In this document: positions 1 through 64,000 of the stretch, in pieces
Position numbering within the stretch: position 1 is the stretch's first letter
Layout: each line of letters starts with the position of its first letter
DNA from: Nitratiruptor sp. SB155-2
GTDB taxonomy: Bacteria; Campylobacterota; Campylobacteria; Campylobacterales; Nitratiruptoraceae
Length of the DNA stretch: 64,000 bases
NCBI RefSeq assembly: GCF_000010325.1
Contig: NC_009662.1
Location: 888,501 to 952,500, forward strand
Direction of reading: 5' to 3'
The notes under the pieces: model-generated
What the model was told of the DNA's origin: nothing
The model's database searches: none
Seen by the model: the letters and a program-made list of their open reading frames with translations, nothing else
Translations under genes and position numbers: made by a program

Positions 1-862
1 GCAAGAAGATATCGGTCTTGATGTTTTGGTGCATGGCGAGTTTGAGAGAAACGATATGGTGGAGTATTTCGGCGAGTTTCTTGAAGGGGTGACATTTAGC
101 CAAAATGGATGGGTGCAAAGCTATGGAAGCAGATGCGTCAAACCTCCTATCATTTTCGGGGATGTCAGCAGACCAAAACCGATGACGGTAGAGTGGATTA
201 CCTATGCACAAAGTCTCACGGACAAACCGATGAAAGGGATGTTAACCGGTCCTGTGACGATGCTCAACTGGAGTTTTGTACGAGATGATCTTAAACGGGA
301 GTCGGTCTATAAGCAGATGGCGTTGGCGATTGCCGATGAAGTGAAAGATTTGCAAGAAGCCGGTATTAAGATTATCCAAGTAGATGAAGCGGCTTTCAAA
401 GAGGGGTATCCTTTGCGAGATGCAAATAGAAGCGAGTATGAAAGAGTCGCTGTTGAGAGTTTTAAAATCGCAACCGCCGTGGCTAAACCCGAAACACAAA
501 TTCACACCCATATGTGTTACAGCGACTTTAACGATATCATGCCGACAATTGATGCGATGGATGCAGATGTGATTTCCATCGAGACGGCACGAAACGGAAA
601 CAGACTCTTGGAGGCTTTTAAAAACTACAACTACCAAAAAGAGGTTGGTGCGGGCGTTTACGATATTCACTCTCCGAGAATTCCGAGTAAAGAAGAACTT
701 ATTAAAGAGATTGAACAAAGAATGCAGGTTTTCCCAGCCAGTAAACTTTGGATCAATCCGGACTGCGGGCTTAAAACCAGAAAATGGGAAGAAGTGATTC
801 CGGCTTTGACAAATATGGTAGAAGCAACGAAAGAGGTGCGAAAACGTATTGTTAAGCTATAA
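1..862 (+). CDS. metE: Cobalamin-independent methionine synthase, C-terminal part (5' end outside window)
   Basis: MetE transfers the methyl group of 5-methyltetrahydropteroyl-triglutamate to homocysteine, the last step of methionine synthesis in the cytoplasm. The reading frame is open from base 2, and the first residues read [20 protein letters not shown], a MetE signature, so the gene starts before the window. About 286 C-terminal residues are present. The family's zinc ligands are all visible: His and Cys in IHTHMCYSD, Glu in SIETARNG and Cys in [11 protein letters not shown]. The gene ends with TAA at 860-862, and the next gene follows after 37 bases. Function is clear; only regulation and the N-terminal half cannot be judged. 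Confidence 0.96.
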
Positions 863-899
863 TTTCAAAGGGGCCTTATGCCTCTTTGAAAGGAGCAAA

Positions 900-1715
900 A
901 TGAAAGTTACAATTAGTGGCGGTGTTCATGGAAATGAGCTTACAGGGGTTTATATTGTTAAAAAACTAATGCATGATGACTTTCAAGTTAAAAATCTTCA
1001 ACTTGATTTTCTCCTAGCCAATCCAAAAGCAATAAAAGAGTGCAGACGCTATGTCGATAAAGATCTTAATAGATCTTTTAGTAAAGATGCATTGCAAAGC
1101 GATGAACCAATATATGAGTATGAACGGGCAAAAGTGATTACTCAAAAATTACAAGATTGTGACTTTTTAATAGATCTGCATACCACAACAGCCAATATGG
1201 GTATTACTATCGTACTTAGCAACCAGGATAGCTTGAGTGAAAATGTGGCTAAAATCTTGGCAAGTGAATATGAGAATGTCCGAATATTGCAATGGCTCAG
1301 TAACGATGAAGGTGCTTTTATCAACTCAATCGTTCCATCTTCCATTACTATAGAAGTTGGTCCTGTGTGTCAAGGAGTGTTGGATGCAAATCTCTATTTC
1401 CAAACTCTTAAAGTTGTAAAAAGGGCCATCGATATTTTGGAAAAAGAAGAGGCATTGCAAGAAAAGGTTCAAGCCTTTCGCATATACGATGCAATCGACT
1501 TCCCAAGAAAGGATAGGGATTTGAATGGAATGATCCATCCAGAGCTTGCAGGTAAAGACTATCAACTCCTACACCCGGGAGATCCTATTTTTCTGACCTT
1601 TGATGAACGAGAAATTTTTTATGAAGGAAAAGAAGCGTACCCCGTTTTTATCAACGAAGCGGCGTATTACGAAAAAGGGATGGCCTTTTGTTTGAGTGAA
1701 TCGATTTTCCTCTGA
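900..1715 (+). CDS. Aspartoacylase-like / succinylglutamate desuccinylase-family zinc hydrolase
   Basis: 271 residues of the AspA/AstE family, which removes acyl groups from N-acyl amino acids such as N-acetylaspartate. Every metal and substrate motif of aspartoacylase is present: H10 and E13 in GGVHGNELTG, DLNR at 55-58, H94 in DLHTTTANMG, and the catalytic Glu E152 in TIEVGPVCQGV. The ATG at 900 follows an AAAGGAGC ribosome-binding site. An in-frame upstream TTG at 849 would overlap metE and has no such site, so I reject it. The family is certain. The exact acyl-amino acid is not, because aspartoacylase and related aminoacylases share these motifs. Confidence 0.85.
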   Translation: MKVTISGGVHGNELTGVYIVKKLMHDDFQVKNLQLDFLLANPKAIKECRRYVDKDLNRSFSKDALQSDEPIYEYERAKVITQKLQDCDFLIDLHTTTANMGITIVLSNQDSLSENVAKILASEYENVRILQWLSNDEGAFINSIVPSSITIEVGPVCQGVLDANLYFQTLKVVKRAIDILEKEEALQEKVQAFRIYDAIDFPRKDRDLNGMIHPELAGKDYQLLHPGDPIFLTFDEREIFYEGKEAYPVFINEAAYYEKGMAFCLSESIFL

Positions 1716-1720
1716 TATGC

Positions 1721-1748
1721 TTGACTCTCGCTGAAAATATGGTATATT
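1721..1748 (+). promoter_or_regulatory. Sigma70-type promoter upstream of htpX
   Basis: TTGACT at 1721-1726 and TATATT at 1743-1748 are 16 bases apart. They lie just after the end of the aspartoacylase gene and about 105 bases before the htpX start. The rest of the 138-base gap is AT-rich leader with no hairpin that I can see. Confidence 0.55.
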
Positions 1749-1853
1749 TAGCTTACCTTATATAAAAATTTGAAGATTCCCGTTAAATGTAGTCTTTTAT
1801 AGCAATAAAGTATTAATTTTTTACAATTGAAAAAAAATAATGAAGGAGTGTAA

Positions 1854-2732
1854 ATGGGTATCATTCTCTTTTTACTGATGAACCTAGCCGTTATGGCTTC
1901 AATATATTTCACTATTTTTCTTCTTGAGCTCTTTTTTGGTATCAGACTCGATCATAATACTATTTCCGGACTTTTGATACTCTCCTTCATCGTAGGATTC
2001 AGTGGCGCACTCATATCCCTTTTCCTCTCCAAATGGATGGCAAAGATGCATATGGGTGTCGAGGTAATCGAAGAGCCAAGAAATGAGGCTGAAGCGTGGC
2101 TTGTCAACACTGTTGCAAAATTGGCTAAAGAAGCTGGAATCGGAATGCCCGAAGTGGGAATTTTTCAAGGACCCCCAAACGCTTTTGCAACTGGTTGGGA
2201 TAGAAACAATGCACTAGTAGCAGTATCCACTTCTCTTCTTGAAATGATGAGCCCTGAAGAAGTGGAAGGGGTATTAGCTCACGAAATCAGCCATATCAAA
2301 CACGGAGATATGATTACCATGACTCTTTTGCAAGGTGTACTCAATACTTTCGTGTTTTTCTTTTCGAGACTCCTTGCAAATATTCTCGCACCAAAAGATG
2401 AAGAAGGTAACCCTTCTCCAATTGCTTATATGGCAATCAGTTTTGCTTTAGAGATCGCTTTGACCATTTTTGCGACAATGCTTGCAATGTGGTTTAGCAG
2501 ATATCGAGAATATAAGGCAGATGAAGGTGCAGTGAGGCTTGATGGACCGAGAGGTATCTATTACGCTTTGGCAAAACTGGGACAGATTCCCAAAGAGCAA
2601 GTTGCTCTTCCAAGCGATATGAAAGCCTTTGGAATTGTTGGATTTTTAGATCTTTTCGCTTCGCATCCGCCAATCGAGAAACGACTTGCTCACATCAAAG
2701 AGGTGGCTCAAAAAATGGGTTATCAACTCTAA
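1854..2732 (+). CDS. htpX: HtpX family membrane zinc metalloprotease (M48B)
   Basis: 292-residue inner-membrane protease that degrades misfolded membrane proteins in other bacteria. Two hydrophobic segments (about 3-30 and 38-60) come first. The zinc motif HEISH is at 143-147. After two more hydrophobic stretches (about 157-175 and 193-213) comes SRYREYKAD, whose Glu (about E219) should be the third zinc ligand. Length and domain order match HtpX. The start ATG follows AAGGAG with good spacing, and the gene has its own promoter. It ends 12 bases before the next gene, so the two are probably cotranscribed. Confidence 0.95.
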   Translation: MGIILFLLMNLAVMASIYFTIFLLELFFGIRLDHNTISGLLILSFIVGFSGALISLFLSKWMAKMHMGVEVIEEPRNEAEAWLVNTVAKLAKEAGIGMPEVGIFQGPPNAFATGWDRNNALVAVSTSLLEMMSPEEVEGVLAHEISHIKHGDMITMTLLQGVLNTFVFFFSRLLANILAPKDEEGNPSPIAYMAISFALEIALTIFATMLAMWFSRYREYKADEGAVRLDGPRGIYYALAKLGQIPKEQVALPSDMKAFGIVGFLDLFASHPPIEKRLAHIKEVAQKMGYQL

Positions 2733-2744
2733 TCAAGGATTGTT

Positions 2745-3143
2745 ATGCATCCTATCAGCTTTATCAAACTCCCCTCGGCGGGAGTTGATCAGACGCTTTA
2801 CATTTCTCTTGTTGTTTTTGTAAGTTTCGTTTTTTTGATTCTTGTTTTGATTCTTATTTACAGATACAAGACAATCCAGGCGCATTATAAACATTTTCAT
2901 TATGTGCTTCAGCAAAGAGGTCTGGATGACAAGACGATCAAAAAGCTTTTTAAATTCATCAATAAACACAACTATACATTGGAATTACTCTTAAGCAATG
3001 AGCAGCTTGTCCACAAGGCTTGCCAAGAGTATGGGCTGGATGAAGAGGAGGTGAAAAAGAAATTAGGGTATGACAGGAAGGCTCTTTTAGAAGAGTATAT
3101 GAAGAGAATGGAATCGTTGAGAAAAAAATGGAATAGAAAGTAG
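2745..3143 (+). CDS. Small single-pass membrane protein of unknown function
   Basis: 132 residues that I cannot assign to a family. A short N-terminal stretch is followed by one strong membrane segment (about 18-42, rich in Val, Phe, Leu and Ile). A mostly helical, charged cytoplasmic part follows and ends in a basic Lys/Arg-rich tail. The start ATG follows AAGGATTGTT, a weak ribosome-binding site, 12 bases after htpX. Proximity to htpX suggests a link to membrane quality control, but that is context only. It ends two bases before the convergent M20 peptidase gene. Confidence 0.7.
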   Translation: MHPISFIKLPSAGVDQTLYISLVVFVSFVFLILVLILIYRYKTIQAHYKHFHYVLQQRGLDDKTIKKLFKFINKHNYTLELLLSNEQLVHKACQEYGLDEEEVKKKLGYDRKALLEEYMKRMESLRKKWNRK

Positions 3144-3145
3144 AT

Positions 3146-4234
3146 TCAGCAAATCTCTTTCATAAATCCTGCAAAGATTTTTGTCGAGAGTTCGACTCTT
3201 TCTATAAAACTCTGTTTGTTTGCCCTTTCATGTATCGTATGATCTCCATCCCCATAAGGTCCAAGTCCGTCAAGGACGATAGACCCCGCACTTGCCGCAA
3301 TGTTTGCATCACTACCTCCCCCTCGATGTTCTTTTTTTATCTTCTTCTGGCTCCATGATTCAATATCTTCTAAAAATTGAAGCTGTTTGTTCGACTCTTC
3401 CCATACATCTCGTTGCAGTCCCCCTCTTAGTGCTGAAGTCGTACCTGGAATATAGGCTGTATTGACAATTTCATGTATCTGCTCGAGGACTCTATCACGC
3501 TCTTTGGAGGAGGTGAAACGAGTCTCAAAGGTAACGAAAGCATAGGGACTTATTGTATTTGCACCTATGCCGCCTTCGATTTTCCCCACATTGACCGTCG
3601 TTCCTTCATTCAAATCACTTAAATGGGAAAGTGCTAAAATCTTGTGAGCGGCTTCTTGATTTGCATCGATTCCTTGTATGTAACAGTTCCCTGCATGAGC
3701 GGCTTTGCCCTTGATTTCTATAGTGAAAGTGCCTATTCCCTTTCGTGCCGTGACAACTTCACCATTATTCCCGGCTGCTTCATACACTAAGCAGTAATCA
3801 TAATTTCGTGCAGTATTATATGTAAGCAACCGAGAGTCATCACTCCCTGTTTCTTCATCGCTCACCAGTAAAATGTCTATATTGAAAATCTCGTTCTGTC
3901 TTCGTAATGCTTCTATCATAACCATGAGTCCACCTTTCATATCACAAACACCTGGCCCATATATCCAATCTTCATCCTCTTGAAAAAGTTCAAAATTCCC
4001 TGGAGGAAATACTGTATCCATATGACCGTGTAAAAGCAACTTTTTGCCGTTTTTATAGGGTGATTGAAAAAAAAGATGGTCTCCAATATCTTCTCTTTTA
4101 TGACGTATGGGAGTATAGCCCAGAGCAGTTAGTTTTTCACACAGCAGGTTTCCTACTTGGTCGACCCCCTTTTTATTTTTTGTATAGGAGTTAATCAGTA
4201 CGAGTTCTTGCAATTCTCTAAAATCGTGCGACAT
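3146..4234 (-). CDS. M20-family zinc peptidase, glutamate carboxypeptidase (CPG2)-like
   Basis: 362 residues of the M20A di-zinc family, which cleaves C-terminal amino acids, often glutamate, or deacylates amino acids. Visible motifs are LLHGHMDTV (first metal His and Asp), GPGVCDMKGG (bridging Asp), SDEETGSDD (catalytic Glu and metal Glu), and GDGDHTIHERA near the end with the last His. An insert of about 110 residues between them is the usual dimerisation domain. The ATG at 4234 has AAAGGA at the right distance; the TTG one codon earlier is less likely. No signal peptide, so cytoplasmic. It is divergent from the ATP-grasp operon, which suggests a partner role in making or trimming a peptide or gamma-linked product. 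Confidence 0.85.
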   Translation of the reverse strand: MSHDFRELQELVLINSYTKNKKGVDQVGNLLCEKLTALGYTPIRHKREDIGDHLFFQSPYKNGKKLLLHGHMDTVFPPGNFELFQEDEDWIYGPGVCDMKGGLMVMIEALRRQNEIFNIDILLVSDEETGSDDSRLLTYNTARNYDYCLVYEAAGNNGEVVTARKGIGTFTIEIKGKAAHAGNCYIQGIDANQEAAHKILALSHLSDLNEGTTVNVGKIEGGIGANTISPYAFVTFETRFTSSKERDRVLEQIHEIVNTAYIPGTTSALRGGLQRDVWEESNKQLQFLEDIESWSQKKIKKEHRGGGSDANIAASAGSIVLDGLGPYGDGDHTIHERANKQSFIERVELSTKIFAGFMKEIC

Positions 4235-4293
4235 CAATCGTCCTTTAATGATATTTAATGTATTATAGGAAAAAAATCTTAAAGGATGGATGG

Positions 4294-5193
4294 ATGGGGA
4301 TCGTTGGAATCTGGATGTATCAAAACGGAGGCGGTGATGTAATCGAAGAAAAAATGAGTAGACGACTTGAAGAGATGGGGCATGAAGTTGAAAAAGGGAT
4401 CAATCTCCGATATGCAGTTGCAGAAAGTGTAAGGATGCTTTTTCAAGATCTCAATCTGTATGACTTGGACTGTTTTTTCAGTTACAATGCTGGCGAACAG
4501 ACGAAATATCAGGTCTATATGTATGAGACATTAGATAGGCATGTTCCTTGCATCAACAACTTTAAAGGTTTCCGTATAAGTGAAGACAAGTTTCAAACCA
4601 ATGATTTGTTACGAAAAAATGGTATACGGACTGCAGAATATTTCCTATGTCACAGAGAAGATATTGACACGATACGACAAAAGGTTCTGGAGTGGGGTAA
4701 AGCGGTATTTAAAACCGTAGACGGCTGGGGAGGCTTAGGAATGGCACTCGTGGATAGTAAAGATAAACTCGATATGATTCTCCCTTTTTTAAATCAGACA
4801 GATTTTCGTTTCTTCTATATAGAAAAGTTCATTGATTATGATGGAAGTGATTATCGTATTGATCTGGTTGATGGAGAGTTTATTGCTTGTTATGGGAGAA
4901 AAGCGAAAAAGGGTGATTGGAGAACGAATGTAACAAGTGGAGGTAGCGTGATATTACGAGATTGTGATGAAGAGGTTATTGAAATAGCAAAAAAAGCTGC
5001 AAAAGCTATTGATATAGAAATAGCAGGTGTAGATCTTGTTTATGATAGAGAACATGAAGAGTATGTGGTGCTGGAAGTTAATGGTATTCCAGCTTTTGCA
5101 ACACCTGAACAAGAAAAAATGGGCCTGGATTTCAATGACAAAAAAATAGAAAAAATAGTTCAACTTATAGATAGAAGGATAAAAAATGGCTAG
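4294..5193 (+). CDS. RimK-like ATP-grasp ligase (first of a pair)
   Basis: 299 residues with an ATP-grasp fold, the class that joins a carboxylate to an amine using ATP (RimK, LysX, MptN and CofF are relatives). The central lysine (AVFKTVDGWGG), the IEKFI hinge, the R-N pair in DWRTNVTSGG, and the closing metal motif EVNGIPAF with E261 and N263 are all intact, so it should be active. The ATG at 4294 has AAGGA seven bases upstream. An in-frame ATG at 4258 adds 12 residues but has no ribosome-binding site. Its stop overlaps the next start by 8 bases (ATGGCTAG). The substrate is unknown; an alpha-L-glutamate-type ligase is the nearest guess. Confidence 0.8.
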   Translation: MGIVGIWMYQNGGGDVIEEKMSRRLEEMGHEVEKGINLRYAVAESVRMLFQDLNLYDLDCFFSYNAGEQTKYQVYMYETLDRHVPCINNFKGFRISEDKFQTNDLLRKNGIRTAEYFLCHREDIDTIRQKVLEWGKAVFKTVDGWGGLGMALVDSKDKLDMILPFLNQTDFRFFYIEKFIDYDGSDYRIDLVDGEFIACYGRKAKKGDWRTNVTSGGSVILRDCDEEVIEIAKKAAKAIDIEIAGVDLVYDREHEEYVVLEVNGIPAFATPEQEKMGLDFNDKKIEKIVQLIDRRIKNG

Positions 5194-6610
5194 AAAACTT
5201 CCCAAAATCGGGCTTTTGTATCTCGATTATGTATTACGTTTTTTTGATAGGAGCAATTTTAGAGGCTGGCCCGATAAAATCGAGACTGTCGTGTATCACT
5301 GGAAAGGTGATGAGGAACGATTTATTAATGAGGTAAAAAAGAAAAAAATAGATGTATTAATAGGAAATATTCCTGCTACGGCATATGAAACGTTTCGTAA
5401 AATTGCAAGAGAGCTTCCAAATGTTCGTTTCGTTCCGAGTCTCGATGCACAATTTGCTAATAAAAGCAAGGAGAATGTAACTCGATTTTGCTGGAAATAC
5501 GATATCCCAGTTCCCAAAACCTACATTTTTTATGATAAAGATGAAGGGATGAGGTTTTTAGAAAAAACCGATTACCCTAAAATCATCAAAAGAAGCTACG
5601 GACCAAGTAATTATGGCGGATACTATGTGCATAAAGTGGATAGTTTCGAAGAAGCGAAAAACCTTCTTGAAACAAAACAATACTGTCCGATATATATACA
5701 GGATTTCGTTCCTATGAGTGCCGATATCAGGGTGATGCTAATCGGTCATAAACCTGTATGTGCTTTTTGGAGGCGGCCACCTGAAGGACACTGGCTTACA
5801 AATACAAGCCAAGGGGGAAGCATCGATTATATGAATGTGCCTCAAGGAGTGTTGGATCTGGCTGTGAAGGTAAGCAAAGCGGCAAATGCAGAGTATTGGG
5901 CGTGTGATATTGCAGTAGGGAAAGAGGATGGTAAATATCGAATCCTTGAATGCGCTACCGCATTCGCTGCATTTCCTTACATCAGAGATTGGATAGGGCA
6001 GTATCTCATGTGGAAACTCAGCAACGGAGCATTCCCAAAGCCAAATATTCCAATTTACAACTGGGAGGAACTTGGTAAAATTGATGGATCACTCCTCAGA
6101 ACAATGCGTTATATAACATTTGGTAGATACACTCCAAGTTTTGATGGAGCATATTTTCTCAATCGCCAGAAGATGGAAGAAGATGGTGGTGTAAAAGCTT
6201 TGTGGGAGCTTGATGAGCGGTATCCGATGCTCAATACCGAAGATAGAGACTATGAAGAGTGGCCAAGTGAACAGTGGGATTTTACAAACAAGTGTAAACA
6301 TTTTTGGAAAAGGAAGAAGAACGAACAGGAGAAAAGAACGAATGAGGAGGGAGAAGAGCATACATTCCATGAACCACCGGAAGCAGAGCCGGTAAGAATT
6401 GAAGAAGAGGAGATTATTCAATTCTTAGAAAAAACATTGGGAAAAAAGAGAGCGAAAAAGATTTTGGATCAGATGGATGCGTTCAATATAGCATATTCAC
6501 TGGATAATAATCCAGATAGTTTATTAGAACTTAAAGGGATTAAGGATAAAACTCTGCAAAAACTTCTCAAAGCATGGGAAGAGATGAAAAAGGAAATGAT
6601 TGAAGCATAA
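5186..6610 (+). CDS. ATP-grasp protein with altered metal motif and C-terminal helix-hairpin-helix-like domain
   Basis: 474 residues. Residues 1-90 look like a pre-ATP-grasp alpha/beta domain. About 91-290 is a RimK-type ATP-grasp core (KIIKRSYGPSNYGG, IQDFVPMSADIRV, NTSQGGSI, CDIAV). Where active relatives have E-x-N, this one has E255-C-A257, so one magnesium ligand is missing. After a module of about 100 residues and an acidic, Glu/Lys-rich linker (about 375-410), the last 60 residues resemble a helix-hairpin-helix unit (LLELKGIKDKTLQKLL). The start overlaps the previous stop and the end overlaps the M14 gene by 11 bases, so the three are translationally coupled. It may be a partner or substrate-binding paralogue of the first ligase. 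No named family recognised. Confidence 0.72.
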   Translation: MARKLPKIGLLYLDYVLRFFDRSNFRGWPDKIETVVYHWKGDEERFINEVKKKKIDVLIGNIPATAYETFRKIARELPNVRFVPSLDAQFANKSKENVTRFCWKYDIPVPKTYIFYDKDEGMRFLEKTDYPKIIKRSYGPSNYGGYYVHKVDSFEEAKNLLETKQYCPIYIQDFVPMSADIRVMLIGHKPVCAFWRRPPEGHWLTNTSQGGSIDYMNVPQGVLDLAVKVSKAANAEYWACDIAVGKEDGKYRILECATAFAAFPYIRDWIGQYLMWKLSNGAFPKPNIPIYNWEELGKIDGSLLRTMRYITFGRYTPSFDGAYFLNRQKMEEDGGVKALWELDERYPMLNTEDRDYEEWPSEQWDFTNKCKHFWKRKKNEQEKRTNEEGEEHTFHEPPEAEPVRIEEEEIIQFLEKTLGKKRAKKILDQMDAFNIAYSLDNNPDSLLELKGIKDKTLQKLLKAWEEMKKEMIEA

Positions 6611-9170
6611 TTATCTTTCATATCAAGATACGATACAATTTTTAGAGGATATGGTGAAGCGATATCCCCACCTCATCCAAGTGCAAACGATTGGAACGAC
6701 ATGGGAGAATCGCCCGATTATCCTAGCCACCATTAGTCAAAATGTCGAATTTGCCCATCTAAAACCAGCCCTTTTGTATACAGGTACTATTCATGCACGA
6801 GAATGGATAGGCAATGAATTGGCGGTTGCCTTTATTCGATATATCTTGACGCATAGTTCATCCAATCCCAAGGTTATGGAAGCATTGGCAAAAAGCACAC
6901 TTTATATCGTTCCAGTCCTCAATCCCGACGGATTTGAATATTCAAGAACACACTACTCCTTTTGGCGCAAAAACAGACGAAAAAATCCTGATGGAAGCTA
7001 TGGTGTGGATCTTAATCGTAACTTTAGCGTAGGATGGGTGAAAAGCAGTAACTACTCCTCCAATATTTATGGCGGACCAGCCCCTTTTAGCGAGCCGGAA
7101 ACGAAAGCCATAAAAGAGTTTGTAAATTCCCATCCCAATATCACGATTGCTTTGGATTACCACTCTCAAGGAAATGTTTTTTTCCCGGCACACAAATTCA
7201 ATCATGAAGCGGAAATAGATGGTACAGATCTCAATGTCCTTTGTGCAAATATGAACTATGAGATTTTTAAAGTGACCGGGAGAAAGTATGGTATCCATAG
7301 AGGAAAGCCTCCTACAAAACTGATCAGTGGAAGTGGTAGGGAATACTACTATTCCAAAGGTATCTTAGCCAGTGTCGTTGAGGTGGGTACGAAAAATATA
7401 CCAGACTATTTACAAAATATGAGCGAATCAATCAATGAAAACATCCCTGCACTTTTATATGCTCTTACAGAAGCCTCCAATTATGCTCCATTGCATCCAC
7501 CGAGGGTAGAGTTTTTTACTATCAAGGAAAGCAGCAGCAATGCTGTGACTCTCCAATGGGAATATGACATAGAAGCAAACACAGGAGTCTATTTTGAAAT
7601 ATACAGAAACGAACAGCACAAAGAGGCGTGTCGTGAACCTTCACTCATAGGGACAACCACACAGTTGGAGTTTACAGATAGCGATAGAGAGAGTGGAAAA
7701 CTCTATTTTTACTATATCCGACCGGTCAATCTATTATCTAAACAAAAAGGTCCATTCGCTCCACAAGTAAAGGTGATGACGACACTTGAAAGAGATGAAT
7801 TTTTTAGAAATCTCTTTCCTGCACCGAAAGATATTGGGTATGTCGCGCAAAAATCCAATAAAAATGCCGATCATTTTGGTAAAAACTCTTTGTTTGTCGG
7901 AGTCAATGAAACGTTGGGTATCAGTTATGGGGTCATCCGATTCAAACTGGACTCTGTATCGCTTCAAGCTTTGATCAAAGAGGCCAAGATTAGTCTATAT
8001 CCATTAAACCGTGTCAATGTAAAAATAGAAAAATATGGAGAGTGGTCCATATCGATTATAGAAAACGTCGATGACATTACCGATTTTGATCAAATTCATA
8101 ACGCAAAGGTGATTCAAACTTTGGGAGAGACGATCCCCTCCCAACAATTGACACAAGGTATCTGGAAAACATGGAGTTTTAATAGTTATGAGAGGGAACT
8201 TTTGCAAGAGGCTATTAAAAAAGGAGAGGTTCTGTTTCGTATTCAAGGACCTACGAAGCTTCCTTTGGGGAGCGATTCTCAAATGATGATGTTCGACATC
8301 GGATATGGCCCTTTTGGAGGAGGGATTCATTATAGACCACATCTTGATTTCAAATACACGTTGCCGCCAGTGAAGCTAGAAATTGACCCAAACAAATTAG
8401 CCACCATTAGTTCTGACGGTGTAACGCTAGATACACTGAGTTGCGGGTTTGACGATAATGGAAAAGTGGTCTATGGATTTATGGAATTCGATCTAGCAAG
8501 TTTGCCAGAAGCCGATACCACAGTGATCACAAATGCTTTCATCAAAATACACAACAAACCGATAAAACCAAGCGGTGAGGATATCCGATATCTTATCGAG
8601 TTGGTGGACTTGGAAGAGCTCGATTATGAAAAAATAGAGAAAAGAGAGTCTTTAGGTTTTATCGATTACGAGGTGAGTGAAACGGAACTTGCCAAGAAAG
8701 ATACCCATCTTTTCTTGTTTGACACATCAAGCAAGATAGAGCTTGAAAATGCACATGCCCAAAATAGAAAAGTTGGATTCATAATCAGACCAACAAAAGC
8801 ATCACAAACAAAGCACCATATTATAGATTGGTATGATAAAAAGAGCCAAAATGAGGTAAAACTTGATATAGAATATATAAAAAGAAGAAAAAAACCTGTT
8901 GGGGGTGTAAAAAATTTGCGTGCTAAAGTCGAGAAGGGTATGGTAAAACTCACTTGGGAAAATCCGACGGATGAGGATTTTGTTGGGGCATATGTAGTGA
9001 GAAATAGATTTCATCCACCAAGAAACCCGCATGACGGTGTAAAACTTTATGCCGGAAAAGACAATTATACATATGACAACTTTGGTAATACAAAAATAGA
9101 AAAATATTATGCCGTTTTTACTTATGACAATGTTCCAAACTACAGCGAACCTGTTATCTTACATTATTAA
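6600..9170 (+). CDS. Multidomain M14 zinc carboxypeptidase with Fn3 and paired beta-sandwich domains
   Basis: 856 residues. Residues 1-290 form an M14 (carboxypeptidase A-type) domain. Zinc ligands are H65, E68 and H188, the carboxylate-binding pair is N139-R140 in VDLNRNFS, and the catalytic Glu is E261 in SVVEVGTKN, so it should cut C-terminal residues. A fibronectin-III-like domain follows (about 301-395), then two similar beta-sandwich regions (about 400-585 and 585-765) and a last Fn3-like domain (about 768-855). The start is TTG at 6600 with AAAAGGA upstream. A TGA lies directly before it in frame, so no N-terminal extension or signal peptide is possible. A cytoplasmic site or an unrecognised export route must be assumed. 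It overlaps the ATP-grasp gene by 11 bases. Confidence 0.85.
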   Translation: MKHNYLSYQDTIQFLEDMVKRYPHLIQVQTIGTTWENRPIILATISQNVEFAHLKPALLYTGTIHAREWIGNELAVAFIRYILTHSSSNPKVMEALAKSTLYIVPVLNPDGFEYSRTHYSFWRKNRRKNPDGSYGVDLNRNFSVGWVKSSNYSSNIYGGPAPFSEPETKAIKEFVNSHPNITIALDYHSQGNVFFPAHKFNHEAEIDGTDLNVLCANMNYEIFKVTGRKYGIHRGKPPTKLISGSGREYYYSKGILASVVEVGTKNIPDYLQNMSESINENIPALLYALTEASNYAPLHPPRVEFFTIKESSSNAVTLQWEYDIEANTGVYFEIYRNEQHKEACREPSLIGTTTQLEFTDSDRESGKLYFYYIRPVNLLSKQKGPFAPQVKVMTTLERDEFFRNLFPAPKDIGYVAQKSNKNADHFGKNSLFVGVNETLGISYGVIRFKLDSVSLQALIKEAKISLYPLNRVNVKIEKYGEWSISIIENVDDITDFDQIHNAKVIQTLGETIPSQQLTQGIWKTWSFNSYERELLQEAIKKGEVLFRIQGPTKLPLGSDSQMMMFDIGYGPFGGGIHYRPHLDFKYTLPPVKLEIDPNKLATISSDGVTLDTLSCGFDDNGKVVYGFMEFDLASLPEADTTVITNAFIKIHNKPIKPSGEDIRYLIELVDLEELDYEKIEKRESLGFIDYEVSETELAKKDTHLFLFDTSSKIELENAHAQNRKVGFIIRPTKASQTKHHIIDWYDKKSQNEVKLDIEYIKRRKKPVGGVKNLRAKVEKGMVKLTWENPTDEDFVGAYVVRNRFHPPRNPHDGVKLYAGKDNYTYDNFGNTKIEKYYAVFTYDNVPNYSEPVILHY

Positions 9171-9186
9171 TCATAAAAGGAGAATC

Positions 9187-10011
9187 ATGAAAAAAACAGT
9201 TTTGGGTTTCATGGCTGCCAGCTCTTTGTTTGCGGGAAGCTTTGAATATGGACAAGGAGATTTCAAAATCAAATATAAACTATACAACCAACAGGCTTCT
9301 GTATCTACAGATATAAAAACCTATTCTTTGGTAGAACAACATAAGAATATTTTCGAGTCCACCTACTACTACAAATATAACATTAGTTGGATGAAACTGG
9401 ATCGTTTTACCACGCCTCAACAAAATATCAGACCCCCGTTCCCGACTATAGATATGCCATCCATTTCCCATGAATTGGAAGGATTAGATGCTTCTATTGG
9501 TATCGGTAAAGATCTCTATCATCACTCAGAACATGATTATATCGGTTTTGGAGTCGATGTTGGCCTCTCTGTCCCATATAGTGATTCTAATCAAAACAGT
9601 AATGGAAGTTTCGATCTCAAAGACTTCAAGATTGATATAACAACGTATAAAATAGGACCTCATATTACTTTTTCCAAATCTTTTCACGAAGTATTGAGCA
9701 TCTATGGCTCAGTAAATTACTGCTATCAGACGTTTCGTTTCAAAAGTGATGTCTTGACTTCATCGGTCGACGTAGATGGATACTCTTATGGTGTGGATTT
9801 GGGTCTTCGTTTCGATCTTTTGCACAAAAATTACGAGACTAAACTGTTGACTATTAAACCTAGATTTTTTGGCGTATTGGGATATCGCTATCAAAAATGG
9901 GACGTCGACGACATAACTGTCAAACTCTTGACATTTTCAGAACCTTTGCAATTTGAAGATATGAATTTTAGAAGCAGTTATTTTTATGGCGGTATTGGAT
10001 ACTCCTTCTGA
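9187..10011 (+). CDS. Outer-membrane beta-barrel protein of unknown function
   Basis: 274 residues with a clear signal peptide (MKKTVLGFMAASSLFAG) and alternating aromatic and polar strands throughout. It ends in YGGIGYSF, and a C-terminal Phe is typical of barrels folded by the Bam machinery. The ATG at 9187 follows AAAGGAG; the longer open frame from 9109 lies inside the M14 gene. It starts 16 bases after the M14 stop and so belongs to the same operon. It could release, take up or anchor whatever the ATP-grasp and M14 enzymes handle, but no family is recognised. Confidence 0.75.
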   Translation: MKKTVLGFMAASSLFAGSFEYGQGDFKIKYKLYNQQASVSTDIKTYSLVEQHKNIFESTYYYKYNISWMKLDRFTTPQQNIRPPFPTIDMPSISHELEGLDASIGIGKDLYHHSEHDYIGFGVDVGLSVPYSDSNQNSNGSFDLKDFKIDITTYKIGPHITFSKSFHEVLSIYGSVNYCYQTFRFKSDVLTSSVDVDGYSYGVDLGLRFDLLHKNYETKLLTIKPRFFGVLGYRYQKWDVDDITVKLLTFSEPLQFEDMNFRSSYFYGGIGYSF

Positions 10012-10071
10012 TTTACCTAATTCAAAAATAAATTTGGATAAAATCATAAGAAAAATGATTAAGGGAAGTAG

Positions 10072-12279
10072 ATGGAAAATATTGAGGAGATACTCAAAGC
10101 CCATAAATTGACGATGGAAGATTATGAACACATAAAAAAGATTTTGGGTCGAGAGCCAAACCTAGTTGAAATAGGTATCTTTAGTGCCATGTGGAGTGAA
10201 CACTGCTCCTACAAATCTTCGAAAAAATATCTCAAAGGTTTCCCTACCGAAGCGCCTTGGGTGATTCAAGGACCTGGAGAAAATGCCGGTGTCATCGATA
10301 TAGGCGATGGTATGGCTGCAGTTTTTAAGATGGAGAGCCATAACCATCCAAGTTTTATCGAACCCTATCAAGGAGCTGCGACTGGTGTTGGTGGGATTTT
10401 GCGAGATGTTTTTACGATGGGTGCCCGTCCAGTAGCAAACCTTAACGCTCTTCGATTTGGTGATGTGAAAAGAGAGGATGAAGTTGGGGCGCATCAAAGA
10501 TATCTTGTTCGAGGTGTTGTAGCTGGTATCGGTGGTTATGGCAACTGTGTGGGTGTTCCAACAATCGGTGGAGAAGTAAGTTTTGATGAGTGTTACAACG
10601 GCAACATTTTAGTCAATGCCTTTAGTCTTGGAATTTGTAAAAAAGATGAGATTTTTTACGGAAGAGCCGAAGGTGTTGGAAACCCTGTTATCTATGTTGG
10701 AAGCAAAACGGGACGTGACGGTCTTGGTGGTGCTGTTATGAGTAGCGATAGTTTTACAGAAGAGACAAAAAAGCTAAGACCTACTGTACAAGTCGGCGAT
10801 CCTTTTACGGAAAAACTGTTACTTGAAGCTTGTTTAGAACTTTTCAAAACGGATTATGTCGTTGGTATCCAGGATATGGGTGCCGCGGGGCTTACTTCAA
10901 GCAGCTTTGAGATGGCAGGGCGTGCTGGAAGTGGAATGAAAATGTACCTTGACAAAGTGCCGATGCGAGAAGAGGGGATGACGCCTTATGAGCTTATGCT
11001 CTCAGAATCGCAAGAGAGAATGCTTATATGTGCAAAAAAAGGTACTGAAGAAAAAGTTTTGGAAATTTTCAGGAAATGGGATCTGGATGCTGAAATCATT
11101 GGAGAAGTAACCGATACGGGTGTAATGGAACTCTACTGGCATGGTGAGAAAGTTGCAGAGGTACCGGTAGCACCAGTAAGTGAAGAAGCACCAGAATTGG
11201 ACCGTCCAACGAAAAGACCAGAATATCTCGCCTATATCAAAGAGACAAGTATCGATACTGTACCTCACGTAGAAGACCAGGAAGCTTTTGAGAAACTATT
11301 GGGAAGTCTTGAAGTGGTCAACAAAGCTTGGGTATATGAACAGTATGACTCTATGGTGCAAACCAATACTGTCAAACATCCAGGAACCCTCGATGCAAGT
11401 GTGATCCGTGTCAAAGAGAATGGCAAAGCGATTGCCATGAGCAGCAAATGTAATCCAAGATACTGCTATATCGATCCAAAAGGTGGAGCCGCGGCTGCAG
11501 TGATGGCGGCTGGGCGCAATGTAGCGATGAGTGGGGCGAGACCATTGGCTATCACGGACTGTCTCAACTACGGGAATCCTGAAAACCCAGAAGTGATGTG
11601 GCAGTTCGCCCAAGGAACGGAAGGAATCAAAGAGGCGTGTAGAGCGCTTAATACTCCAGTTGTCAGTGGAAACGTATCACTTTATAACGAAACAAACGGT
11701 GTAAGTGTCTATCCTACTCCAACTATAGCCATGGTAGGTCTCAATGATGATGCAAACAAGGTTGTGCCTTCATATTTTCAAGAGACAAACGATGTTGTGT
11801 ATATCATAGGGGATACGGAAAAAGAGTTCGGTGGAAGTTTGTACTTAAAAGAGCTTTTTGGAAAAGTGGCGGGAGAACTACCAAAAATAGATTATGAAAA
11901 AGAGCTCAGACTTTGGAACTTTGTGATAGAAGCCAATAATCGAGGACTCCTGAAAGCTGCCAAAGATGTAGGAGTAGGAGGCATCGCTATCGCGTTAGCC
12001 AAGATGGCTGCGTTGGGCAATAAAGGATTTTTGGGCAATTTTTGTTTCGAAGATAGTAGAGAAATTTTCAGCGAAACATTCAGTAGAGCGCTTGTAGAGA
12101 TCGATCCAAAAAACATGCACGCTCTTGAAGAGCTTGCAAATGAGATCGGTATCCATGCTACTCCTCTTGGAACAGTAGGTGGCAACAGATTCCAGCTCTG
12201 TGATATCGATATGGAGATGGAAAAACTCAAAGATATATACTTCAATACATTTAAAAGGGAGATCGAAAGGGATCTCTAA
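10072..12279 (+). CDS. purL: Phosphoribosylformylglycinamidine synthase subunit PurL
   Basis: 735 residues, the usual length of the small-type PurL that works with separate PurS and PurQ. It converts FGAR to FGAM with ATP and glutamine-derived ammonia in purine synthesis. Signatures are [16 protein letters not shown] near the N-terminus, [30 protein letters not shown] (ATP site), [13 protein letters not shown] and [10 protein letters not shown]. The start ATG follows AAGGGAAGT. PurS and PurQ are not in the window. No functional link to its neighbours is evident. Confidence 0.97.
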
Positions 12280-12301
12280 AAAGATGCCGGCTTGGCCGGC
12301 A
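12278..12301 (-). terminator. Rho-independent terminator for the DUF389 gene
   Basis: A perfect 7-bp GC-rich stem (TGCCGGC at 12285-12291, GCCGGCA at 12295-12301) has a 3-base loop. Read on the minus strand it is followed by TCTTTTTAG, a good U-run. It sits between the convergent ends of purL and the DUF389 gene and may also slow transcription from the purL side. Confidence 0.75.
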
Positions 12302-12306
12302 AGACT

Positions 12307-14121
12307 TCATAACACTTGTTTGAATGAAACGATGAGTTTTTCTTCGGGAAATTTTTTCTTGATCTGATGCAGAATAGTTTCTTTTTCCTTTGTCTTCAAT
12401 TCTTTACTACTCAAAACCGATATAAAAAGAGTTGCCCCATTTTTATGATATTGAATAGTATCGAGTTGCAATGAGACATCTTTGAATTTTAAATATTTAA
12501 TCTGCTCATAAATTATTTCTTCTTTGAGGACCGTCTGCGTAGCGACATAGAGGGGAATAAAGATTGATGTTAAAAGCAAAACTTTGATTATGAGTGCAGC
12601 CGAAGCGTATCTTTTGGATGCGTAGCCTAGAAGATAGAACATTATCCCCGCTGCAAATACGATACCGATAATATTTGCAAGATAAAGTAAAAATGCTTTA
12701 TAAAATATATCCAAATTTCCCCATCCAAGACCAATACCAGCAACACACAGTGGTGGTACGAGTGCTACGGCTATGGCGACGCCAGCCAAACTCTCTCCAA
12801 CTTTGGAATTTGCATATCCATATGCTGCAGCTAGGCCAGCCAAAATGGCTACGCCAAGATCGAGAAGAGTAGGGTTCGTTCGAATAGACATCTGTTGCGT
12901 CATATGCTCTATAGGAAAGAGGCTTGTAAAGCCTAAAGCAAGTAGAAGAGCCAAAAGTGTGGAAATAGATACTGTTTTGAAACTGTTTTTCACAAGCGTT
13001 TCATCAAAACGAATAATTCCCATAGCCAGAGAGATGACTGGAGCCATAAGAGGAGCTAAGATCATCGCCCCTATGATTGTTGGTGAAGAGTTTTGGAAGA
13101 GGCCAAAAGTTGCCATCAAAACACTAATTAGAAGCAAAACAGTATATTCTATACTGATTTTTACATTCTCTCTGATTTTTTTAAAAAGATCTGCGAAAGC
13201 CTCTTCTGGGGATATCGGCAGAAAAGGTAATGTTCTTTTGGTATAAAAATTGATAAATTCTTCGTCTTTTGGAAGACGATCGAGTCTTATAGTCTCTTTC
13301 TCCACTTTGGGACATGGTTTTGTCCCTGAGACAATTTGAAGATTTGTAGGGACGCTTTTGATTATTACTCTATCGAAGATTACTGGAGCTTCATTGTCAC
13401 AAATAAGTGTCATCTCTTTGTCTGTCACTAGCGTAATTGTTTCTGTTATTATAGTTCCTATTCCTTTCGGAAGATATTTTTGATCTTTTTTTACAAGAAA
13501 ATAGCGTAATTTAATAGCCTCGATGATACTTGTAGGTGCATAGAGAATGGCAGCAACTTTTTTACATCCGGCTTGGATATTGGTAAAAAATGTTTCTCTT
13601 TTTTCTTTGAGATAATTTCCATTGCCGGCTTCGATCAATAGCGATGCGGTGACGATTTTTTGAGACTTTAGTTCTATATTTGTTTTAAAGAGTCTGATAT
13701 TGTAGAAGTTCTTTAAAAATGCGAGGAAAAGATTTCCACTTGTTATCCATTCTCTATCTCCTATGAGGGCTGACGAAAAGAGAAGCTTCTCGTTGCAGTA
13801 TGTAAAATAGTGCCGTTTCGTAGTAAATGAGAATAACTCTTCAAAAGACGAGGGAAGATCGAAACACTTTTGTGCTAATGGATTGGAGCCATGAGGGATG
13901 ATATAGAGAGTGAAATTCTTTGCTTTGGCATGATGGAGCCAAGATTTGATATCGTCATCTTTTGCAAAAAGAAAAATTGTTGAGGATGAAGGATAATCGA
14001 CGATTTTCTCGTGAAACACTTTTTTTATTGGATGTTTATGGAGATGCTCATATATAAGGAGCGAATACTGCTTTATAATGTGTGGTTCAATGTTTTTATC
14101 GTACAATAAATAGCAATGCAT
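12307..14121 (-). CDS. DUF389 membrane protein with diacylglycerol-kinase-like N-terminal region
   Basis: 604 residues. From about 335 to 515 it is a DUF389 membrane domain with about six hydrophobic segments and the family motif PTIIGAMILAPLMAPVISLA. The 330 residues before this are soluble and resemble a lipid-kinase or NAD-kinase-like fold. LYIIPHGSNPLAQ (about 72-84) sits where DAG kinases have P-x-G-T-x-N-D-x-A, and a beta-rich stretch ending in VIIKSVPTNLQIVSG looks like the second domain of that fold. The nucleotide-loop residues are changed, so activity is doubtful. A short periplasmic or cytoplasmic tail follows the membrane part. The role of DUF389 is unknown. The first domain is my inference; the second is clear. 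Confidence 0.78.
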   Translation of the reverse strand: MHCYLLYDKNIEPHIIKQYSLLIYEHLHKHPIKKVFHEKIVDYPSSSTIFLFAKDDDIKSWLHHAKAKNFTLYIIPHGSNPLAQKCFDLPSSFEELFSFTTKRHYFTYCNEKLLFSSALIGDREWITSGNLFLAFLKNFYNIRLFKTNIELKSQKIVTASLLIEAGNGNYLKEKRETFFTNIQAGCKKVAAILYAPTSIIEAIKLRYFLVKKDQKYLPKGIGTIITETITLVTDKEMTLICDNEAPVIFDRVIIKSVPTNLQIVSGTKPCPKVEKETIRLDRLPKDEEFINFYTKRTLPFLPISPEEAFADLFKKIRENVKISIEYTVLLLISVLMATFGLFQNSSPTIIGAMILAPLMAPVISLAMGIIRFDETLVKNSFKTVSISTLLALLLALGFTSLFPIEHMTQQMSIRTNPTLLDLGVAILAGLAAAYGYANSKVGESLAGVAIAVALVPPLCVAGIGLGWGNLDIFYKAFLLYLANIIGIVFAAGIMFYLLGYASKRYASAALIIKVLLLTSIFIPLYVATQTVLKEEIIYEQIKYLKFKDVSLQLDTIQYHKNGATLFISVLSSKELKTKEKETILHQIKKKFPEEKLIVSFKQVL

Positions 14122-14160
14122 ATGTCTTCTTTGTATTCATTATATAAAAAAGGTTTTTAA

Positions 14161-15114
14161 ATGAAAATAGCGATAATGGGAAGTGGTGGTGATGCTCCTG
14201 GGATGAATCCCGCGATAAAAAGGTTCGTGGAAGTTGCATATGAAATGGGACATGAGCCCTATTTTATTTTTGATGGTCTTGAAGGATTCATCGATGGAAA
14301 GATAAAAAAAGCTTACTATGAAGATGTTGCAGGTATTATCCATAGAGGAGGGGCAATTATTGGATCTTCGAGATCCAAAAGATGGTATGAAAAAGAGTAC
14401 AGGAAAAAAGCGTACGAAAATCTCAAAGAGTATGGTATCGATGCAATCATTGTGATGGGAGGAGATGGGAGTTTTCGAGCTTTAGAGGTTTTTAAAAATG
14501 AATTTTCTATCAATTTTGCAGGCATTCCAACCACTATAGACAATGATATATTTGGAACGGATCTGTGTCTTGGAGTTGATACCGCTTTTAATGTCATACG
14601 AGACGCGATCGATAAGATTAGAGACACAGCTTCCACTTTTGCCCGAGCTTTTGTTATTGAAACGATGGGCAGAGAGTGTGGATACCTTGCAGCCGTGAGT
14701 GCCATTACAAGTGGAGCGGAGGTATGCGTTATACCAGAAGTTGATTTCAATAAACCTCTTGCAACGAAAATCTTAAAAAAAGAGCTCAAAGAGGGAAGAC
14801 GATATATACTTTCTATAGTTGCAGAAGGAACGAAAAGAACATCCGAAATCGCACAATGGCTGGAAAACGATATAGGTATGGAGACAAGAGTTACCATTTT
14901 GGGTCATATCCAACGAGGCGGTAATCCGACTGTACAGGATAGATTGCTGGGTTTTGGTTTTACTTTAAAAGCGCTGGAGACATTGAATGCAGGTGATGAA
15001 GGAAAAATTGTGGTATATAGAGATGGAGAATTTGGAGTTGAGAGTTTAGAAGATGCTCTCAAACCTTATACGATCGATCCACAAATTCTTTCTATGCTTC
15101 ATTTTCTGGATTGA
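14161..15114 (+). CDS. pfkA: 6-phosphofructokinase
   Basis: 317 residues, standard bacterial PfkA length. It phosphorylates fructose 6-phosphate at C1, committing carbon to glycolysis. Visible are GGDAPGMN (9-16), MGGDGSF (about 99-105), PTTIDNDIFGTD with the catalytic Asp about 127, MGRECGYLA and GHIQRGGNP. Gly after GGD and no Lys before TIDND argue for ATP, not pyrophosphate, as donor; Thr in place of the usual Gly at 124 is slightly unusual. AAAGG precedes the start. It is the only glycolysis-specific enzyme in the window outside the minus-strand carbon cluster, and its 3' end overlaps the convergent kinase gene by 16 bases. Confidence 0.95.
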   Translation: MKIAIMGSGGDAPGMNPAIKRFVEVAYEMGHEPYFIFDGLEGFIDGKIKKAYYEDVAGIIHRGGAIIGSSRSKRWYEKEYRKKAYENLKEYGIDAIIVMGGDGSFRALEVFKNEFSINFAGIPTTIDNDIFGTDLCLGVDTAFNVIRDAIDKIRDTASTFARAFVIETMGRECGYLAAVSAITSGAEVCVIPEVDFNKPLATKILKKELKEGRRYILSIVAEGTKRTSEIAQWLENDIGMETRVTILGHIQRGGNPTVQDRLLGFGFTLKALETLNAGDEGKIVVYRDGEFGVESLEDALKPYTIDPQILSMLHFLD

Positions 15115-16247
15115 TTAAAAACGACAGTAAACGTCGTTTTTTCCTCGTTTGATTCGACACTGATCGAAAATTTATATTTTTGACAGATACGCTGTACTAT
15201 GTGCAGTCCAATTCCATATCCTCCTTGGTCGCTTTCTGCTCTCTGATAGCGCTCAAAAATTGTTTTAAGCTTTTCGTTTGGGATCGGTTTTGACCTATTG
15301 ATAATACTCAAGCGACACTTATGAAGAACTATTTTGATTTCAGAGTTTTTAAATGCGTACTTTATCGCATTATCTATAAGGTTTTTTATGAGGAGTCTTA
15401 TTTCATCTGGGTCAGCTTCAATGATACATGGTTCAATCTCTAGTGAAAAGCTTAGACCTTTTTGATCGATCAAAACATCAAAAAAACGGAGAATATCTTC
15501 AATGATGGATGCTGTATCGATCGGCTGAAGATGATTTTTTCTTTTTTTTGCAAGTGTTGCATAGGTTAAGTCTTGATGAATACTGCTTAAGAGTCTCGCA
15601 CTCATAATGATAATATCCAGATATTTGGGATTGTTTGTTTTTTTGAGTTTTTGGGTAGCCAAAAGAAGCGTTGTGACTGGAGTGTTGAGTTCATGAGTGC
15701 TATCTTTTATAAATCTGTCAAGGTTTTCAAGATTTTCTCGCATGGGTTGAAGGAAGAGTCTTCCAAGATACCAACCAATGCCAAGGAAAAAAAGAAAATA
15801 GAGCAGACTCAACAATACAATATTTTTTAGTATTTTTTGGTATTTCGCACTTATACCACACTCTTTGACGATGATATACTCTATGCCAAGATGTCCCTTG
15901 GCACTTTTATCTATATAATAGATGCAATCATCATTTTGATATATAGAGTGTTCAAGTGGTATCTCCTCTTTAAAATCTCCATTGATAAATTTCTTATTTT
16001 TGTCCAGTAATAAAAAATCGATATTTTGAGGGATTGTAAAAGTTTTCCCTTGCATTTGTGCATCGATAGCATTTGAAGCTATTGTAAAAGCTTCTCTTTG
16101 TAGTTTTGTGACAATTTTATCTTTTAAAGACTCTTTCTTTATATTGTATTGTAGATAAGCAAAAGAGATAATAACTAGACCTACGGCAATGATATAGATT
16201 AAAAAAAATCGAAAAAGTGCTTTTCGTTCAGAGCGGCTCAAACTCAT
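15099..16247 (-). CDS. Membrane sensor histidine kinase (copper/heavy-metal type two-component system)
   Basis: 382 residues: membrane segment about 12-33, periplasmic sensor about 34-138, second membrane segment about 142-166, then a dimerisation domain with the phospho-acceptor H185 in STHELNTP. The ATPase domain follows, with N-box LIKNLIDNAIKYA and G-box GGYGIGLHIVQ. The G1 box is weak, with no clear D-x-G. It overlaps the response regulator by 20 bases and is last in the SHOCT/CopB ATPase operon. That placement and the shared promoter motif of the copper genes suggest it senses periplasmic copper or silver, as CusS does; the ligand is inferred. Confidence 0.88.
   Translation of the reverse strand: MSLSRSERKALFRFFLIYIIAVGLVIISFAYLQYNIKKESLKDKIVTKLQREAFTIASNAIDAQMQGKTFTIPQNIDFLLLDKNKKFINGDFKEEIPLEHSIYQNDDCIYYIDKSAKGHLGIEYIIVKECGISAKYQKILKNIVLLSLLYFLFFLGIGWYLGRLFLQPMRENLENLDRFIKDSTHELNTPVTTLLLATQKLKKTNNPKYLDIIIMSARLLSSIHQDLTYATLAKKRKNHLQPIDTASIIEDILRFFDVLIDQKGLSFSLEIEPCIIEADPDEIRLLIKNLIDNAIKYAFKNSEIKIVLHKCRLSIINRSKPIPNEKLKTIFERYQRAESDQGGYGIGLHIVQRICQKYKFSISVESNEEKTTFTVVFNQSRK
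15117..15141 (+). terminator. Terminator of pfkA
   Basis: AAAAACGAC at 15117-15125 pairs perfectly with GTCGTTTTT at 15133-15141 around a 7-base loop, and the T-run continues to 15142. It starts two bases after the pfkA stop and lies inside the 3' end of the convergent histidine kinase gene. Confidence 0.7.
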
Positions 16248-16872
16248 AGCCGCTTCCTCGAATCGTTTTTATATTTGGAAAAATTTTACGCAACGTTTTG
16301 ATGTAGCTTCGAATAGTCGCTTCGCTGGGAACATCATCGAAGTCCCAAATGTTTTGGATGAGATCCTCTTTCGTGACTACTCTATGTGTATAGAGATAGT
16401 GTAGGATTTCACTTGCTTTTGGGGTGAGCTGAATCGTTTCGCCATCTTTGTCGTTGACTAGAAGATGTCTTACAGGATCGAAGAGAAAATCACCGATCTT
16501 TATCTTTTCTTCCAAGCCATAAATACGTTTTACATGTTCGATTCTAGCATCGAGTTCTTCAAATTCGAAAGGCTTTTTGATGTAATCATCACAACCAAGA
16601 TCAAAACCTTTTTTGACATCCGATGAGCTGTCGTTTGAGGTGATGAAAATGACTGGTGTCGTATTACGATCCTTTCGTAAAATTTTGAGCAGCTCATCGC
16701 CTTTGAGTCCAGGGACATTGATGTCAAGGAGTGCTAGGTCTACTCTGTTTTCATACAGATACTCCAAAGCATCCTCACCATTGTCAAAAATGACAGTTTC
16801 ATAATTTTCACTCAGGTGTTCGACCATTAACTCTCTAAGCAGAGTATCATCTTCCAAAAGCAGTATTTTCAT
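16228..16872 (-). CDS. OmpR-family response regulator, probably copper-responsive
   Basis: 214 residues: receiver domain about 1-115 with acidic pocket LLLEDD, phosphorylated D50 in ALLDINVPG and conserved Lys in IKKPFEF. A winged-helix DNA-binding domain follows (about 122-214; [24 protein letters not shown]). Its start overlaps the end of the CopB ATPase fragment by 26 bases and its end overlaps the kinase, so all are one transcript. It is the best candidate for binding the 11-bp-spaced TTMCACA repeats found upstream of both minus-strand copper operons, but that pairing is inferred. Confidence 0.9.
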
Positions 16873-18804
16873 CGAATCGAAACCTTTTTAAAAATTGGGC
16901 ATTGATTGCGACTATGACAGTACTTAAAGACATCATCAAAGCACCAATCTCAGGTGTTATAGCAACACCTACGCCTCTTGCAACACCGGCTGCCAAAGGG
17001 ATTGCAAATATGTTATACCCGCTTGCCCACCATAAATTTTGAACAATTTTGGAATATGTCGTATAAGAGAGTGCGATTGCCTTTGCTATGTCAAATATCG
17101 AGTTCTTTGTCAAAATGATATCCGCACTTTGAGCGGCAATATCGGTCCCAGCACCTATGGCAATCCCGACGTTTGCGCTCAGTAAAGAAGGAGCATCATT
17201 GATCCCATCGCCGACCATGGCAACCCTCTTTCCACTCTTTTTCAATTGTTCTATTATAGCTACTTTTTGATCTGGTAGCAGATGAGCAAAATATCGTTTC
17301 ATCTGGAGTTCATCTGCAACAGTTTTGCCGTTATTTCGTTATCTCCTGTGAGCATGACTGTTTCTATGTGCATTGAATGTAAAAGTGCAATAGCTTTTTT
17401 CGTTTCCGTACGAATTGTATCCATTAAAAGGATATATCCTAGAATCTCTTTTCCCACACCCACCCATACTTTAGTCCCGACCTCATCTCTGTTTTGTTTT
17501 GGAAGCTCAAATCCTTGGTCAATCAAAGCTGTATCGTTTCCTATGACAACTTTTACTCCTTCAATGAGACCCATTGCTCCTTTTCCAGGAATTATTTTAA
17601 ATCTATCTACCGATAAAAGTGGCAGTTTGGCTTTTTTGGCCTCTTCTACAATTGCTTTTGCGATGGAATGCTCAGAGAGTTTTTCCAAAGAGGCGGCAAA
17701 ACCAAGAAGTTTTTTGGGATCATTTGAAACGATATTTTTGACTTTTAATTTTCCCTCCGTTAATGTACCGGTTTTATCGAAACATATCGTGTCTATTTTT
17801 CTTAAATTTTCGAAGGCTTCCCGGTTGCGTATCAAAATACCAAAATGAGCCGCCTTTGTTGTTGATATCGCTGCTACAAGAGGTACTGCAAGACCCAGTG
17901 CATGGGGACAGGCAATGATGAGAACGGTAACACTCATTAACAGTGCTTCATTGGCACCGAGTATCGGCATCCAATATATAAAAGTCGATCCTCCTGCAAA
18001 AAGAGCAATAAAAAAGAGCCATTTTGCTGCTTTGTTTGCAGTATCTTGCAGCTTGGATCGACTCATTTGTGCTTCTTTTACTAGATTGATAACTTGGTAT
18101 AAGTAGCTCTCGCCACCTGGTTTTTGGACAATGATTTTGAGACTGCTATCAAGATTTGTACTGCCCATATAGACACTATCGTTTTTTCGTTTTGAGACAG
18201 GCTTGGATTCTCCGCTTAAAAAGGATTCATTCACGAGTGCCTCGCCTTCTAAAACAGTTCCATCAATAGGAATCTTTTCGCCCGGTTTTACAAGAATGAT
18301 ATCTCCTGGGTTTAGCTGCTCGATACTGATATCTTTCATTTTGTTATCCTGTACCAGATGTGCATTTTTGGGAATCAACTGTACAAGACTTTGCAGTGCC
18401 TGTGAAGCACCTGCAACACTCTTCGATTCCATATAGTGTCCAATGAGCATGATATCGATCAGTGTCGCCAACTCCCAGAAAAACTCTTTTGCGTTTTCAA
18501 GAAAAAGAGCATATGTAGAGTAGATGTACGCTACGCTTATAGCCATAGCTATAAGGGTCATCATTCCAGGATTTTTTTGTTTTATTTCATGGAGTGATCC
18601 CAAAAGAAATGGTTTGCCTCCATAAAAATAGATGATAGAACTTAGGATAAAAATTATCTGTTTTCTAAATGGAATATCCAATCTAAAGCCAAACCAGTCC
18701 CAAATCATTGGTGAGAGCAGAAGTACCGGTATTGTTAGAATTAGCGATACGATAAAACGTTTTTTATAATCTTCGAGGTGATGGGTATGGTTACTATGTT
18801 GCAT
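16847..18804 (-). pseudogene. copB: CopB-type P1B heavy-metal ATPase, split by a one-base deletion
   Basis: A copper/silver exporting P-type ATPase in two frames. The first runs from 18804 (ATG, AAAGGA upstream) to a TGA at 17299. It carries a short His-rich N-terminus (QHSNHTHH), TGES region, membrane motif ACPHALG, DKTGTLTEG and TGDNEIT. The second runs from 17302 to 16847 with [14 protein letters not shown] and the last membrane helices. CPH plus a His-rich tail marks the P1B-3 (CopB) subgroup. Adding one A to the run at 17323-17326 joins them into one 652-residue protein reading [16 protein letters not shown], the normal family sequence. The TGA and the downstream ATG overlap, so coupled translation of two halves is possible. 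Could be decay, sequencing error or, less likely, frameshifting. Confidence 0.85.
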
Positions 18805-18998
18805 CAGTTATCCTTTAAAGTTTTCAGTGCCTCTTCATACTCCTCTTTGCTAATTTCTCCTTTTGCAAAACGCTCATCAAGAATCGATTTTGGATCTTTC
18901 TTGTCAGAGTTTCTCGTGACAAAGTACAGAACAATAGCAAGCAGTATCACAATATAAATCCATCCAAATCCCATGAAATGACCTTGCATCCAATACAT
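18804..18998 (-). CDS. Small membrane protein with SHOCT domain
   Basis: 64 residues: Met-rich N-terminus (MYWMQGHFMGFG), one membrane segment (about 12-28), and a SHOCT motif (LDERFAKGEISKEEYEEAL), which is common in small proteins beside copper transporters. I place the start at the ATG at 18998 because AAAAAAAGGAG lies at ideal distance; the upstream in-frame extension has none. Its TGA overlaps the ATG of the ATPase (TGATG). First gene of the operon with the ATPase and two-component system. The Met residues may bind Cu(I), but this is inference. Confidence 0.82.
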   Translation of the reverse strand: MYWMQGHFMGFGWIYIVILLAIVLYFVTRNSDKKDPKSILDERFAKGEISKEEYEEALKTLKDN

Positions 18999-19017
18999 AT
19001 TGACTCCTTTTTTTCTT

Positions 19018-19051
19018 ATTGTAGGCAAAAGGGTGTGGAAATATTGTGTAA
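19018..19051 (-). promoter_or_regulatory. Promoter with response-regulator direct repeat, SHOCT/CopB operon
   Basis: On the minus strand TTACACA (19051-19045) and TTCCACA (19040-19034) are repeated with an 11-bp step. Exactly 17 bases from the start of the second copy comes the -10 box TACAAT (19023-19018). The layout matches the promoter of the Cus operon at 24664-24697. Direct repeats one helical turn apart beside a -10 box without a -35 are typical of activation by an OmpR-family regulator. Confidence 0.6.
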
Positions 19052-19053
19052 AG

Positions 19054-19071
19054 TAAGGGGAGATCCCCTTA
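19054..19071 (-). terminator. Hairpin at the end of the Cus operon
   Basis: TAAGGGG at 19054-19060 pairs with CCCCTTA at 19065-19071, loop of four; the stop of the RND gene is inside the stem. The minus-strand continuation has only short T stretches, so it is a weak terminator at best. Confidence 0.4.
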
Positions 19072-22000
19072 GCGGATTTTTTTGGAAATTTGGATGTAGA
19101 TCATATACAAAAGAGGAATAATTATTAGACTCAAAACGGCAGAAGTAGCAACTCCACCGATCATTGGTGCCGCAATTCTTTGCATCACTTCACTTCCTGT
19201 TTTGTTGGTGTACATAATGGGAAGCAGACCAGCTAAAATTGCAAAAACGGTCATCAGTTTAGGACGAACTCTTTGAACAGCACCTTCATATATCGCTTCA
19301 ACGAGTAGTTTTTTATCCAGTTTCTCATATTTTTCTACACTCTCTTTAAGATAAATAATCATAACGATTGCCGTTTCAGCCGCAATTCCGAGCAGTGCCA
19401 AAAATCCGACGACCACTGCAACACTCATATTAAAACCCAAATGATCGATATAAAGAAGCCCTCCCAAAAAAGCAAAAGGTAAAGATAAGAAGACAAAGAG
19501 CGTTGGTACAATTTCACCAAGAGCAAAATAGATGAGTATCAAAATAATGAGAAGCACCGATGGAACGATCCACTTGAAAGTATTCATGGCACTCTGTAGA
19601 TATTCACTACTGCCGGCCCATTCATAGAAATATCCTTTTGGAAGGGTTAGACTTTGCAAGGCGTTTTGTGCAACTTTTTTATACTCTGATGCACTCACTC
19701 CTTGCATTGGAGTGATATAGATGTAGGTGACCGGTTTTGCTTTTTCACTTTTGAGAACCGAAGCGCTTTGTTCGTAATGGACATAGGCTATGTCTTTTAG
19801 AGGAATATAGCCATATTTTGTTTTGATACGAAGCTCTTTGATCGCTTCAAGACTGTTTCTTTGCTCCTCTTCCAATCGAATCGAAATGGGATAGCGCTCA
19901 ATGTTTTTTAGTTTCACTGTAACTCTTTTTCCACCTATTGCATAGCTTACAAAATCCAACACATCCGATCGTTTTAATCCATATAAAGCAAGTTTTTTGG
20001 GATCTGTATCGATATCGATATAGTATCCTGTATCACTTCTATCGGCAAAAACCGATTCCGTTTGATTTAGCGCGGCAAGTTTTGTTTCAATTTTTTTGGC
20101 TAATGATTGCAGTGTTTTTATATCATCGCCATAGAGCTTGATGCCAAGGGGTGTTCTGATACCACTTAAAAGCATATCGATTCGGCCCCGAATTGGGTAT
20201 GTCCAAGAGTTGACTAGCCCTGGAACTTGCACCGCCTCATCCAAATCTTGCAACAACTTTTTCATATCTATTTTTTCATTCTTTAGTGTTATGATTGTTT
20301 CTATCATGGAAAGTGGAGCCGGATCGGTTGCAGTATCGGCACGTCCCGCTTTTCCAAAGACACTCTTGACTTCATCAAAACTAGCTATCACTTTGTCTGT
20401 CATTTGTGTCAGCATCTTTGCTTGATCGATGCTTATGCCATAGGGAGTGACTGGCATATACATCAAAACACCCTCATTGAGTGGTGGCATAAACTCCCAT
20501 TTGAGCTTTTTGTAAAGCTGATAGGAAAAAAGAAGCAAGGCAATGGCAAGGGGGATAAAAATGTAGCGAAGTTTCAATCCAATGACGATAAATGGATGAT
20601 AAAGCCAGATAAAGAACCTATTAATTGGATTTTTCTTTTCATCTGGAACATCTTTAATAAACCAGATCATGAGAGCCGGTACTATCGTAATAGCCAAGAT
20701 GGCTCCCACACTCATCGCAAAGGTTTTTGTAAAGGCAAGTGGCGTAAAAAGCTTTCCCTCTTGCCCTTGCATAGCAAAGATTGGCAAGAAGGAGACGACG
20801 ACAAGGGCTAGGGCGAAAAAGATTGGACGACCGACCTGTTGACATGATTCAATGATGAGCGAAACTCTCTTGCTTGGCGTCAATGCTTTTTTATTTTTGA
20901 TACTGTCCAGTTTTTTGTGGGCATTCTCTATCATGACAATACTCGCATCTACCATAGCCCCAATGGCGATAGCGATACCCCCAAGGCTCATGATATTGGA
21001 GCCTATACCAAAAATTTTCATAAGTAAAAATGTCAGACCGATAGTCAGTGGTAGAACGATCAATACGATCAACGTGCTTCTAAAGTGGAAAAGAAAAAAA
21101 CCTATCACGACAAGAACTATGATGCTCTCTTCAATGAGTGTATCTTTGAGTGTACTTACAGCATCTTCTATGAGTCTACTTCGATCGTATGTAGGAATAA
21201 TTTTGATATCTTTGGTTTGGAGTTTTTGTAGTTTGTCTTTTACTTTTTTGATTGTTGCATAGACATCTGCACCATATTTTGCAATAACAATCCCTCCAAC
21301 AACTTCTCCTTGACCATTGAGATCTGCTAGACCACGTCTTGGCAGGGCAGTCCATTCGACTCTTGCTATATCTTTGATTTTCAGCGGAATCTTTCTTTTC
21401 GTTTTAACGGGCAGCTCTTCAATTTCTTGAAGGGATTTGATGTAGCCACGTGCTTGAATCATCCATTCATACCCATTTTGTATCGTTATACCACCGCCAA
21501 CATCGTTGTTGTTGAGTTCTAGCGTTTTCACTATATCTTTGACTGAAAGACCATGTTCTATGAGTTTGTGATTATCGATTGTCACTTGATAATTTGGAAT
21601 AAATCCGCCAACGCTTGCAACTTCACTTACACCATCAATACCCAAAAGTGCATATTTAAGAGTGTAGTCTTGGTATGTACGAAGCTGGGCCAAATCTTTT
21701 GTACTGCTGATTAGTGCATATTCATACACCCATCCAACACCGCTTGCATCTGGTCCAAGGCTTACCTCTGCATTTTTTGGAAGAGTTGGTGCAACTTTGC
21801 TCAGTTCCTCTAACACCCTCGTTCTTGCATCATAAAGATCGGTTCCATCTTTAAAGATGATATAAATGAGTGCATTTTCGTACGTTGAGAAGCCCCGGAC
21901 CGTATCGATATCAGATATTGCCAAAAAAGAGCTTGTAAGGGGGTAGGTGACTTGATCCTCTATGATTTTTGGACTTTGTCCAGGAAATTTGATTTGAATA

Positions 22001-22143
22001 ATAACCTGTGGTGGGGTGAGATCTGGTATCGCATCAAGAGGCGTTTTCTTTATAGCCCAATAGGATGCTCCTGCAAAAACTAGGGCAAACAGAAAAATCA
22101 AGAATCTATTTTTTGCGCTCAATTCTATAATTTTTTCAATCAT
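19069..22143 (-). CDS. cusA: CusA-type RND transporter for monovalent copper/silver
   Basis: 1024-residue inner-membrane proton-driven pump of the heavy-metal RND family, twelve hydrophobic segments in the usual 1+5+1+5 order. The N-terminus closely follows E. coli CusA (LDAIPDLTPPQVII, GPDASGVGWVYEYAL). The three methionines that bind Cu(I)/Ag(I) in CusA appear to be kept in MYMPVTPYGI, APLSMIETI and RIDMLLSGIRTPLG. I start it at 22143 (MIEKIIELS): this overlaps the adaptor stop by 8 bases (ATGATTGA), whereas the frame open from 22209 adds an implausible Cys-rich leader. Last gene of ytkA/fixH-like, tolC-like, adaptor, pump operon. Confidence 0.93.
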   Translation of the reverse strand: MIEKIIELSAKNRFLIFLFALVFAGASYWAIKKTPLDAIPDLTPPQVIIQIKFPGQSPKIIEDQVTYPLTSSFLAISDIDTVRGFSTYENALIYIIFKDGTDLYDARTRVLEELSKVAPTLPKNAEVSLGPDASGVGWVYEYALISSTKDLAQLRTYQDYTLKYALLGIDGVSEVASVGGFIPNYQVTIDNHKLIEHGLSVKDIVKTLELNNNDVGGGITIQNGYEWMIQARGYIKSLQEIEELPVKTKRKIPLKIKDIARVEWTALPRRGLADLNGQGEVVGGIVIAKYGADVYATIKKVKDKLQKLQTKDIKIIPTYDRSRLIEDAVSTLKDTLIEESIIVLVVIGFFLFHFRSTLIVLIVLPLTIGLTFLLMKIFGIGSNIMSLGGIAIAIGAMVDASIVMIENAHKKLDSIKNKKALTPSKRVSLIIESCQQVGRPIFFALALVVVSFLPIFAMQGQEGKLFTPLAFTKTFAMSVGAILAITIVPALMIWFIKDVPDEKKNPINRFFIWLYHPFIVIGLKLRYIFIPLAIALLLFSYQLYKKLKWEFMPPLNEGVLMYMPVTPYGISIDQAKMLTQMTDKVIASFDEVKSVFGKAGRADTATDPAPLSMIETIITLKNEKIDMKKLLQDLDEAVQVPGLVNSWTYPIRGRIDMLLSGIRTPLGIKLYGDDIKTLQSLAKKIETKLAALNQTESVFADRSDTGYYIDIDTDPKKLALYGLKRSDVLDFVSYAIGGKRVTVKLKNIERYPISIRLEEEQRNSLEAIKELRIKTKYGYIPLKDIAYVHYEQSASVLKSEKAKPVTYIYITPMQGVSASEYKKVAQNALQSLTLPKGYFYEWAGSSEYLQSAMNTFKWIVPSVLLIILILIYFALGEIVPTLFVFLSLPFAFLGGLLYIDHLGFNMSVAVVVGFLALLGIAAETAIVMIIYLKESVEKYEKLDKKLLVEAIYEGAVQRVRPKLMTVFAILAGLLPIMYTNKTGSEVMQRIAAPMIGGVATSAVLSLIIIPLLYMIYIQISKKIR

Positions 22144-23104
22144 TGTAGAGTCCATTGATTTGGGCATCGCTATCGAGCAAGAACATTGCGCTATCGGCAA
22201 TCGTTTCACCTTCTTTAAGCCCAGAGATGAGTTGATAGTATCTGTTATCTAAAGGTTTAATTTGAACTGCAACCGGTTCATATTCCCCCTCATATTCTCC
22301 AACCTTAAAGGCGTACCATTTCCCATTTTTGCGAATAACGGCCGTTTTCGGTACAACGAGAATCGATTTTTTATGCTCTCTTATAGTAACTTTGGCATAT
22401 TCTCCTGCAAGAACATCTTTGGACTTTACAAAAAGACGTACTATTGCAAGGGCACTGTCTGCATCTATGATGGGCAGAAGTTTATGGCTAGTTATTTTGA
22501 CCTTTTCATTTCGCACATATGCAGATATAAAATCACACTTTTTATAAAAGTCGATATCTTTGCCAGGAATTTGTGCTTCTACCCAAAAATGTTCGTTTGA
22601 TGCGATGCGAAAAATAGTTTTTCCTTTTTGAAAGAAACTTCCCGGGTAAACATCTTTTTTGAGCAAAAATCCATCAATAGGCGCTACTATTTTTGTAATA
22701 GTTAAAGTTTTTGTAGGATTTTTGAGTTCATCTTTTGGAAGCCCCAAAAGTTTTAGTTTTAGATAAGAAGCTGTTGTCATTCTCTTGTCAAGACCAAATT
22801 TTAACGAGTTTTTGTACTCCTCTTTTGCGTTATAGACTTCAGGGCTATAGATAAGGGCTAAAATATCACCTCTTTTGATATGTTGCATTGGCTCTTTCGC
22901 ATACAGTTTTTCTACATATCCAGAAAATCTTGGGGCAATGTCAACGATTTCACTTTTATCAAGTTTCACTATGGCGGGGTATGTTTTTTGCACAAAAAGA
23001 TCTTTTTTTGCAACTTTTGTCGTTTTTACGTTGAAAAGCTGCTCTATGCTAAGTCTATCTGCACACAACAAAAAAGGCACAAGAAATGTAAGTAATATTC
23101 TCAT
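22136..23104 (-). CDS. cusB: CusB-like periplasmic adaptor of the copper/silver RND pump
   Basis: 322 residues. A signal peptide (MRILLTFLVPFLLCA) is followed by the membrane-fusion-protein order: barrel-sandwich halves about 55-85 and 130-160 (SGYVEKLYAKEP, APIDGFLLKKDVYPGSFFQKG), a short alpha hairpin between, then beta-barrel and membrane-proximal domains. It links the pump to the outer-membrane channel in the periplasm. It overlaps the channel gene by 4 bases (ATGA) and the pump gene by 8. Function follows from the CusA-type partner. Confidence 0.9.
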   Translation of the reverse strand: MRILLTFLVPFLLCADRLSIEQLFNVKTTKVAKKDLFVQKTYPAIVKLDKSEIVDIAPRFSGYVEKLYAKEPMQHIKRGDILALIYSPEVYNAKEEYKNSLKFGLDKRMTTASYLKLKLLGLPKDELKNPTKTLTITKIVAPIDGFLLKKDVYPGSFFQKGKTIFRIASNEHFWVEAQIPGKDIDFYKKCDFISAYVRNEKVKITSHKLLPIIDADSALAIVRLFVKSKDVLAGEYAKVTIREHKKSILVVPKTAVIRKNGKWYAFKVGEYEGEYEPVAVQIKPLDNRYYQLISGLKEGETIADSAMFLLDSDAQINGLYND

Positions 23105-24273
23105 TTATAGGCTCCATTTATATAATTGATTTTTGCTTTCGTTAGAAGTTTTTCGATTTTAAAATCAACAAGTTTAAGTTCGATCGCGAATTTGCTTTTG
23201 AGCGTATCAAGATATTTGTAAAGCATATCTCCCGAGCTTATTCGAGATCGAACGAGATCCAAAGAGTGGTCGACCTCTTTGAGAGATCTATGTTGTAAGA
23301 GTGCAATTTGCGTTTGAACTGTTCTTAGCCTTTCAAAAAGTGATTTTTCCTCTTCCTGAACATAATTTTGTACATCCCGTTTTTTGGATTCGATCGACAT
23401 CGCCTCTATTTTGGCTTCTTGGGATCGCAGTTTTTCCGTTCCGTATAGCGGCAAAGAGATGGAGATACCGATGGAGATATAATCATCAAAGTTTGCTCTT
23501 TGAAAGTAGCCTACATTGAGGTTTATATCACTTTTTTCATCTAATAGATACCTTTTTGAAAGCAGTTGTCGATAATGTTTCTTTTCCTGGAGTTTTTCAA
23601 TCTGTGGGAAAGTTTTTTTATGTATAGCGATATCTCTAATTGGATCGATATGTGTAATTTTTTGTGAAGCAAGATATGAGAGTTTGTGTAAAGCTTCTTT
23701 TTGTGAAAAAGCGAGTTCTTCTCGTGTGGTTTTCAGATCTGATAAAAATATTTTACTCTGCATCAAAGCCAAATGATAGCTGCTATCCACAACCAGCATT
23801 TTGCTGTATAGGTCAATGCTTTGCTTAACGAGATCAATGTAACCATCCACTATTTTTTGCTTTTGAACTGCTTTTTGATACATGAGTGCATTTTTAAAAA
23901 TTTCAAATGCAAGTCTATTCCTTGCAACTTCAAGATCTTTAAAAATGACTTGCTTTTTTTGTTTGATGAGTTTTGCATCGAACTCTTTTTTCCCAAATGT
24001 AGGAATTTTTTGTGTAATGGCAATCTGTTGGGTTTGCATAGGTTCAAGATCTCGTAAAAAAGGTGCATCCAAACGAAGATCGTTTACTGCAAATTTTAAT
24101 GTTGGATTCTCCCAGTTTTTCGCTTTTTTGTACTCAATATCCATTTTCCTTAAAAGCATCTCAATGGCATGTAAAGAATCGTTTTTTTGTAAAGCCTTTT
24201 TGACAATCATATCGATATCCCGGGCTTGTAGCAGTGCACTGAGTAGCACTGCTATTATGAAAAGATGTTTCAT
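23101..24273 (-). CDS. cusC: TolC/CusC-family outer-membrane efflux channel
   Basis: 390 residues with signal peptide (MKHLFIIAVLLSALLQA) and the two long alpha-helical hairpin repeats of outer-membrane efflux proteins, including GISISLPLYGTEKLRSQEAKI-type strand-helix transitions. It forms the exit duct of the copper/silver pump. Its start overlaps the previous stop by one base (TGATG). No lipobox Cys, unlike E. coli CusC. Confidence 0.88.
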   Translation of the reverse strand: MKHLFIIAVLLSALLQARDIDMIVKKALQKNDSLHAIEMLLRKMDIEYKKAKNWENPTLKFAVNDLRLDAPFLRDLEPMQTQQIAITQKIPTFGKKEFDAKLIKQKKQVIFKDLEVARNRLAFEIFKNALMYQKAVQKQKIVDGYIDLVKQSIDLYSKMLVVDSSYHLALMQSKIFLSDLKTTREELAFSQKEALHKLSYLASQKITHIDPIRDIAIHKKTFPQIEKLQEKKHYRQLLSKRYLLDEKSDINLNVGYFQRANFDDYISIGISISLPLYGTEKLRSQEAKIEAMSIESKKRDVQNYVQEEEKSLFERLRTVQTQIALLQHRSLKEVDHSLDLVRSRISSGDMLYKYLDTLKSKFAIELKLVDFKIEKLLTKAKINYINGAYK

Positions 24274-24632
24274 CAGATATTTACCGAAGTTTTGATGCGA
24301 TATTTTTTACCACTGTTTGTCGTGATAAAAATATGTACCTGCCAGGTTCCTGCCATAGGTAACTTTACATTGGCTTGGTAACCTTGATCATTTTTTTCAA
24401 TTTTAGCCCAGCTTTCCATATATGGCATACCGGGCATCGCTGGCATAAAAAATTTGACTTTGAGGTCTTTTATATTTTTTTTGTTGATATGAAACAAAAA
24501 GGAATTTGCTCCTACACTCAAAGGTTTGGTAGAGATTATGTCGATCTTGAAACCTCTGTATTTGACATGTTTTTGAAAGCCGGATGCAAAAAGAAGTATT
24601 GCACCGAGTGCTAATATTGCAAGTTTTTTCAT
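24273..24632 (-). CDS. Exported FixH/YtkA-like copper-operon protein
   Basis: 119 residues: signal peptide (MKKLAILALGAILLFASG), then one beta-sandwich resembling YtkA/FixH-like domains. The Met-rich loop FFMPAMPGMPYME is a likely Cu(I) site. First gene of the Cus operon behind the direct-repeat promoter. It is probably a periplasmic metal-binding helper that occupies the place CusF has in E. coli, though it is not homologous to CusF as far as I can see. Confidence 0.72.
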   Translation of the reverse strand: MKKLAILALGAILLFASGFQKHVKYRGFKIDIISTKPLSVGANSFLFHINKKNIKDLKVKFFMPAMPGMPYMESWAKIEKNDQGYQANVKLPMAGTWQVHIFITTNSGKKYRIKTSVNI

Positions 24633-24663
24633 GGTCCATCCTTTATGATATTTTTCATGAAGT

Positions 24664-24697
24664 ATGGTAACGCATGAAATGTGGAAGAAATGTGGAA
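24664..24697 (-). promoter_or_regulatory. Promoter with perfect 11-bp tandem repeat, Cus operon
   Basis: TTCCACATTTC occurs twice in perfect tandem on the minus strand (24697-24687 and 24686-24676). The -10 box TACCAT (24669-24664) begins 17 bases from the start of the second copy, and the gene starts at 24632. Spacing and motif are the same as at 19018-19051, which supports one shared OmpR-type activator. Confidence 0.65.
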
Positions 24698-24704
24698 AAT
24701 GCAG

Positions 24705-24739
24705 AGGTTTGAATATGAGTGAGACTCATATTCAAACCT
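24705..24739 (-). terminator. Strong hairpin after the permease gene
   Basis: AGGTTTGAATATGAGT (24705-24720) pairs perfectly, 16 of 16 bases, with ACTCATATTCAAACCT (24724-24739) around loop GAG. It lies 13 bases after the permease stop (minus strand), with a TTTT a few bases further on, and separates the permease unit from the Cus promoter. Confidence 0.7.
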
Positions 24740-24752
24740 TGTTCTTTAACCA

Positions 24753-25835
24753 TTATGTGGTGCAGCAGCTCTTTTTAACAAGTTTCTCTTTTGCCAAAAA
24801 ATAGAGAATGAAACCCCACAAGATAACGGAGGATGCGATCGCAAAAATCGAAGCCTCTTTTTGGATATGGACTATGGTTCTTACATCCACCCCACTAAAA
24901 ATGAAATCGAGTCCTATCCCAAAAAGAATGGAACCTACGGCAATAGTTGCAAGGTAGACGATGACGGATTTTGTTCCAAGCATTTTTTTGACTACACCTA
25001 TGGTAACGGTATTGGTAGCAGGGCCCGCACTCAAAAAAACAAACGCAGCTCCCGCGCTTACACCATTGAGCATCAGAGCTGCTGCAATTGGCAGTGATGC
25101 AGTGGCACAAACATACATAGGTACCGCGATAAGAACAGCTAAAAGATAAGAAAGCCAAGCATGTTGTGCTAGGATGTTTGCCAGATTTCCCGGTATCGCT
25201 ACACTGATAGCTGCTCCGATGATAAGACCCCAAAAGAGTGGTTTAGCGATATCTCCAAGCAAGGTTACAAATCCATAATTCAATGCACGTTTAAGAGAAA
25301 AACTCTTTTTTGTCGTTTCACTGCATCCACAATCGCTGCATCCACAACTCTCTTCTTGCTGCACTGTAAAAGTTGTGGGTTTCGTTTTGTTTTGGGTCTG
25401 CATCCTGAACTTCGGGGCGTTTTGTGTGGTGTTTTGGGTGTCGAAAAGATTGACAAAAATACCAGCAGCTATGGCAATCAAAAATGATGTAAAGATTCGG
25501 TAGATGGTAAAAACCCATCCAAACATTCCAAAAGTAGCAAGAATCGAGTCAATTCCCGTAATGGGAGTAGATATGAGAAAACTCAGAACACTTCCTTTAC
25601 TCGCACCACTTTTTTGCAGTGCCTGTGCCAAAGGTATGACACCACAGGAACAAACGGGAATTGGAATACCAAACAGCGTCGCTTTTATGACAGAAGCGAT
25701 ATTGTCTTTACCAAGATGTTTTTTGATGAACTCTTCAGGGACTAATTCATGTAATATGCCTGCTATCAATAGACCGAAAAGAATATAGATAGCCATGGCG
25801 TTGGTGAGTTCCCAGAGTGCTTGTACAAATGCCAT
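24753..25835 (-). CDS. SO_0444/YraQ-type permease, putative copper/zinc efflux transporter
   Basis: 360 residues of the DUF318 permease family, with two halves of about four membrane segments each. Motifs VCSCGVIPLAQALQKSGAS and SFLISTPITGIDS in the first half are mirrored by VCATASLPIAAALMLNGVS and LSAGPATNT in the second. Between them is a Cys-rich cytoplasmic loop (ESCGCSDCGCSE), a likely metal site, and the C-terminus ends KKSCCTT. Members of this type beside metal regulators are annotated as Cu/Zn exporters. Its start overlaps the cytochrome stop by one base; the ArsR gene is divergent. Confidence 0.8.
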   Translation of the reverse strand: MAFVQALWELTNAMAIYILFGLLIAGILHELVPEEFIKKHLGKDNIASVIKATLFGIPIPVCSCGVIPLAQALQKSGASKGSVLSFLISTPITGIDSILATFGMFGWVFTIYRIFTSFLIAIAAGIFVNLFDTQNTTQNAPKFRMQTQNKTKPTTFTVQQEESCGCSDCGCSETTKKSFSLKRALNYGFVTLLGDIAKPLFWGLIIGAAISVAIPGNLANILAQHAWLSYLLAVLIAVPMYVCATASLPIAAALMLNGVSAGAAFVFLSAGPATNTVTIGVVKKMLGTKSVIVYLATIAVGSILFGIGLDFIFSGVDVRTIVHIQKEASIFAIASSVILWGFILYFLAKEKLVKKSCCTT

Positions 25836-26227
25836 TATTTACCTCCATTTGCAGGGCACATTCTTCTGTTTTTACTGAGATTGTAGAGGTACTCGGCGAC
25901 CGCTTTTTTCTCTTCATCACTCATATTTTTTCCGATTGGCGGCATTGTGCCAAATCTTTGAAACGCCATTGGCATACATAAACCTTTCTCACGTGATGGA
26001 TTTTGAATGTACTCTACGACAAAACGGATAAAATCTTCTTTTTGTGGGTAATGCATCTTTACTCTATGTGCAACCTCGAGAAATGGCGGTGCTTTCATCG
26101 TAGCCATCTCTGTTGATCTCATAGAGAGATTATGGCACTTGGCACAATGTTTTTGATAGACTTCTTCTCCATTCGAGGCATACAGTATTCCACCAATGAA
26201 CATGAATGCTGCTATAATCTGTTTCAT
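25835..26227 (-). CDS. Periplasmic monohaem cytochrome c
   Basis: 130 residues: signal peptide (MKQIIAAFMFIGGILYA), haem-binding CAKCH at 28-32 and a later Met in GTMPPIGKNM as the likely sixth ligand, so a small class I c-type cytochrome for electron transfer. I start at 26227, because AAGGAGG is perfectly placed; the frame open from 26248 runs through that site. It is the first gene of the two-gene unit with the Cu/Zn permease, divergent from arsR. Why a cytochrome is coupled to a metal permease is not explained. Confidence 0.85.
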   Translation of the reverse strand: MKQIIAAFMFIGGILYASNGEEVYQKHCAKCHNLSMRSTEMATMKAPPFLEVAHRVKMHYPQKEDFIRFVVEYIQNPSREKGLCMPMAFQRFGTMPPIGKNMSDEEKKAVAEYLYNLSKNRRMCPANGGK

Positions 26228-26256
26228 AACTTCCTCCTTGACTTGCATAACAGAAA

Positions 26257-26268
26257 CATTATATAATG
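26257..26268. promoter_or_regulatory. Palindromic divergent promoter, putative ArsR operator
   Basis: CATTATATAATG is a perfect 12-bp palindrome that contains TATAAT on both strands. It lies 30 bases from the cytochrome start and 35 from the arsR start, so it could serve both promoters. ArsR-family proteins usually bind such AT-rich inverted repeats over the -10 box, giving metal-released repression. Confidence 0.5.
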
Positions 26269-26303
26269 AAAGTGTGATATAAATAAGCTTTAAAGAAGGT
26301 TAA

Positions 26304-26609
26304 ATGGATCGTTTAGAAAAGTTAGCAACCATAGCAAAAGCTTTAAGCGATATAAATAGATTGAAAGTTGTTGCGTTTATCGATCGCAATAAAGAGGTGT
26401 GTGTATGTGAAGTGAGTGATACCCTCGGATTTTCACAACCGCTCACTTCGAAATATCTCAAGCAACTCAAAGAAGCAGGTATTTTACGGAGTAAAAAAAT
26501 GGGCAAATGGAGTATTTTCTCTTTGGCTGACAATCAAATTATCCAGCCTTTTATTGAAGAGCTTAGAGAAATTGAACTTCCACAAATAAAAAAGTGTTCA
26601 AGATGCTAA
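26304..26609 (+). CDS. ArsR/SmtB-family metal-sensing repressor
   Basis: 101-residue winged-helix regulator. VCVCEVSDTLGFSQPLTSKYL contains the ArsR-type Cys pair (C33 and C35) directly before the recognition helix (SQPLTSKYLKQL). A second pair, CSRC, forms the C-terminus. Thiol pairs suggest a soft metal or arsenite. It is divergent from the cytochrome/permease unit and overlaps the next gene by 7 bases, so it may control both directions. Confidence 0.9.
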   Translation: MDRLEKLATIAKALSDINRLKVVAFIDRNKEVCVCEVSDTLGFSQPLTSKYLKQLKEAGILRSKKMGKWSIFSLADNQIIQPFIEELREIELPQIKKCSRC

Positions 26610-26899
26610 AAAGATGGATGCATTTTCTTTTGCTGTCGGCTTTGCTGTTGAACAGTGCCCATGCATTCTTTTTTGATTGTGATAACAACCATTATATAAT
26701 AGAGTTTGTTCAAGAGATCGATCATCCCGTGCAAAAAGGGGATATTTGCGATGGGCATTTTGTCTATCATATGCCATTACTATTCTCATCCTCTGTGACG
26801 ATCGATTTTCCAAAACAGGATACAAAAATAGATTCGATTCTTTTTTGTCACGCTCAACATCACTCTTTCTCTTTGTTAAAACCTCCCAAAAGCTCCTAA
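26603..26899 (+). CDS. Small exported protein, unknown function
   Basis: 98 residues with a good signal peptide (MLKRWMHFLLLSALLLNSAHA) and a mature part of about 77 residues. The mature part has Cys at FDCDNN, GDICDG and LFCHAQHHS, the last with three His close by, so metal binding is plausible. The ATG at 26603 overlaps the arsR stop (ATGCTAA); a GTG nine bases earlier is possible. No family recognised. Position at the head of the second RND operon suggests a periplasmic metal-binding helper. Confidence 0.55.
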   Translation: MLKRWMHFLLLSALLLNSAHAFFFDCDNNHYIIEFVQEIDHPVQKGDICDGHFVYHMPLLFSSSVTIDFPKQDTKIDSILFCHAQHHSFSLLKPPKSS

Positions 26900-26937
26900 T
26901 ATCCGCTTTAAACTACACAATAATTCAAAGGAGTTTT

Positions 26938-27234
26938 ATGAATATCATCTTGATATCTATCTTTCTAGTTACGGGTCTATTTGCAAAAATCGAACATTTC
27001 GATGTTCACAATTTTAATCATAAGCCCTTTATTCGTACGAAACAAAAAGAGACTTTACAGGAGCATGTGCAAATCAATCCAGTCGACATAACAAAAAAAA
27101 TAACCGGTGAAAAAGTAGAAAAAAAACTTTTAAAGCATCAAAACGCTACTATCTATTTTGAAATATGGACGAAACACTACTATCTTTGGATCGATGCACA
27201 AAGTGGTAAGGTTCTTAAAAAGGAGAAACGATGA
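26938..27234 (+). CDS. Small exported PepSY-like protein
   Basis: 98 residues: signal peptide (MNIILISIFLVTGLFA), then a single short domain whose end (YYLWIDAQSGKVLKKEK) matches the closing strand of PepSY domains (vDa-x-tGkvl). AAAGGAG precedes the ATG at 26938; the frame open from 26746 overlaps the previous gene and lacks a site. Its stop overlaps the TolC-like gene by 4 bases. Probably periplasmic; role in metal efflux unknown. Confidence 0.68.
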   Translation: MNIILISIFLVTGLFAKIEHFDVHNFNHKPFIRTKQKETLQEHVQINPVDITKKITGEKVEKKLLKHQNATIYFEIWTKHYYLWIDAQSGKVLKKEKR

Positions 27235-28379
27235 GAAGAGCACTTTTGCTCATGGGTGTAACGTCATGTTTTGTTCTAGGAGCGAGCTTTCAAACTTTTG
27301 AACAGGAAGCTTTGAAGCAATTCCCAAAACTTTTGCAACAAAAAGGAAATATCGCAATTGCGAAAGAGAACCAGGCAAAACTTTTGCGTCCCTTCAACCC
27401 ACGATTAGAACTCCTAGGAAGCAGTTATGAAGATGGCAGTGGGTTTGAAACAACGTTGCAGATACCTTACAGGCTGCCAGACTATATGAAAGATCTCAAA
27501 AAAAGGGCTGTGAGTGATGTAGAAGTGCAAAAAGCGTACGAGTTCGTTTTGAAAGCCAGGTTTAGAAAAAATCTTGAGCTTCTCTATACGCGCTATGTCT
27601 ACCAAGATATGCTTCTAGAACCTATCCATGCCCAGTTAGCTATTTATAAAAGACTTTTGTCAATTGCTAAAGAGAAATTTAGCAAAGGATATGGCAAAAG
27701 AATAGATGTGCTCAAACTGCAAACGAAACTGTTGACACTCCAAAAGAGTCTACTGGATGTGCAAAACAGTGTAGTCAAAGCGAAGATGAAATTGCAAAAA
27801 TATGCCGGATTTTCGGGTAATATTGAGCCAAATGGATTTTTGTATGAGCGTTTCAATTTTTCAGGTCGGATCAATCCTGCAGAATTTGCATGGTATGAAA
27901 AGAGTAAGAAGCGCTTTTTACATTTAGCAAAAGAACAAAGCCATGTTATAAAAAGAGTGAATTTTACAATCAATTATGAAAAAGAACCAAACTCCGGGAT
28001 CCTTCGTGCTGGAATATCCATTCCTCTTCCAATCAATAAACCCAAACAAGAGGTTGCAATCGCAAAAATGAAAGCCAACAACGTTGCTCTTGATTTAGAG
28101 CTTTTAAAAAAGCGTTACAGTGTAGAACTACAGGGGCTTCAAAAACAGGCCGAAATGATTCAGAAGAGTTTAGATCTGCTTCAAAAAACCAAAAAGAAGC
28201 AAAAAGAGCTTTTAGATCTTTATATTGAAAGCTACAAAATTGATCAAAGTACACTCCTTGATATTTTGGATGCCCAAAAAGCGTATATTTCTATCGAAAA
28301 AGAGATCGCAAAAAAACTCTTCTTGCTCAACATCAACCAAATCCAGATAAATTACATAAAAGGACGATACAATGGCTAA
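27231..28379 (+). CDS. TolC-family outer-membrane channel of the second RND pump
   Basis: 382 residues with signal peptide (MRRALLLMGVTSCFVLG) and long helical hairpins (for example KIDQSTLLDILDAQKAYISI, a typical outer-membrane efflux motif region). It starts inside the PepSY-like gene stop (ATGA) and ends overlapping the adaptor start (ATGGCTAA), so it is translationally coupled in the operon. Confidence 0.87.
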   Translation: MRRALLLMGVTSCFVLGASFQTFEQEALKQFPKLLQQKGNIAIAKENQAKLLRPFNPRLELLGSSYEDGSGFETTLQIPYRLPDYMKDLKKRAVSDVEVQKAYEFVLKARFRKNLELLYTRYVYQDMLLEPIHAQLAIYKRLLSIAKEKFSKGYGKRIDVLKLQTKLLTLQKSLLDVQNSVVKAKMKLQKYAGFSGNIEPNGFLYERFNFSGRINPAEFAWYEKSKKRFLHLAKEQSHVIKRVNFTINYEKEPNSGILRAGISIPLPINKPKQEVAIAKMKANNVALDLELLKKRYSVELQGLQKQAEMIQKSLDLLQKTKKKQKELLDLYIESYKIDQSTLLDILDAQKAYISIEKEIAKKLFLLNINQIQINYIKGRYNG

Positions 28380-29385
28380 ACTTATACTATTTCTCATCAC
28401 AGCAATCTCACTCTTTGCCAATGCAAAAGTGCAGTATATGGAGCTTGGAAAACTCTACAGCACAAGTGCCCAGGTTGTGACTCTCAAGAATCTTACGCAA
28501 AATATCGTTACACAAATTCCTGGACACATCGAAGAGTATTTTGTCAAAGAGGGTGACAGTGTCAAAAAAGGGCAAGAAATAGCACGTATCAAATCTTTTG
28601 TTTTGAGCGAAATGACATCACGCTATTTGACTCTAAAAAATGAAGTGGCGATTTTGAAAAAACGATACGAGAATGCAAAGGCTCTTTATAAAAAAGGGAT
28701 CATGAGTTATAATGATCTAGCGAAACTCAAAACAACACTCAAAGACAGAATGAATGATCTTGCATCACTAGGGCTCCAACTTAAAATACTTGGTATCACT
28801 AATGTTACAAAACCGATGGAGTACTATACGATTACTTCTCATGCCAATGGGACAGTGCAAAAGATTTTGGTTTCTGTTCATACCAATGTCAAAAGTACAA
28901 CGCCATTAGTAGAGATTCTCAGTCAGTCTCGCTACTATCTTGTAGCATTCTTGAGCGTTGAGGATGCACTTGGGCTTAAAGACATCCGGGCGATTTTTCA
29001 TCTCGGTCCCTACAGTTTCAAAGCGAGTTTTATAAAAATATTACCAAGAGTGGATGAAGAGACGGCACAAGCAAAACTTCTGTTTGAACTTCCAAAAACG
29101 AATAAAGAGCTTCTCATAGGAGCATTTGGCGATATTCAGATAGAGTCAGCTCCATATAAAAAAGTGCTTGCAGTCAAAAAGAGCGCTTTGACTATGTTAA
29201 ATGGTGATTGGGTCGTTTTCCTTCCATCCAAAGAGGAGGTTGAACCCCATGTCGTGAAGCTCATCGATTTTGTAGGGGAGTTTGCAGTAATTGAGGGATT
29301 AAAGCCAAATCAGGAGTATATCGATAGTGATATCTATCTATACAAATCAAGGCTTTTGAAAGAAAGCATCGGCGATGAGGATTAA
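28372..29385 (+). CDS. Periplasmic adaptor of the second RND pump (CzcB-like)
   Basis: 337 residues: signal peptide (MAKLILFLITAISLFANA), lipoyl-type halves (PGHIEEYFVKEGDSVKKGQE and HANGTVQKILVSVHTNVKS), alpha hairpin about 75-130, beta-barrel and membrane-proximal domains. Links the pump at 29395 to the channel at 27231. No metal-specific extension is visible. Confidence 0.87.
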   Translation: MAKLILFLITAISLFANAKVQYMELGKLYSTSAQVVTLKNLTQNIVTQIPGHIEEYFVKEGDSVKKGQEIARIKSFVLSEMTSRYLTLKNEVAILKKRYENAKALYKKGIMSYNDLAKLKTTLKDRMNDLASLGLQLKILGITNVTKPMEYYTITSHANGTVQKILVSVHTNVKSTTPLVEILSQSRYYLVAFLSVEDALGLKDIRAIFHLGPYSFKASFIKILPRVDEETAQAKLLFELPKTNKELLIGAFGDIQIESAPYKKVLAVKKSALTMLNGDWVVFLPSKEEVEPHVVKLIDFVGEFAVIEGLKPNQEYIDSDIYLYKSRLLKESIGDED

Positions 29386-29394
29386 GGAGAGAGT

Positions 29395-32300
29395 ATGAAA
29401 TTTTTTGAAACCTTTATCAAATATCGCTTTTTAGTGTTGGCTCTTTTTATTCTTGTAGGGGTATTGGGGTACAGGGCGTACAAAGAGATTCCCGTTGATG
29501 CTTTTCCGGATATCACGCCCAAACAGGTGATTATCTATACCGAAAGCCCGGGCAACAGCCCTGAAATCATCGAAAGACTCATCACCTATCCGATCGAATC
29601 AGCTATGGCAGGTTTGCCAGGGGTAAAACTTATTATGTCCAATTCCATATTTGGTCTAAGCTATGTGAGCATCTTTTTTGAAGACAAATACGATATCTAC
29701 TTTTTACGTCAGCTTGTGAGTGAAAGACTTGCAACCGTTGATATACCAAAAGGGTTTGGAAAGCCTGTTATGGGACCAAACACCACAGGACTTGGTCAGG
29801 TATTTTGGTATCAGCTAAAAGGGGACGGTGTTCCTTTAACGAAACTGAGGGAATTGCAAGACTTTTTGGTACGCCCTATGTTCAAAACCGTTGATGGAGT
29901 TGAAGAGGTTATCGGATGGGGCGGATTTGAAAAACAGATTGAAGTTGTGATTGACCCCAAAAAACTGCAGGCTTTGAAAGTGACATATGAAGACGTGATT
30001 GATGCGCTGCAAAGAACAAACAAAAGTGCAGGGGGGCAGTACCTGGAATTTAACAAAGAGCAGTATATCATACGTGGTAGTGGCTTTTATGAAGATCTTG
30101 ATCAAATACGAAAGAGTGTCATCAAATCTTCGGGTATCAAAGCTATCAAGATTGAAGACGTGGCAGTTGTGAAAGAGGGCAAAAGAATGCGTTTTGGTGC
30201 GGTCACCCTCAACGGAAAAGAGACGATGTTCGGAATGGTACTGCAAAGAACCGGTACTAATGCAGCTAAAGTGGTTGACAGACTCAAAGAGAAAGTCAAA
30301 GAGATCAACGCCGCTCTTCCAAAAAATGTCAAAGTAGAGACTATTTACGATAGAAGCGAAATTACCAGGAAAGCTGTCCATACCATGACCTCTTCATTGA
30401 TTTCTGGCGCAGTGCTCGTGAGTGTCATTTTGTTTCTGTTTTTGTTTGAAGTCAGAAGTGCTTTCATAGTTGTTTTATCCCTTCCTATCTCTTTGCTCAT
30501 TGCCTTTTTGATGATGGACTATTTTGGTATGAGCGCAAATCTTATGAGCCTCAGTGGACTTGCCATTGCAATTGGTATGATTGTTGATGGAACGATAGTT
30601 GTCGTAGAAAACTCTTTCAGGCTCATTCAGGAGCATCCAAAGGAATCCAAACTGAAGCTCATAGCGGAGGCTGCGGCACAGGTAACAAAACCGGTTATTT
30701 TTGCCATTTTCATCATCGCTGCAACCTTTATTCCGCTTTTGAGTCTCGGAGGGCTTACAGGAAAGCTCTATTCACCTATGGCTATCAATATCGTATTTGT
30801 AATGCTTGCTTCCATCGTTGTGGCTCTCGTGCTGGTTCCCGTTTTGAACTACTATCTTTTAAAACCGGTAAAGTTTAGCGAATCGCCACTTGTGGTTTGG
30901 ATTAAAAAGCTATATACGCCACTGCTTGTGGGAGCTTTGAATTATTCAAAGAGTGTCGTGGCAGTTGCATTCATACTCTTTGCGGTATTGGCATATCTGC
31001 TTACGCAACAAGGACGCGAATTTATGCCAAAACTCAATGAAGAGTCTATCATGTATCGTGTCATCGCCATCCCTGGGACAGCTCTGTCTCAAACGGTGGG
31101 TCTTAGTAAAGATATAGAAAACTTCATAAAAAAAGAGTATCCAGAGTATGTGGATTTCGTTTTGGCGATGATTGGAAGAAGCGAAAAGGGCGAAACTGCC
31201 GGTCCAAACTATATGGAAGTTTTGGTGGGGTTGAAGAAAAAAGAGTTTGATATCAAAGCGTTAGAGGCAAAAATGAGCGAGGCGCTTGAAAAACGGTACG
31301 ATTTTGTACAGTTTGTTCCAACACAGCCAATCGCCATGCGTATAGAAGAGCTGCTAGAGGGGGTCAAAGCGGAACTTGCAGTGAAAATCTTTGGAGAAGA
31401 TCAAAAAGTACTGGCAACTCTTGCTTCGAAAATCAAAGAGATCATCTCCCATATCGACGGCCTCAGATCCATAGAGATCGAGTCACAACTCGGACAAGCT
31501 CAAATTGTGATCAAACCGAACTACTTGGCGATGGCGAGATACTCACTCACAGCAGAAGATATCATGGATGTAGTGCGGTACCTTTTGGGCGAAGATGTGA
31601 TAACGGATAAATTTGAAGGGATTAAGAGGTTCCCTATCGTTATCAAGCCAAAAGGAGAGCGTGATATTGAAAGTCTAGAAAATATTCTGCTTAGAGCCCC
31701 GGACGGTAAAGTGGCTCGCCTCAAAGAGGTGGCAGACATCAAAATCATTCAAGGACCATCTTTTATAAAACGAGAAAATCTTTCTCGATATATGCTCATA
31801 TCCTTTGATGTGGAAGGACGTGATATCGCTTCTTTTGTGAAAGAGGCCAATGAAAAGATTCATCAGAAACTCCATTTCCCAGCGGGATACTATATCCAGT
31901 GGGCAGGTGACTTTAAAAACATGCAAGAAGCGACAAAAAGACTGGCTATAATCATTCCAGCAGTACTGCTTTTGATACTCCTTTTACTCTACACGGCTTT
32001 CAACAGCTTCAAGAAAGCGACAATCATTTTGCTAGGCGTTCCTCTAGGCATAATAGGTTCTATCGTTGCGGTGCTGATCGCCGATATCTACCTCTCCATT
32101 GCTGCAATTATCGGATTTATCGTTATCATCGCCATTGCGGTACTCAATGGTATCGTACTTGTGAGTTTCATAGAAGAGCTCCAAAAACGGTTTCCAGATG
32201 TGAAGATGCTCACACTTGTCAAGGATGCAACGCTTCTTAGACTAAGACCAGTGCTAATGACGGCAATGACGACTCTTTTTGGTATTTTACCGCTTCTGTA

Positions 32301-32427
32301 TGCAACGGGCGTTGGAAGTGAGATCGAGTATCCGTTGGCTGTGGTTGTTGTAGGTGGAATTGTCACTTCAACCCTTGTGACGCTTCTAATACTACCAAGT
32401 CTATACTATCTCTTTTACAAGAAGTAG
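29395..32427 (+). CDS. czcA: CzcA-type RND transporter, divalent-metal class
   Basis: 1010-residue heavy-metal RND pump with the usual twelve membrane segments. Motifs differ from the CusA in this window: TYPIESAMAGLPGV, GPNTTGLGQVFW and RIEELLEGVKAELAVKIFGED follow the CzcA/CnrA pattern, and the Met trio of CusA is absent. Divalent ions such as Co, Zn, Cd or Ni are therefore the likely cargo; which one cannot be read from the sequence. AAGGAG precedes the start. Its TAG lies in the terminator stem. Confidence 0.9.
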   Translation: MKFFETFIKYRFLVLALFILVGVLGYRAYKEIPVDAFPDITPKQVIIYTESPGNSPEIIERLITYPIESAMAGLPGVKLIMSNSIFGLSYVSIFFEDKYDIYFLRQLVSERLATVDIPKGFGKPVMGPNTTGLGQVFWYQLKGDGVPLTKLRELQDFLVRPMFKTVDGVEEVIGWGGFEKQIEVVIDPKKLQALKVTYEDVIDALQRTNKSAGGQYLEFNKEQYIIRGSGFYEDLDQIRKSVIKSSGIKAIKIEDVAVVKEGKRMRFGAVTLNGKETMFGMVLQRTGTNAAKVVDRLKEKVKEINAALPKNVKVETIYDRSEITRKAVHTMTSSLISGAVLVSVILFLFLFEVRSAFIVVLSLPISLLIAFLMMDYFGMSANLMSLSGLAIAIGMIVDGTIVVVENSFRLIQEHPKESKLKLIAEAAAQVTKPVIFAIFIIAATFIPLLSLGGLTGKLYSPMAINIVFVMLASIVVALVLVPVLNYYLLKPVKFSESPLVVWIKKLYTPLLVGALNYSKSVVAVAFILFAVLAYLLTQQGREFMPKLNEESIMYRVIAIPGTALSQTVGLSKDIENFIKKEYPEYVDFVLAMIGRSEKGETAGPNYMEVLVGLKKKEFDIKALEAKMSEALEKRYDFVQFVPTQPIAMRIEELLEGVKAELAVKIFGEDQKVLATLASKIKEIISHIDGLRSIEIESQLGQAQIVIKPNYLAMARYSLTAEDIMDVVRYLLGEDVITDKFEGIKRFPIVIKPKGERDIESLENILLRAPDGKVARLKEVADIKIIQGPSFIKRENLSRYMLISFDVEGRDIASFVKEANEKIHQKLHFPAGYYIQWAGDFKNMQEATKRLAIIIPAVLLLILLLLYTAFNSFKKATIILLGVPLGIIGSIVAVLIADIYLSIAAIIGFIVIIAIAVLNGIVLVSFIEELQKRFPDVKMLTLVKDATLLRLRPVLMTAMTTLFGILPLLYATGVGSEIEYPLAVVVVGGIVTSTLVTLLILPSLYYLFYKK

Positions 32428-32442
32428 GCCTTTGCCTACTTC
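32421..32442. terminator. Bidirectional hairpin between czcA-like gene and kinase
   Basis: GAAGTAGGC (32421-32429) pairs perfectly with GCCTACTTC (32434-32442), loop CTTT. It lies between convergent genes; neither side has a long T-run, so efficiency is uncertain. Confidence 0.55.
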
Positions 32443-32451
32443 AAAACCGAT

Positions 32452-33282
32452 TCAAAATACGATCTTGACTCTTGTCCCATAATTTTTTTTGCTATATATT
32501 TTTATGGCTAAGCCATGGTAATCGAAAATCCATTTTGCAAGGGCCAATCCTACTCCATATCCTGGATTGGAAACCTTTGTACTCTCTTCTCGATAATAGA
32601 GTTGAAATATTTTCTCCTTATTCGATTTTTGAATTCCGACTCCCCAATCTCTTATTATTAGAAAATTTCCTTTTTTGCTTGAATGGAGAACTATCATGAT
32701 TTTTTTACTACTTTTGGAATATTTAATGGCATTTTCAATGAGATTTTGAATGGCGATCTGTAGCAGGTATCTATCACCATGGATATGTATAAGATCACTT
32801 TGATATAGCTCTATTTCCATATTCCCATTGAAGGACTTGAGAGTGTCTAGAACAATTTCATTGATACAGATACGTTCCATTTTATGGATTAGATTGTAAT
32901 TATTTGAAACATAAAGAAGTCGATCGAGTATGTTCGAGGTAGTTTCTAGCTCATGTTTGATATGTTTTACATCCTCATCTGTTAATTTTTCCAACTTCAT
33001 CGCCAAATAGATCATCGGTTTTTTAATTTCATGGGCTAGATTGATATTAAACTGTTTTGATAATTCATTCTTGGATTTGATAGCGCATAGTTTATTATTG
33101 AATGTTTCAATAACTGGTGAGAGTTCCATAGAAAAATTTTCAGCTCGTATTGCCTCATGATCACTGTCGCATTTTCGTAATTGTTTTATATCTTTTAGCA
33201 AAATGAAGTATCGTATTGTAAAAAGAGATAGAATGAAAAGTAAGCTCGTTACTAGTATATCTGTTGCAGATTCATTCGTCAT
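32452..33282 (-). CDS. Histidine kinase without periplasmic sensor domain
   Basis: 276 residues. One membrane segment (about 10-29) is followed directly by a linker, a dimerisation domain with H84 in NLAHEIKKP and a catalytic domain with N-box (QNLIENAIKYS), G1 (RDWGVGI) and G2 (GYGVGLALAKW). There is no second membrane helix or extracytoplasmic loop, so the signal must come through the membrane segment or a partner. It overlaps its response regulator by 11 bases. Location beside the second RND operon suggests metal control, but the pair is convergent with that operon. Confidence 0.87.
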   Translation of the reverse strand: MTNESATDILVTSLLFILSLFTIRYFILLKDIKQLRKCDSDHEAIRAENFSMELSPVIETFNNKLCAIKSKNELSKQFNINLAHEIKKPMIYLAMKLEKLTDEDVKHIKHELETTSNILDRLLYVSNNYNLIHKMERICINEIVLDTLKSFNGNMEIELYQSDLIHIHGDRYLLQIAIQNLIENAIKYSKSSKKIMIVLHSSKKGNFLIIRDWGVGIQKSNKEKIFQLYYREESTKVSNPGYGVGLALAKWIFDYHGLAIKIYSKKNYGTRVKIVF

Positions 33283-33940
33283 AGATGACGTATCCGATTT
33301 TCTTTATATTTTGGATAAAATCTTGCTTTCCTAATTTCTTACGCAATCTATACACCAAGACATCTACGATATTGGAATTGTGAGATTCATTTTGCTCTAT
33401 CCCAAGCCTATCCATGATTTCGGATTTTTCGATAACTTTGTTTCTATTGGTCATCAAGAGTTTCAAAATTTTATACTCTTGCGGTGTTAATTTGATATTT
33501 TTATCTTTTACATAGACTTTTCTTGAGAAAAGATTGATGGATACGTTCCCTATACGAACAATATTCGTTTGTATGTTATATCGGATTTTAATGATATTTT
33601 TCACTCTTATCAAAAGTTCTCTGATATCAAAGGGCTTTGTAAGATAGTCGTATGCTCCCAATGAGAGCCCTTCTATTTTATTTTCGACACTTCCTAATAC
33701 ACTCAAAATTAAACAAGGGATATTGATCTGTTTTTGCTCCATATATTTAAGAAGTGTGATACCATCACCATCCGGTAAGACTCTATCGAGTATCACAGCG
33801 TCATAAAGAGAATTCATTTCTAGCTTATAGATACCTTCCTCCAACGAGTATGTAAACTCCACATCGATATTCTCATTTCGAAAATTTTCTTTAATGATTT
33901 TTTGAATTTCACTGTCATCTTCGATACATAATATGTACAC
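33272..33940 (-). CDS. OmpR-family response regulator
   Basis: 222 residues: receiver with CIEDD, D52 in VILDRVLPDGDG and Lys in LTKPFDIRE; winged helix about 128-222 (LTPQEYKILKLLM, SNIVDVLVYRLRKKLG, GYVIYDE). Divergent from the GGDEF/EAL gene across an 82-base AT-rich gap. Likely target: one of the neighbouring metal operons or its own promoter; no site was identified with confidence. Confidence 0.9.
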   Translation of the reverse strand: MYILCIEDDSEIQKIIKENFRNENIDVEFTYSLEEGIYKLEMNSLYDAVILDRVLPDGDGITLLKYMEQKQINIPCLILSVLGSVENKIEGLSLGAYDYLTKPFDIRELLIRVKNIIKIRYNIQTNIVRIGNVSINLFSRKVYVKDKNIKLTPQEYKILKLLMTNRNKVIEKSEIMDRLGIEQNESHNSNIVDVLVYRLRKKLGKQDFIQNIKKIGYVIYDE

Positions 33941-33974
33941 TATCTTGTTCCTTTATTCATTTTTTTTTCATTTT

Positions 33975-33980
33975 TATAAT
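33975..33980 (+). promoter_or_regulatory. -10 box of the GGDEF/EAL-chemotaxis genes
   Basis: TATAAT at 33975-33980, 43 bases before the start at 34023, in a T-rich context. No -35 hexamer at normal spacing, so only the -10 box is called. Confidence 0.4.
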
Positions 33981-34022
33981 GTAAAATTTTTTTAAACTTA
34001 CTTTTGAAGAGGTATTCAATCT

Positions 34023-36137
34023 ATGCCATTTCGTATTATATTTAAAAAATTCTCTATTCGCACTAAGCTCTATTTGATTTTAGGTGTATTAGGTTTCATC
34101 ATTCTCTTAGAAGGAGCAACATCTCTTTACTTGGCCAAGCAGATGCAAGATCGGATCAACGATATTTTTTCACAAGAAATCGTCTCGCTTGAACTACTGA
34201 GCGATTTGAAAGGTGCGCTTTATCGGATTCGAGATAGAACATTGCGTCTGGTCGATGCAAGAACCAAACAGGAACTTCACCATCAGCAAGAAAAAATCAA
34301 AGAACAACTTGCAATAATTTCAAAAAAGATAGATCTGTATGACAACACGCGTCTATCAAAAAGAGAAAAAGAGCTACTCAACAGATTCAAAGAAAATCTT
34401 ACTCAATATGTCAATGTCATCGAGAATAAAATTTATCCTTTGCTAGATACCAGTCAACATGCCACACCGAAAAGACAAGATGTTATCAATAAACTCCTCT
34501 ACGAAGTAGCGCTGAAAGAGTTTCGAGAAACGAGAGAGGCGCTGAATCAACTTTTGAATTATCAAATCGAGCGCGCACACATAAGGCAAGAACATGCAAA
34601 AGCGATTTTTTTCAAGCAAAAAATCATTATCGTTTCTGCGCTTGTGTTGATTGCTTTTCTTGTTATTTATCTGGCAAAAAATCTCATCCAATCTATCGTC
34701 ACGCCACTCCATAAAATAAACGAAGCCTTGCAAAAGATAGCAAATAACGATTTGAACACAAGGATACTGATACGGACTGATGATGAGTTTTCCTTGATCG
34801 CTGAGGAGATCAATAAAAACATTATGCGTTTGCAAAGTACTTTGAAAAGCCTGGATCATATAAGCAAGCATGACTCATTGACCCAACTGCCAAATCGTAA
34901 ATGTTTTCATGAATATCTGGATAAAGCTATGAAAGATTTCACCCAAAAATCCTCCCAGTTTGCGATCATGCTCATCGATTTGGACAATTTCAAACTCATC
35001 AACGACAATTTCGGGCATCCATTTGGAGACAAACTTTTAAAAATTGTGGCATCGAGAATACGCAACGTCTTAAAGAAAGAGGATGTAATCGCCAGGTTGG
35101 GCGGTGATGAATTTGGTGTGATTTTACGAAGAATCCATAATCCTATCGTAGTAGGAAATATCGCAAATAAAATAATCGATATACTCCAAAAGCCTATTAA
35201 AATTGACGATACTATCGTGTATATCACCGCCTCTTTGGGCATCTATATACCTACCGATAAAAAAATAGACGCTAAAAAAGCTCTTTCCTATGCAGACATA
35301 GCCATGTACAAGGCCAAAAAATCGGGAAAAAACAGCTACAAATTTTTCGACGAATCGATGTTTCAAGAGTTACAAAGTCTAACTATACTGGAACACGACA
35401 TCCATGAAGCACTAGAGCGTCAAGAATTCGTTCCTTTCTTTCAACCGATCGTGGAGTTGAAAACAGAAAGGATTTTGGGGTTCGAAACACTGCTTCGATG
35501 GAAAAAAGGAGAGGAGTATCTTCCACCATCCCATTTTATACACGTTTTAGAGAGTAGGGGATATATCGTAGAGGTCACCTACCAGTTGATAGAAACGGTT
35601 TTTCAATTTATCAGCAAAAATAGATTCAAAGGCTTTATAACAATCAATCTCTCTTTACTACAGTTTTATGACAGAAAATTTCTCAACTTCGTACACGACA
35701 TTCAAAAAAGATATCCCGACGTCTCACCCTCTCAAATCGTTTTTGAACTGACAGAGACTGTTTTTGCTGAAAATATATCTTTGATACAAGAGTTGATCCT
35801 GCTCATCGAAAAAGAGGGATACAAATTTGCTCTGGATGATTTTGGAACGGGCTATTCATCGCTCCTTTATATCAAAAATTATAACCTTAATACGATCAAA
35901 GTCGACCAATCGTTCATCCAAAATATCTTTGTCGATCAAAAACTGAGGAAACTGCTTGATGTGATCATATCCATGTCTAAAACGCTGGATATCCCTTTAG
36001 TACTTGAAGGAGTCGAAGATAAGAAAACCGTTGATTATTTGAAGCGGTACAGAAACTATAAAATAAAAATTCAAGGGTATTACTATTTTCCTCCTCTTCC
36101 TATGGAGGAGGTAGAAGCAATGATTCAAACCAGATGA
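34023..36137 (+). CDS. Membrane GGDEF-EAL protein (cyclic di-GMP metabolism)
   Basis: 704 residues: membrane segment about 14-36, helical periplasmic domain about 37-198 (four-helix chemoreceptor type), second membrane segment about 200-220, HAMP about 221-275, GGDEF about 280-440, EAL about 450-704. The synthesis motif GGDEF (360-364) is intact, but the inhibitory site that is normally R-x-x-D reads K-x-x-D. In the EAL domain the motif is ETL, with [13 protein letters not shown] and IKVDQSF present, so hydrolysis is also possible. It may be bifunctional. The start has GAGG upstream. Followed after 13 bases by a chemoreceptor. Confidence 0.92.
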
Positions 36138-36150
36138 AAAGGGAGTTCAC

Positions 36151-38100
36151 ATGCAAAATATTTCCATAAAAAAGGTGTTAATGGCCATTCCGGCCATCTT
36201 GATCGTAGCTTTCGTGATTTTATATTTCACCATTGCATCCAGCATCGATTCCATTCAGGATAAAAGCCAAAAAGCCTCACTTGCCAACAAGGTCATCAAA
36301 CTGATGCTCGAAGCGAGAGTGGCGGAAAAGAACTATATACGAAGAAAAGATGAAAAATATGCCAAAGAAGTTTTGAAACTCATCGATCGAAATATAAAAA
36401 TAGCAAAACATTTGCAATCGAGTTTCGCACAAAAAGAGAATAAGAAGCTTGTCGGAAGTGCCATTCAAAGGCTACTGGAATATAAAAAACTTTTTTATAA
36501 ATACGCCCAGGTTCGAGATGAGGCTATCAAAAAAGAGCAAACATTGGTTGCGTTGGCAAACAGGGTCGAGGAGATCGCTAGAAAGATCGAAATCATACAA
36601 AATAATCAAAGAGATAGGGTCATACGCTCTCATAATGCCACTGCTCAAGAGATTATAGATGAAGTGGTGGAAGCAGCGCTTTCCAACAAGATCATTATGA
36701 GTTTAATGCGAATCAGAATAGCAGAAAAAAACTATCTACGTAGAAAGAACGACGAATATGTCAAAGAAATCCTTTCAGAAATCGGAAAGATCAACCAGTT
36801 GGCTGTTCAACTAAGAACGTCGCTGGATAGTGCAAAAAACAAGAAAATGGTAGATTCATTGACATCAGCTTTAAAAAAATATAAGAAAACTTTGATGGAA
36901 CTGATTGAACTAAGAAACTCCATGAATACCATATCTTCCCAAATGAAAAATGCCGCGAGAAAAACCATAGAAACACTTGTACGTTTACGGGAAGATCAAA
37001 AAAAAGAGAAAGAGGCATTGATCCAAGCATTGAAGATCAAACTTACGATTATTTTCATTGTAGTCGGTTTTGTTATAAGTGCTCTTCTTGTATTTGTAGC
37101 GTTAATGATCGGTAAAAATCTAGACAATATACGAAATGCAGCTCAAAACTTGGCCAGTGGAGAGGGAGATCTTACAAAACGAATCGATATAGATGGTAAA
37201 AATGAGATTGCCCAAGTCGCATTCTATATCAATAAGTTTATAGAAAAGGTCCAAAACGCAATAGGTGAAGCGAAAAATGTAAGCAATGAAGCCTCATCAA
37301 TCTCTAGTGAACTCTCAGCCACATCTTTGGAAATAGGTAAAAGAGTAGAAGATGAATCTTCTTTGGTCAAAGTTATCGATGCTAATGCAAAAAACACAGA
37401 AAAAGATGCAGCTTTCGTTGAGAGCAAAGTTCGAGAAATGACAGAAATTTCTGAAAACTCTTACCAAGCCCTGAACAAAGCTGTAGAACATATCAATACG
37501 CTGGTAGAAAAGATCAAATTTACAAGTGTGGAAGAGGAAAAACTGTCAAATCAAATGAAAAAACTGCAAGAAAGTGCTTTCGCTATCAAAGATATTCTCA
37601 AACTCATCGGAGATATCGCCGATCAGACAAACCTGCTTTCACTCAACGCTTCCATCGAGGCTTCTCGTGCGGGAGAACATGGAAAAGGTTTTGCAGTGGT
37701 AGCCGAAGAGGTCAGAAAACTGGCAGAGAAAACGCAAAAAAATTTAGAGGAGATTAACAAAACGATCAACAGTATCACCGCTGCTATCGAAACGACGAGT
37801 AAACATATGCAAAGCAACGCAAATGAGGTATTGCAAACCGTCGAGATTGCCAACGTCGTGGAAACCAATATCGGCAATGTGATTCATTTGATGGAAGATT
37901 CAAAAGAAAAAGCGAAAGAGAGTTCGATTTCTGTGGACAATCTCAAAGAAAAAGTTGCTGAAATTGCCCAAAAAATCAACCAACTAAACGAAGTATCGAT
38001 GTCAAATGCAAGAAGTGTCGAGGAGATTGCCTCGGCTGCTGAGCATTTAAATAACATTATCGAAAAACTCGATTCCCATCTTTTCAAATTTAAAAGTTGA
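36151..38100 (+). CDS. Methyl-accepting chemotaxis protein with HBM-type sensor
   Basis: 649 residues: membrane segment about 8-30, long helical periplasmic sensor about 31-295, second membrane segment about 300-322, HAMP, and signalling domain with hairpin tip [20 protein letters not shown]. The sensor contains two similar blocks, [18 protein letters not shown] and [18 protein letters not shown], the arrangement of a helical bimodular (HBM) domain, which binds organic acids in known members. No C-terminal tethering peptide. Upstream and downstream genes in the same direction are a c-di-GMP enzyme and CheB/CheR. Confidence 0.93.
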
Positions 38101-38114
38101 TATAAGGTAGAACA

Positions 38115-38696
38115 TTGCAAGAAGAAATACCTACAAAACTTATCCTTATCGGGGCTTCAACGGGTGGACCAGGACTCATTGCAAAAATCATAAGCTCTCT
38201 TTGTACACCCAAAAAAGAGAGTATTGTCATCGCTTTGCATATGGACCCGTTGGGACTCTCTTCTTACGCACACAGATTATCCGAACTTTGTGGTTATCCA
38301 GTGGATCTTGTAACGAAAGATCATTATGCATTAACAAGTGGAAAGATTTATCTCTTAAGTGCAACATTTTCTATTGAAGAAAAAAAGGGATCGCTCTTTT
38401 TTAAAAAAGCTGATAGTAAAAAAAGTTTTTACAATCCTACCATTGATACACTTTTCGCTTCTGCTAGCTCTTTGTCCAGTGTCAAAATAGTAGCATATTT
38501 GCTTAGTGGTATTGGTGAAGACGGTGCTAAAGGTTTGTCAACACTGCAAAATGCTGGACATAAAGCAATAGCTCAAGACGAACAGAGTTCTATTGTATAT
38601 GGTATGCCAAAAAAAGCATACGAATTAAACAAAAATATTCAAGTATTAAGTATCGATGAAATAATACGAGATATTAAAAGAGAACTCAAATGTTAA
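38115..38696 (+). CDS. cheB: CheB-type methylesterase lacking a receiver domain
   Basis: 193 residues containing only the catalytic half of CheB. The triad is visible as S15 in GASTGGPG, H42 in ALHMDPLG and D136 in GIGEDGAKG. It removes methyl groups from chemoreceptors. Campylobacter CheB likewise lacks the phosphorylated domain, so loss of this control is a lineage trait. The start is TTG at 38115 with AAGGTAG upstream. It overlaps cheR by 7 bases. Confidence 0.9.
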   Translation: MQEEIPTKLILIGASTGGPGLIAKIISSLCTPKKESIVIALHMDPLGLSSYAHRLSELCGYPVDLVTKDHYALTSGKIYLLSATFSIEEKKGSLFFKKADSKKSFYNPTIDTLFASASSLSSVKIVAYLLSGIGEDGAKGLSTLQNAGHKAIAQDEQSSIVYGMPKKAYELNKNIQVLSIDEIIRDIKRELKC

Positions 38697-39538
38697 GATG
38701 GCTGTTTCCTAAAAAGAATGAAAATCAAAAAAATGAAAATAAAGAGAGTCATGAGAAAAAGTTTGATAATAATGATGCGAAGATTATTTTACGTGAGATA
38801 AGAGAAGAGTATGGATTGGATTTTTCGAATAAAAAAGAAATTACCATTGAAAAAATGAAAAATTTTGCAATACAACATGATATTTACTCTTTTACAGATC
38901 TCAGAGAACAACTGTTGCATTCGCATCATCTCAAAAAAGATCTTATTAATAAACTTACAGTTGGAGAGACATATTTTTACCGAGAAACTGCACAGTTTGA
39001 GATACTCGTAAAACTAATGAGGAAAAAAAGAGTACAAAGAATCCTTTGTATCCCATGCTCAAGTGGTGAAGAGGTGTATACGATCGTCTTATATATCCTC
39101 ACCCATCAAAAAGATCTATCCGGGCTGGAAATTGTAGGTGTAGATATAAATTCGGACAGAATAGAGCAAGCAAAGAGGGGATGTTACTCAAGTCGATCTA
39201 TTCAACAAGTACCCAGTATTGTAAAAGAGAAATATTTTTATCAAAAAGATGCACTCTATTGTGTAGATGATATATTAAAGCAGCATGTATCCTTTAAACA
39301 GATGAATATTTTTAACAGGGAAATTTTTACTTTAGGAAAATTTGATGTTATATTTTGTAGAAATCTATTATATTACTTTGATGAGGAACATAAGAGTGAA
39401 GCAATCGAAATATTTGATCGACTGCTAAGTGATACTGGGGTTCTATTTTTGGGGCATGCTGATTTGATTTCTGAAAATAAGTTGTTCACAAAAGTTGTAG
39501 AAAACGATGGAAAAACATATTATATAAAAAGCGACTAA
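38690..39538 (+). CDS. cheR: CheR-type chemoreceptor methyltransferase
   Basis: 282 residues: a Lys/Asn/Glu-rich N-terminal extension (about 1-30), the all-alpha CheR N-terminal domain, and the SAM-binding domain (CIPCSSGEEVYTI, VGVDINSDRIEQAK, DVIFCRNLLYYF). It methylates receptor glutamates, opposing CheB. Start overlaps cheB. The pair directly after the receptor suggests dedicated adaptation, though both could act on all receptors. The 30-base gap to the convergent kamA-like gene holds no hairpin. Confidence 0.92.
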   Translation: MLRWLFPKKNENQKNENKESHEKKFDNNDAKIILREIREEYGLDFSNKKEITIEKMKNFAIQHDIYSFTDLREQLLHSHHLKKDLINKLTVGETYFYRETAQFEILVKLMRKKRVQRILCIPCSSGEEVYTIVLYILTHQKDLSGLEIVGVDINSDRIEQAKRGCYSSRSIQQVPSIVKEKYFYQKDALYCVDDILKQHVSFKQMNIFNREIFTLGKFDVIFCRNLLYYFDEEHKSEAIEIFDRLLSDTGVLFLGHADLISENKLFTKVVENDGKTYYIKSD

Positions 39539-39568
39539 GTAATTGTCATCAATCGATAAATCAACCAT

Positions 39569-40846
39569 TTACTCTTTCTCAAACAAAAACTTCTCACTAA
39601 ATGTAGGTTTCAGTTCATCAATCCACTGGGCATTTTCATCATATTTGGCAAAAAAGGGGATATCTACAAGATCAGGATTTTTGGCTTGAAGCATATTCAG
39701 TACAATCACCTTTTCTTTGTTGATTTCACTCACACCACTTACAGCTATTTTCCCGGGAGCTGCACTCATGCTAGGTCCTCGAACCGTTCTAGCTAGTCCA
39801 CTTACATTTGAAATGGCATCTTTAAAAATCTTCCAAGCCTCTACCAAAGGAACGCCAAAATAGTGTTGTGCTCCAGTATCACGGGCAATAAACATATAGT
39901 ATGGAACCATTCCCATGTGCACCTGTTTTCTCCACATTTTTTCCCACACTTCGCTACTATCATTGATATGCCGTAAAATCGGGGCTTGGGTTCTGATAAT
40001 GGCTCCCGTTTGCTGGATCCGTTTTACTGCCTTTTCTACTTCATCTGTTTGGAGTTCCCGGTAATGATTGAAGTGAGCCATAAAGGCAAGGTGGTATCCA
40101 TGCTCCACGATCTCTTCGAAAAGTTTGAGTAAATCATCCGCATCACTGTCCGTTAAAAATCGATACGGCCAAAATCCGAGGGTTTTCGTTCCAAATCGGA
40201 TATTTTGTAGATGTGGAATGTCTGCTTTTAATATAGGTTCTATGTAGCTGCGAAGCAGTTTCGTACTCATAATGAGAGGATCGCCTCCGGTAAAGATGAG
40301 ATCCGTAATCGTAGGATGGGCTTTAATGTATTCGATCAAGAGATCCACTTCTTTCATGGCAAATTTGAGCTCGTTCATCCCCGTGAACTGAGGCCATCTG
40401 AAACAGAAACTGCAATAGGCATGACAGGTTTGACCCTGTTTCGGGAAGAAGAGGATAGTTTCTTTATATTTATGCTGCGAGCCTGTCAGTTCTTTATCGT
40501 TAATTGTTGGGACATTGCTTTTTTGATCGGCTGGATGGGGATTCATTCGCATCCGAATCTCATACACAGTTTCACTAAGAGCTTTTTGGTCCCCCTTGTG
40601 ATACAAGGCTTTCAGTCTTTCGAAATCTTGTTCAAGGAGCATATCTTTATGGGGGAACACAAGACGAAAAATAGGATCATTTTGATAATTTTCCCAATCG
40701 ATAAGTTTATCGATAAGATAATTGTTGACTTTAAATGGAAAAACGAGCGCGGCTATTTCGATATTCTCGATATCTTCATGGGAGAGATATTTTTGAATTT
40801 GCGGTATTTTTTTAAAACTTTTTGCATTGTACGCCCTGTATTCCAA
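39569..40846 (-). CDS. KamA-family radical SAM protein (lysine 2,3-aminomutase-like)
   Basis: 425 residues. The 4Fe-4S motif CHAYCSFC (C141, C145, C148) follows HKYKETILFFPKQGQT, and GGDPL is the SAM-binding motif. A Lys in SMSAAPGKIAVSG is in the place of the PLP lysine of lysine 2,3-aminomutase. The product could be beta-lysine, a thermo- or osmoprotectant, but KamA relatives also act on other substrates. The start is TTG at 40846 with AAGGAG upstream. A TATAAT box lies at 40874-40869 (minus strand). Confidence 0.8.
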   Translation of the reverse strand: MEYRAYNAKSFKKIPQIQKYLSHEDIENIEIAALVFPFKVNNYLIDKLIDWENYQNDPIFRLVFPHKDMLLEQDFERLKALYHKGDQKALSETVYEIRMRMNPHPADQKSNVPTINDKELTGSQHKYKETILFFPKQGQTCHAYCSFCFRWPQFTGMNELKFAMKEVDLLIEYIKAHPTITDLIFTGGDPLIMSTKLLRSYIEPILKADIPHLQNIRFGTKTLGFWPYRFLTDSDADDLLKLFEEIVEHGYHLAFMAHFNHYRELQTDEVEKAVKRIQQTGAIIRTQAPILRHINDSSEVWEKMWRKQVHMGMVPYYMFIARDTGAQHYFGVPLVEAWKIFKDAISNVSGLARTVRGPSMSAAPGKIAVSGVSEINKEKVIVLNMLQAKNPDLVDIPFFAKYDENAQWIDELKPTFSEKFLFEKE

Positions 40847-40868
40847 AAATGCTCCTTTTTTAGGGCGT

Positions 40869-40874
40869 ATTATA
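40869..40874 (-). promoter_or_regulatory. -10 box upstream of the KamA-like gene
   Basis: TATAAT on the minus strand, directly after the gpmA terminator and 23 bases before the TTG start. No clear -35 hexamer. Confidence 0.4.
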
Positions 40875-40878
40875 ACAA

Positions 40879-40898
40879 AAGAGGGGAAAAGCCCTCTT
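40879..40898 (-). terminator. Terminator of gpmA and the carbon cluster
   Basis: AAGAGGG (40879-40885) pairs with CCCTCTT (40892-40898), 6-base loop, followed on the minus strand by TTGTT. It overlaps the gpmA stop and would end the long minus-strand transcript. Confidence 0.6.
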
Positions 40899-41589
40899 AA
40901 TGATTGTAAGTAGTTTTGTTGTAAATTACCAGTTCTTTTGTCAAATCATAAACGATAGGTGTCCCCGTTGGGATCTCTATTTTACTTACATTCTCTGGTG
41001 CGATGCTTTCAAGATACATTATAAGAGCTCTTAAAGAGTTTCCATGAGCCGCAATCATAACGGTGTCATATGCCAGTAGTGCCGGAACAATCTCTTCATA
41101 AAAATATTCTACTACTCTTTCTCTCGTATCTTTCAAAGATTCGCTCTTAGGATGGTATCCAATATCTTCATATTTTGGATCGAGGGGATAGCGTTTGGCG
41201 TAATCGGGCTCACTCTCTTCGATCGGAGGAGGAGGTGTATCATATCCCCGCCTGACAGCCATGAACAGTTCTTCACCATATTTAGCTTTCACTTCCTCTT
41301 TGTTTTTCCCTTGCCAGTCACCATAATGGCGTTCATTCAACTTCCAGCTTCGGATAACATCGATATGCTCCCATCCAAGTTCATTCAGAGCGATTTGAGC
41401 AGTATGGATTGCACGTTTGAGATAGGAGGTATAACATATATTTGGATAAATGTTTGCTTCTTTGAGTAGTTCACCGGCTTTTTTCGCTTCAGCTTTTCCT
41501 TTTTCACTGAGCTCTACATCGATCCATCCTGTAAAAAGATTTTTTGCATTCCAAACGCTTTGTCCGTGTCGTATAAGAACCAGTTTCAT
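40897..41589 (-). CDS. gpmA: 2,3-bisphosphoglycerate-dependent phosphoglycerate mutase
   Basis: 230 residues. The RHGQSVWN motif holds the phospho-His (H9), followed by NLFTGWIDVELSEKG, ERHYGDWQG and AAHGNSLRALI, all characteristic of dPGM. It interconverts 3- and 2-phosphoglycerate. Start ATG directly follows the GAPDH stop (TAGATG), with AAAGGA inside the end of gap. Last gene of the carbon cluster, with a terminator. Confidence 0.95.
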   Translation of the reverse strand: MKLVLIRHGQSVWNAKNLFTGWIDVELSEKGKAEAKKAGELLKEANIYPNICYTSYLKRAIHTAQIALNELGWEHIDVIRSWKLNERHYGDWQGKNKEEVKAKYGEELFMAVRRGYDTPPPPIEESEPDYAKRYPLDPKYEDIGYHPKSESLKDTRERVVEYFYEEIVPALLAYDTVMIAAHGNSLRALIMYLESIAPENVSKIEIPTGTPIVYDLTKELVIYNKTTYNH

Positions 41590-42603
41590 CTACATCCTTT
41601 CTGCGATAAAATCAGCAAGTTCAAGAAGTCGGCCAGAGTATCCATACTCGTTGTCATACCATGCAAAGACTTTTACTTTGTTTCCATCCACGACCATCGT
41701 TGAGAGTCCATCGATGATAGAGGAGTGTGGATTGTTGACGATATCAGTTGAGACTACTTCATCATAGGTGATTTCCAAAATACCTCTTAGCTTACCATTC
41801 ATCGCCTCTTCAAAAGCCCTGTTTACCTCCTCGACGGTTACCTCTTTTGCTAACGTCGCATTGATGTCGGTTATCGCCACATCAGGAACGGGAACCCTCA
41901 AAGCCAATGCATTCATTTTTCCCTGAAGTTCCGGGATCACTTTTGTCGTAGCAATAGCAGCTCCAGTGGTGGTTGGGATGATGTTGGCAGCTGCTGTTCT
42001 TCCTCGTCTATGTTTTCCTGGATTTTTTCTATCCACTACTGCCTGAGAGGAGGTGTAAGCATGTACAGTTGTTACAAGAGCACTCTCTATTCCAAAGGCA
42101 TCGTGCAGTACTTTGATAGCGGGTGCCAAAGAGTTCGTAGTACAACTGGCATTGGAAATCACGTCATGTTTGTCTGGATCGTACCAGTCTTGATTTACAC
42201 CCAAAACAATAGTAAGCTCTGCATCTTTGCTAGGAGCAGAGATGATAACCTTTTTTGCTCCGGCTTTGAGATGTTTTGCCGCATCATCCCTTTTTGTAAA
42301 GTGGCCAGTACACTCAAGAACTATGTCGACACCAAGTTCACTCCAAGGAAGTTTTTCCGGATCTCTACCTGTAACTAGTTGAATTTTTTGATCTCCAACT
42401 TTCAGATAATCTTCACCATATTCGACAGGTGCCGGGAACTTTCCATGAACAGAGTCAAATTTGAGCATATATGCCAAATCTTCTGCCGTTCCGCTTCCTC
42501 CGTTTGCTACAGTGATTTCGATATTTTTTGGTTTGTTGACGATATAGTGCCAAAGAACCATTTTTCCTATTCTTCCAAGTCCGTTAATTGCTACTTTTTT
42601 CAT
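41590..42603 (-). CDS. gap: Glyceraldehyde-3-phosphate dehydrogenase, probably NADP-using
   Basis: 337 residues: NGLGRIGKM dinucleotide fold, catalytic C154 in SNASCTTNS, AYTSSQ, RRGRTAAANIIPTTTG and WYDNEYGYS. The residue after N34, Asp in NAD-specific enzymes (NDL), is Gly here (ANGGSG), and the later loop reads GKHRRGR. Both resemble gluconeogenic NADP-linked GapB, so anabolic use is likely. TAGGAG precedes the start. It stands in the cluster with PEP synthase and aldolase. Confidence 0.95.
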   Translation of the reverse strand: MKKVAINGLGRIGKMVLWHYIVNKPKNIEITVANGGSGTAEDLAYMLKFDSVHGKFPAPVEYGEDYLKVGDQKIQLVTGRDPEKLPWSELGVDIVLECTGHFTKRDDAAKHLKAGAKKVIISAPSKDAELTIVLGVNQDWYDPDKHDVISNASCTTNSLAPAIKVLHDAFGIESALVTTVHAYTSSQAVVDRKNPGKHRRGRTAAANIIPTTTGAAIATTKVIPELQGKMNALALRVPVPDVAITDINATLAKEVTVEEVNRAFEEAMNGKLRGILEITYDEVVSTDIVNNPHSSIIDGLSTMVVDGNKVKVFAWYDNEYGYSGRLLELADFIAERM

Positions 42604-42654
42604 AAAGACTCCTACATTTATTGTAATTTTGTATATATTTTAGCTGTAAATTGA
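42604..42654 (-). promoter_or_regulatory. Gap before gap gene with possible internal promoter
   Basis: A 51-base AT-rich spacer, longer than others in the cluster. On the minus strand it holds TACAAT about 15 bases before TAGGAG and the ATG, so an internal promoter for gap-gpmA is possible. No -35 box is certain. Confidence 0.35.
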
Positions 42655-44043
42655 TTAAAGATGAATAATTTCACCCTGTTTGACAATGTGAACTTTCTTG
42701 TGTAATGTTTTGATCAAATGTTTTTTGAATACCTGCTGCTTATCCTCTTCACCATGTATTAAAAAGATTTTTTCGAGTCCATGGACTTTTCCTGCCCATG
42801 ATGTAAGTTCATTTTGATCTGCATGGGCTGAAAAACCGTTAATTGTGAAAATTTTTGCCCGGATGGCGATCCGTTCGCCATATATTTCAATAAATCGAGC
42901 TCCCTCTATGATATCTCTCCCAAGGGTTCCTTCAGCTTGATAACCTACAAATATGACACTGTTTTTGGGATCCCAGATGCGGTGCTTGAAATGGTGTAAA
43001 ATCCTTCCACCATTACACATACCACTACCAGCTATGATGATATTTCCGCTTTTTTTCGCATTGATACGTTTTGATGCATTGGTACTGGTTGCAAATCTCA
43101 GATGTGGAAAATCGAAAGGTGCTGGTTGATGTTTACAGTAATCTGAGAGTAAGTGGCGATATTTTTGATAAACATGGGTAGTTTTAATGGCCATTGGACT
43201 ATCAAGATAGACTTCTGTGTGAGGAGGAAGTTCACGATGGTCGCTCATCTCTTTCAAGATACACAATATCTGCTGCGTTCTTTCAATAGCAAAAGAGGGG
43301 ATTAGTACATTTCCTCCCCTTTTGAGGGTCATCATAATGGCTTCTTTGAACTCCTTGACACTCTCCTCATAATTTTTATGAAGTCTATCCCCATATGTAC
43401 TTTCTATGAAGAGATGTCTAGCAGATGTGGGATCGGTAGGAGGTGGATTGAGATGTACCTGACGGTTGCCAAGATCTCCACTGAAAATCACCTTCTTATG
43501 TACTCCGTCATCTTTATATTCTATTTCTAAAAATGCCGAACCGATAATATGCCCTGCATCCTTATAGCGTACCGCGATGTTTGGTGATAGCTTGATATTT
43601 TGCCCATATTTAACGACACGCCTCGGAAGTTTCAATGCCGCTTTGACATCCCGTTTGGTATAGAGTGGTTTCTTAACCAGATCCTCTTCGCCTCGTCGCT
43701 GAGCTTTTCTGAAGGCTGTCTCGAAATCTTCTTGCATCAAATGGGCAGTATCGAGAAGAACGATTTTCATCAGTTCAAAGGTGGCTGCGGTAGCTATGAT
43801 TTTCCCACGAAACCCTTCTTTGTATAGCAGAGGAATCCGACCTACATGGTCCAGATGTCCATGAGTGACGAGAAGATAGTCAATCTCCTTTGCATTGAAA
43901 CCAAGAGGCTCATAGTTTTTCCACTCATCCAATCCTTGAAACATACCACAATCTATAAGCGCTTTCGTGCCATCGTCAAATTTTACGAAATGACATGACC
44001 CTGTAACGACTTCAGCTGCACCGTAACTTATCTCAATCGTCAT
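42655..44043 (-). CDS. Metallo-beta-lactamase/beta-CASP RNase-like protein
   Basis: 462 residues. The metal motif THGHLDHVG (H61, H63, D65, H66) is followed by a His and an Asp further on (DAGHIIGSAF, FSGDLGNR). A beta-CASP insert (about 180-370) and an RNA-metabolism motif (FSAHADQNEL) complete the CPSF/YSH1 type. It is probably an RNA nuclease, cytoplasmic. It starts 11 bases inside the ppsA end. Placement among carbon enzymes is unexplained; it might process the long transcript, but that is speculation. Confidence 0.88.
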   Translation of the reverse strand: MTIEISYGAAEVVTGSCHFVKFDDGTKALIDCGMFQGLDEWKNYEPLGFNAKEIDYLLVTHGHLDHVGRIPLLYKEGFRGKIIATAATFELMKIVLLDTAHLMQEDFETAFRKAQRRGEEDLVKKPLYTKRDVKAALKLPRRVVKYGQNIKLSPNIAVRYKDAGHIIGSAFLEIEYKDDGVHKKVIFSGDLGNRQVHLNPPPTDPTSARHLFIESTYGDRLHKNYEESVKEFKEAIMMTLKRGGNVLIPSFAIERTQQILCILKEMSDHRELPPHTEVYLDSPMAIKTTHVYQKYRHLLSDYCKHQPAPFDFPHLRFATSTNASKRINAKKSGNIIIAGSGMCNGGRILHHFKHRIWDPKNSVIFVGYQAEGTLGRDIIEGARFIEIYGERIAIRAKIFTINGFSAHADQNELTSWAGKVHGLEKIFLIHGEEDKQQVFKKHLIKTLHKKVHIVKQGEIIHL

Positions 44044-46432
44044 TTTCCATCTCCGCTACATCTTTGATGATTTTTAGGACACTATCTGGGTTGAGACTCA
44101 TCGATTCGATACCGATTTTGACTAAAAACTCTGCAAACTCCGGATAGTCTGAAGGAGCCTGACCGCAAAGCCCGGAGTATTTGTTGTGTCGTTTTGCACC
44201 TTCGACTGCCAGTTGAACCATCTTTTTGACACCTTCATCTCTCTCGTCATAATCAAACGCTACAATTTCGCTATCTCTGTCCACTCCCAAAGTGAGTTGC
44301 GTGAGGTCGTTCGTTCCTATACTGATACCATCGTACACTTCAAGAAACTCATCTATTTGAATAACGTTGTTTGGAATTTCACACATCATGTAAATGGGAA
44401 CATCTCCTAAACCGTGTTCGATCATCGCTTTTTTGACCCGTTTTGCTTCATCCACTCTTCTACAAAATGGAATCATCAAGACGATATTCTCAAATCCCAT
44501 CTCTTCAATCGCCCGTTTCATCGCTTTACATTCAAGTTCGAAACCTTCGGCATAGCTTGGATGGGTATAGCGTGCCGCTCCTCTAAATCCCAGCATCGGG
44601 TTGTCTTCGACAGGTTCAAAATGTCTTCCTCCCAGGAGATTTGCGTATTCGTTGGATTTGAAATCACTCATACGAACGATGCACTTTTTCGGATAGACGC
44701 AGCTTGCAATTGTCGCTACCCCTTCACTGAGAGTCTTTATGAAAAAGTCCTCTGCATCCCCTTCAAAAGGAAATGCAAGTTCATCGATCAAAGCACGTTC
44801 AGTATCACTTAGCATCTCTTGGTGTTTGATCGCCATTGGGTGTGCTTTGATGTAATTGTTGATGATAAACTCCATTCTTGCCAGACCTATCCCATCAACA
44901 GGAAGCTTTGCAAGGCTGAAAGCCAGCTCTGGATTGCCAAGATTCATCATGATTTTTGTTTTTGGTCGAGGGAGTTTGGAGATATCCACTGTCTCCACTT
45001 CATAAGGGAGTATTCCCTCGTAAATTTTACCTATTTCACCTTCGGCACAGCTTACCGTAACAGGCTGATTGTCATGGAGTACTTTCGTAGCGTTTTTTGC
45101 TCCAACCACTGCCGGTTTTCCGAGTTCTCGGCTGACTATTGCCGCATGACAGGTTCTTCCGCCCGTTTCTGTGATGATGGCACTCGCCTTTTTCATAACG
45201 GGTTCCCAGTCCGGGCTTGTCGTGGGGGCAACGAGTACGTCACCTTCATTGAATTTGTCCGCTTCAGCCATGGAGAACATAATTTTTACTCTGCCGGCCC
45301 CTATCTTTTCACCTACGGCATTACCGGTTAAAAGAACTTTGCCTTTTTCTTTGAGGCGGTATATCTCAAACTGGGTAACCTTTTCTTGAGAGTGGACCGT
45401 TTCCGGACGTGCCTGTACCATGTAAAGCTGTCCATCCATTCCATCTTTTGCCCACTCCATATCCATCGGCGTATATCGATTGTTTACTTTGCTGTAGTGC
45501 TCCTCTATCTTCATAGCCCAGTCTGCTAGCTGCAAAATATCCGCATCGGTGATGGAAAATTTCATTCTTTTTTCAATCGGAGTAGGAATGTTTTTGGTGA
45601 ACTGTTCGGCCAGATTTGCTTTTTCAAGAGTTTCGCTAAAAATCATCATCTTCTCTTTAGATCCTCTTTTTCTTTTCAAAACGGCCTTGTTCCCTTTTTT
45701 AAAGGTCGGTTTATGGACATAGAACGCATCTGGATCGATAGTACCTTGCACCACATTTTCTCCAAGCCCCCATGCAGCGTTGATGAAAACGACATCTCGA
45801 AAACCGGTCTCTGTATCGATACTGAACATCACGCCGCTGCTTCCAAGATCGCTTCGTACCATTTTCATGATCACCACAGAGAGATACACTTTCATTGGAT
45901 CGAATTTATGGGTATATTTGTAACTAATGGATCTATCTGTAAAATTTGATGCCAAGCACATTTTGTATGCCCATAAAAGATTTTTATTGCCTTTGATATT
46001 GAGATAGGTCTCATTCTGACCGGCAAAAGAAGCAGTAGGGGAGTCCTCTGCCGTTGCAGAGCTTCTGACAGCCAGACTCACATCTTCACCATATTCGCTT
46101 TTAAGCTCTTCATATCCTTTCACAATCTCCTCTTCAAGATCCTTTGGAACTTCCGCTTTCATAATCATCTCACGGGCTGTTTTGCCTACCTTTTTCAGCT
46201 GATCGATATCATCTGGGTCGAAATCCTCAAAGAGTTTTTGTAAAGGCTCCCATAAATTGTTCACATCCAGATAGTGCCTGTAAGCAGTCGCAGTCACGGC
46301 AAATCCGTTTGGTACCTTGACGCCTAGAGGGGTGAGATGGTTGTACATCTCACCTAGACTCGCATTTTTACCTCCGACTTCTGCTACATCTTGTATCCCT
46401 ATCTCTTTAAACCATTTAATATATTCGCTCAT
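44033..46432 (-). CDS. ppsA: Phosphoenolpyruvate synthase
   Basis: 799 residues, full length. N-terminal ATP-binding domain (EVGGKNASLGEM, AVRSSATAEDSPTASFAGQ), swivelling phospho-His domain (TETGGRTCHAAIVSRELG) and C-terminal PEP/pyruvate barrel (SIGTNDLTQLTLGVDRDS, SGLCGQAPSDYPEF). It turns pyruvate and ATP into PEP, AMP and phosphate, the entry to gluconeogenesis. AAGGAG precedes the ATG. It lies next to the acyl-CoA synthetase, giving an acetate or pyruvate route to PEP. Confidence 0.97.
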   Translation of the reverse strand: MSEYIKWFKEIGIQDVAEVGGKNASLGEMYNHLTPLGVKVPNGFAVTATAYRHYLDVNNLWEPLQKLFEDFDPDDIDQLKKVGKTAREMIMKAEVPKDLEEEIVKGYEELKSEYGEDVSLAVRSSATAEDSPTASFAGQNETYLNIKGNKNLLWAYKMCLASNFTDRSISYKYTHKFDPMKVYLSVVIMKMVRSDLGSSGVMFSIDTETGFRDVVFINAAWGLGENVVQGTIDPDAFYVHKPTFKKGNKAVLKRKRGSKEKMMIFSETLEKANLAEQFTKNIPTPIEKRMKFSITDADILQLADWAMKIEEHYSKVNNRYTPMDMEWAKDGMDGQLYMVQARPETVHSQEKVTQFEIYRLKEKGKVLLTGNAVGEKIGAGRVKIMFSMAEADKFNEGDVLVAPTTSPDWEPVMKKASAIITETGGRTCHAAIVSRELGKPAVVGAKNATKVLHDNQPVTVSCAEGEIGKIYEGILPYEVETVDISKLPRPKTKIMMNLGNPELAFSLAKLPVDGIGLARMEFIINNYIKAHPMAIKHQEMLSDTERALIDELAFPFEGDAEDFFIKTLSEGVATIASCVYPKKCIVRMSDFKSNEYANLLGGRHFEPVEDNPMLGFRGAARYTHPSYAEGFELECKAMKRAIEEMGFENIVLMIPFCRRVDEAKRVKKAMIEHGLGDVPIYMMCEIPNNVIQIDEFLEVYDGISIGTNDLTQLTLGVDRDSEIVAFDYDERDEGVKKMVQLAVEGAKRHNKYSGLCGQAPSDYPEFAEFLVKIGIESMSLNPDSVLKIIKDVAEMENDD

Positions 46433-46441
46433 CGTTTCTCC

Positions 46442-48352
46442 TTATAGTATGTTTGCCACATTTTCCAAATCGTTGAAATAGAGGATTTTTTCTTCTTTAA
46501 AGTATTTAAAAGCCTCTTCAAAGGAGCCCTCACCAAAAAACACCGGAACAATATTCTCTTTTTTGCCAATGGTTTTGGCAATTGCCAAACCATCCGTCAT
46601 CAACTGTGGTGTTGCCAGAATGAATATGAGAAGATGGGGCTTGTACAAAATCTCAAGTGCCGCTTTGTAACGGTCAGCCGTCGCATCGCCTATGATATCC
46701 ACGGGATTGTTGTGCGACCATGTTGGCGGCAAAACGGCATTGAGCCGTTCAATCTCATCATCACTCAGTGCATATACTCTTTTGCCCTGCTGTACCACAA
46801 TATCGGTCAAAATAGTGCCAGGACCTCCCGCATTTGTAATGATAAGCACCTCTTCGTACTGGTCGAATTTTGGAGCGAAAATCAGTTCATCGATATCTTT
46901 TTTGATTAACGCTCCTGCCGCGAAGCTGAGTCCCACCAGCATCTCATAGCTTCCACTGATGTTGCCGGTATGGGAGAATGCAGCTTTTTTCGCCTCTTTG
47001 GTTTTTCCCGACTTATATACAAAAATCGGTTTTTTAGATTCTCTGATCGCTTTGAGATACCTTTTACCATCCTTTAGTCCTTCGGCATAGATATTGATGA
47101 AGTGACACTCCTCTTTGGCGTTTAGTTCCTCGATCGCATCGGCAAAATCAAAATCAGCCATATTCCCTAATGAGATAATATGAGAAAAGCCGATGGAGTG
47201 GGAGGTGGCTTTATCGATGAGTGCGGCAAGGACCGCTCCAGATTGGGAGACAAGACCTATGTCTCCAGGCAAAATATCGGTTTTGGCAAATGTGAGATTG
47301 AGCCTTTTTGAAGCGTTGTAGATTCCGAGACAGTTTGGCCCGACAATATTCATACCATATTTTTGTGCTGTCTCGCTCATCTGCTCTTCGGCTTGCTCGT
47401 TGCCACTCTCCTTGAAACCTGCCGAAATCACTACAACGTTTTTGACTCCTTTTTGCCCGAGCTGCTCCAACAGATCCAACACATATCCAGGAGGTATGGC
47501 AATGACGGCAGTGTCGATAGAAGGAAGTTCCTCTACGGAATGGTACACTTTTTGATCAAAAAGTGTATTTAGTCTAGGATTGACAAAGTAGATGTTCGCA
47601 TTGCTTTTAAGAGCATTTTTAGCAATGGCATATCCTACTTTTTCAGGCTTGTCGGTAGCACCAAATATCGCTACGTTCTCATTTTCAAACAGGTCATAGA
47701 CTCGTTTTCTTCTTTTGTGGTGAAATTTGCTTCCTCGTTTGATTCTTGCATCCACTGCAACAAAACCATCATCTGTATAGATGAGGGGGTTGATATCAAA
47801 TTCGCTGATATTCTCTTCGAGAAAAAGTTGTTGAAACTTTTGAATCGTATCCAAGAGATATTCGATTTTGTACTCTTTGCCTCTGAAATGTGGAAACATT
47901 TTCGATACTTTTGTAGTTTTAAAGCTTCTTAAAATCTCATCTTTGTTTGCATACACATCGATATAACAGATATCTTTAAGGATTTCAAGCATTACACCGC
48001 CCTTGCCAAAGAGCAGGACCTCCTCAAAAATAGGGTCGTAAATGCCGCCAATGTAAAACTCTTCGCCATGTAGCTCTTCTTCTACGATGAATCTGTCGTT
48101 TAGATCCAAGAAAATGCCGTGAATTTGTAAACTGTTGATGATTTCTCTTTTTGCTTCTTGCAGTTCATCCATAGAATGAATGCCAGTGCGGACTCCTCCT
48201 ACATCGCTTTTATGGACTACCTTGTCGCTGGCTATCTTCAATACGGCCGGGAATCTATCAAAACTGAGCATGTGATCAATTTCATAAACTGCATATTTTG
48301 GTACATTTATCCCATAGCGCCGCAGTAGCTCATAAATTTCAAACTCTTTCAT
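46442..48352 (-). CDS. ADP-forming acyl-CoA (acetyl-CoA) synthetase, beta-alpha fusion
   Basis: 636 residues. An ATP-grasp beta part comes first (about 1-210; KIASDKVVHKSDVGGV, NPLIYTDDGFVAVDARI), then the alpha part with CoA-binding fold (NVAIFGATDKPEKVGYA) and succinyl-CoA-ligase-like domains (GPNCLGIYN, FSHTGNISGSYEM with the phospho-His). Reaction: acyl-CoA + ADP + Pi to acid + ATP + CoA, reversible. Many fused homologues have the alpha part first, so this order is notable. Start at ATG 48352, nine bases after AAAGG; the TTG nine bases earlier is too close to it. Substrate presumed acetate from the PDH and PPS neighbours. Confidence 0.85.
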   Translation of the reverse strand: MKEFEIYELLRRYGINVPKYAVYEIDHMLSFDRFPAVLKIASDKVVHKSDVGGVRTGIHSMDELQEAKREIINSLQIHGIFLDLNDRFIVEEELHGEEFYIGGIYDPIFEEVLLFGKGGVMLEILKDICYIDVYANKDEILRSFKTTKVSKMFPHFRGKEYKIEYLLDTIQKFQQLFLEENISEFDINPLIYTDDGFVAVDARIKRGSKFHHKRRKRVYDLFENENVAIFGATDKPEKVGYAIAKNALKSNANIYFVNPRLNTLFDQKVYHSVEELPSIDTAVIAIPPGYVLDLLEQLGQKGVKNVVVISAGFKESGNEQAEEQMSETAQKYGMNIVGPNCLGIYNASKRLNLTFAKTDILPGDIGLVSQSGAVLAALIDKATSHSIGFSHIISLGNMADFDFADAIEELNAKEECHFINIYAEGLKDGKRYLKAIRESKKPIFVYKSGKTKEAKKAAFSHTGNISGSYEMLVGLSFAAGALIKKDIDELIFAPKFDQYEEVLIITNAGGPGTILTDIVVQQGKRVYALSDDEIERLNAVLPPTWSHNNPVDIIGDATADRYKAALEILYKPHLLIFILATPQLMTDGLAIAKTIGKKENIVPVFFGEGSFEEAFKYFKEEKILYFNDLENVANIL

Positions 48353-48364
48353 TATCATCAACCT

Positions 48365-49189
48365 TTAATATAGATCTGCATAGTAGCTGCTTCGAACCAA
48401 TATTCCACTGATTACATGTTCAATACCGCACTCTTTTGCTAAATGCGCCAATTCGTCAAACTCCTCTTGTGTATAATACTTTTGCACCTTTGCGTTGCTG
48501 GATGAGGGCTGTAGATACTGTCCGATAGTCAGCTGCGAAACTCCTGCCTGTACCAGGTCTTGAAAACTTCGGATGAGATCTCGTTTTGTCTCACCAAGTC
48601 CCACCATCACAGAACTTTTCGTTTTTATGCCAGATGTTGTATAGGTCTCAAGAACCTCCAAACTTCTTTTGTAACTCCCGGCGCTTTTTATTCTTTTAAA
48701 AAGAGGCTCCACCGTTTCGATGTTATGGGCCAATTTGTAGGGATTTGCATCGATGACTTTTTGCACTGCCTTTTTGTTTCCTTGAAAGTCTGGGGTAAGG
48801 AGTTCCACTTTTGTGTAAGGATTCTCTTTTTGTATTGCCTGGCAAACGGCGTAAAATTGGTCAGAGCCAAAATCACTCAAATCGTCTCTATCTACTGATG
48901 TGATCACAACATAGGAAAGTCCCATCTCTTTTACGGCCTTTGCTATTCGCGTTGGCTCTGTTTCATCTATTTCTTGGGGTTTCCCGTGAAAGACATTGCA
49001 AAATCTACACCTTCTTGTACAGATATTTCCCAGAATCATAAAAGTAGCAGTGCCTCTTGAAAAACATTCTACGATATTTGGACATTTTGCCGATATACAG
49101 ATGGTATGAAGCGAGTGCCGGTCTAATACGGTTTGTGTTTTTCCGATGAGTTCTGGTGAGGGTGCTTTGACTCTAGGCTTTAAAACCAT
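48365..49189 (-). CDS. lipA: Lipoyl synthase
   Basis: 274-residue radical SAM enzyme that inserts two sulfurs into the octanoyl arm. Both iron-sulfur sites are visible: C31, C36 and C42 (auxiliary cluster), C57, C61 and C64 (CTRRCRFC), and the RSSYY motif near the end is the last auxiliary ligand. Start overlaps lipB by 17 bases. It matures the lipoyl lysine of the PDH E2 in the same cluster. Confidence 0.96.
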   Translation of the reverse strand: MVLKPRVKAPSPELIGKTQTVLDRHSLHTICISAKCPNIVECFSRGTATFMILGNICTRRCRFCNVFHGKPQEIDETEPTRIAKAVKEMGLSYVVITSVDRDDLSDFGSDQFYAVCQAIQKENPYTKVELLTPDFQGNKKAVQKVIDANPYKLAHNIETVEPLFKRIKSAGSYKRSLEVLETYTTSGIKTKSSVMVGLGETKRDLIRSFQDLVQAGVSQLTIGQYLQPSSSNAKVQKYYTQEEFDELAHLAKECGIEHVISGILVRSSYYADLY

Positions 49190-49739
49190 ACTCTACCGCC
49201 TTAATCGCTAGCGTTTTTGCTGTTTCCATATTCACATTATATCCCTCGTTTATTAACGAAGTTGCTTTGATTCCACTCAAGCCACAGGGAGCTATTTTGT
49301 TGAAGTTTTCCAGATGTGGATCCACATGAAGAGAAACGCCGTGTTTGCTAAAACCTCCGGTATAGCGGAATCCTAAAGAGGCAATTTTTCTGTTTTGGAT
49401 ATAGTAGCCTGGTTTTTTCTTGTCATACTGAATGTTTTTGTCAAAAAAATGAAAAAAATAGTCCAAGGAGCAAAGCACTTTCGCATAGAACTTTGGCGGA
49501 TTTGGGACACGAAAAGCAAAATAGAGCATCAAGCACCCTTCATCGAAGTAGGTAATGGAACCACCTCTGTCTGTGCGTATTACCGGCAAATCAGTTTCGT
49601 AGTTTTCACTTCCTATCGTATAGACAGGATGATGCGTACAGAGTAAAAGATGGTCCTCGTATTGGGCTTTTTGTATGAAATCTTCCAAGACTTCATTGCA
49701 CTTTTCGTATGGCAGCAGTCCCAAATCGACAATCTTCAT
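49173..49739 (-). CDS. lipB: Octanoyltransferase (lipoate biosynthesis)
   Basis: 188 residues. Moves octanoyl from acyl carrier protein to lipoyl domains. Catalytic K119 (NRKIASLGF) and C152 (PCGLSGIKATSL) are present, as are THHPVYTIG and RGGSITYF. Starts on the aldolase stop (TAATG) and overlaps lipA, so lipB-lipA are coupled. Confidence 0.95.
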   Translation of the reverse strand: MKIVDLGLLPYEKCNEVLEDFIQKAQYEDHLLLCTHHPVYTIGSENYETDLPVIRTDRGGSITYFDEGCLMLYFAFRVPNPPKFYAKVLCSLDYFFHFFDKNIQYDKKKPGYYIQNRKIASLGFRYTGGFSKHGVSLHVDPHLENFNKIAPCGLSGIKATSLINEGYNVNMETAKTLAIKAVEYGFKA

Positions 49740-50647
49740 TATGCTTCCAAAATTTTTATCGCTTCATCGACGCTTTTATCTTCACAAGTGATGGCATAGA
49801 TGGCATTAGCCATTTTGATAGCCTCTTCAAGAGGTCTTTGATGGATATTTCTTCCTGTACCGTTCCCTCTTGTACCACCGATATGGATCTGATCGTAGAG
49901 CTCTTGCAAAAAGGTTCTCTCATCTATTTTTTTGCCCCCTTCACACAAAACGCCACAATTTCCGGCAGCAACTGTCGCTTCAATAAGCAGTTCCGGTATG
50001 AATTTTCCATCTTTATATGGAACTTTCACTTTTGCAAAATCGGCTCCCAGACAGAGTGCCACTCCGGCAGCACCGGCTATCAGATGGGGATCATGTTCAT
50101 CTTTTACAAAATTTCCTTTGGGGTACATCCATAAAACGGCCAGGTATCCATGTTTGTGGGCTGTGTGAACGATATTGGCAGCCTCAGTGAGCATACTGTG
50201 TTCATGTTCGCTTCCAAGATAGACTGTATATCCAAAACCTTGGAGGTTGATACCGCTGTATCTTGCAAACTCTATCGCTTCTTCAACCTCGATCCATTGC
50301 TGGGAATAGGGATCTTTTGCAGAGTATGGGATAATGTTTGTTTTTGAATTGAGTTTGATGAGATATGGAATCTTTTTGTAATCTGGGGCATATCTGCTGA
50401 TTAGCCCAAACTGTGTGGCAAAAACGCCGACTTTCGCCTTGGAAGCGATTTTGAAAAGATGCTCGGGGTTGTTGTCTTCCAGTGGAATGCCGGGACCATA
50501 AAAATCATTGTTGAGATGCTCGACCTTTTGGTCGCCTGCAAAAAGCATGAGTCTGCCAGTACCATTTGTCGTCTCTTGTAAATGGGCTAAGAACTCTCCC
50601 TTTTTTTCAGGAGGAACATCTGCAGGGATTAGTTTTTCCAGATTCAT
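49739..50647 (-). CDS. Class I fructose-bisphosphate aldolase of the archaeal (DhnA) type
   Basis: 302 residues of the DhnA/DeoC barrel family. The Schiff-base Lys is probably K206 in GADFAKVKVPY. Phosphate-binding loops appear as CEGGKKID and GNGTGRNIHQRP. It should cleave or form fructose 1,6-bisphosphate. This type is common in archaea and scattered in bacteria. Related aldolases with other substrates exist, but context (GAPDH, PPS, phosphoglycerate mutase, glycogen genes) favours sugar phosphates. Overlaps the LOG gene by 4 bases and lipB by 1. Confidence 0.85.
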   Translation of the reverse strand: MNLEKLIPADVPPEKKGEFLAHLQETTNGTGRLMLFAGDQKVEHLNNDFYGPGIPLEDNNPEHLFKIASKAKVGVFATQFGLISRYAPDYKKIPYLIKLNSKTNIIPYSAKDPYSQQWIEVEEAIEFARYSGINLQGFGYTVYLGSEHEHSMLTEAANIVHTAHKHGYLAVLWMYPKGNFVKDEHDPHLIAGAAGVALCLGADFAKVKVPYKDGKFIPELLIEATVAAGNCGVLCEGGKKIDERTFLQELYDQIHIGGTRGNGTGRNIHQRPLEEAIKMANAIYAITCEDKSVDEAIKILEA

Positions 50648-51567
50648 GATTTATCCTTTATATTGTCAAATAGATCCAATCCTCTCTTTTCATACCAGCC
50701 CAGAATATACTCCCAAGCCTCTTGTGCATTTTCTTTGAAAGTAAAAATGTGCAGATCTTCTGGTTCTATCGTTCCTTCGTCTACTAAAAATTTGAAATTG
50801 ATGAGTTTGTGCCAATACTCTTTCCCCACTAAAACAACGGGAATGGGCCTGTTTTTATGTGTTTGTATGAGTGTGAGAGTTTCAAAAAGCTCATCGAGTG
50901 TCCCAAAGCCTCCCGGAAAGACAACCAGTGCACATGCCCTATGCAAGAAATGCAGTTTCCTGATCGCAAAATAGTGAAATTGAAAACAGAGCTCCGGCGA
51001 TACATAAGGGTTTGGAAACTGCTCGTGAGGAAGCTGTATATTGAGCCCTATGCTTTTTGCACCTACATTATAGGCTCCTCTATTGGCTGCTTCCATAATG
51101 CCAGGACCTCCTCCTGTCATCAGCGTCAACGTGTTGTCTTCGGGTCCTTTTCCAGCTTCCCCAACCAGTTGACCAAAATTTCTCGCTTCTTCGTAATAAA
51201 TGCTCTTTTCTACCATCTTTTCAGCGATTCGCAATTCTCGTAAAAGCTGTTTGGAGTTTGGTTCTTTGTTTACAAGTTTTTGAATTTTGTTCAATTCATT
51301 CAAAGCAGTTTTTGGTTCTTTGATTCGGGCACTTCCAAATACGACAATGGTATGTTTGATACCATACTTTTTCATGATGAGCTCTGGTTTAAGATAATCC
51401 AGTTCTAATCGAACACCTCTTGTATCGTCACTCATTAAAAATCCCACATCTTCCATCGCCAATTTGTATGATGGGGAATCGAATATTTTTTGTAATAGCT
51501 CTTCTACTTTTGGCTCTTCCGTTTTGGGTTTGGGTTTTTGCCAAGGAAAAGATCTTTTTTTCATCAT
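50644..51567 (-). CDS. LOG-family (TIGR00730-like) Rossmann-fold protein
   Basis: 307 residues. Motifs TGGGPGIMEAANRGA and FPGGFGTLDELFE define the LOG family, some members of which release cytokinin-type bases or nucleobases from nucleotide monophosphates. An N-terminal extension of about 85 residues precedes the fold. Start at ATG 51567 on the preceding stop (TAATG) with AGGAG upstream; a second ATG follows at once. The open frame further upstream lies in the neighbour. Confidence 0.85.
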   Translation of the reverse strand: MMKKRSFPWQKPKPKTEEPKVEELLQKIFDSPSYKLAMEDVGFLMSDDTRGVRLELDYLKPELIMKKYGIKHTIVVFGSARIKEPKTALNELNKIQKLVNKEPNSKQLLRELRIAEKMVEKSIYYEEARNFGQLVGEAGKGPEDNTLTLMTGGGPGIMEAANRGAYNVGAKSIGLNIQLPHEQFPNPYVSPELCFQFHYFAIRKLHFLHRACALVVFPGGFGTLDELFETLTLIQTHKNRPIPVVLVGKEYWHKLINFKFLVDEGTIEPEDLHIFTFKENAQEAWEYILGWYEKRGLDLFDNIKDKS

Positions 51568-52808
51568 TACACTCCTATGAATTTCATCAGCTCTGGGCTG
51601 ATAATTGTAAGAATCCCTAGAATGAAAAGCCATATCGCGGCAATTTTTGGCCTATTTTTTCCAAAAACGAGAGCATAGATCGCTTTTAAAAAATCATTTG
51701 AACCACTGGCTATCAAAATAGCAGTCGAGATATGTTCTGTTGTAATTGTGTATTTACCTGTAAGCAAAGAGAGAACGAATGGATCTATATCGGTAAAACC
51801 GATGATAAATGAGAGGAACTGAAGTCCTAAATTGCCGTAGTTGTGCACTACAAAATTGGTCAAAAGAATCATCAATATAAAAAGTGCTGCAAAAACAAAA
51901 GCGGTTCCCAGTTCAAGAGGGTTTCTGTCATCAAACGGTGCATTATTGTTTTCAGGCTCTTTTTTATGCAGATACAGAGCTACCGCCGATCCCAGCGTAA
52001 AAAGTCCAAGCATGGGAATCACTAAATGTTTCGCTACCTCCAAATTGAAAATTGTGGCGATAAGTAAGAGTCTGATGTACATCATCGCAGTAGCCATAAT
52101 GATAGAAGCGTTGACTATTCCTACAGTTATCTCACTCTTTTTGGCAAGTACCACTGTCGTTGCAGTGGAAGAGTAGAGACCTCCTAAAATACCTGTAAGA
52201 AGATACCCTTTTTGTTTAAAGATATATTTCTGTGCGATGTAGCTACCATAACTGATTCCAGAAATCACAACAACCACAAGCCATATTTTAAAAGCGGAAA
52301 TATTTAGATAAGGTATTTTCGTATGAGGCAGAATGGGTAGGATTACCGCACTGAGCAGTAAAAATTTTCCAAGTGTTTCAAACTCTTTGATATTGAGCTT
52401 GCCAAAAAGAAATTGAAGCGATCTGTTTGCGTTGAGTAAAAAAACGATTAAGACAAATACGAGGGTTGGAAGCCATATATCAAAACGTTCAATCTCGGGA
52501 CCAAAACTGTACACAAGAGCGATGAGTAAAAATGAGATGATAGAGGCTCTCTCTTCATTGAGTTTATGAAAATAGTAGATTGCATAGATTCCAAAAAGGG
52601 TTGAAAATCCTATGATGTAGAGTGTAAAATCGATTTTAAAAAAGAGATAACCTAACATACCGATAAAAGTGAAGGTTCTCGTCGAACCTATATGGGTTCT
52701 TTTTTCTATACCTTTATCGATTCTGTAGGTTTTTAGCTCCAGCCCCACCAAAAAGGAGAGGGCTACTACATAGAGTAGATGAATAAGCTCATTGGGAACG
52801 AAATTCAT
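51567..52808 (-). CDS. MgtC/SapB + DUF4010 multi-pass membrane protein
   Basis: 413 residues, about eleven hydrophobic segments. N-terminal MgtC-like motif (FLVGLELKTYR, TRTFTFIGMLGYL) and C-terminal DUF4010 (GILGGLYSSTATTVVLA, GFTDIDPFVLSL). Function of this type is unknown; ion or small-solute transport is a reasonable guess. It overlaps the proton ATPase gene by 4 bases, suggesting a joint role at the membrane. Confidence 0.85.
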   Translation of the reverse strand: MNFVPNELIHLLYVVALSFLVGLELKTYRIDKGIEKRTHIGSTRTFTFIGMLGYLFFKIDFTLYIIGFSTLFGIYAIYYFHKLNEERASIISFLLIALVYSFGPEIERFDIWLPTLVFVLIVFLLNANRSLQFLFGKLNIKEFETLGKFLLLSAVILPILPHTKIPYLNISAFKIWLVVVVISGISYGSYIAQKYIFKQKGYLLTGILGGLYSSTATTVVLAKKSEITVGIVNASIIMATAMMYIRLLLIATIFNLEVAKHLVIPMLGLFTLGSAVALYLHKKEPENNNAPFDDRNPLELGTAFVFAALFILMILLTNFVVHNYGNLGLQFLSFIIGFTDIDPFVLSLLTGKYTITTEHISTAILIASGSNDFLKAIYALVFGKNRPKIAAIWLFILGILTIISPELMKFIGV

Positions 52809-55492
52809 ATAACTTCTATTCCTTTTACTTTTCTATAGTATTTAAGTACCGCCATTTTCACTGCGTCGTTGAAAACAAACCAGGTAAGGGCATAAGCCCA
52901 CATAAATATGGCCCAGTCCCAGCCTATTGGCATCATGAGACCAAAGCCGTACACAGCGATGATCGTTCCCAGGACTCTCGTGGAAAATGTTGCTCCAAAC
53001 AAAATCCATGATGGCCAAGGACGTTTGAAAAACCAGTCATCGATACGGGTATTGTATATCGTTCCGTGTCCTGCTATCACCATCTTTGCAAAAAAGATAG
53101 ATTGCACAAAACTGAGCCATGCATCGTTGTCTTGCATATTTACCCATATAGGAACATCGGGTAAAAAGTGAGCCGATTCTGGATGGGTTTTTAGATAGAC
53201 CATCACGATATAAAAGATCAAAAAGGAGCTGATTACACCCGCAACACCAAGCCAACTTGAAAGTACCAACATCTCATGCATATCCCAACGCACCGGCATT
53301 TTTCTCACCTTTGTATTGTCATAGGCGATTGCCAAAATAGGGATATCATTTAAAAGGGCCAATACGATGATCATAATGGCGGTCAAGGGATAAAAGTTAA
53401 ATACCACGATGGCCAAAGTCATAAAGACAATGATACGAATCGTCTCTGCAATTCTGAAAATGGTGTAGCTTTTCATTCGCTCAAATATGACACGGGCCTC
53501 TTTTATGGCATCTACAATCACCCTTAGACCAGGTGCCATCAAGATAATGTCTGCTGCCGCTCTAGCCGCATCGGTGGCACCGCTTACCGCTATGCCGGTA
53601 TCTGCTTTTTGCAGTGCAGGAGCATCGTTTACGCCGTCACCCGTCATACCTACGATGTGATCCGCTTTTTGTAGTTCATCAACGATAAAATATTTGTCTT
53701 CTGGAAAGACCTGTGCAAAACCGTTTGCCTGCTCGATAAGAGCTATGATTTCGCTTTCATGTTTTTTGACTGTTCCTGGAAGTAACTCTTTTTCATGGAG
53801 CTCTTTTCGCACCTCTTTGACGATCTGCCTTGTAAGAAGTTCGAGTTTTTCATTACTGATATCGGGATTGGTAACTTTTAAAAGAGCCTGGGAGATCACT
53901 TTTGCCAGTATCTCGTACTCTCTTGTGCTTTGACCGCGAAGCTCTTGGATATCGAGAATGTTCTCGCCTATTCCCAAAATTTTGGCAATATATCTGGCTA
54001 CGGCAATATTGTCGCCGGTAACCATCTTCACTTCCACTCCTTTAGCCTTTGCCTCTTCAACGGCCTCTTTGGAATCCTCCCTTGGTGGATCGTATAGCGG
54101 TATGAGACCTACAAAGTGAAATTTCTCTTCATCACACTCTTTATAGGCGACACCAAGGGTACGAAATCCGTTTTCTGCAAACTCTTCAATTTTGAGATTG
54201 ATCGTATCTTCGTTGAATTCGCTTGCATCACAAAGCGCCACAACCACTTGAGGAGCACCTTTGACTGTCACGATACATTTTCCGTTTTCATCTTCGGCAA
54301 CGGCTTCCGTCCTTTTTCTGACCGGATCGAAAGGTACAAATTTGGTAACACTATATTTTTGTGCAAGTTTTTCAATTCCATGCTCATCTGCATATTCGAA
54401 TATCGGTTTTTCTATTGGATCGTTGTTTTCGCGTCTACTGGCAAGTACGGCATATAAAAAAAGTTCGCTTATATTGTGAGTATCGGTAACATATGGTTCA
54501 GCTATGGTCATTTGGTTTTTCGTTAGAGTCCCTGTTTTATCTGAACACAATACATCCATCCCCGCAAGCTCTTCTATGGCAGCTAAACGACTGACAATTG
54601 CCTGCTTTCTCGCCAGACTCAATGCACCTATTGCCATGGTAACCGTCAAGACAGTAGGGAGTGCAACAGGAATAGCTGAAATGGTTAACACAAGAGAAAA
54701 AACAAGAAGTTCATAGGGGTTTTCATGCCGTGTCAATCCAAAATAGATAATGATAGCTATCATGACGATGGTAATGGCTATGAGAAAATTGCCAACACGT
54801 ATCACCATCTGTTGAAAGTGGCTTCTTTGCTCTCTTTGGGCTTTTGCCACAAGACCTACCGTTTTTCCAAAGTAGGTATTAAGACCTGTATTGACCACGA
54901 TACCTACCATTTCGCCCTGTTTGACAATAGTGTTAGAGTAGGCTATATCGTCATTTTTCTTATGAACCGGAAGAGACTCTCCTGTTAAAGCGGATTGATC
55001 GACTAGAGCATAGTCTCCCGCATCGACAATTTTCAAATCTGCTGGAATAATATCTCCAATTTTAACCTTGACGATATCTCCAGGCACCAAATCTTTTGCC
55101 AAAACCTCTTGCCACTTGCCATCTCGTAAAACGACGGCTTTTCTTGCCAACTTTTTTTTCAGTACTTTGATTGCATTCAATGCTTTAGACTCTTGGTAAA
55201 AGTCTAAAAAGGCATTCACAAAGAGCATAATGAGGATGATGTAGAACTCTTCCCAGTGTCGCACTGCCGCAGCTAAAATAGCCGCGATCTCTATCATCCA
55301 TGGAATAGGTCCCCAAAACCTTCTAAAGATTCTGTGCCAAAGAGGTTCCTCTTTTTCAGGGATCTCATTAGGACCATATTTTTGAAGTCTCTTCTTTGCC
55401 TCTTCCTCACTAAGACCCTTTTGTACATCGGTCCCCAGTTCGGCCGCAACGTGGAGAGAAGTCAATTTTTCATAATATTTCGTCTCTTTCAT
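52805..55492 (-). CDS. P3A-type proton-exporting P-type ATPase
   Basis: 895 residues with cation-ATPase N-terminal domain, ten membrane segments, SALTGESLPV actuator loop, phosphorylated Asp in CSDKTGTLTKNQMT and TGDGVNDAPALQKAD hinge. LLNDIPILAIAYDN in segment 6 keeps the Asp that carries protons in plant and yeast plasma-membrane pumps. Expected role: ATP-driven proton export. Start at ATG 55492 on the lpd stop (TGATG), with GGAG upstream; the TTG one codon earlier is less likely. An insert of about 60 residues in the nucleotide domain (NPDISNEKLELL region) is charged and helical. Confidence 0.92.
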   Translation of the reverse strand: MKETKYYEKLTSLHVAAELGTDVQKGLSEEEAKKRLQKYGPNEIPEKEEPLWHRIFRRFWGPIPWMIEIAAILAAAVRHWEEFYIILIMLFVNAFLDFYQESKALNAIKVLKKKLARKAVVLRDGKWQEVLAKDLVPGDIVKVKIGDIIPADLKIVDAGDYALVDQSALTGESLPVHKKNDDIAYSNTIVKQGEMVGIVVNTGLNTYFGKTVGLVAKAQREQRSHFQQMVIRVGNFLIAITIVMIAIIIYFGLTRHENPYELLVFSLVLTISAIPVALPTVLTVTMAIGALSLARKQAIVSRLAAIEELAGMDVLCSDKTGTLTKNQMTIAEPYVTDTHNISELFLYAVLASRRENNDPIEKPIFEYADEHGIEKLAQKYSVTKFVPFDPVRKRTEAVAEDENGKCIVTVKGAPQVVVALCDASEFNEDTINLKIEEFAENGFRTLGVAYKECDEEKFHFVGLIPLYDPPREDSKEAVEEAKAKGVEVKMVTGDNIAVARYIAKILGIGENILDIQELRGQSTREYEILAKVISQALLKVTNPDISNEKLELLTRQIVKEVRKELHEKELLPGTVKKHESEIIALIEQANGFAQVFPEDKYFIVDELQKADHIVGMTGDGVNDAPALQKADTGIAVSGATDAARAAADIILMAPGLRVIVDAIKEARVIFERMKSYTIFRIAETIRIIVFMTLAIVVFNFYPLTAIMIIVLALLNDIPILAIAYDNTKVRKMPVRWDMHEMLVLSSWLGVAGVISSFLIFYIVMVYLKTHPESAHFLPDVPIWVNMQDNDAWLSFVQSIFFAKMVIAGHGTIYNTRIDDWFFKRPWPSWILFGATFSTRVLGTIIAVYGFGLMMPIGWDWAIFMWAYALTWFVFNDAVKMAVLKYYRKVKGIEVI

Positions 55493-56811
55493 CAAAATCT
55501 CCTCAGTGCTCTCTCTATTGCTTCAGAAAAGGTCGGGTGAGCATAGATCGATTGTAGCGCACTTTTGACATCCATTTCAGCAACCAATGTTGCACTCAGT
55601 ATACCAACCAGCTCTTCTGCATGAGGAGCCAGAATCTCTGCACCAATCAAAAAGTTCTCTTTGTCTGCATAAAGCACCACTGCTCCGTCAGTTGCATCCG
55701 TTAGGTGTGAAAGAGCCAAAGCGGAGAGTGGGAAAAAGGACTCTTTGTATTCGACATGTTGTTTTTCCAAAGCAGTTTTAGTCAATCCGATAGCGGCATA
55801 CTGCAAGGGGAGGGTATAGAAAAATTTTGGAATGTTATCAAGGTTTAACCGCTCTTTTTTTCCAAGTATTGTCTGGACAACATTGAGAGCCTGCGCTCTT
55901 GCCGCATGGGCCAGCATCAGTTTTGCATTGCAATCGCCTATGGCGAAATGGTTTGGAAGCGTCGTTTCAAAGTACTCATCGGTAACAATCCCTTTTCCCA
56001 CTTTGACGCTATCTGTTTTTATCACATCGACATTTGGCCTTCGGCCTGTAGCGACAAGGAGTTTGTCGAATTCATATATATCTTTGTCGGTCGTAACTTT
56101 AGCTCTTTTGTTATGGGCTTTCGCTTCCAATACCGATGTGTTTCTCATCAAGTGGACACCAAGTTTCTCTAGTCCTTTTTCGATATTTCCCAAGAGCGTA
56201 GGATGGATTTTCTTGGAAATATGTTCATGCCTGAAAATCAGTGTCGTCTCAACACCGCATGCGCCAAAGAAACTTGCCATTTCCAATCCGATCGCTCCGC
56301 TTCCGTATATGGCAATGGAAGAGGGGAACTCTTCCATATTGAGCACTTCATCACTTGTAATAACTGTCTCTTTGTCATACTCGATTCCATCAGGGATGAA
56401 AGGATGCGAACCTGTGCCAATGACCACATATTTTGCTGTATAGGTTGTATCATCCACCTCCACTTTTCCGGGAGCCACGAGATATCCTTTGCCCTCTACA
56501 AGTTCCACTCCGGCACTGACACACTGCATCTGGATCGACTTATGAGCCTTTTGGACCACCTCATTCTTCTCCTGGACGGCTACTTTTAGATTGAGCCTGT
56601 CTTTGTGTCTGGTAAAAGGTTTTTGTCTCAGCTTCACTTCCGTTTCGGCCAGATGCAGAAGATGTTTGGATGGTATACATCCGTTGTTAAGACATGTTCC
56701 TCCTATATGTTCCATATTCTGCTCGACAAGCATAACATCCAAACCATGTTGTGTAGCAACGATTGCTCCGGCGTAATTGAGTCCTCCACCTATAAAGATG
56801 ATATCTTTCAT
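55492..56811 (-). CDS. lpdA: Dihydrolipoyl dehydrogenase (PDH E3)
   Basis: 439-residue FAD enzyme. Redox pair C40/C45 in GGTCLNNGCIPSKH, NAD-binding SIAIYGSGAIGLE, FAD motif FAIGDCNAK and C-terminal catalytic HPTFSEAIERA. The first loop reads GGGLNYAG instead of the usual GGGPGG. Reoxidises the lipoyl arm of E2. Overlaps E2 by 4 bases. Confidence 0.94.
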   Translation of the reverse strand: MKDIIFIGGGLNYAGAIVATQHGLDVMLVEQNMEHIGGTCLNNGCIPSKHLLHLAETEVKLRQKPFTRHKDRLNLKVAVQEKNEVVQKAHKSIQMQCVSAGVELVEGKGYLVAPGKVEVDDTTYTAKYVVIGTGSHPFIPDGIEYDKETVITSDEVLNMEEFPSSIAIYGSGAIGLEMASFFGACGVETTLIFRHEHISKKIHPTLLGNIEKGLEKLGVHLMRNTSVLEAKAHNKRAKVTTDKDIYEFDKLLVATGRRPNVDVIKTDSVKVGKGIVTDEYFETTLPNHFAIGDCNAKLMLAHAARAQALNVVQTILGKKERLNLDNIPKFFYTLPLQYAAIGLTKTALEKQHVEYKESFFPLSALALSHLTDATDGAVVLYADKENFLIGAEILAPHAEELVGILSATLVAEMDVKSALQSIYAHPTFSEAIERALRRF

Positions 56812-58034
56812 CCGTTTCCTTTAAAACTGTTTTTTAGATCACTCACAAATTTTGCAGCATCCACTCCATTTAAAACTCTGTGATCAAATGTAAAGGTGAC
56901 TTTTATTTTTCCATTATTCAGTGCTCCAAAAGCAGCAATACCAGAATCTTTTTTATTGATCATCGCGCTAAAACGGTCAATCCCAAACATTCCAAGATTA
57001 CTGATTCCAAAGGTTGAACCACTCAGCTCTTCTGCACTATAATTTCTCTTTTTAAGCCCTCGGACCCACTCATCTATCTCTTCTAAACTCTTTTGCTCGG
57101 CATTTTTGCACACCACCATAAATAGATCATTCCCTTTTGCCACAGCTACACTGATATTTGATGTGGGATAGACGAGATACCGTTCACCATCCAGGACAGC
57201 TCTTGTCAAAGGGTGCCGCTGCATAACATCGGCTATCGTTTTAATAAACACGGAAGTGAGCTTTACATCCTCATATGGCTTAATATCAAAGGTCTCCATA
57301 ATCAAATAGGTTGGTTTTTTCGTGGAGCCTTCAACATTCTGTTTCACAGCTTTTTGGTTGGAAGAGAGGGGAACAGGTTTTGGAATGTTGTTTTTGAGGA
57401 TGAAGTCCTGTACCTCTTTTTCGTTTATTTTATGATCCATCGAGAATTTTTTTGCATCGATTTGGTACTCCTGCAACAGATGCAGCGCTTTTGGCGTAAA
57501 GTATCTTTTTAAAAGCTCTTCGTTGATATCTTTAAGGTGAGCTGGTTTTGGCAAAATACCCTCTTTTTGAAGAGACTCTATATCGATGTTGGCCTTTGCA
57601 GCCGCTTTTTTTGCCGCTGGCGAAGCGTAGCCTTCCACTGAAGGCGATGTGGATGTGGGCATCAACTCTTGAAGAACAGGGGGAACTTCGCTTTTTTGAG
57701 GAGTCTGTGGTTTAGATTCCTCTTTTTGCACAACTGTTTTCTCTTTTGGCTGCTCTTTTTGTTCGGAAGCCTGTGTTTTTGTGACAGGCTCTTTTACCTC
57801 CGTATCGAGAATCGCAATTGGTTCTTTGACAGGAACCTCGTCACCCTCTTTGACAAGCAGTTTTTTTACCACTCCATCCTTGAAGGTTTGCACCTCCATT
57901 ATAGCCTTGTCGCTCTCCACTTCCGCAATCACATCCCCTTTATGGACAACGTCTCCCTCTTTTACATGCCATTTGATCAACTTTCCTTTATCCATCGTAT
58001 CCGACAGGACCGGCATAACAATTTTATAATCCAT
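56808..58034 (-). CDS. pdhC: Dihydrolipoamide acetyltransferase (PDH E2)
   Basis: 408 residues: one lipoyl domain with K43 in EVESDKAIMEV, a Glu/Lys/Pro/Thr-rich linker, peripheral-subunit-binding domain (YASPAAKKAAAKANID), and a second such helical unit before the catalytic domain. The active-site motif, normally DHRxxDG, reads DHRVLNG: His is kept and Asp is Asn. Start at 58034 (MDYKIVMP), overlapping E1beta by 11 bases; the longer frame is inside E1beta. Core of the PDH complex. Confidence 0.93.
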   Translation of the reverse strand: MDYKIVMPVLSDTMDKGKLIKWHVKEGDVVHKGDVIAEVESDKAIMEVQTFKDGVVKKLLVKEGDEVPVKEPIAILDTEVKEPVTKTQASEQKEQPKEKTVVQKEESKPQTPQKSEVPPVLQELMPTSTSPSVEGYASPAAKKAAAKANIDIESLQKEGILPKPAHLKDINEELLKRYFTPKALHLLQEYQIDAKKFSMDHKINEKEVQDFILKNNIPKPVPLSSNQKAVKQNVEGSTKKPTYLIMETFDIKPYEDVKLTSVFIKTIADVMQRHPLTRAVLDGERYLVYPTSNISVAVAKGNDLFMVVCKNAEQKSLEEIDEWVRGLKKRNYSAEELSGSTFGISNLGMFGIDRFSAMINKKDSGIAAFGALNNGKIKVTFTFDHRVLNGVDAAKFVSDLKNSFKGNG

Positions 58035-59001
58035 TGTTTCGCCCCCACATTTTGATGTGTGCGACAATTTTATCAGGAGTAGGGATGGATGCTAGCTCAA
58101 GAGTTCTGTTGTATGGAACCGGCACATCTTCTCCGGCTATCCGAAGAGGAGGAGCGTCCAGTTCATAAAAGAGCTCTTCTGTGATTCTTGCAATCACTTC
58201 GGCCCCATATCCCCCGGTTTTGTGATCCTCTTCTACCAAAACAACCCGTTTTGTCTTTTTGACAGACTCGGAAATCGTTTTCATATCAAGAGGTCTGAGA
58301 GAGTTTAGATCGATCACCTCTACGCTGATTCCAAGCTCTTTTTCGATTGTAGGGACTGCTTCGAGCACATCGTATCGCATTTTAAGATAGGTAAGAATCG
58401 TCAGATCTTTTCCCTCTTTGACAACTTCGGCTTTGAACGGATCAAAATCTTTTTTTTCTTCAAACTCCATTTCCATAGGATAGAGCAGTTCATGCTCCAA
58501 AAAGATGACAGGGTCGTTGAGAAAAATCGCATGTTTTAGGGCATGGTAGGCATAGGTTGCATTGCTTGCTGCCAAGACTATGAGTCCAGGAATGGAAGCA
58601 TAGAGTGTCTCATAACTTTCACTGTGCTGGGCTGCAAGCTGTCTTGAGACGCCTCCTGGTATTCTGATAGTCAATGGAATCGTCATCTTTCCGCCGCTCA
58701 TATAGCGAAATTTTGCAGCATGATTGACGATTTGATCCATTGCAAGGAGTGAGAAGTTGACGGTCATAATCTCCGCAATCGGTCTAAGACCCCCGATTGC
58801 CATTCCTATGGCATTTCCTACGATGCTAAGCTCCGCAATCGGCGTATCGATAACCCGTTTTGGTCCATATTTTGCAAAGAGTCCCTCGCTGACACGATAA
58901 CTTCCACCATATCTTCCAACATCTTCGCCCAATATGACGACACTCTCATCCGCCTTCATAGACTCATCTATCGCTCTGTTTAACGCCTCACGATACAACA
59001 T
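58024..59001 (-). CDS. pdhB: Pyruvate dehydrogenase E1 beta subunit
   Basis: 325 residues: LGEDVGRYGGSYRVSEGL, TPIAELSIVGNAIGMA and EEDHKTGGYGAEV are E1beta signatures. With E1alpha it decarboxylates pyruvate using thiamine diphosphate. Start at ATG 59001 has AAGGAG seven bases upstream, inside the end of pdhA, with 14 bases of overlap; the frame open to 59040 has no site. Confidence 0.95.
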   Translation of the reverse strand: MLYREALNRAIDESMKADESVVILGEDVGRYGGSYRVSEGLFAKYGPKRVIDTPIAELSIVGNAIGMAIGGLRPIAEIMTVNFSLLAMDQIVNHAAKFRYMSGGKMTIPLTIRIPGGVSRQLAAQHSESYETLYASIPGLIVLAASNATYAYHALKHAIFLNDPVIFLEHELLYPMEMEFEEKKDFDPFKAEVVKEGKDLTILTYLKMRYDVLEAVPTIEKELGISVEVIDLNSLRPLDMKTISESVKKTKRVVLVEEDHKTGGYGAEVIARITEELFYELDAPPLRIAGEDVPVPYNRTLELASIPTPDKIVAHIKMWGRNNGL

Positions 59002-59959
59002 TGCTACACTCCTTACAGTATACATCTTCATAGAGTTCACTTAAATCAGGTTCAGGTGAATTGGCAGCAAATTCGATAGCCTCTGCAATCTCTTGTTCGA
59101 CCCTTTTGTCTGTCTCATCAAAATAGCTTTCTTCCACAATTCCCAAAGCGATAGCCTCTTTTTTGAGTTTTTCTATAGGGTCTCGTGATTTGAAAATCTC
59201 CATCTCCTCTTCGCTTCGATACTTGCCGTTGTCGCTCATGGAGTGGCCTTCATAGCGATAGGTTTCCGCTTCGATAAAATATGGCCCTAGACCATTTTCA
59301 AGATACTCCTTAGCCTCGGTGACAGCCTTGTAGACTTCACACACGTCCATGCCGTCAATGCGTTTTGCAGGCATATAGTTTTTCGCTTTGTTGAAAAGCT
59401 CTTCAAATGGACTCACCCATCCGATGCGAGTACCGATAGCGTAGTAGTTGTTCTCGCAAAAAAAGATGATAGGTAATTTCCAGGCCGATGCTATGTTGAT
59501 ACTTTCGAAAAAGGCTCCTGCATTACTGGCACCATCGCCAAAAATGGCAAAAACTCCGGCATTTTCTCCCTCTATCTTTCTTGCGTAAGCACACCCTGTG
59601 GCGATTGGCAGATGTCCCGCCACGATCGCATCGCCTCCGTAGAAACTCAGCCTTGGATCGAAAAGATGCATCGATCCGCCTTTCCCTTTGCTTATACCGG
59701 TAACTTTTCCAAAAAGCTCCGCCATCACCACTTTTGGATCCATACCTCTGGCGATTGCCAAAACATGCTCTCTGTAGTGGGTAAAGACATCCCCTTTGTC
59801 AAATGCTTGCATACTTCCAACACTGCAGGCTTCCTGCCCGATATCCAGATGCAAGAACCCTGCAATGTTCCCTTTCATATACTCCTGCTTGGCCGCAATC
59901 TCAAATTCTCGGCCAAGTTTCATAAGATAGTAAAATGTTTTTACTCTTGCACTATTCAT
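58988..59959 (-). CDS. pdhA: Pyruvate dehydrogenase E1 alpha subunit
   Basis: 323 residues. Thiamine diphosphate motif from FGDGASNAGAFFE to ENN, YREHVLAIARGMDP, SKGKGGSMHLFD and the phosphorylation-loop region RYEGHSMSD. Two-subunit E1 of the type found in Gram-positive bacteria and organelles, not the single-chain AceE of enterobacteria. Overlaps the AhpD-like gene by 8 bases. Confidence 0.95.
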   Translation of the reverse strand: MNSARVKTFYYLMKLGREFEIAAKQEYMKGNIAGFLHLDIGQEACSVGSMQAFDKGDVFTHYREHVLAIARGMDPKVVMAELFGKVTGISKGKGGSMHLFDPRLSFYGGDAIVAGHLPIATGCAYARKIEGENAGVFAIFGDGASNAGAFFESINIASAWKLPIIFFCENNYYAIGTRIGWVSPFEELFNKAKNYMPAKRIDGMDVCEVYKAVTEAKEYLENGLGPYFIEAETYRYEGHSMSDNGKYRSEEEMEIFKSRDPIEKLKKEAIALGIVEESYFDETDKRVEQEIAEAIEFAANSPEPDLSELYEDVYCKECSNVVS

Positions 59960-60293
59960 GGCTAAACTCCTCCAACGCTTCTTCCACCGGAGTCATATAC
60001 ATGAGTGCTGGACCTCCATGCATCAAAACAGCCTGCATCGCTGCTTCCAATATCTCTTCTTTGCTAGCACCGCTATCCAGAGCACCCTTGACATGTAAGG
60101 CAATGCACCACTCGCACTGGGCCGCAACTGCCAATCCAACATTGACAAGCTCTTTTTGTTTTGTACTTAAAGCTCCCTCTTTCTCCACACTTGTCATGAA
60201 ACTCAGAAAATTTTTGATGCTGTCAGGCTGCTGCTGCTGCAATTTTCCGATAAGCCTTTTGATCTCTTCCAGTTTTTGCGTCATCTTGCCCAT
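59952..60293 (-). CDS. AhpD-like carboxymuconolactone decarboxylase-family protein
   Basis: 113 residues with QCEWCIALH, the CxxC...H active site of AhpD-type alkylhydroperoxidases. In mycobacteria AhpD is reduced by the lipoamide of E2, so its place directly before pdhA fits a lipoyl-linked peroxide defence; this is inference. ATG at 60293 has AAAGGAG six bases upstream. Confidence 0.85.
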   Translation of the reverse strand: MGKMTQKLEEIKRLIGKLQQQQPDSIKNFLSFMTSVEKEGALSTKQKELVNVGLAVAAQCEWCIALHVKGALDSGASKEEILEAAMQAVLMHGGPALMYMTPVEEALEEFSHE

Positions 60294-60336
60294 AGCCAAC
60301 TCCTTTTTTAGATTAGTTTATTTTTTAAGTATACTC

Positions 60337-62235
60337 TTATAAAATAAATTGAAGATAAAGCACGCTGATTGCAGGGAGAGTGATAGTTAGGGAGTTTTCA
60401 AAGCCACAGCACACTTTTGGCTCGCTTTGCAGCACTCTATCTGAATAATGATCCCAGCCCATATATTTTGGATGCTGGGAATTGAAAATCTCTTCATATT
60501 TTCCGCTCTTCGGAACAGGCAGAATATAGTTTTCATACTGGGTATCCGCAAAGTTGCAAACGACTATGAGCGTTTGATCTTTTGCAACTCTCGCAAAACT
60601 TAAAACGCTTCTTTGCTCATCCTTTTCATTAAGCCAAAAGAATCCTTCTCTTTTTTCATCCCATTGATGAAGTGCCGGAGCGGTTTTGTAAAGGGTATTT
60701 AAGTCTTGAACCATTGTATGCAAGGCTTTGTGCTCTGGATCCTCCAAAAGCTCCCACTGAAGCTGGGCATCGAAGTCCCACTCGTTGTATTGGCCAAACT
60801 CTCCTCCCATAAACAGAAGCTTTTTTCCGGGATGTGCTATCATATATCCAAAAAGTGCCCTCAGATTTGCCAGCTTTTGATTGATATCTCCTGGCATTTT
60901 GTTGATGAGAGAACCCTTCATGTGGACCACTTCATCATGGCTGAGGGGTAAAATGAAGTTTTCATCATAGGCATACCACATGGAAAACGTGATCTGATTA
61001 TGGTGGTATTTGCGAAAGAGGGGATCTGTTTTGAAATATTGAAGTGTATCGTGCATCCATCCCATATTCCATTTGTATCCAAAACCGAGTCCACCTGCAT
61101 ATACCGGTTTTGTGACTCCAGGAAATGCGGTAGACTCTTCTGCTATCATGGTAATGCCTTCAAAGGATGAGTAGCAGCTTTCGTTGAGCTGTTTTAAAAA
61201 AATGATCGCCTCTAAGTTTTCATTGCCGCCATAAATATTTGGTTCCCATTCTCCCTCTTTTCTTCCGTAATCAAGATAAAGCATACTTGCCACTGCATCT
61301 ACCCGAATTCCATCGATATGATACTTTTCCAGCCAAAAATGGGCAGAAGAGATCAAAAAGGCTCTCACCTCATTTTTCCCATAATCGAAAACGGCGCTTT
61401 TCCACTCCGGATGGTATCCTTTTTTGGGATCTTCGTACTCATATAAAGCAGTACCATCAAAAGCGATCAGCCCATGACCGTCCGTGACAAAATGCGAAGG
61501 CACCCAATCAAGTATGACCCCAATGTCGTGGGCATGCATAATATCCACAAACTCCATAAATTCCTGTGGTGTGCCGTACCTTGCAGTTGGAGCATAATAG
61601 CCGCTTACCTGATATCCCCAGGAGCCTTTAAAAGGGTACTCTGTAATCGGTAAAAGCTCTATATGGGTATATCCCATTTTTGTTAGATACTCCGCAAGCT
61701 CTTTGGCGGCATCTGTGTAACTAAGATAACTTCCATCTTCTCTTCTTCTCCACGATCCCAAATGCACCTCATAGATATTCATAGGTGATTCGTGGAGATT
61801 AGTTTGAGCTCTTTTTTTCATCCATGTACTATCTTTCCAGCTGTATCCCCGCAGTGACCAGATCCTTGAAGCCGATTTTGGTGGTTTTTCTGCATAGAAT
61901 GCATAGGGATCCGCTTTAAGCAGGGTCGTATCGTATGGGGTGACAATATGGTATTTATAGGTTTGTCCTATTTTCGCATCAGGAGTAAACCCTTCCCATA
62001 TTCCGCTTCCATCCTCTCTTTTTTTAAGAGGATGGGAAGTGGCATCGTATCCGTTGAAATCTCCGACGACACTTACATACTTTGCATTTGGTGCCCATAC
62101 GGCAAAATAGACTCCGGGCTCTTCGTCATATTTCATAATATGAGAACCGAATTTTTCATACAGTTTCGTATGGGTCCCCTCTTTAAAAAGATAGATATCA
62201 AAATCGCTAAAACGTGTAACCTCGTAGCAGATCAT
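60337..62235 (-). CDS. glgB: 1,4-alpha-glucan branching enzyme
   Basis: 632 residues: CBM48 domain about 15-110 (GVYFAVWAPNAKYVSVVGDFN), GH13 barrel with nucleophile in GIRVDAVASML, acid/base in MIAEESTAFPG, third acid in LSHDEVVH, and C-terminal beta domain. Shorter than 730-residue forms because the first N-terminal module is missing. Adds alpha-1,6 branches to glycogen. Overlaps glgA by 4 bases. The 43 bases to the next start carry no hairpin. Confidence 0.95.
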   Translation of the reverse strand: MICYEVTRFSDFDIYLFKEGTHTKLYEKFGSHIMKYDEEPGVYFAVWAPNAKYVSVVGDFNGYDATSHPLKKREDGSGIWEGFTPDAKIGQTYKYHIVTPYDTTLLKADPYAFYAEKPPKSASRIWSLRGYSWKDSTWMKKRAQTNLHESPMNIYEVHLGSWRRREDGSYLSYTDAAKELAEYLTKMGYTHIELLPITEYPFKGSWGYQVSGYYAPTARYGTPQEFMEFVDIMHAHDIGVILDWVPSHFVTDGHGLIAFDGTALYEYEDPKKGYHPEWKSAVFDYGKNEVRAFLISSAHFWLEKYHIDGIRVDAVASMLYLDYGRKEGEWEPNIYGGNENLEAIIFLKQLNESCYSSFEGITMIAEESTAFPGVTKPVYAGGLGFGYKWNMGWMHDTLQYFKTDPLFRKYHHNQITFSMWYAYDENFILPLSHDEVVHMKGSLINKMPGDINQKLANLRALFGYMIAHPGKKLLFMGGEFGQYNEWDFDAQLQWELLEDPEHKALHTMVQDLNTLYKTAPALHQWDEKREGFFWLNEKDEQRSVLSFARVAKDQTLIVVCNFADTQYENYILPVPKSGKYEEIFNSQHPKYMGWDHYSDRVLQSEPKVCCGFENSLTITLPAISVLYLQFIL

Positions 62236-63686
62236 CGTTTTGTCTCCAGTGCCAGTTCATAGACCCTTTCATACTCTTTGGCGCTTCTTTGCCAATCAAA
62301 CCGTTTGCTCATAGCGGTGTGGATCATCTTGCCAATGCCCTCTTTATCATGGAGCCAGGTATCTACAGCCCAGCGGACCGTTCCTACAAGTGCATCTTTG
62401 GTAGCATCGTAAAATTTAAAGCCATCTCCCGTTTTTGTTTGAGGCTCATAGTTTTGGATTGTATCATCAAGCCCTCCTACCGCCCTCACAATCGGAAGAG
62501 TTCCATAGCGAAGAGAGTAGATCTGATTGAGTCCGCATGGTTCAAAAAGGCTTGGCATCAAGAAAAGATCGCTTCCCGCTTCGATCTTGTGTGCCAGTTC
62601 GTTGGAATATCCCACAAAACAGCCAACATTTTCATATCGATTGGCAATATCTTGAAAAAAGCCCTCTGCCCACTTTTCACCGATTCCCAAAAAAACCATC
62701 TGAAGAGGCAGATGTACCATCTCGTGCGTGGCCGCAGCTATCAGTTCTATACCTTTTTGCTGGGCAAATCGTCCTACAAAACCGATAAGTGGAAGATCCT
62801 CTCTTTGAGCAAGTCCTAATGTTTTTTGTAGATCCTGCTTGCATAGTTTTTTGCCATTCAAATCATCAATATCGTAATTTTTGGCTATAAAGGGATCTGT
62901 TTTTGGATTCCACTCATCGTAATCAACACCATTCAAAATGCCAAATAGTTTATATGCGTGAGCTTTGATATGCTCTTGCAGACCAAATCCAAACTCTGGT
63001 GTCTGGATCTCCTGGGCATATTTTGGACTTACCGTTGTAATTTTGTCTGCGTGATAGACAGCACCTTTCATGAGATTGAGTGCTCCAAGCGCTTCCATCT
63101 CGTACATATTGAAGTGTTCCCAGCCAATTCCGAGATATTCAAAAGCTCTTTTGGAAAAGATACCTTGATGCTGGAGATTGTGTATCGTAAAAACAGAAGC
63201 AGTTTTTTGAAAGAATGGATCTTGGCGCAATATGGTATTGAGTAGGATCGGCTGAGCTGCCGTGTGCCAATCGTTAGCATGGATGATATCGGGCCTGAAA
63301 TCCAAAGCTCTTGCAAGTTCCAGTGCCGCTTTGGAAAAGAAAATAAAACGTGCATCATTGTCTGGATAGGAGTAGCCGTTATAGTCCGTATAGAGATTGG
63401 CTCTACCAAAAAAGATCTCATAATCGATAAAATAGATCTCTACACCTTCATAAAGAGTTTTGTATGCAGCGCACCATAAAGTCCCAAGAGGGCCCATATC
63501 CACACCAATATTTCCGATAGCGAAGTTCAAATCTGACTTATTGATCGTATAGTAACGAGGTAAAACCACTTTGATGTTGTGTCCCAACTTTTTGAGTTGT
63601 TTTGGCAGAGCTGCGGCCACATCTGCCAGGCCACCCGTTTTTGCAAATGGTGCCATCTCTGAAGCACAAAAGAGAATCTGTTTCAT
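62232..63686 (-). CDS. glgA: Glycogen synthase
   Basis: 484-residue GT5 enzyme. KTGGLADV (K16) binds ADP-glucose, HANDWHTAA and PSLFEPCGLNQIYSLRYG complete the family signature. Extends alpha-1,4-glucan. Start overlaps the stop of the ROK-like gene by 3 bases (ATGA type). ADP-glucose pyrophosphorylase is not in the window. Confidence 0.96.
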   Translation of the reverse strand: MKQILFCASEMAPFAKTGGLADVAAALPKQLKKLGHNIKVVLPRYYTINKSDLNFAIGNIGVDMGPLGTLWCAAYKTLYEGVEIYFIDYEIFFGRANLYTDYNGYSYPDNDARFIFFSKAALELARALDFRPDIIHANDWHTAAQPILLNTILRQDPFFQKTASVFTIHNLQHQGIFSKRAFEYLGIGWEHFNMYEMEALGALNLMKGAVYHADKITTVSPKYAQEIQTPEFGFGLQEHIKAHAYKLFGILNGVDYDEWNPKTDPFIAKNYDIDDLNGKKLCKQDLQKTLGLAQREDLPLIGFVGRFAQQKGIELIAAATHEMVHLPLQMVFLGIGEKWAEGFFQDIANRYENVGCFVGYSNELAHKIEAGSDLFLMPSLFEPCGLNQIYSLRYGTLPIVRAVGGLDDTIQNYEPQTKTGDGFKFYDATKDALVGTVRWAVDTWLHDKEGIGKMIHTAMSKRFDWQRSAKEYERVYELALETKR

Positions 63687-64000
63687 GGAAGCCTTTCTAA
63701 TAGAATTTTTATCCCCTCCAGTGAGGCATCTTCAAGTTTTGTAAGGGTGATTTCACTATTTTTCAATGCGAAGGGGGAGCATAAGCATCGATTTTTTGCT
63801 TTATTTGATCGATTATAAACGAGTTATTCTGTATTACCCCTCCTCCCAGTACTAGTATTTTCGGATTACAGAGGGTCAACAAGGTAGAAGATGCATACAA
63901 GAGAGCTTCTAAATAGAGATTGAACAATGTTTGATTCTCCAAAGAAGGCTCTATTTTGAGATAATTTGCCCACTTTTGTAGACCACTCCCCGATGCAAAA
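63683..64000 (-). pseudogene. ROK-family sugar kinase, 3' part, frameshifted (5' end outside window)
   Basis: Minus-strand frame from the window edge reads ASGSGLQKWA, then NPKILVLGGGVIQNN, the C-terminal signature of ROK/glucokinase proteins, and stops at TGA 63765-63763 after DAYAPPSH. Adding one base at the G-run 63773-63777 (CCCCC on the coding strand) continues as ALKNSEITLTKLEDASLEG and ILLERLP to a TGA at 63683-63685 that overlaps the glgA start like other genes here. So a kinase, perhaps for glucose released from glycogen, has lost one base or the sequence has an error. Confidence 0.7.

Follow-up and report, generated by a model that had tools for sequence, protein, structure and literature searches.

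A conserved cluster of two ATP-grasp ligases and two metallopeptidases in Nitratiruptor and other marine bacteria: a candidate system for adding and removing acidic residues

The locus discussed here lies in a 64,000-nucleotide stretch of the 1,877,931 bp genome of Nitratiruptor sp. SB155-2 (contig NC_009662.1, positions 888,501 to 952,500), which is called the window and to which all coordinates refer. A sequence-only reading had placed five genes here, and all five open reading frames are present. An M20 metallopeptidase of the CPG2-like type is encoded on the minus strand (3146..4231) and was assigned from the Pfam models M20 and M20_dimer, a match to 1cg2 and a homologue alignment. Divergent from it are three genes on the plus strand: AG1, a RimK-like ATP-grasp ligase (4294..5193, Pfam RimK E 7e-23), AG2, a second ATP-grasp protein (5186..6610), and an 856-residue M14 carboxypeptidase of the A/B type (6600..9170, Peptidase_M14 E 2e-57). 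They are followed by a putative outer-membrane barrel (9187-10011), for which the OMP_b-brl match (E 0.011) lies below the cut-off. AG1 and AG2 overlap by 8 bp (5186-5193), AG2 and M14 overlap by 11 bp (6600-6610), and a gap of 16 bp (9171-9186) separates M14 from the barrel, as had been claimed. The earlier family calls, an M20 peptidase, two RimK-type ATP-grasp proteins and an M14 peptidase, also agree with clear Pfam matches for these four genes.

The gene ends and overlaps stand as first described, but homologue alignments shift the start codons of AG1 and M20 slightly. AG1 starts at ATG 4294 instead of 4258. The M20 protein most likely starts at ATG 4231, with a TTG at 4237 as the alternative. 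With the corrected starts about 62 bp separate the two divergent genes, and this intergenic stretch (4232..4293) is likely to contain the promoter region.

A genome scan with AG2 gave 185 loci with relatives, of which 80 were kept, and 22 further loci were added. The order M20-AG1-AG2-M14 recurs in most of the approximately 100 loci compared, with the M20 gene either divergent or co-directional upstream. When the open reading frames of at least 50 aa were clustered, the AG, M14 and M20 clusters were found in ~80 to 101 loci and the next cluster in 21; no other widely conserved neighbour family was seen among all such frames in the ~100 loci. Of 249 genomes in the window's class, 22 encode AG1, 23 encode AG2 and 22 encode M14; the three occur together in 21 (Fisher p 1e-30 to 3e-27, values that ignore shared descent). 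The association of the four genes greatly exceeds chance. Pairwise distances are also correlated between the four proteins (Pearson 0.62-0.91, 57 loci), as expected for joint descent, a pattern to which species history could also contribute. The four genes are inherited as one unit. A search for co-occurrence of all five genes had been proposed earlier, together with the view that a neighbourhood conserved in no relative would speak against a common function; the four-gene core recurs widely, and the barrel is the exception.

The core is distributed across Campylobacterota, Vibrionaceae and three further genomes of Pseudomonadota. Vent bacteria and other marine species are numerous among the carriers, and the spread is patchy. 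Two genomes of the same genus, G029 and G031, lack the cluster, and this patchy presence speaks for its repeated gain or loss as a unit. In Photobacterium sp. DA100 it is found on pDA100. Veronia pacifica carries the cluster twice, once intact and once decayed. In the decayed copy AG2 and M14 are each divided into two overlapping frames and the M20 gene is intact.

Partial clusters are found in a few genomes. In two (G009 and G128) M20, AG1 and M14 lie together and AG2 is located ~840 kb away, in another (G104) only M20 and AG1 are present, in another (G217) only AG2 and M14, and in one (G036) only a remnant of AG2 with stops is found. The exceptions G104 and G217, single genomes in each case, hint that the ligases and hydrolases may work in pairs, AG1 with M20 and AG2 with M14.

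A search of Gammaproteobacteria with a single AG2 sequence matched 1 of 321 genomes, the source genome itself; when a profile was used on Pseudomonadota, three additional genomes with the cluster came up (L162, L163 and L164). All four genes are on one strand in L162 and L163. In L164 positions 559-4290 form a single open reading frame of 1243 aa, in which M14 (1-855) is fused to M20 (875-1228), and AG1 and AG2 follow directly. A natural fusion of M14 and M20 beside both ligases is good evidence that the two hydrolases serve one pathway; the fusion is known from one contig of L164, so there is a small chance of an assembly error.

The sequence-only reading had also included a surface protein in the system, and this part of the proposal finds no support. 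Among the ~100 loci a homologue of the barrel is seen near the cluster only once more, in L028, where it sits between ORF132 and M20 on the opposite side of the cluster. The barrel, not conserved and differently positioned in L028, was rejected as a member of the unit. Nor does the M14 protein point to the surface, as no signal-like N-terminus was seen by inspection in any of 30 aligned homologues. An aspartoacylase-like gene (849-1715) that scores above the cut-off of the PRK02259 equivalog also lies in the window. It was considered as a partner in a route resembling that of N-acetylaspartylglutamate and was rejected, because its distribution does not track the cluster: aspartoacylase is present in G029, G031 and G056, which do not have the cluster, and is missing from most genomes that do. 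In G013, G031 and G164 a TAA lies inside the matching aspartoacylase stretch.

The structure model of the M14 protein consists of a peptidase domain (aa 1-298), an FN3 domain, two jelly-roll domains resembling DNRLRE and another FN3 domain; these names come in part from an NCBIfam DNRLRE match below the cut-off and from Pfam fn3 in a homologue. The catalytic domain is that of the CPO, CPA and CPB enzymes. The zinc site (H65, E68 and H188) and the residues N139, R140 and E261, read by equivalence to CPA as Asn144-Arg145 and the catalytic Glu270, are present in 87/87 homologues. The predicted model matches CPA4 with a target-normalised TM of 0.83, and CPO is among its best structural matches. 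In an alignment to CPA4 and CPB, R247 (codon 7338..7340, plus strand) falls at CPA residue 255 in the S1' pocket, and this specificity position is Arg in all 87 sequences, as it is in CPO. It has been shown for CPO that Arg255 leads to specificity for acidic C-terminal residues (PMC9925722). The position of CPA Tyr248 varies among the homologues and the model is poor near the active site, so the specificity of M14 rests on the sequence alignment. M14 probably clips acidic C-terminal residues. It differs from CPO, CPA and CPB in having no prodomain or signal, in its additional C-terminal FN3 and jelly-roll domains and in its operon with ligases. FN3 and DNRLRE-like domains are commoner on exported proteins, and here they are carried by a protein in which no signal sequence is seen.

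The nearest solved relative of the M20 peptidase is CPG2 (1cg2, E 2e-42, residues 5-341). The similarity extends over the whole length and the metal site is intact, with metal-site and catalytic motifs invariant in the homologue alignment; unlike CPG2, the M20 protein is encoded in an operon with ligases. Its score against the CPG2-like subfamily PRK06133 is 196.2 and does not reach the cut-off of 349. The M20 enzyme probably also clips acidic residues, to judge from these relationships. The Glu-type residues named in the sequence-only reading have therefore gained in plausibility, both from the invariant S1' Arg of M14 and from the fact that M20 is closest to CPG2 among solved structures. Digestive and salvage enzymes occur in both hydrolase families, and M14 and M20 could simply break down peptides while the ATP-grasp pair takes part in an unrelated process that shares the locus. 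This is very unlikely in view of the linkage kept across phyla, the co-occurrence that persists even where AG2 is unlinked, the fusion of M14 and M20 beside both ligases, the gene overlaps and the lack of a signal sequence.

The ligases do not belong to a known pathway by the profile models that were compared. The best PDB match of AG1 is E. coli RimK (E 1.3e-17), and its ATP-grasp metal ligands D247, E261 and N263 are invariant in 28 homologues. AG1 and AG2 score 63.6 and 16.6 bits against the RimK cut-off of 331 (PRK10446), 123 and 78.6 against 143.4 for the RimK subfamily TIGR00768, and 97.9 and 76.2 against 275.6 for the LysX model TIGR02144. The best-scoring model for AG1 is the cofactor ligase MptN, at 128.7 with a cut-off of 350. 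Both ligases fall below the cut-offs of the RimK, LysX, MptN, CofF and GAK models. A match to an enzyme of a known pathway had been named as a reason to abandon the earlier proposal, and every cut-off was missed.

AG2 is the more unusual of the two. Its nearest relatives by sequence and predicted fold are LysX, ArgX and RimK, and RimK/LysX/ArgX relatives ligate amino acids to the C-terminal Glu of a protein. About 160 positions, including the core residues Lys135, Asp241 and Glu255, are invariant across 34 homologues. The E-x-N metal motif is represented by an invariant E255-C-A257 that lacks the usual Asn ligand, a position that is gapped in the profile alignment, and AG2 could be inactive for want of this ligand. 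It may then act as a non-catalytic pseudo-ligase or a regulator that steers AG1 or M14. The E-C-A motif and the AG2-M14 pair that stands alone in G217 favour such a role, but the extreme conservation across the ATP-grasp core would be unusual for a pseudoenzyme, and we regard the idea as doubtful; it is compatible with the add-and-remove system proposed below. The ligase core extends over approximately aa 1-332. A variable C-terminal helix-hairpin-helix domain (~aa 405-474, 6398..6607, plus strand) is indicated by a Pfam HHH_5 match below the cut-off (E 3.5e-4) and by confident helices in the structure model. This domain is absent from AG2 in L162 and L163, and AG2 of L164 ends before it, so the domain is accessory. 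The model has moderate confidence (mean pLDDT 69.9), and region 289-402 thus yields no usable fold information.

Known systems that combine such ligases with peptidases resemble the cluster in part. RimK attaches Glu residues to the C-terminus of a protein and synthesises poly-alpha-glutamate (PMC12239564). As in RimK/RimA/RimB, a RimK-type ATP-grasp ligase adjoins a peptidase, but the cluster has two ligases and the M14 and M20 metalloenzymes where RimABK has the retropepsin-like RimB. No retropepsin-like protease of the RimB type was seen among the conserved neighbours or the cluster peptidases. Ribosomal protein S6 is unsupported as a target: its C-terminal tails, compared with that of L142 left out, show no systematic difference between genomes with and without the cluster.

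The LysX/ArgX-LysW-LysK pathway shares with the cluster the ligase fold and sequence nearest to AG2 and an M20 enzyme, LysK. AG1 and AG2 might accordingly load a small LysW-like carrier protein from which M20 would release the product as LysK does, and the M20 protein has a weak match to the [LysW]-lysine hydrolase PRK04443 (48.1 bits, cut-off 363). However, a search with the LysW model TIGR01206, positive in Thermus and other control genomes, had no match in the window's own genome, and on this ground the LysW pathway itself was rejected. Neighbours of the LysY, LysZ or LysJ type and other Lys/Arg pathway genes are lacking nearby, no small open reading frame of at least 50 aa is conserved in the ~100 loci, and M14 has no counterpart in that pathway. 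A carrier of this kind is the most improbable of the explanations considered here.

Taken together, the products of the four genes may attach acidic residues, Glu or Asp, in the cytosol and take them off again, a reading to which we give a probability of about one half. In an ATP-driven step AG1 would join Glu (or Asp) to an acceptor at a free carboxylate, probably at a protein C-terminus or on a peptide-like molecule. AG2 would act either as a partner of AG1 or as a second ligase, which might, for instance, carry out elongation or serve another acceptor. M14 would take C-terminal acidic residues off the ligase product, and M20 would hydrolyse a terminal Glu from the product or from released short peptides. 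We infer the amino acid, the acceptor, the division of labour and the opposition of the two activities. The make-and-trim system put forward in the sequence-only reading is strengthened in this respect by joint inheritance and by the M14-M20 fusion, while its surface protein finds no support; its polyamino acid tag is one candidate product and a small metabolite another. The fusion together with the invariant Arg leads to a specific prediction, that the erasers act on acidic C-termini.

Reversible modification with amino acids through ATP-grasp enzymes has been studied well on tubulin; bacterial work on it deals mainly with ribosomal protein S6. In tubulin polyglutamylation the ATP-grasp TTLL glutamate ligases are opposed by cytosolic M14 carboxypeptidases that accept acidic C-termini. 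A more specific and rather unlikely form of the proposal is reversible polyglutamylation in bacteria, in which the two ligases would start and extend a chain on a protein, M14 would erase the chain and M20 would remove the last residue. If true, this cycle would parallel the eukaryotic one but would have been assembled independently. The resemblance is one of analogy and not of homology, as M14 is of the A/B type here, the ligases are RimK-like and M20 is extra.

In the main rival explanation, the product of AG1 and AG2 is a small acidic molecule, a peptide or an amide such as an osmolyte, a metal ligand or a cofactor tail, comparable to N-acetylaspartylglutamate or to glutamylated cofactors, and M14 and M20 recycle it. 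The best model for AG1 is a cofactor ligase, though far under its cut-off, enzymes of the CPG2-like M20 family act on small glutamyl conjugates, and all of the proteins look cytosolic. One ligase is also mildly induced by metals: the ATP-grasp domain protein NIS_RS04835 of this strain has log2 changes of 1.03 under Cd and 1.29 under Cu (PMC10092412). Counting genes back from the SO_0444 transporter NIS_RS04910 (24753-25835) would assign this tag to AG2; it would fall on AG1 if a single tag covers the split P-type ATPase of the window. The change is small. A small product is nevertheless hard to reconcile with the 856-aa multidomain M14, no conserved transporter or biosynthetic partner was found in the ~100 loci, and the nearby aspartoacylase does not follow the cluster. 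This explanation is a tentative one, to be taken seriously beside the add-and-remove system for acidic residues.

For either product the set of genes is very likely an undescribed system. The sequence-only reading recognised no described pathway with this set, and a literature search likewise found no description of it; the broad survey of ATP-grasp amidoligases by Iyer et al. 2009, which was outside the scope of the search, may mention it. In branches 7 and 8 of a graspetide survey, ATP-grasp genes are likewise associated with peptidases and no precursor is apparent, and the text does not mention M14, M20 or carboxypeptidase (PMC8939145). AG1 and AG2 differ from the ligases of those loci in resembling RimK and LysX. 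Their scores against the MvdD/MvdC graspetide models are far under the cut-off, and no graspetide precursor was found among the conserved open reading frames of at least 50 aa in the ~100 loci; graspetide biosynthesis was set aside on the lack of a precursor and the RimK/LysX matches. Anti-phage defence was also set aside, as the PADLOC defence models gave only a marginal and uninformative Csm5 match of M20 (E 6e-4). If the add-and-remove reading is correct, the cluster is a compact four-gene unit with writers and erasers, and would offer a genetically small system for testing which other targets bacteria glutamylate and for what reason.

Further along the window lies a heavy-metal efflux island (17299-32427) with a P-type ATPase, RND/adaptor/TolC sets, the SO_0444 transporter and a cytochrome c, which fits the Cd/Cu-induced cluster reported for this strain (PMC10092412). 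The heavy-metal P-type ATPase (16847-18804) appears to be divided into two overlapping open reading frames of 501 and 151 aa, with the HAD part in the second, possibly as a result of a frameshift.
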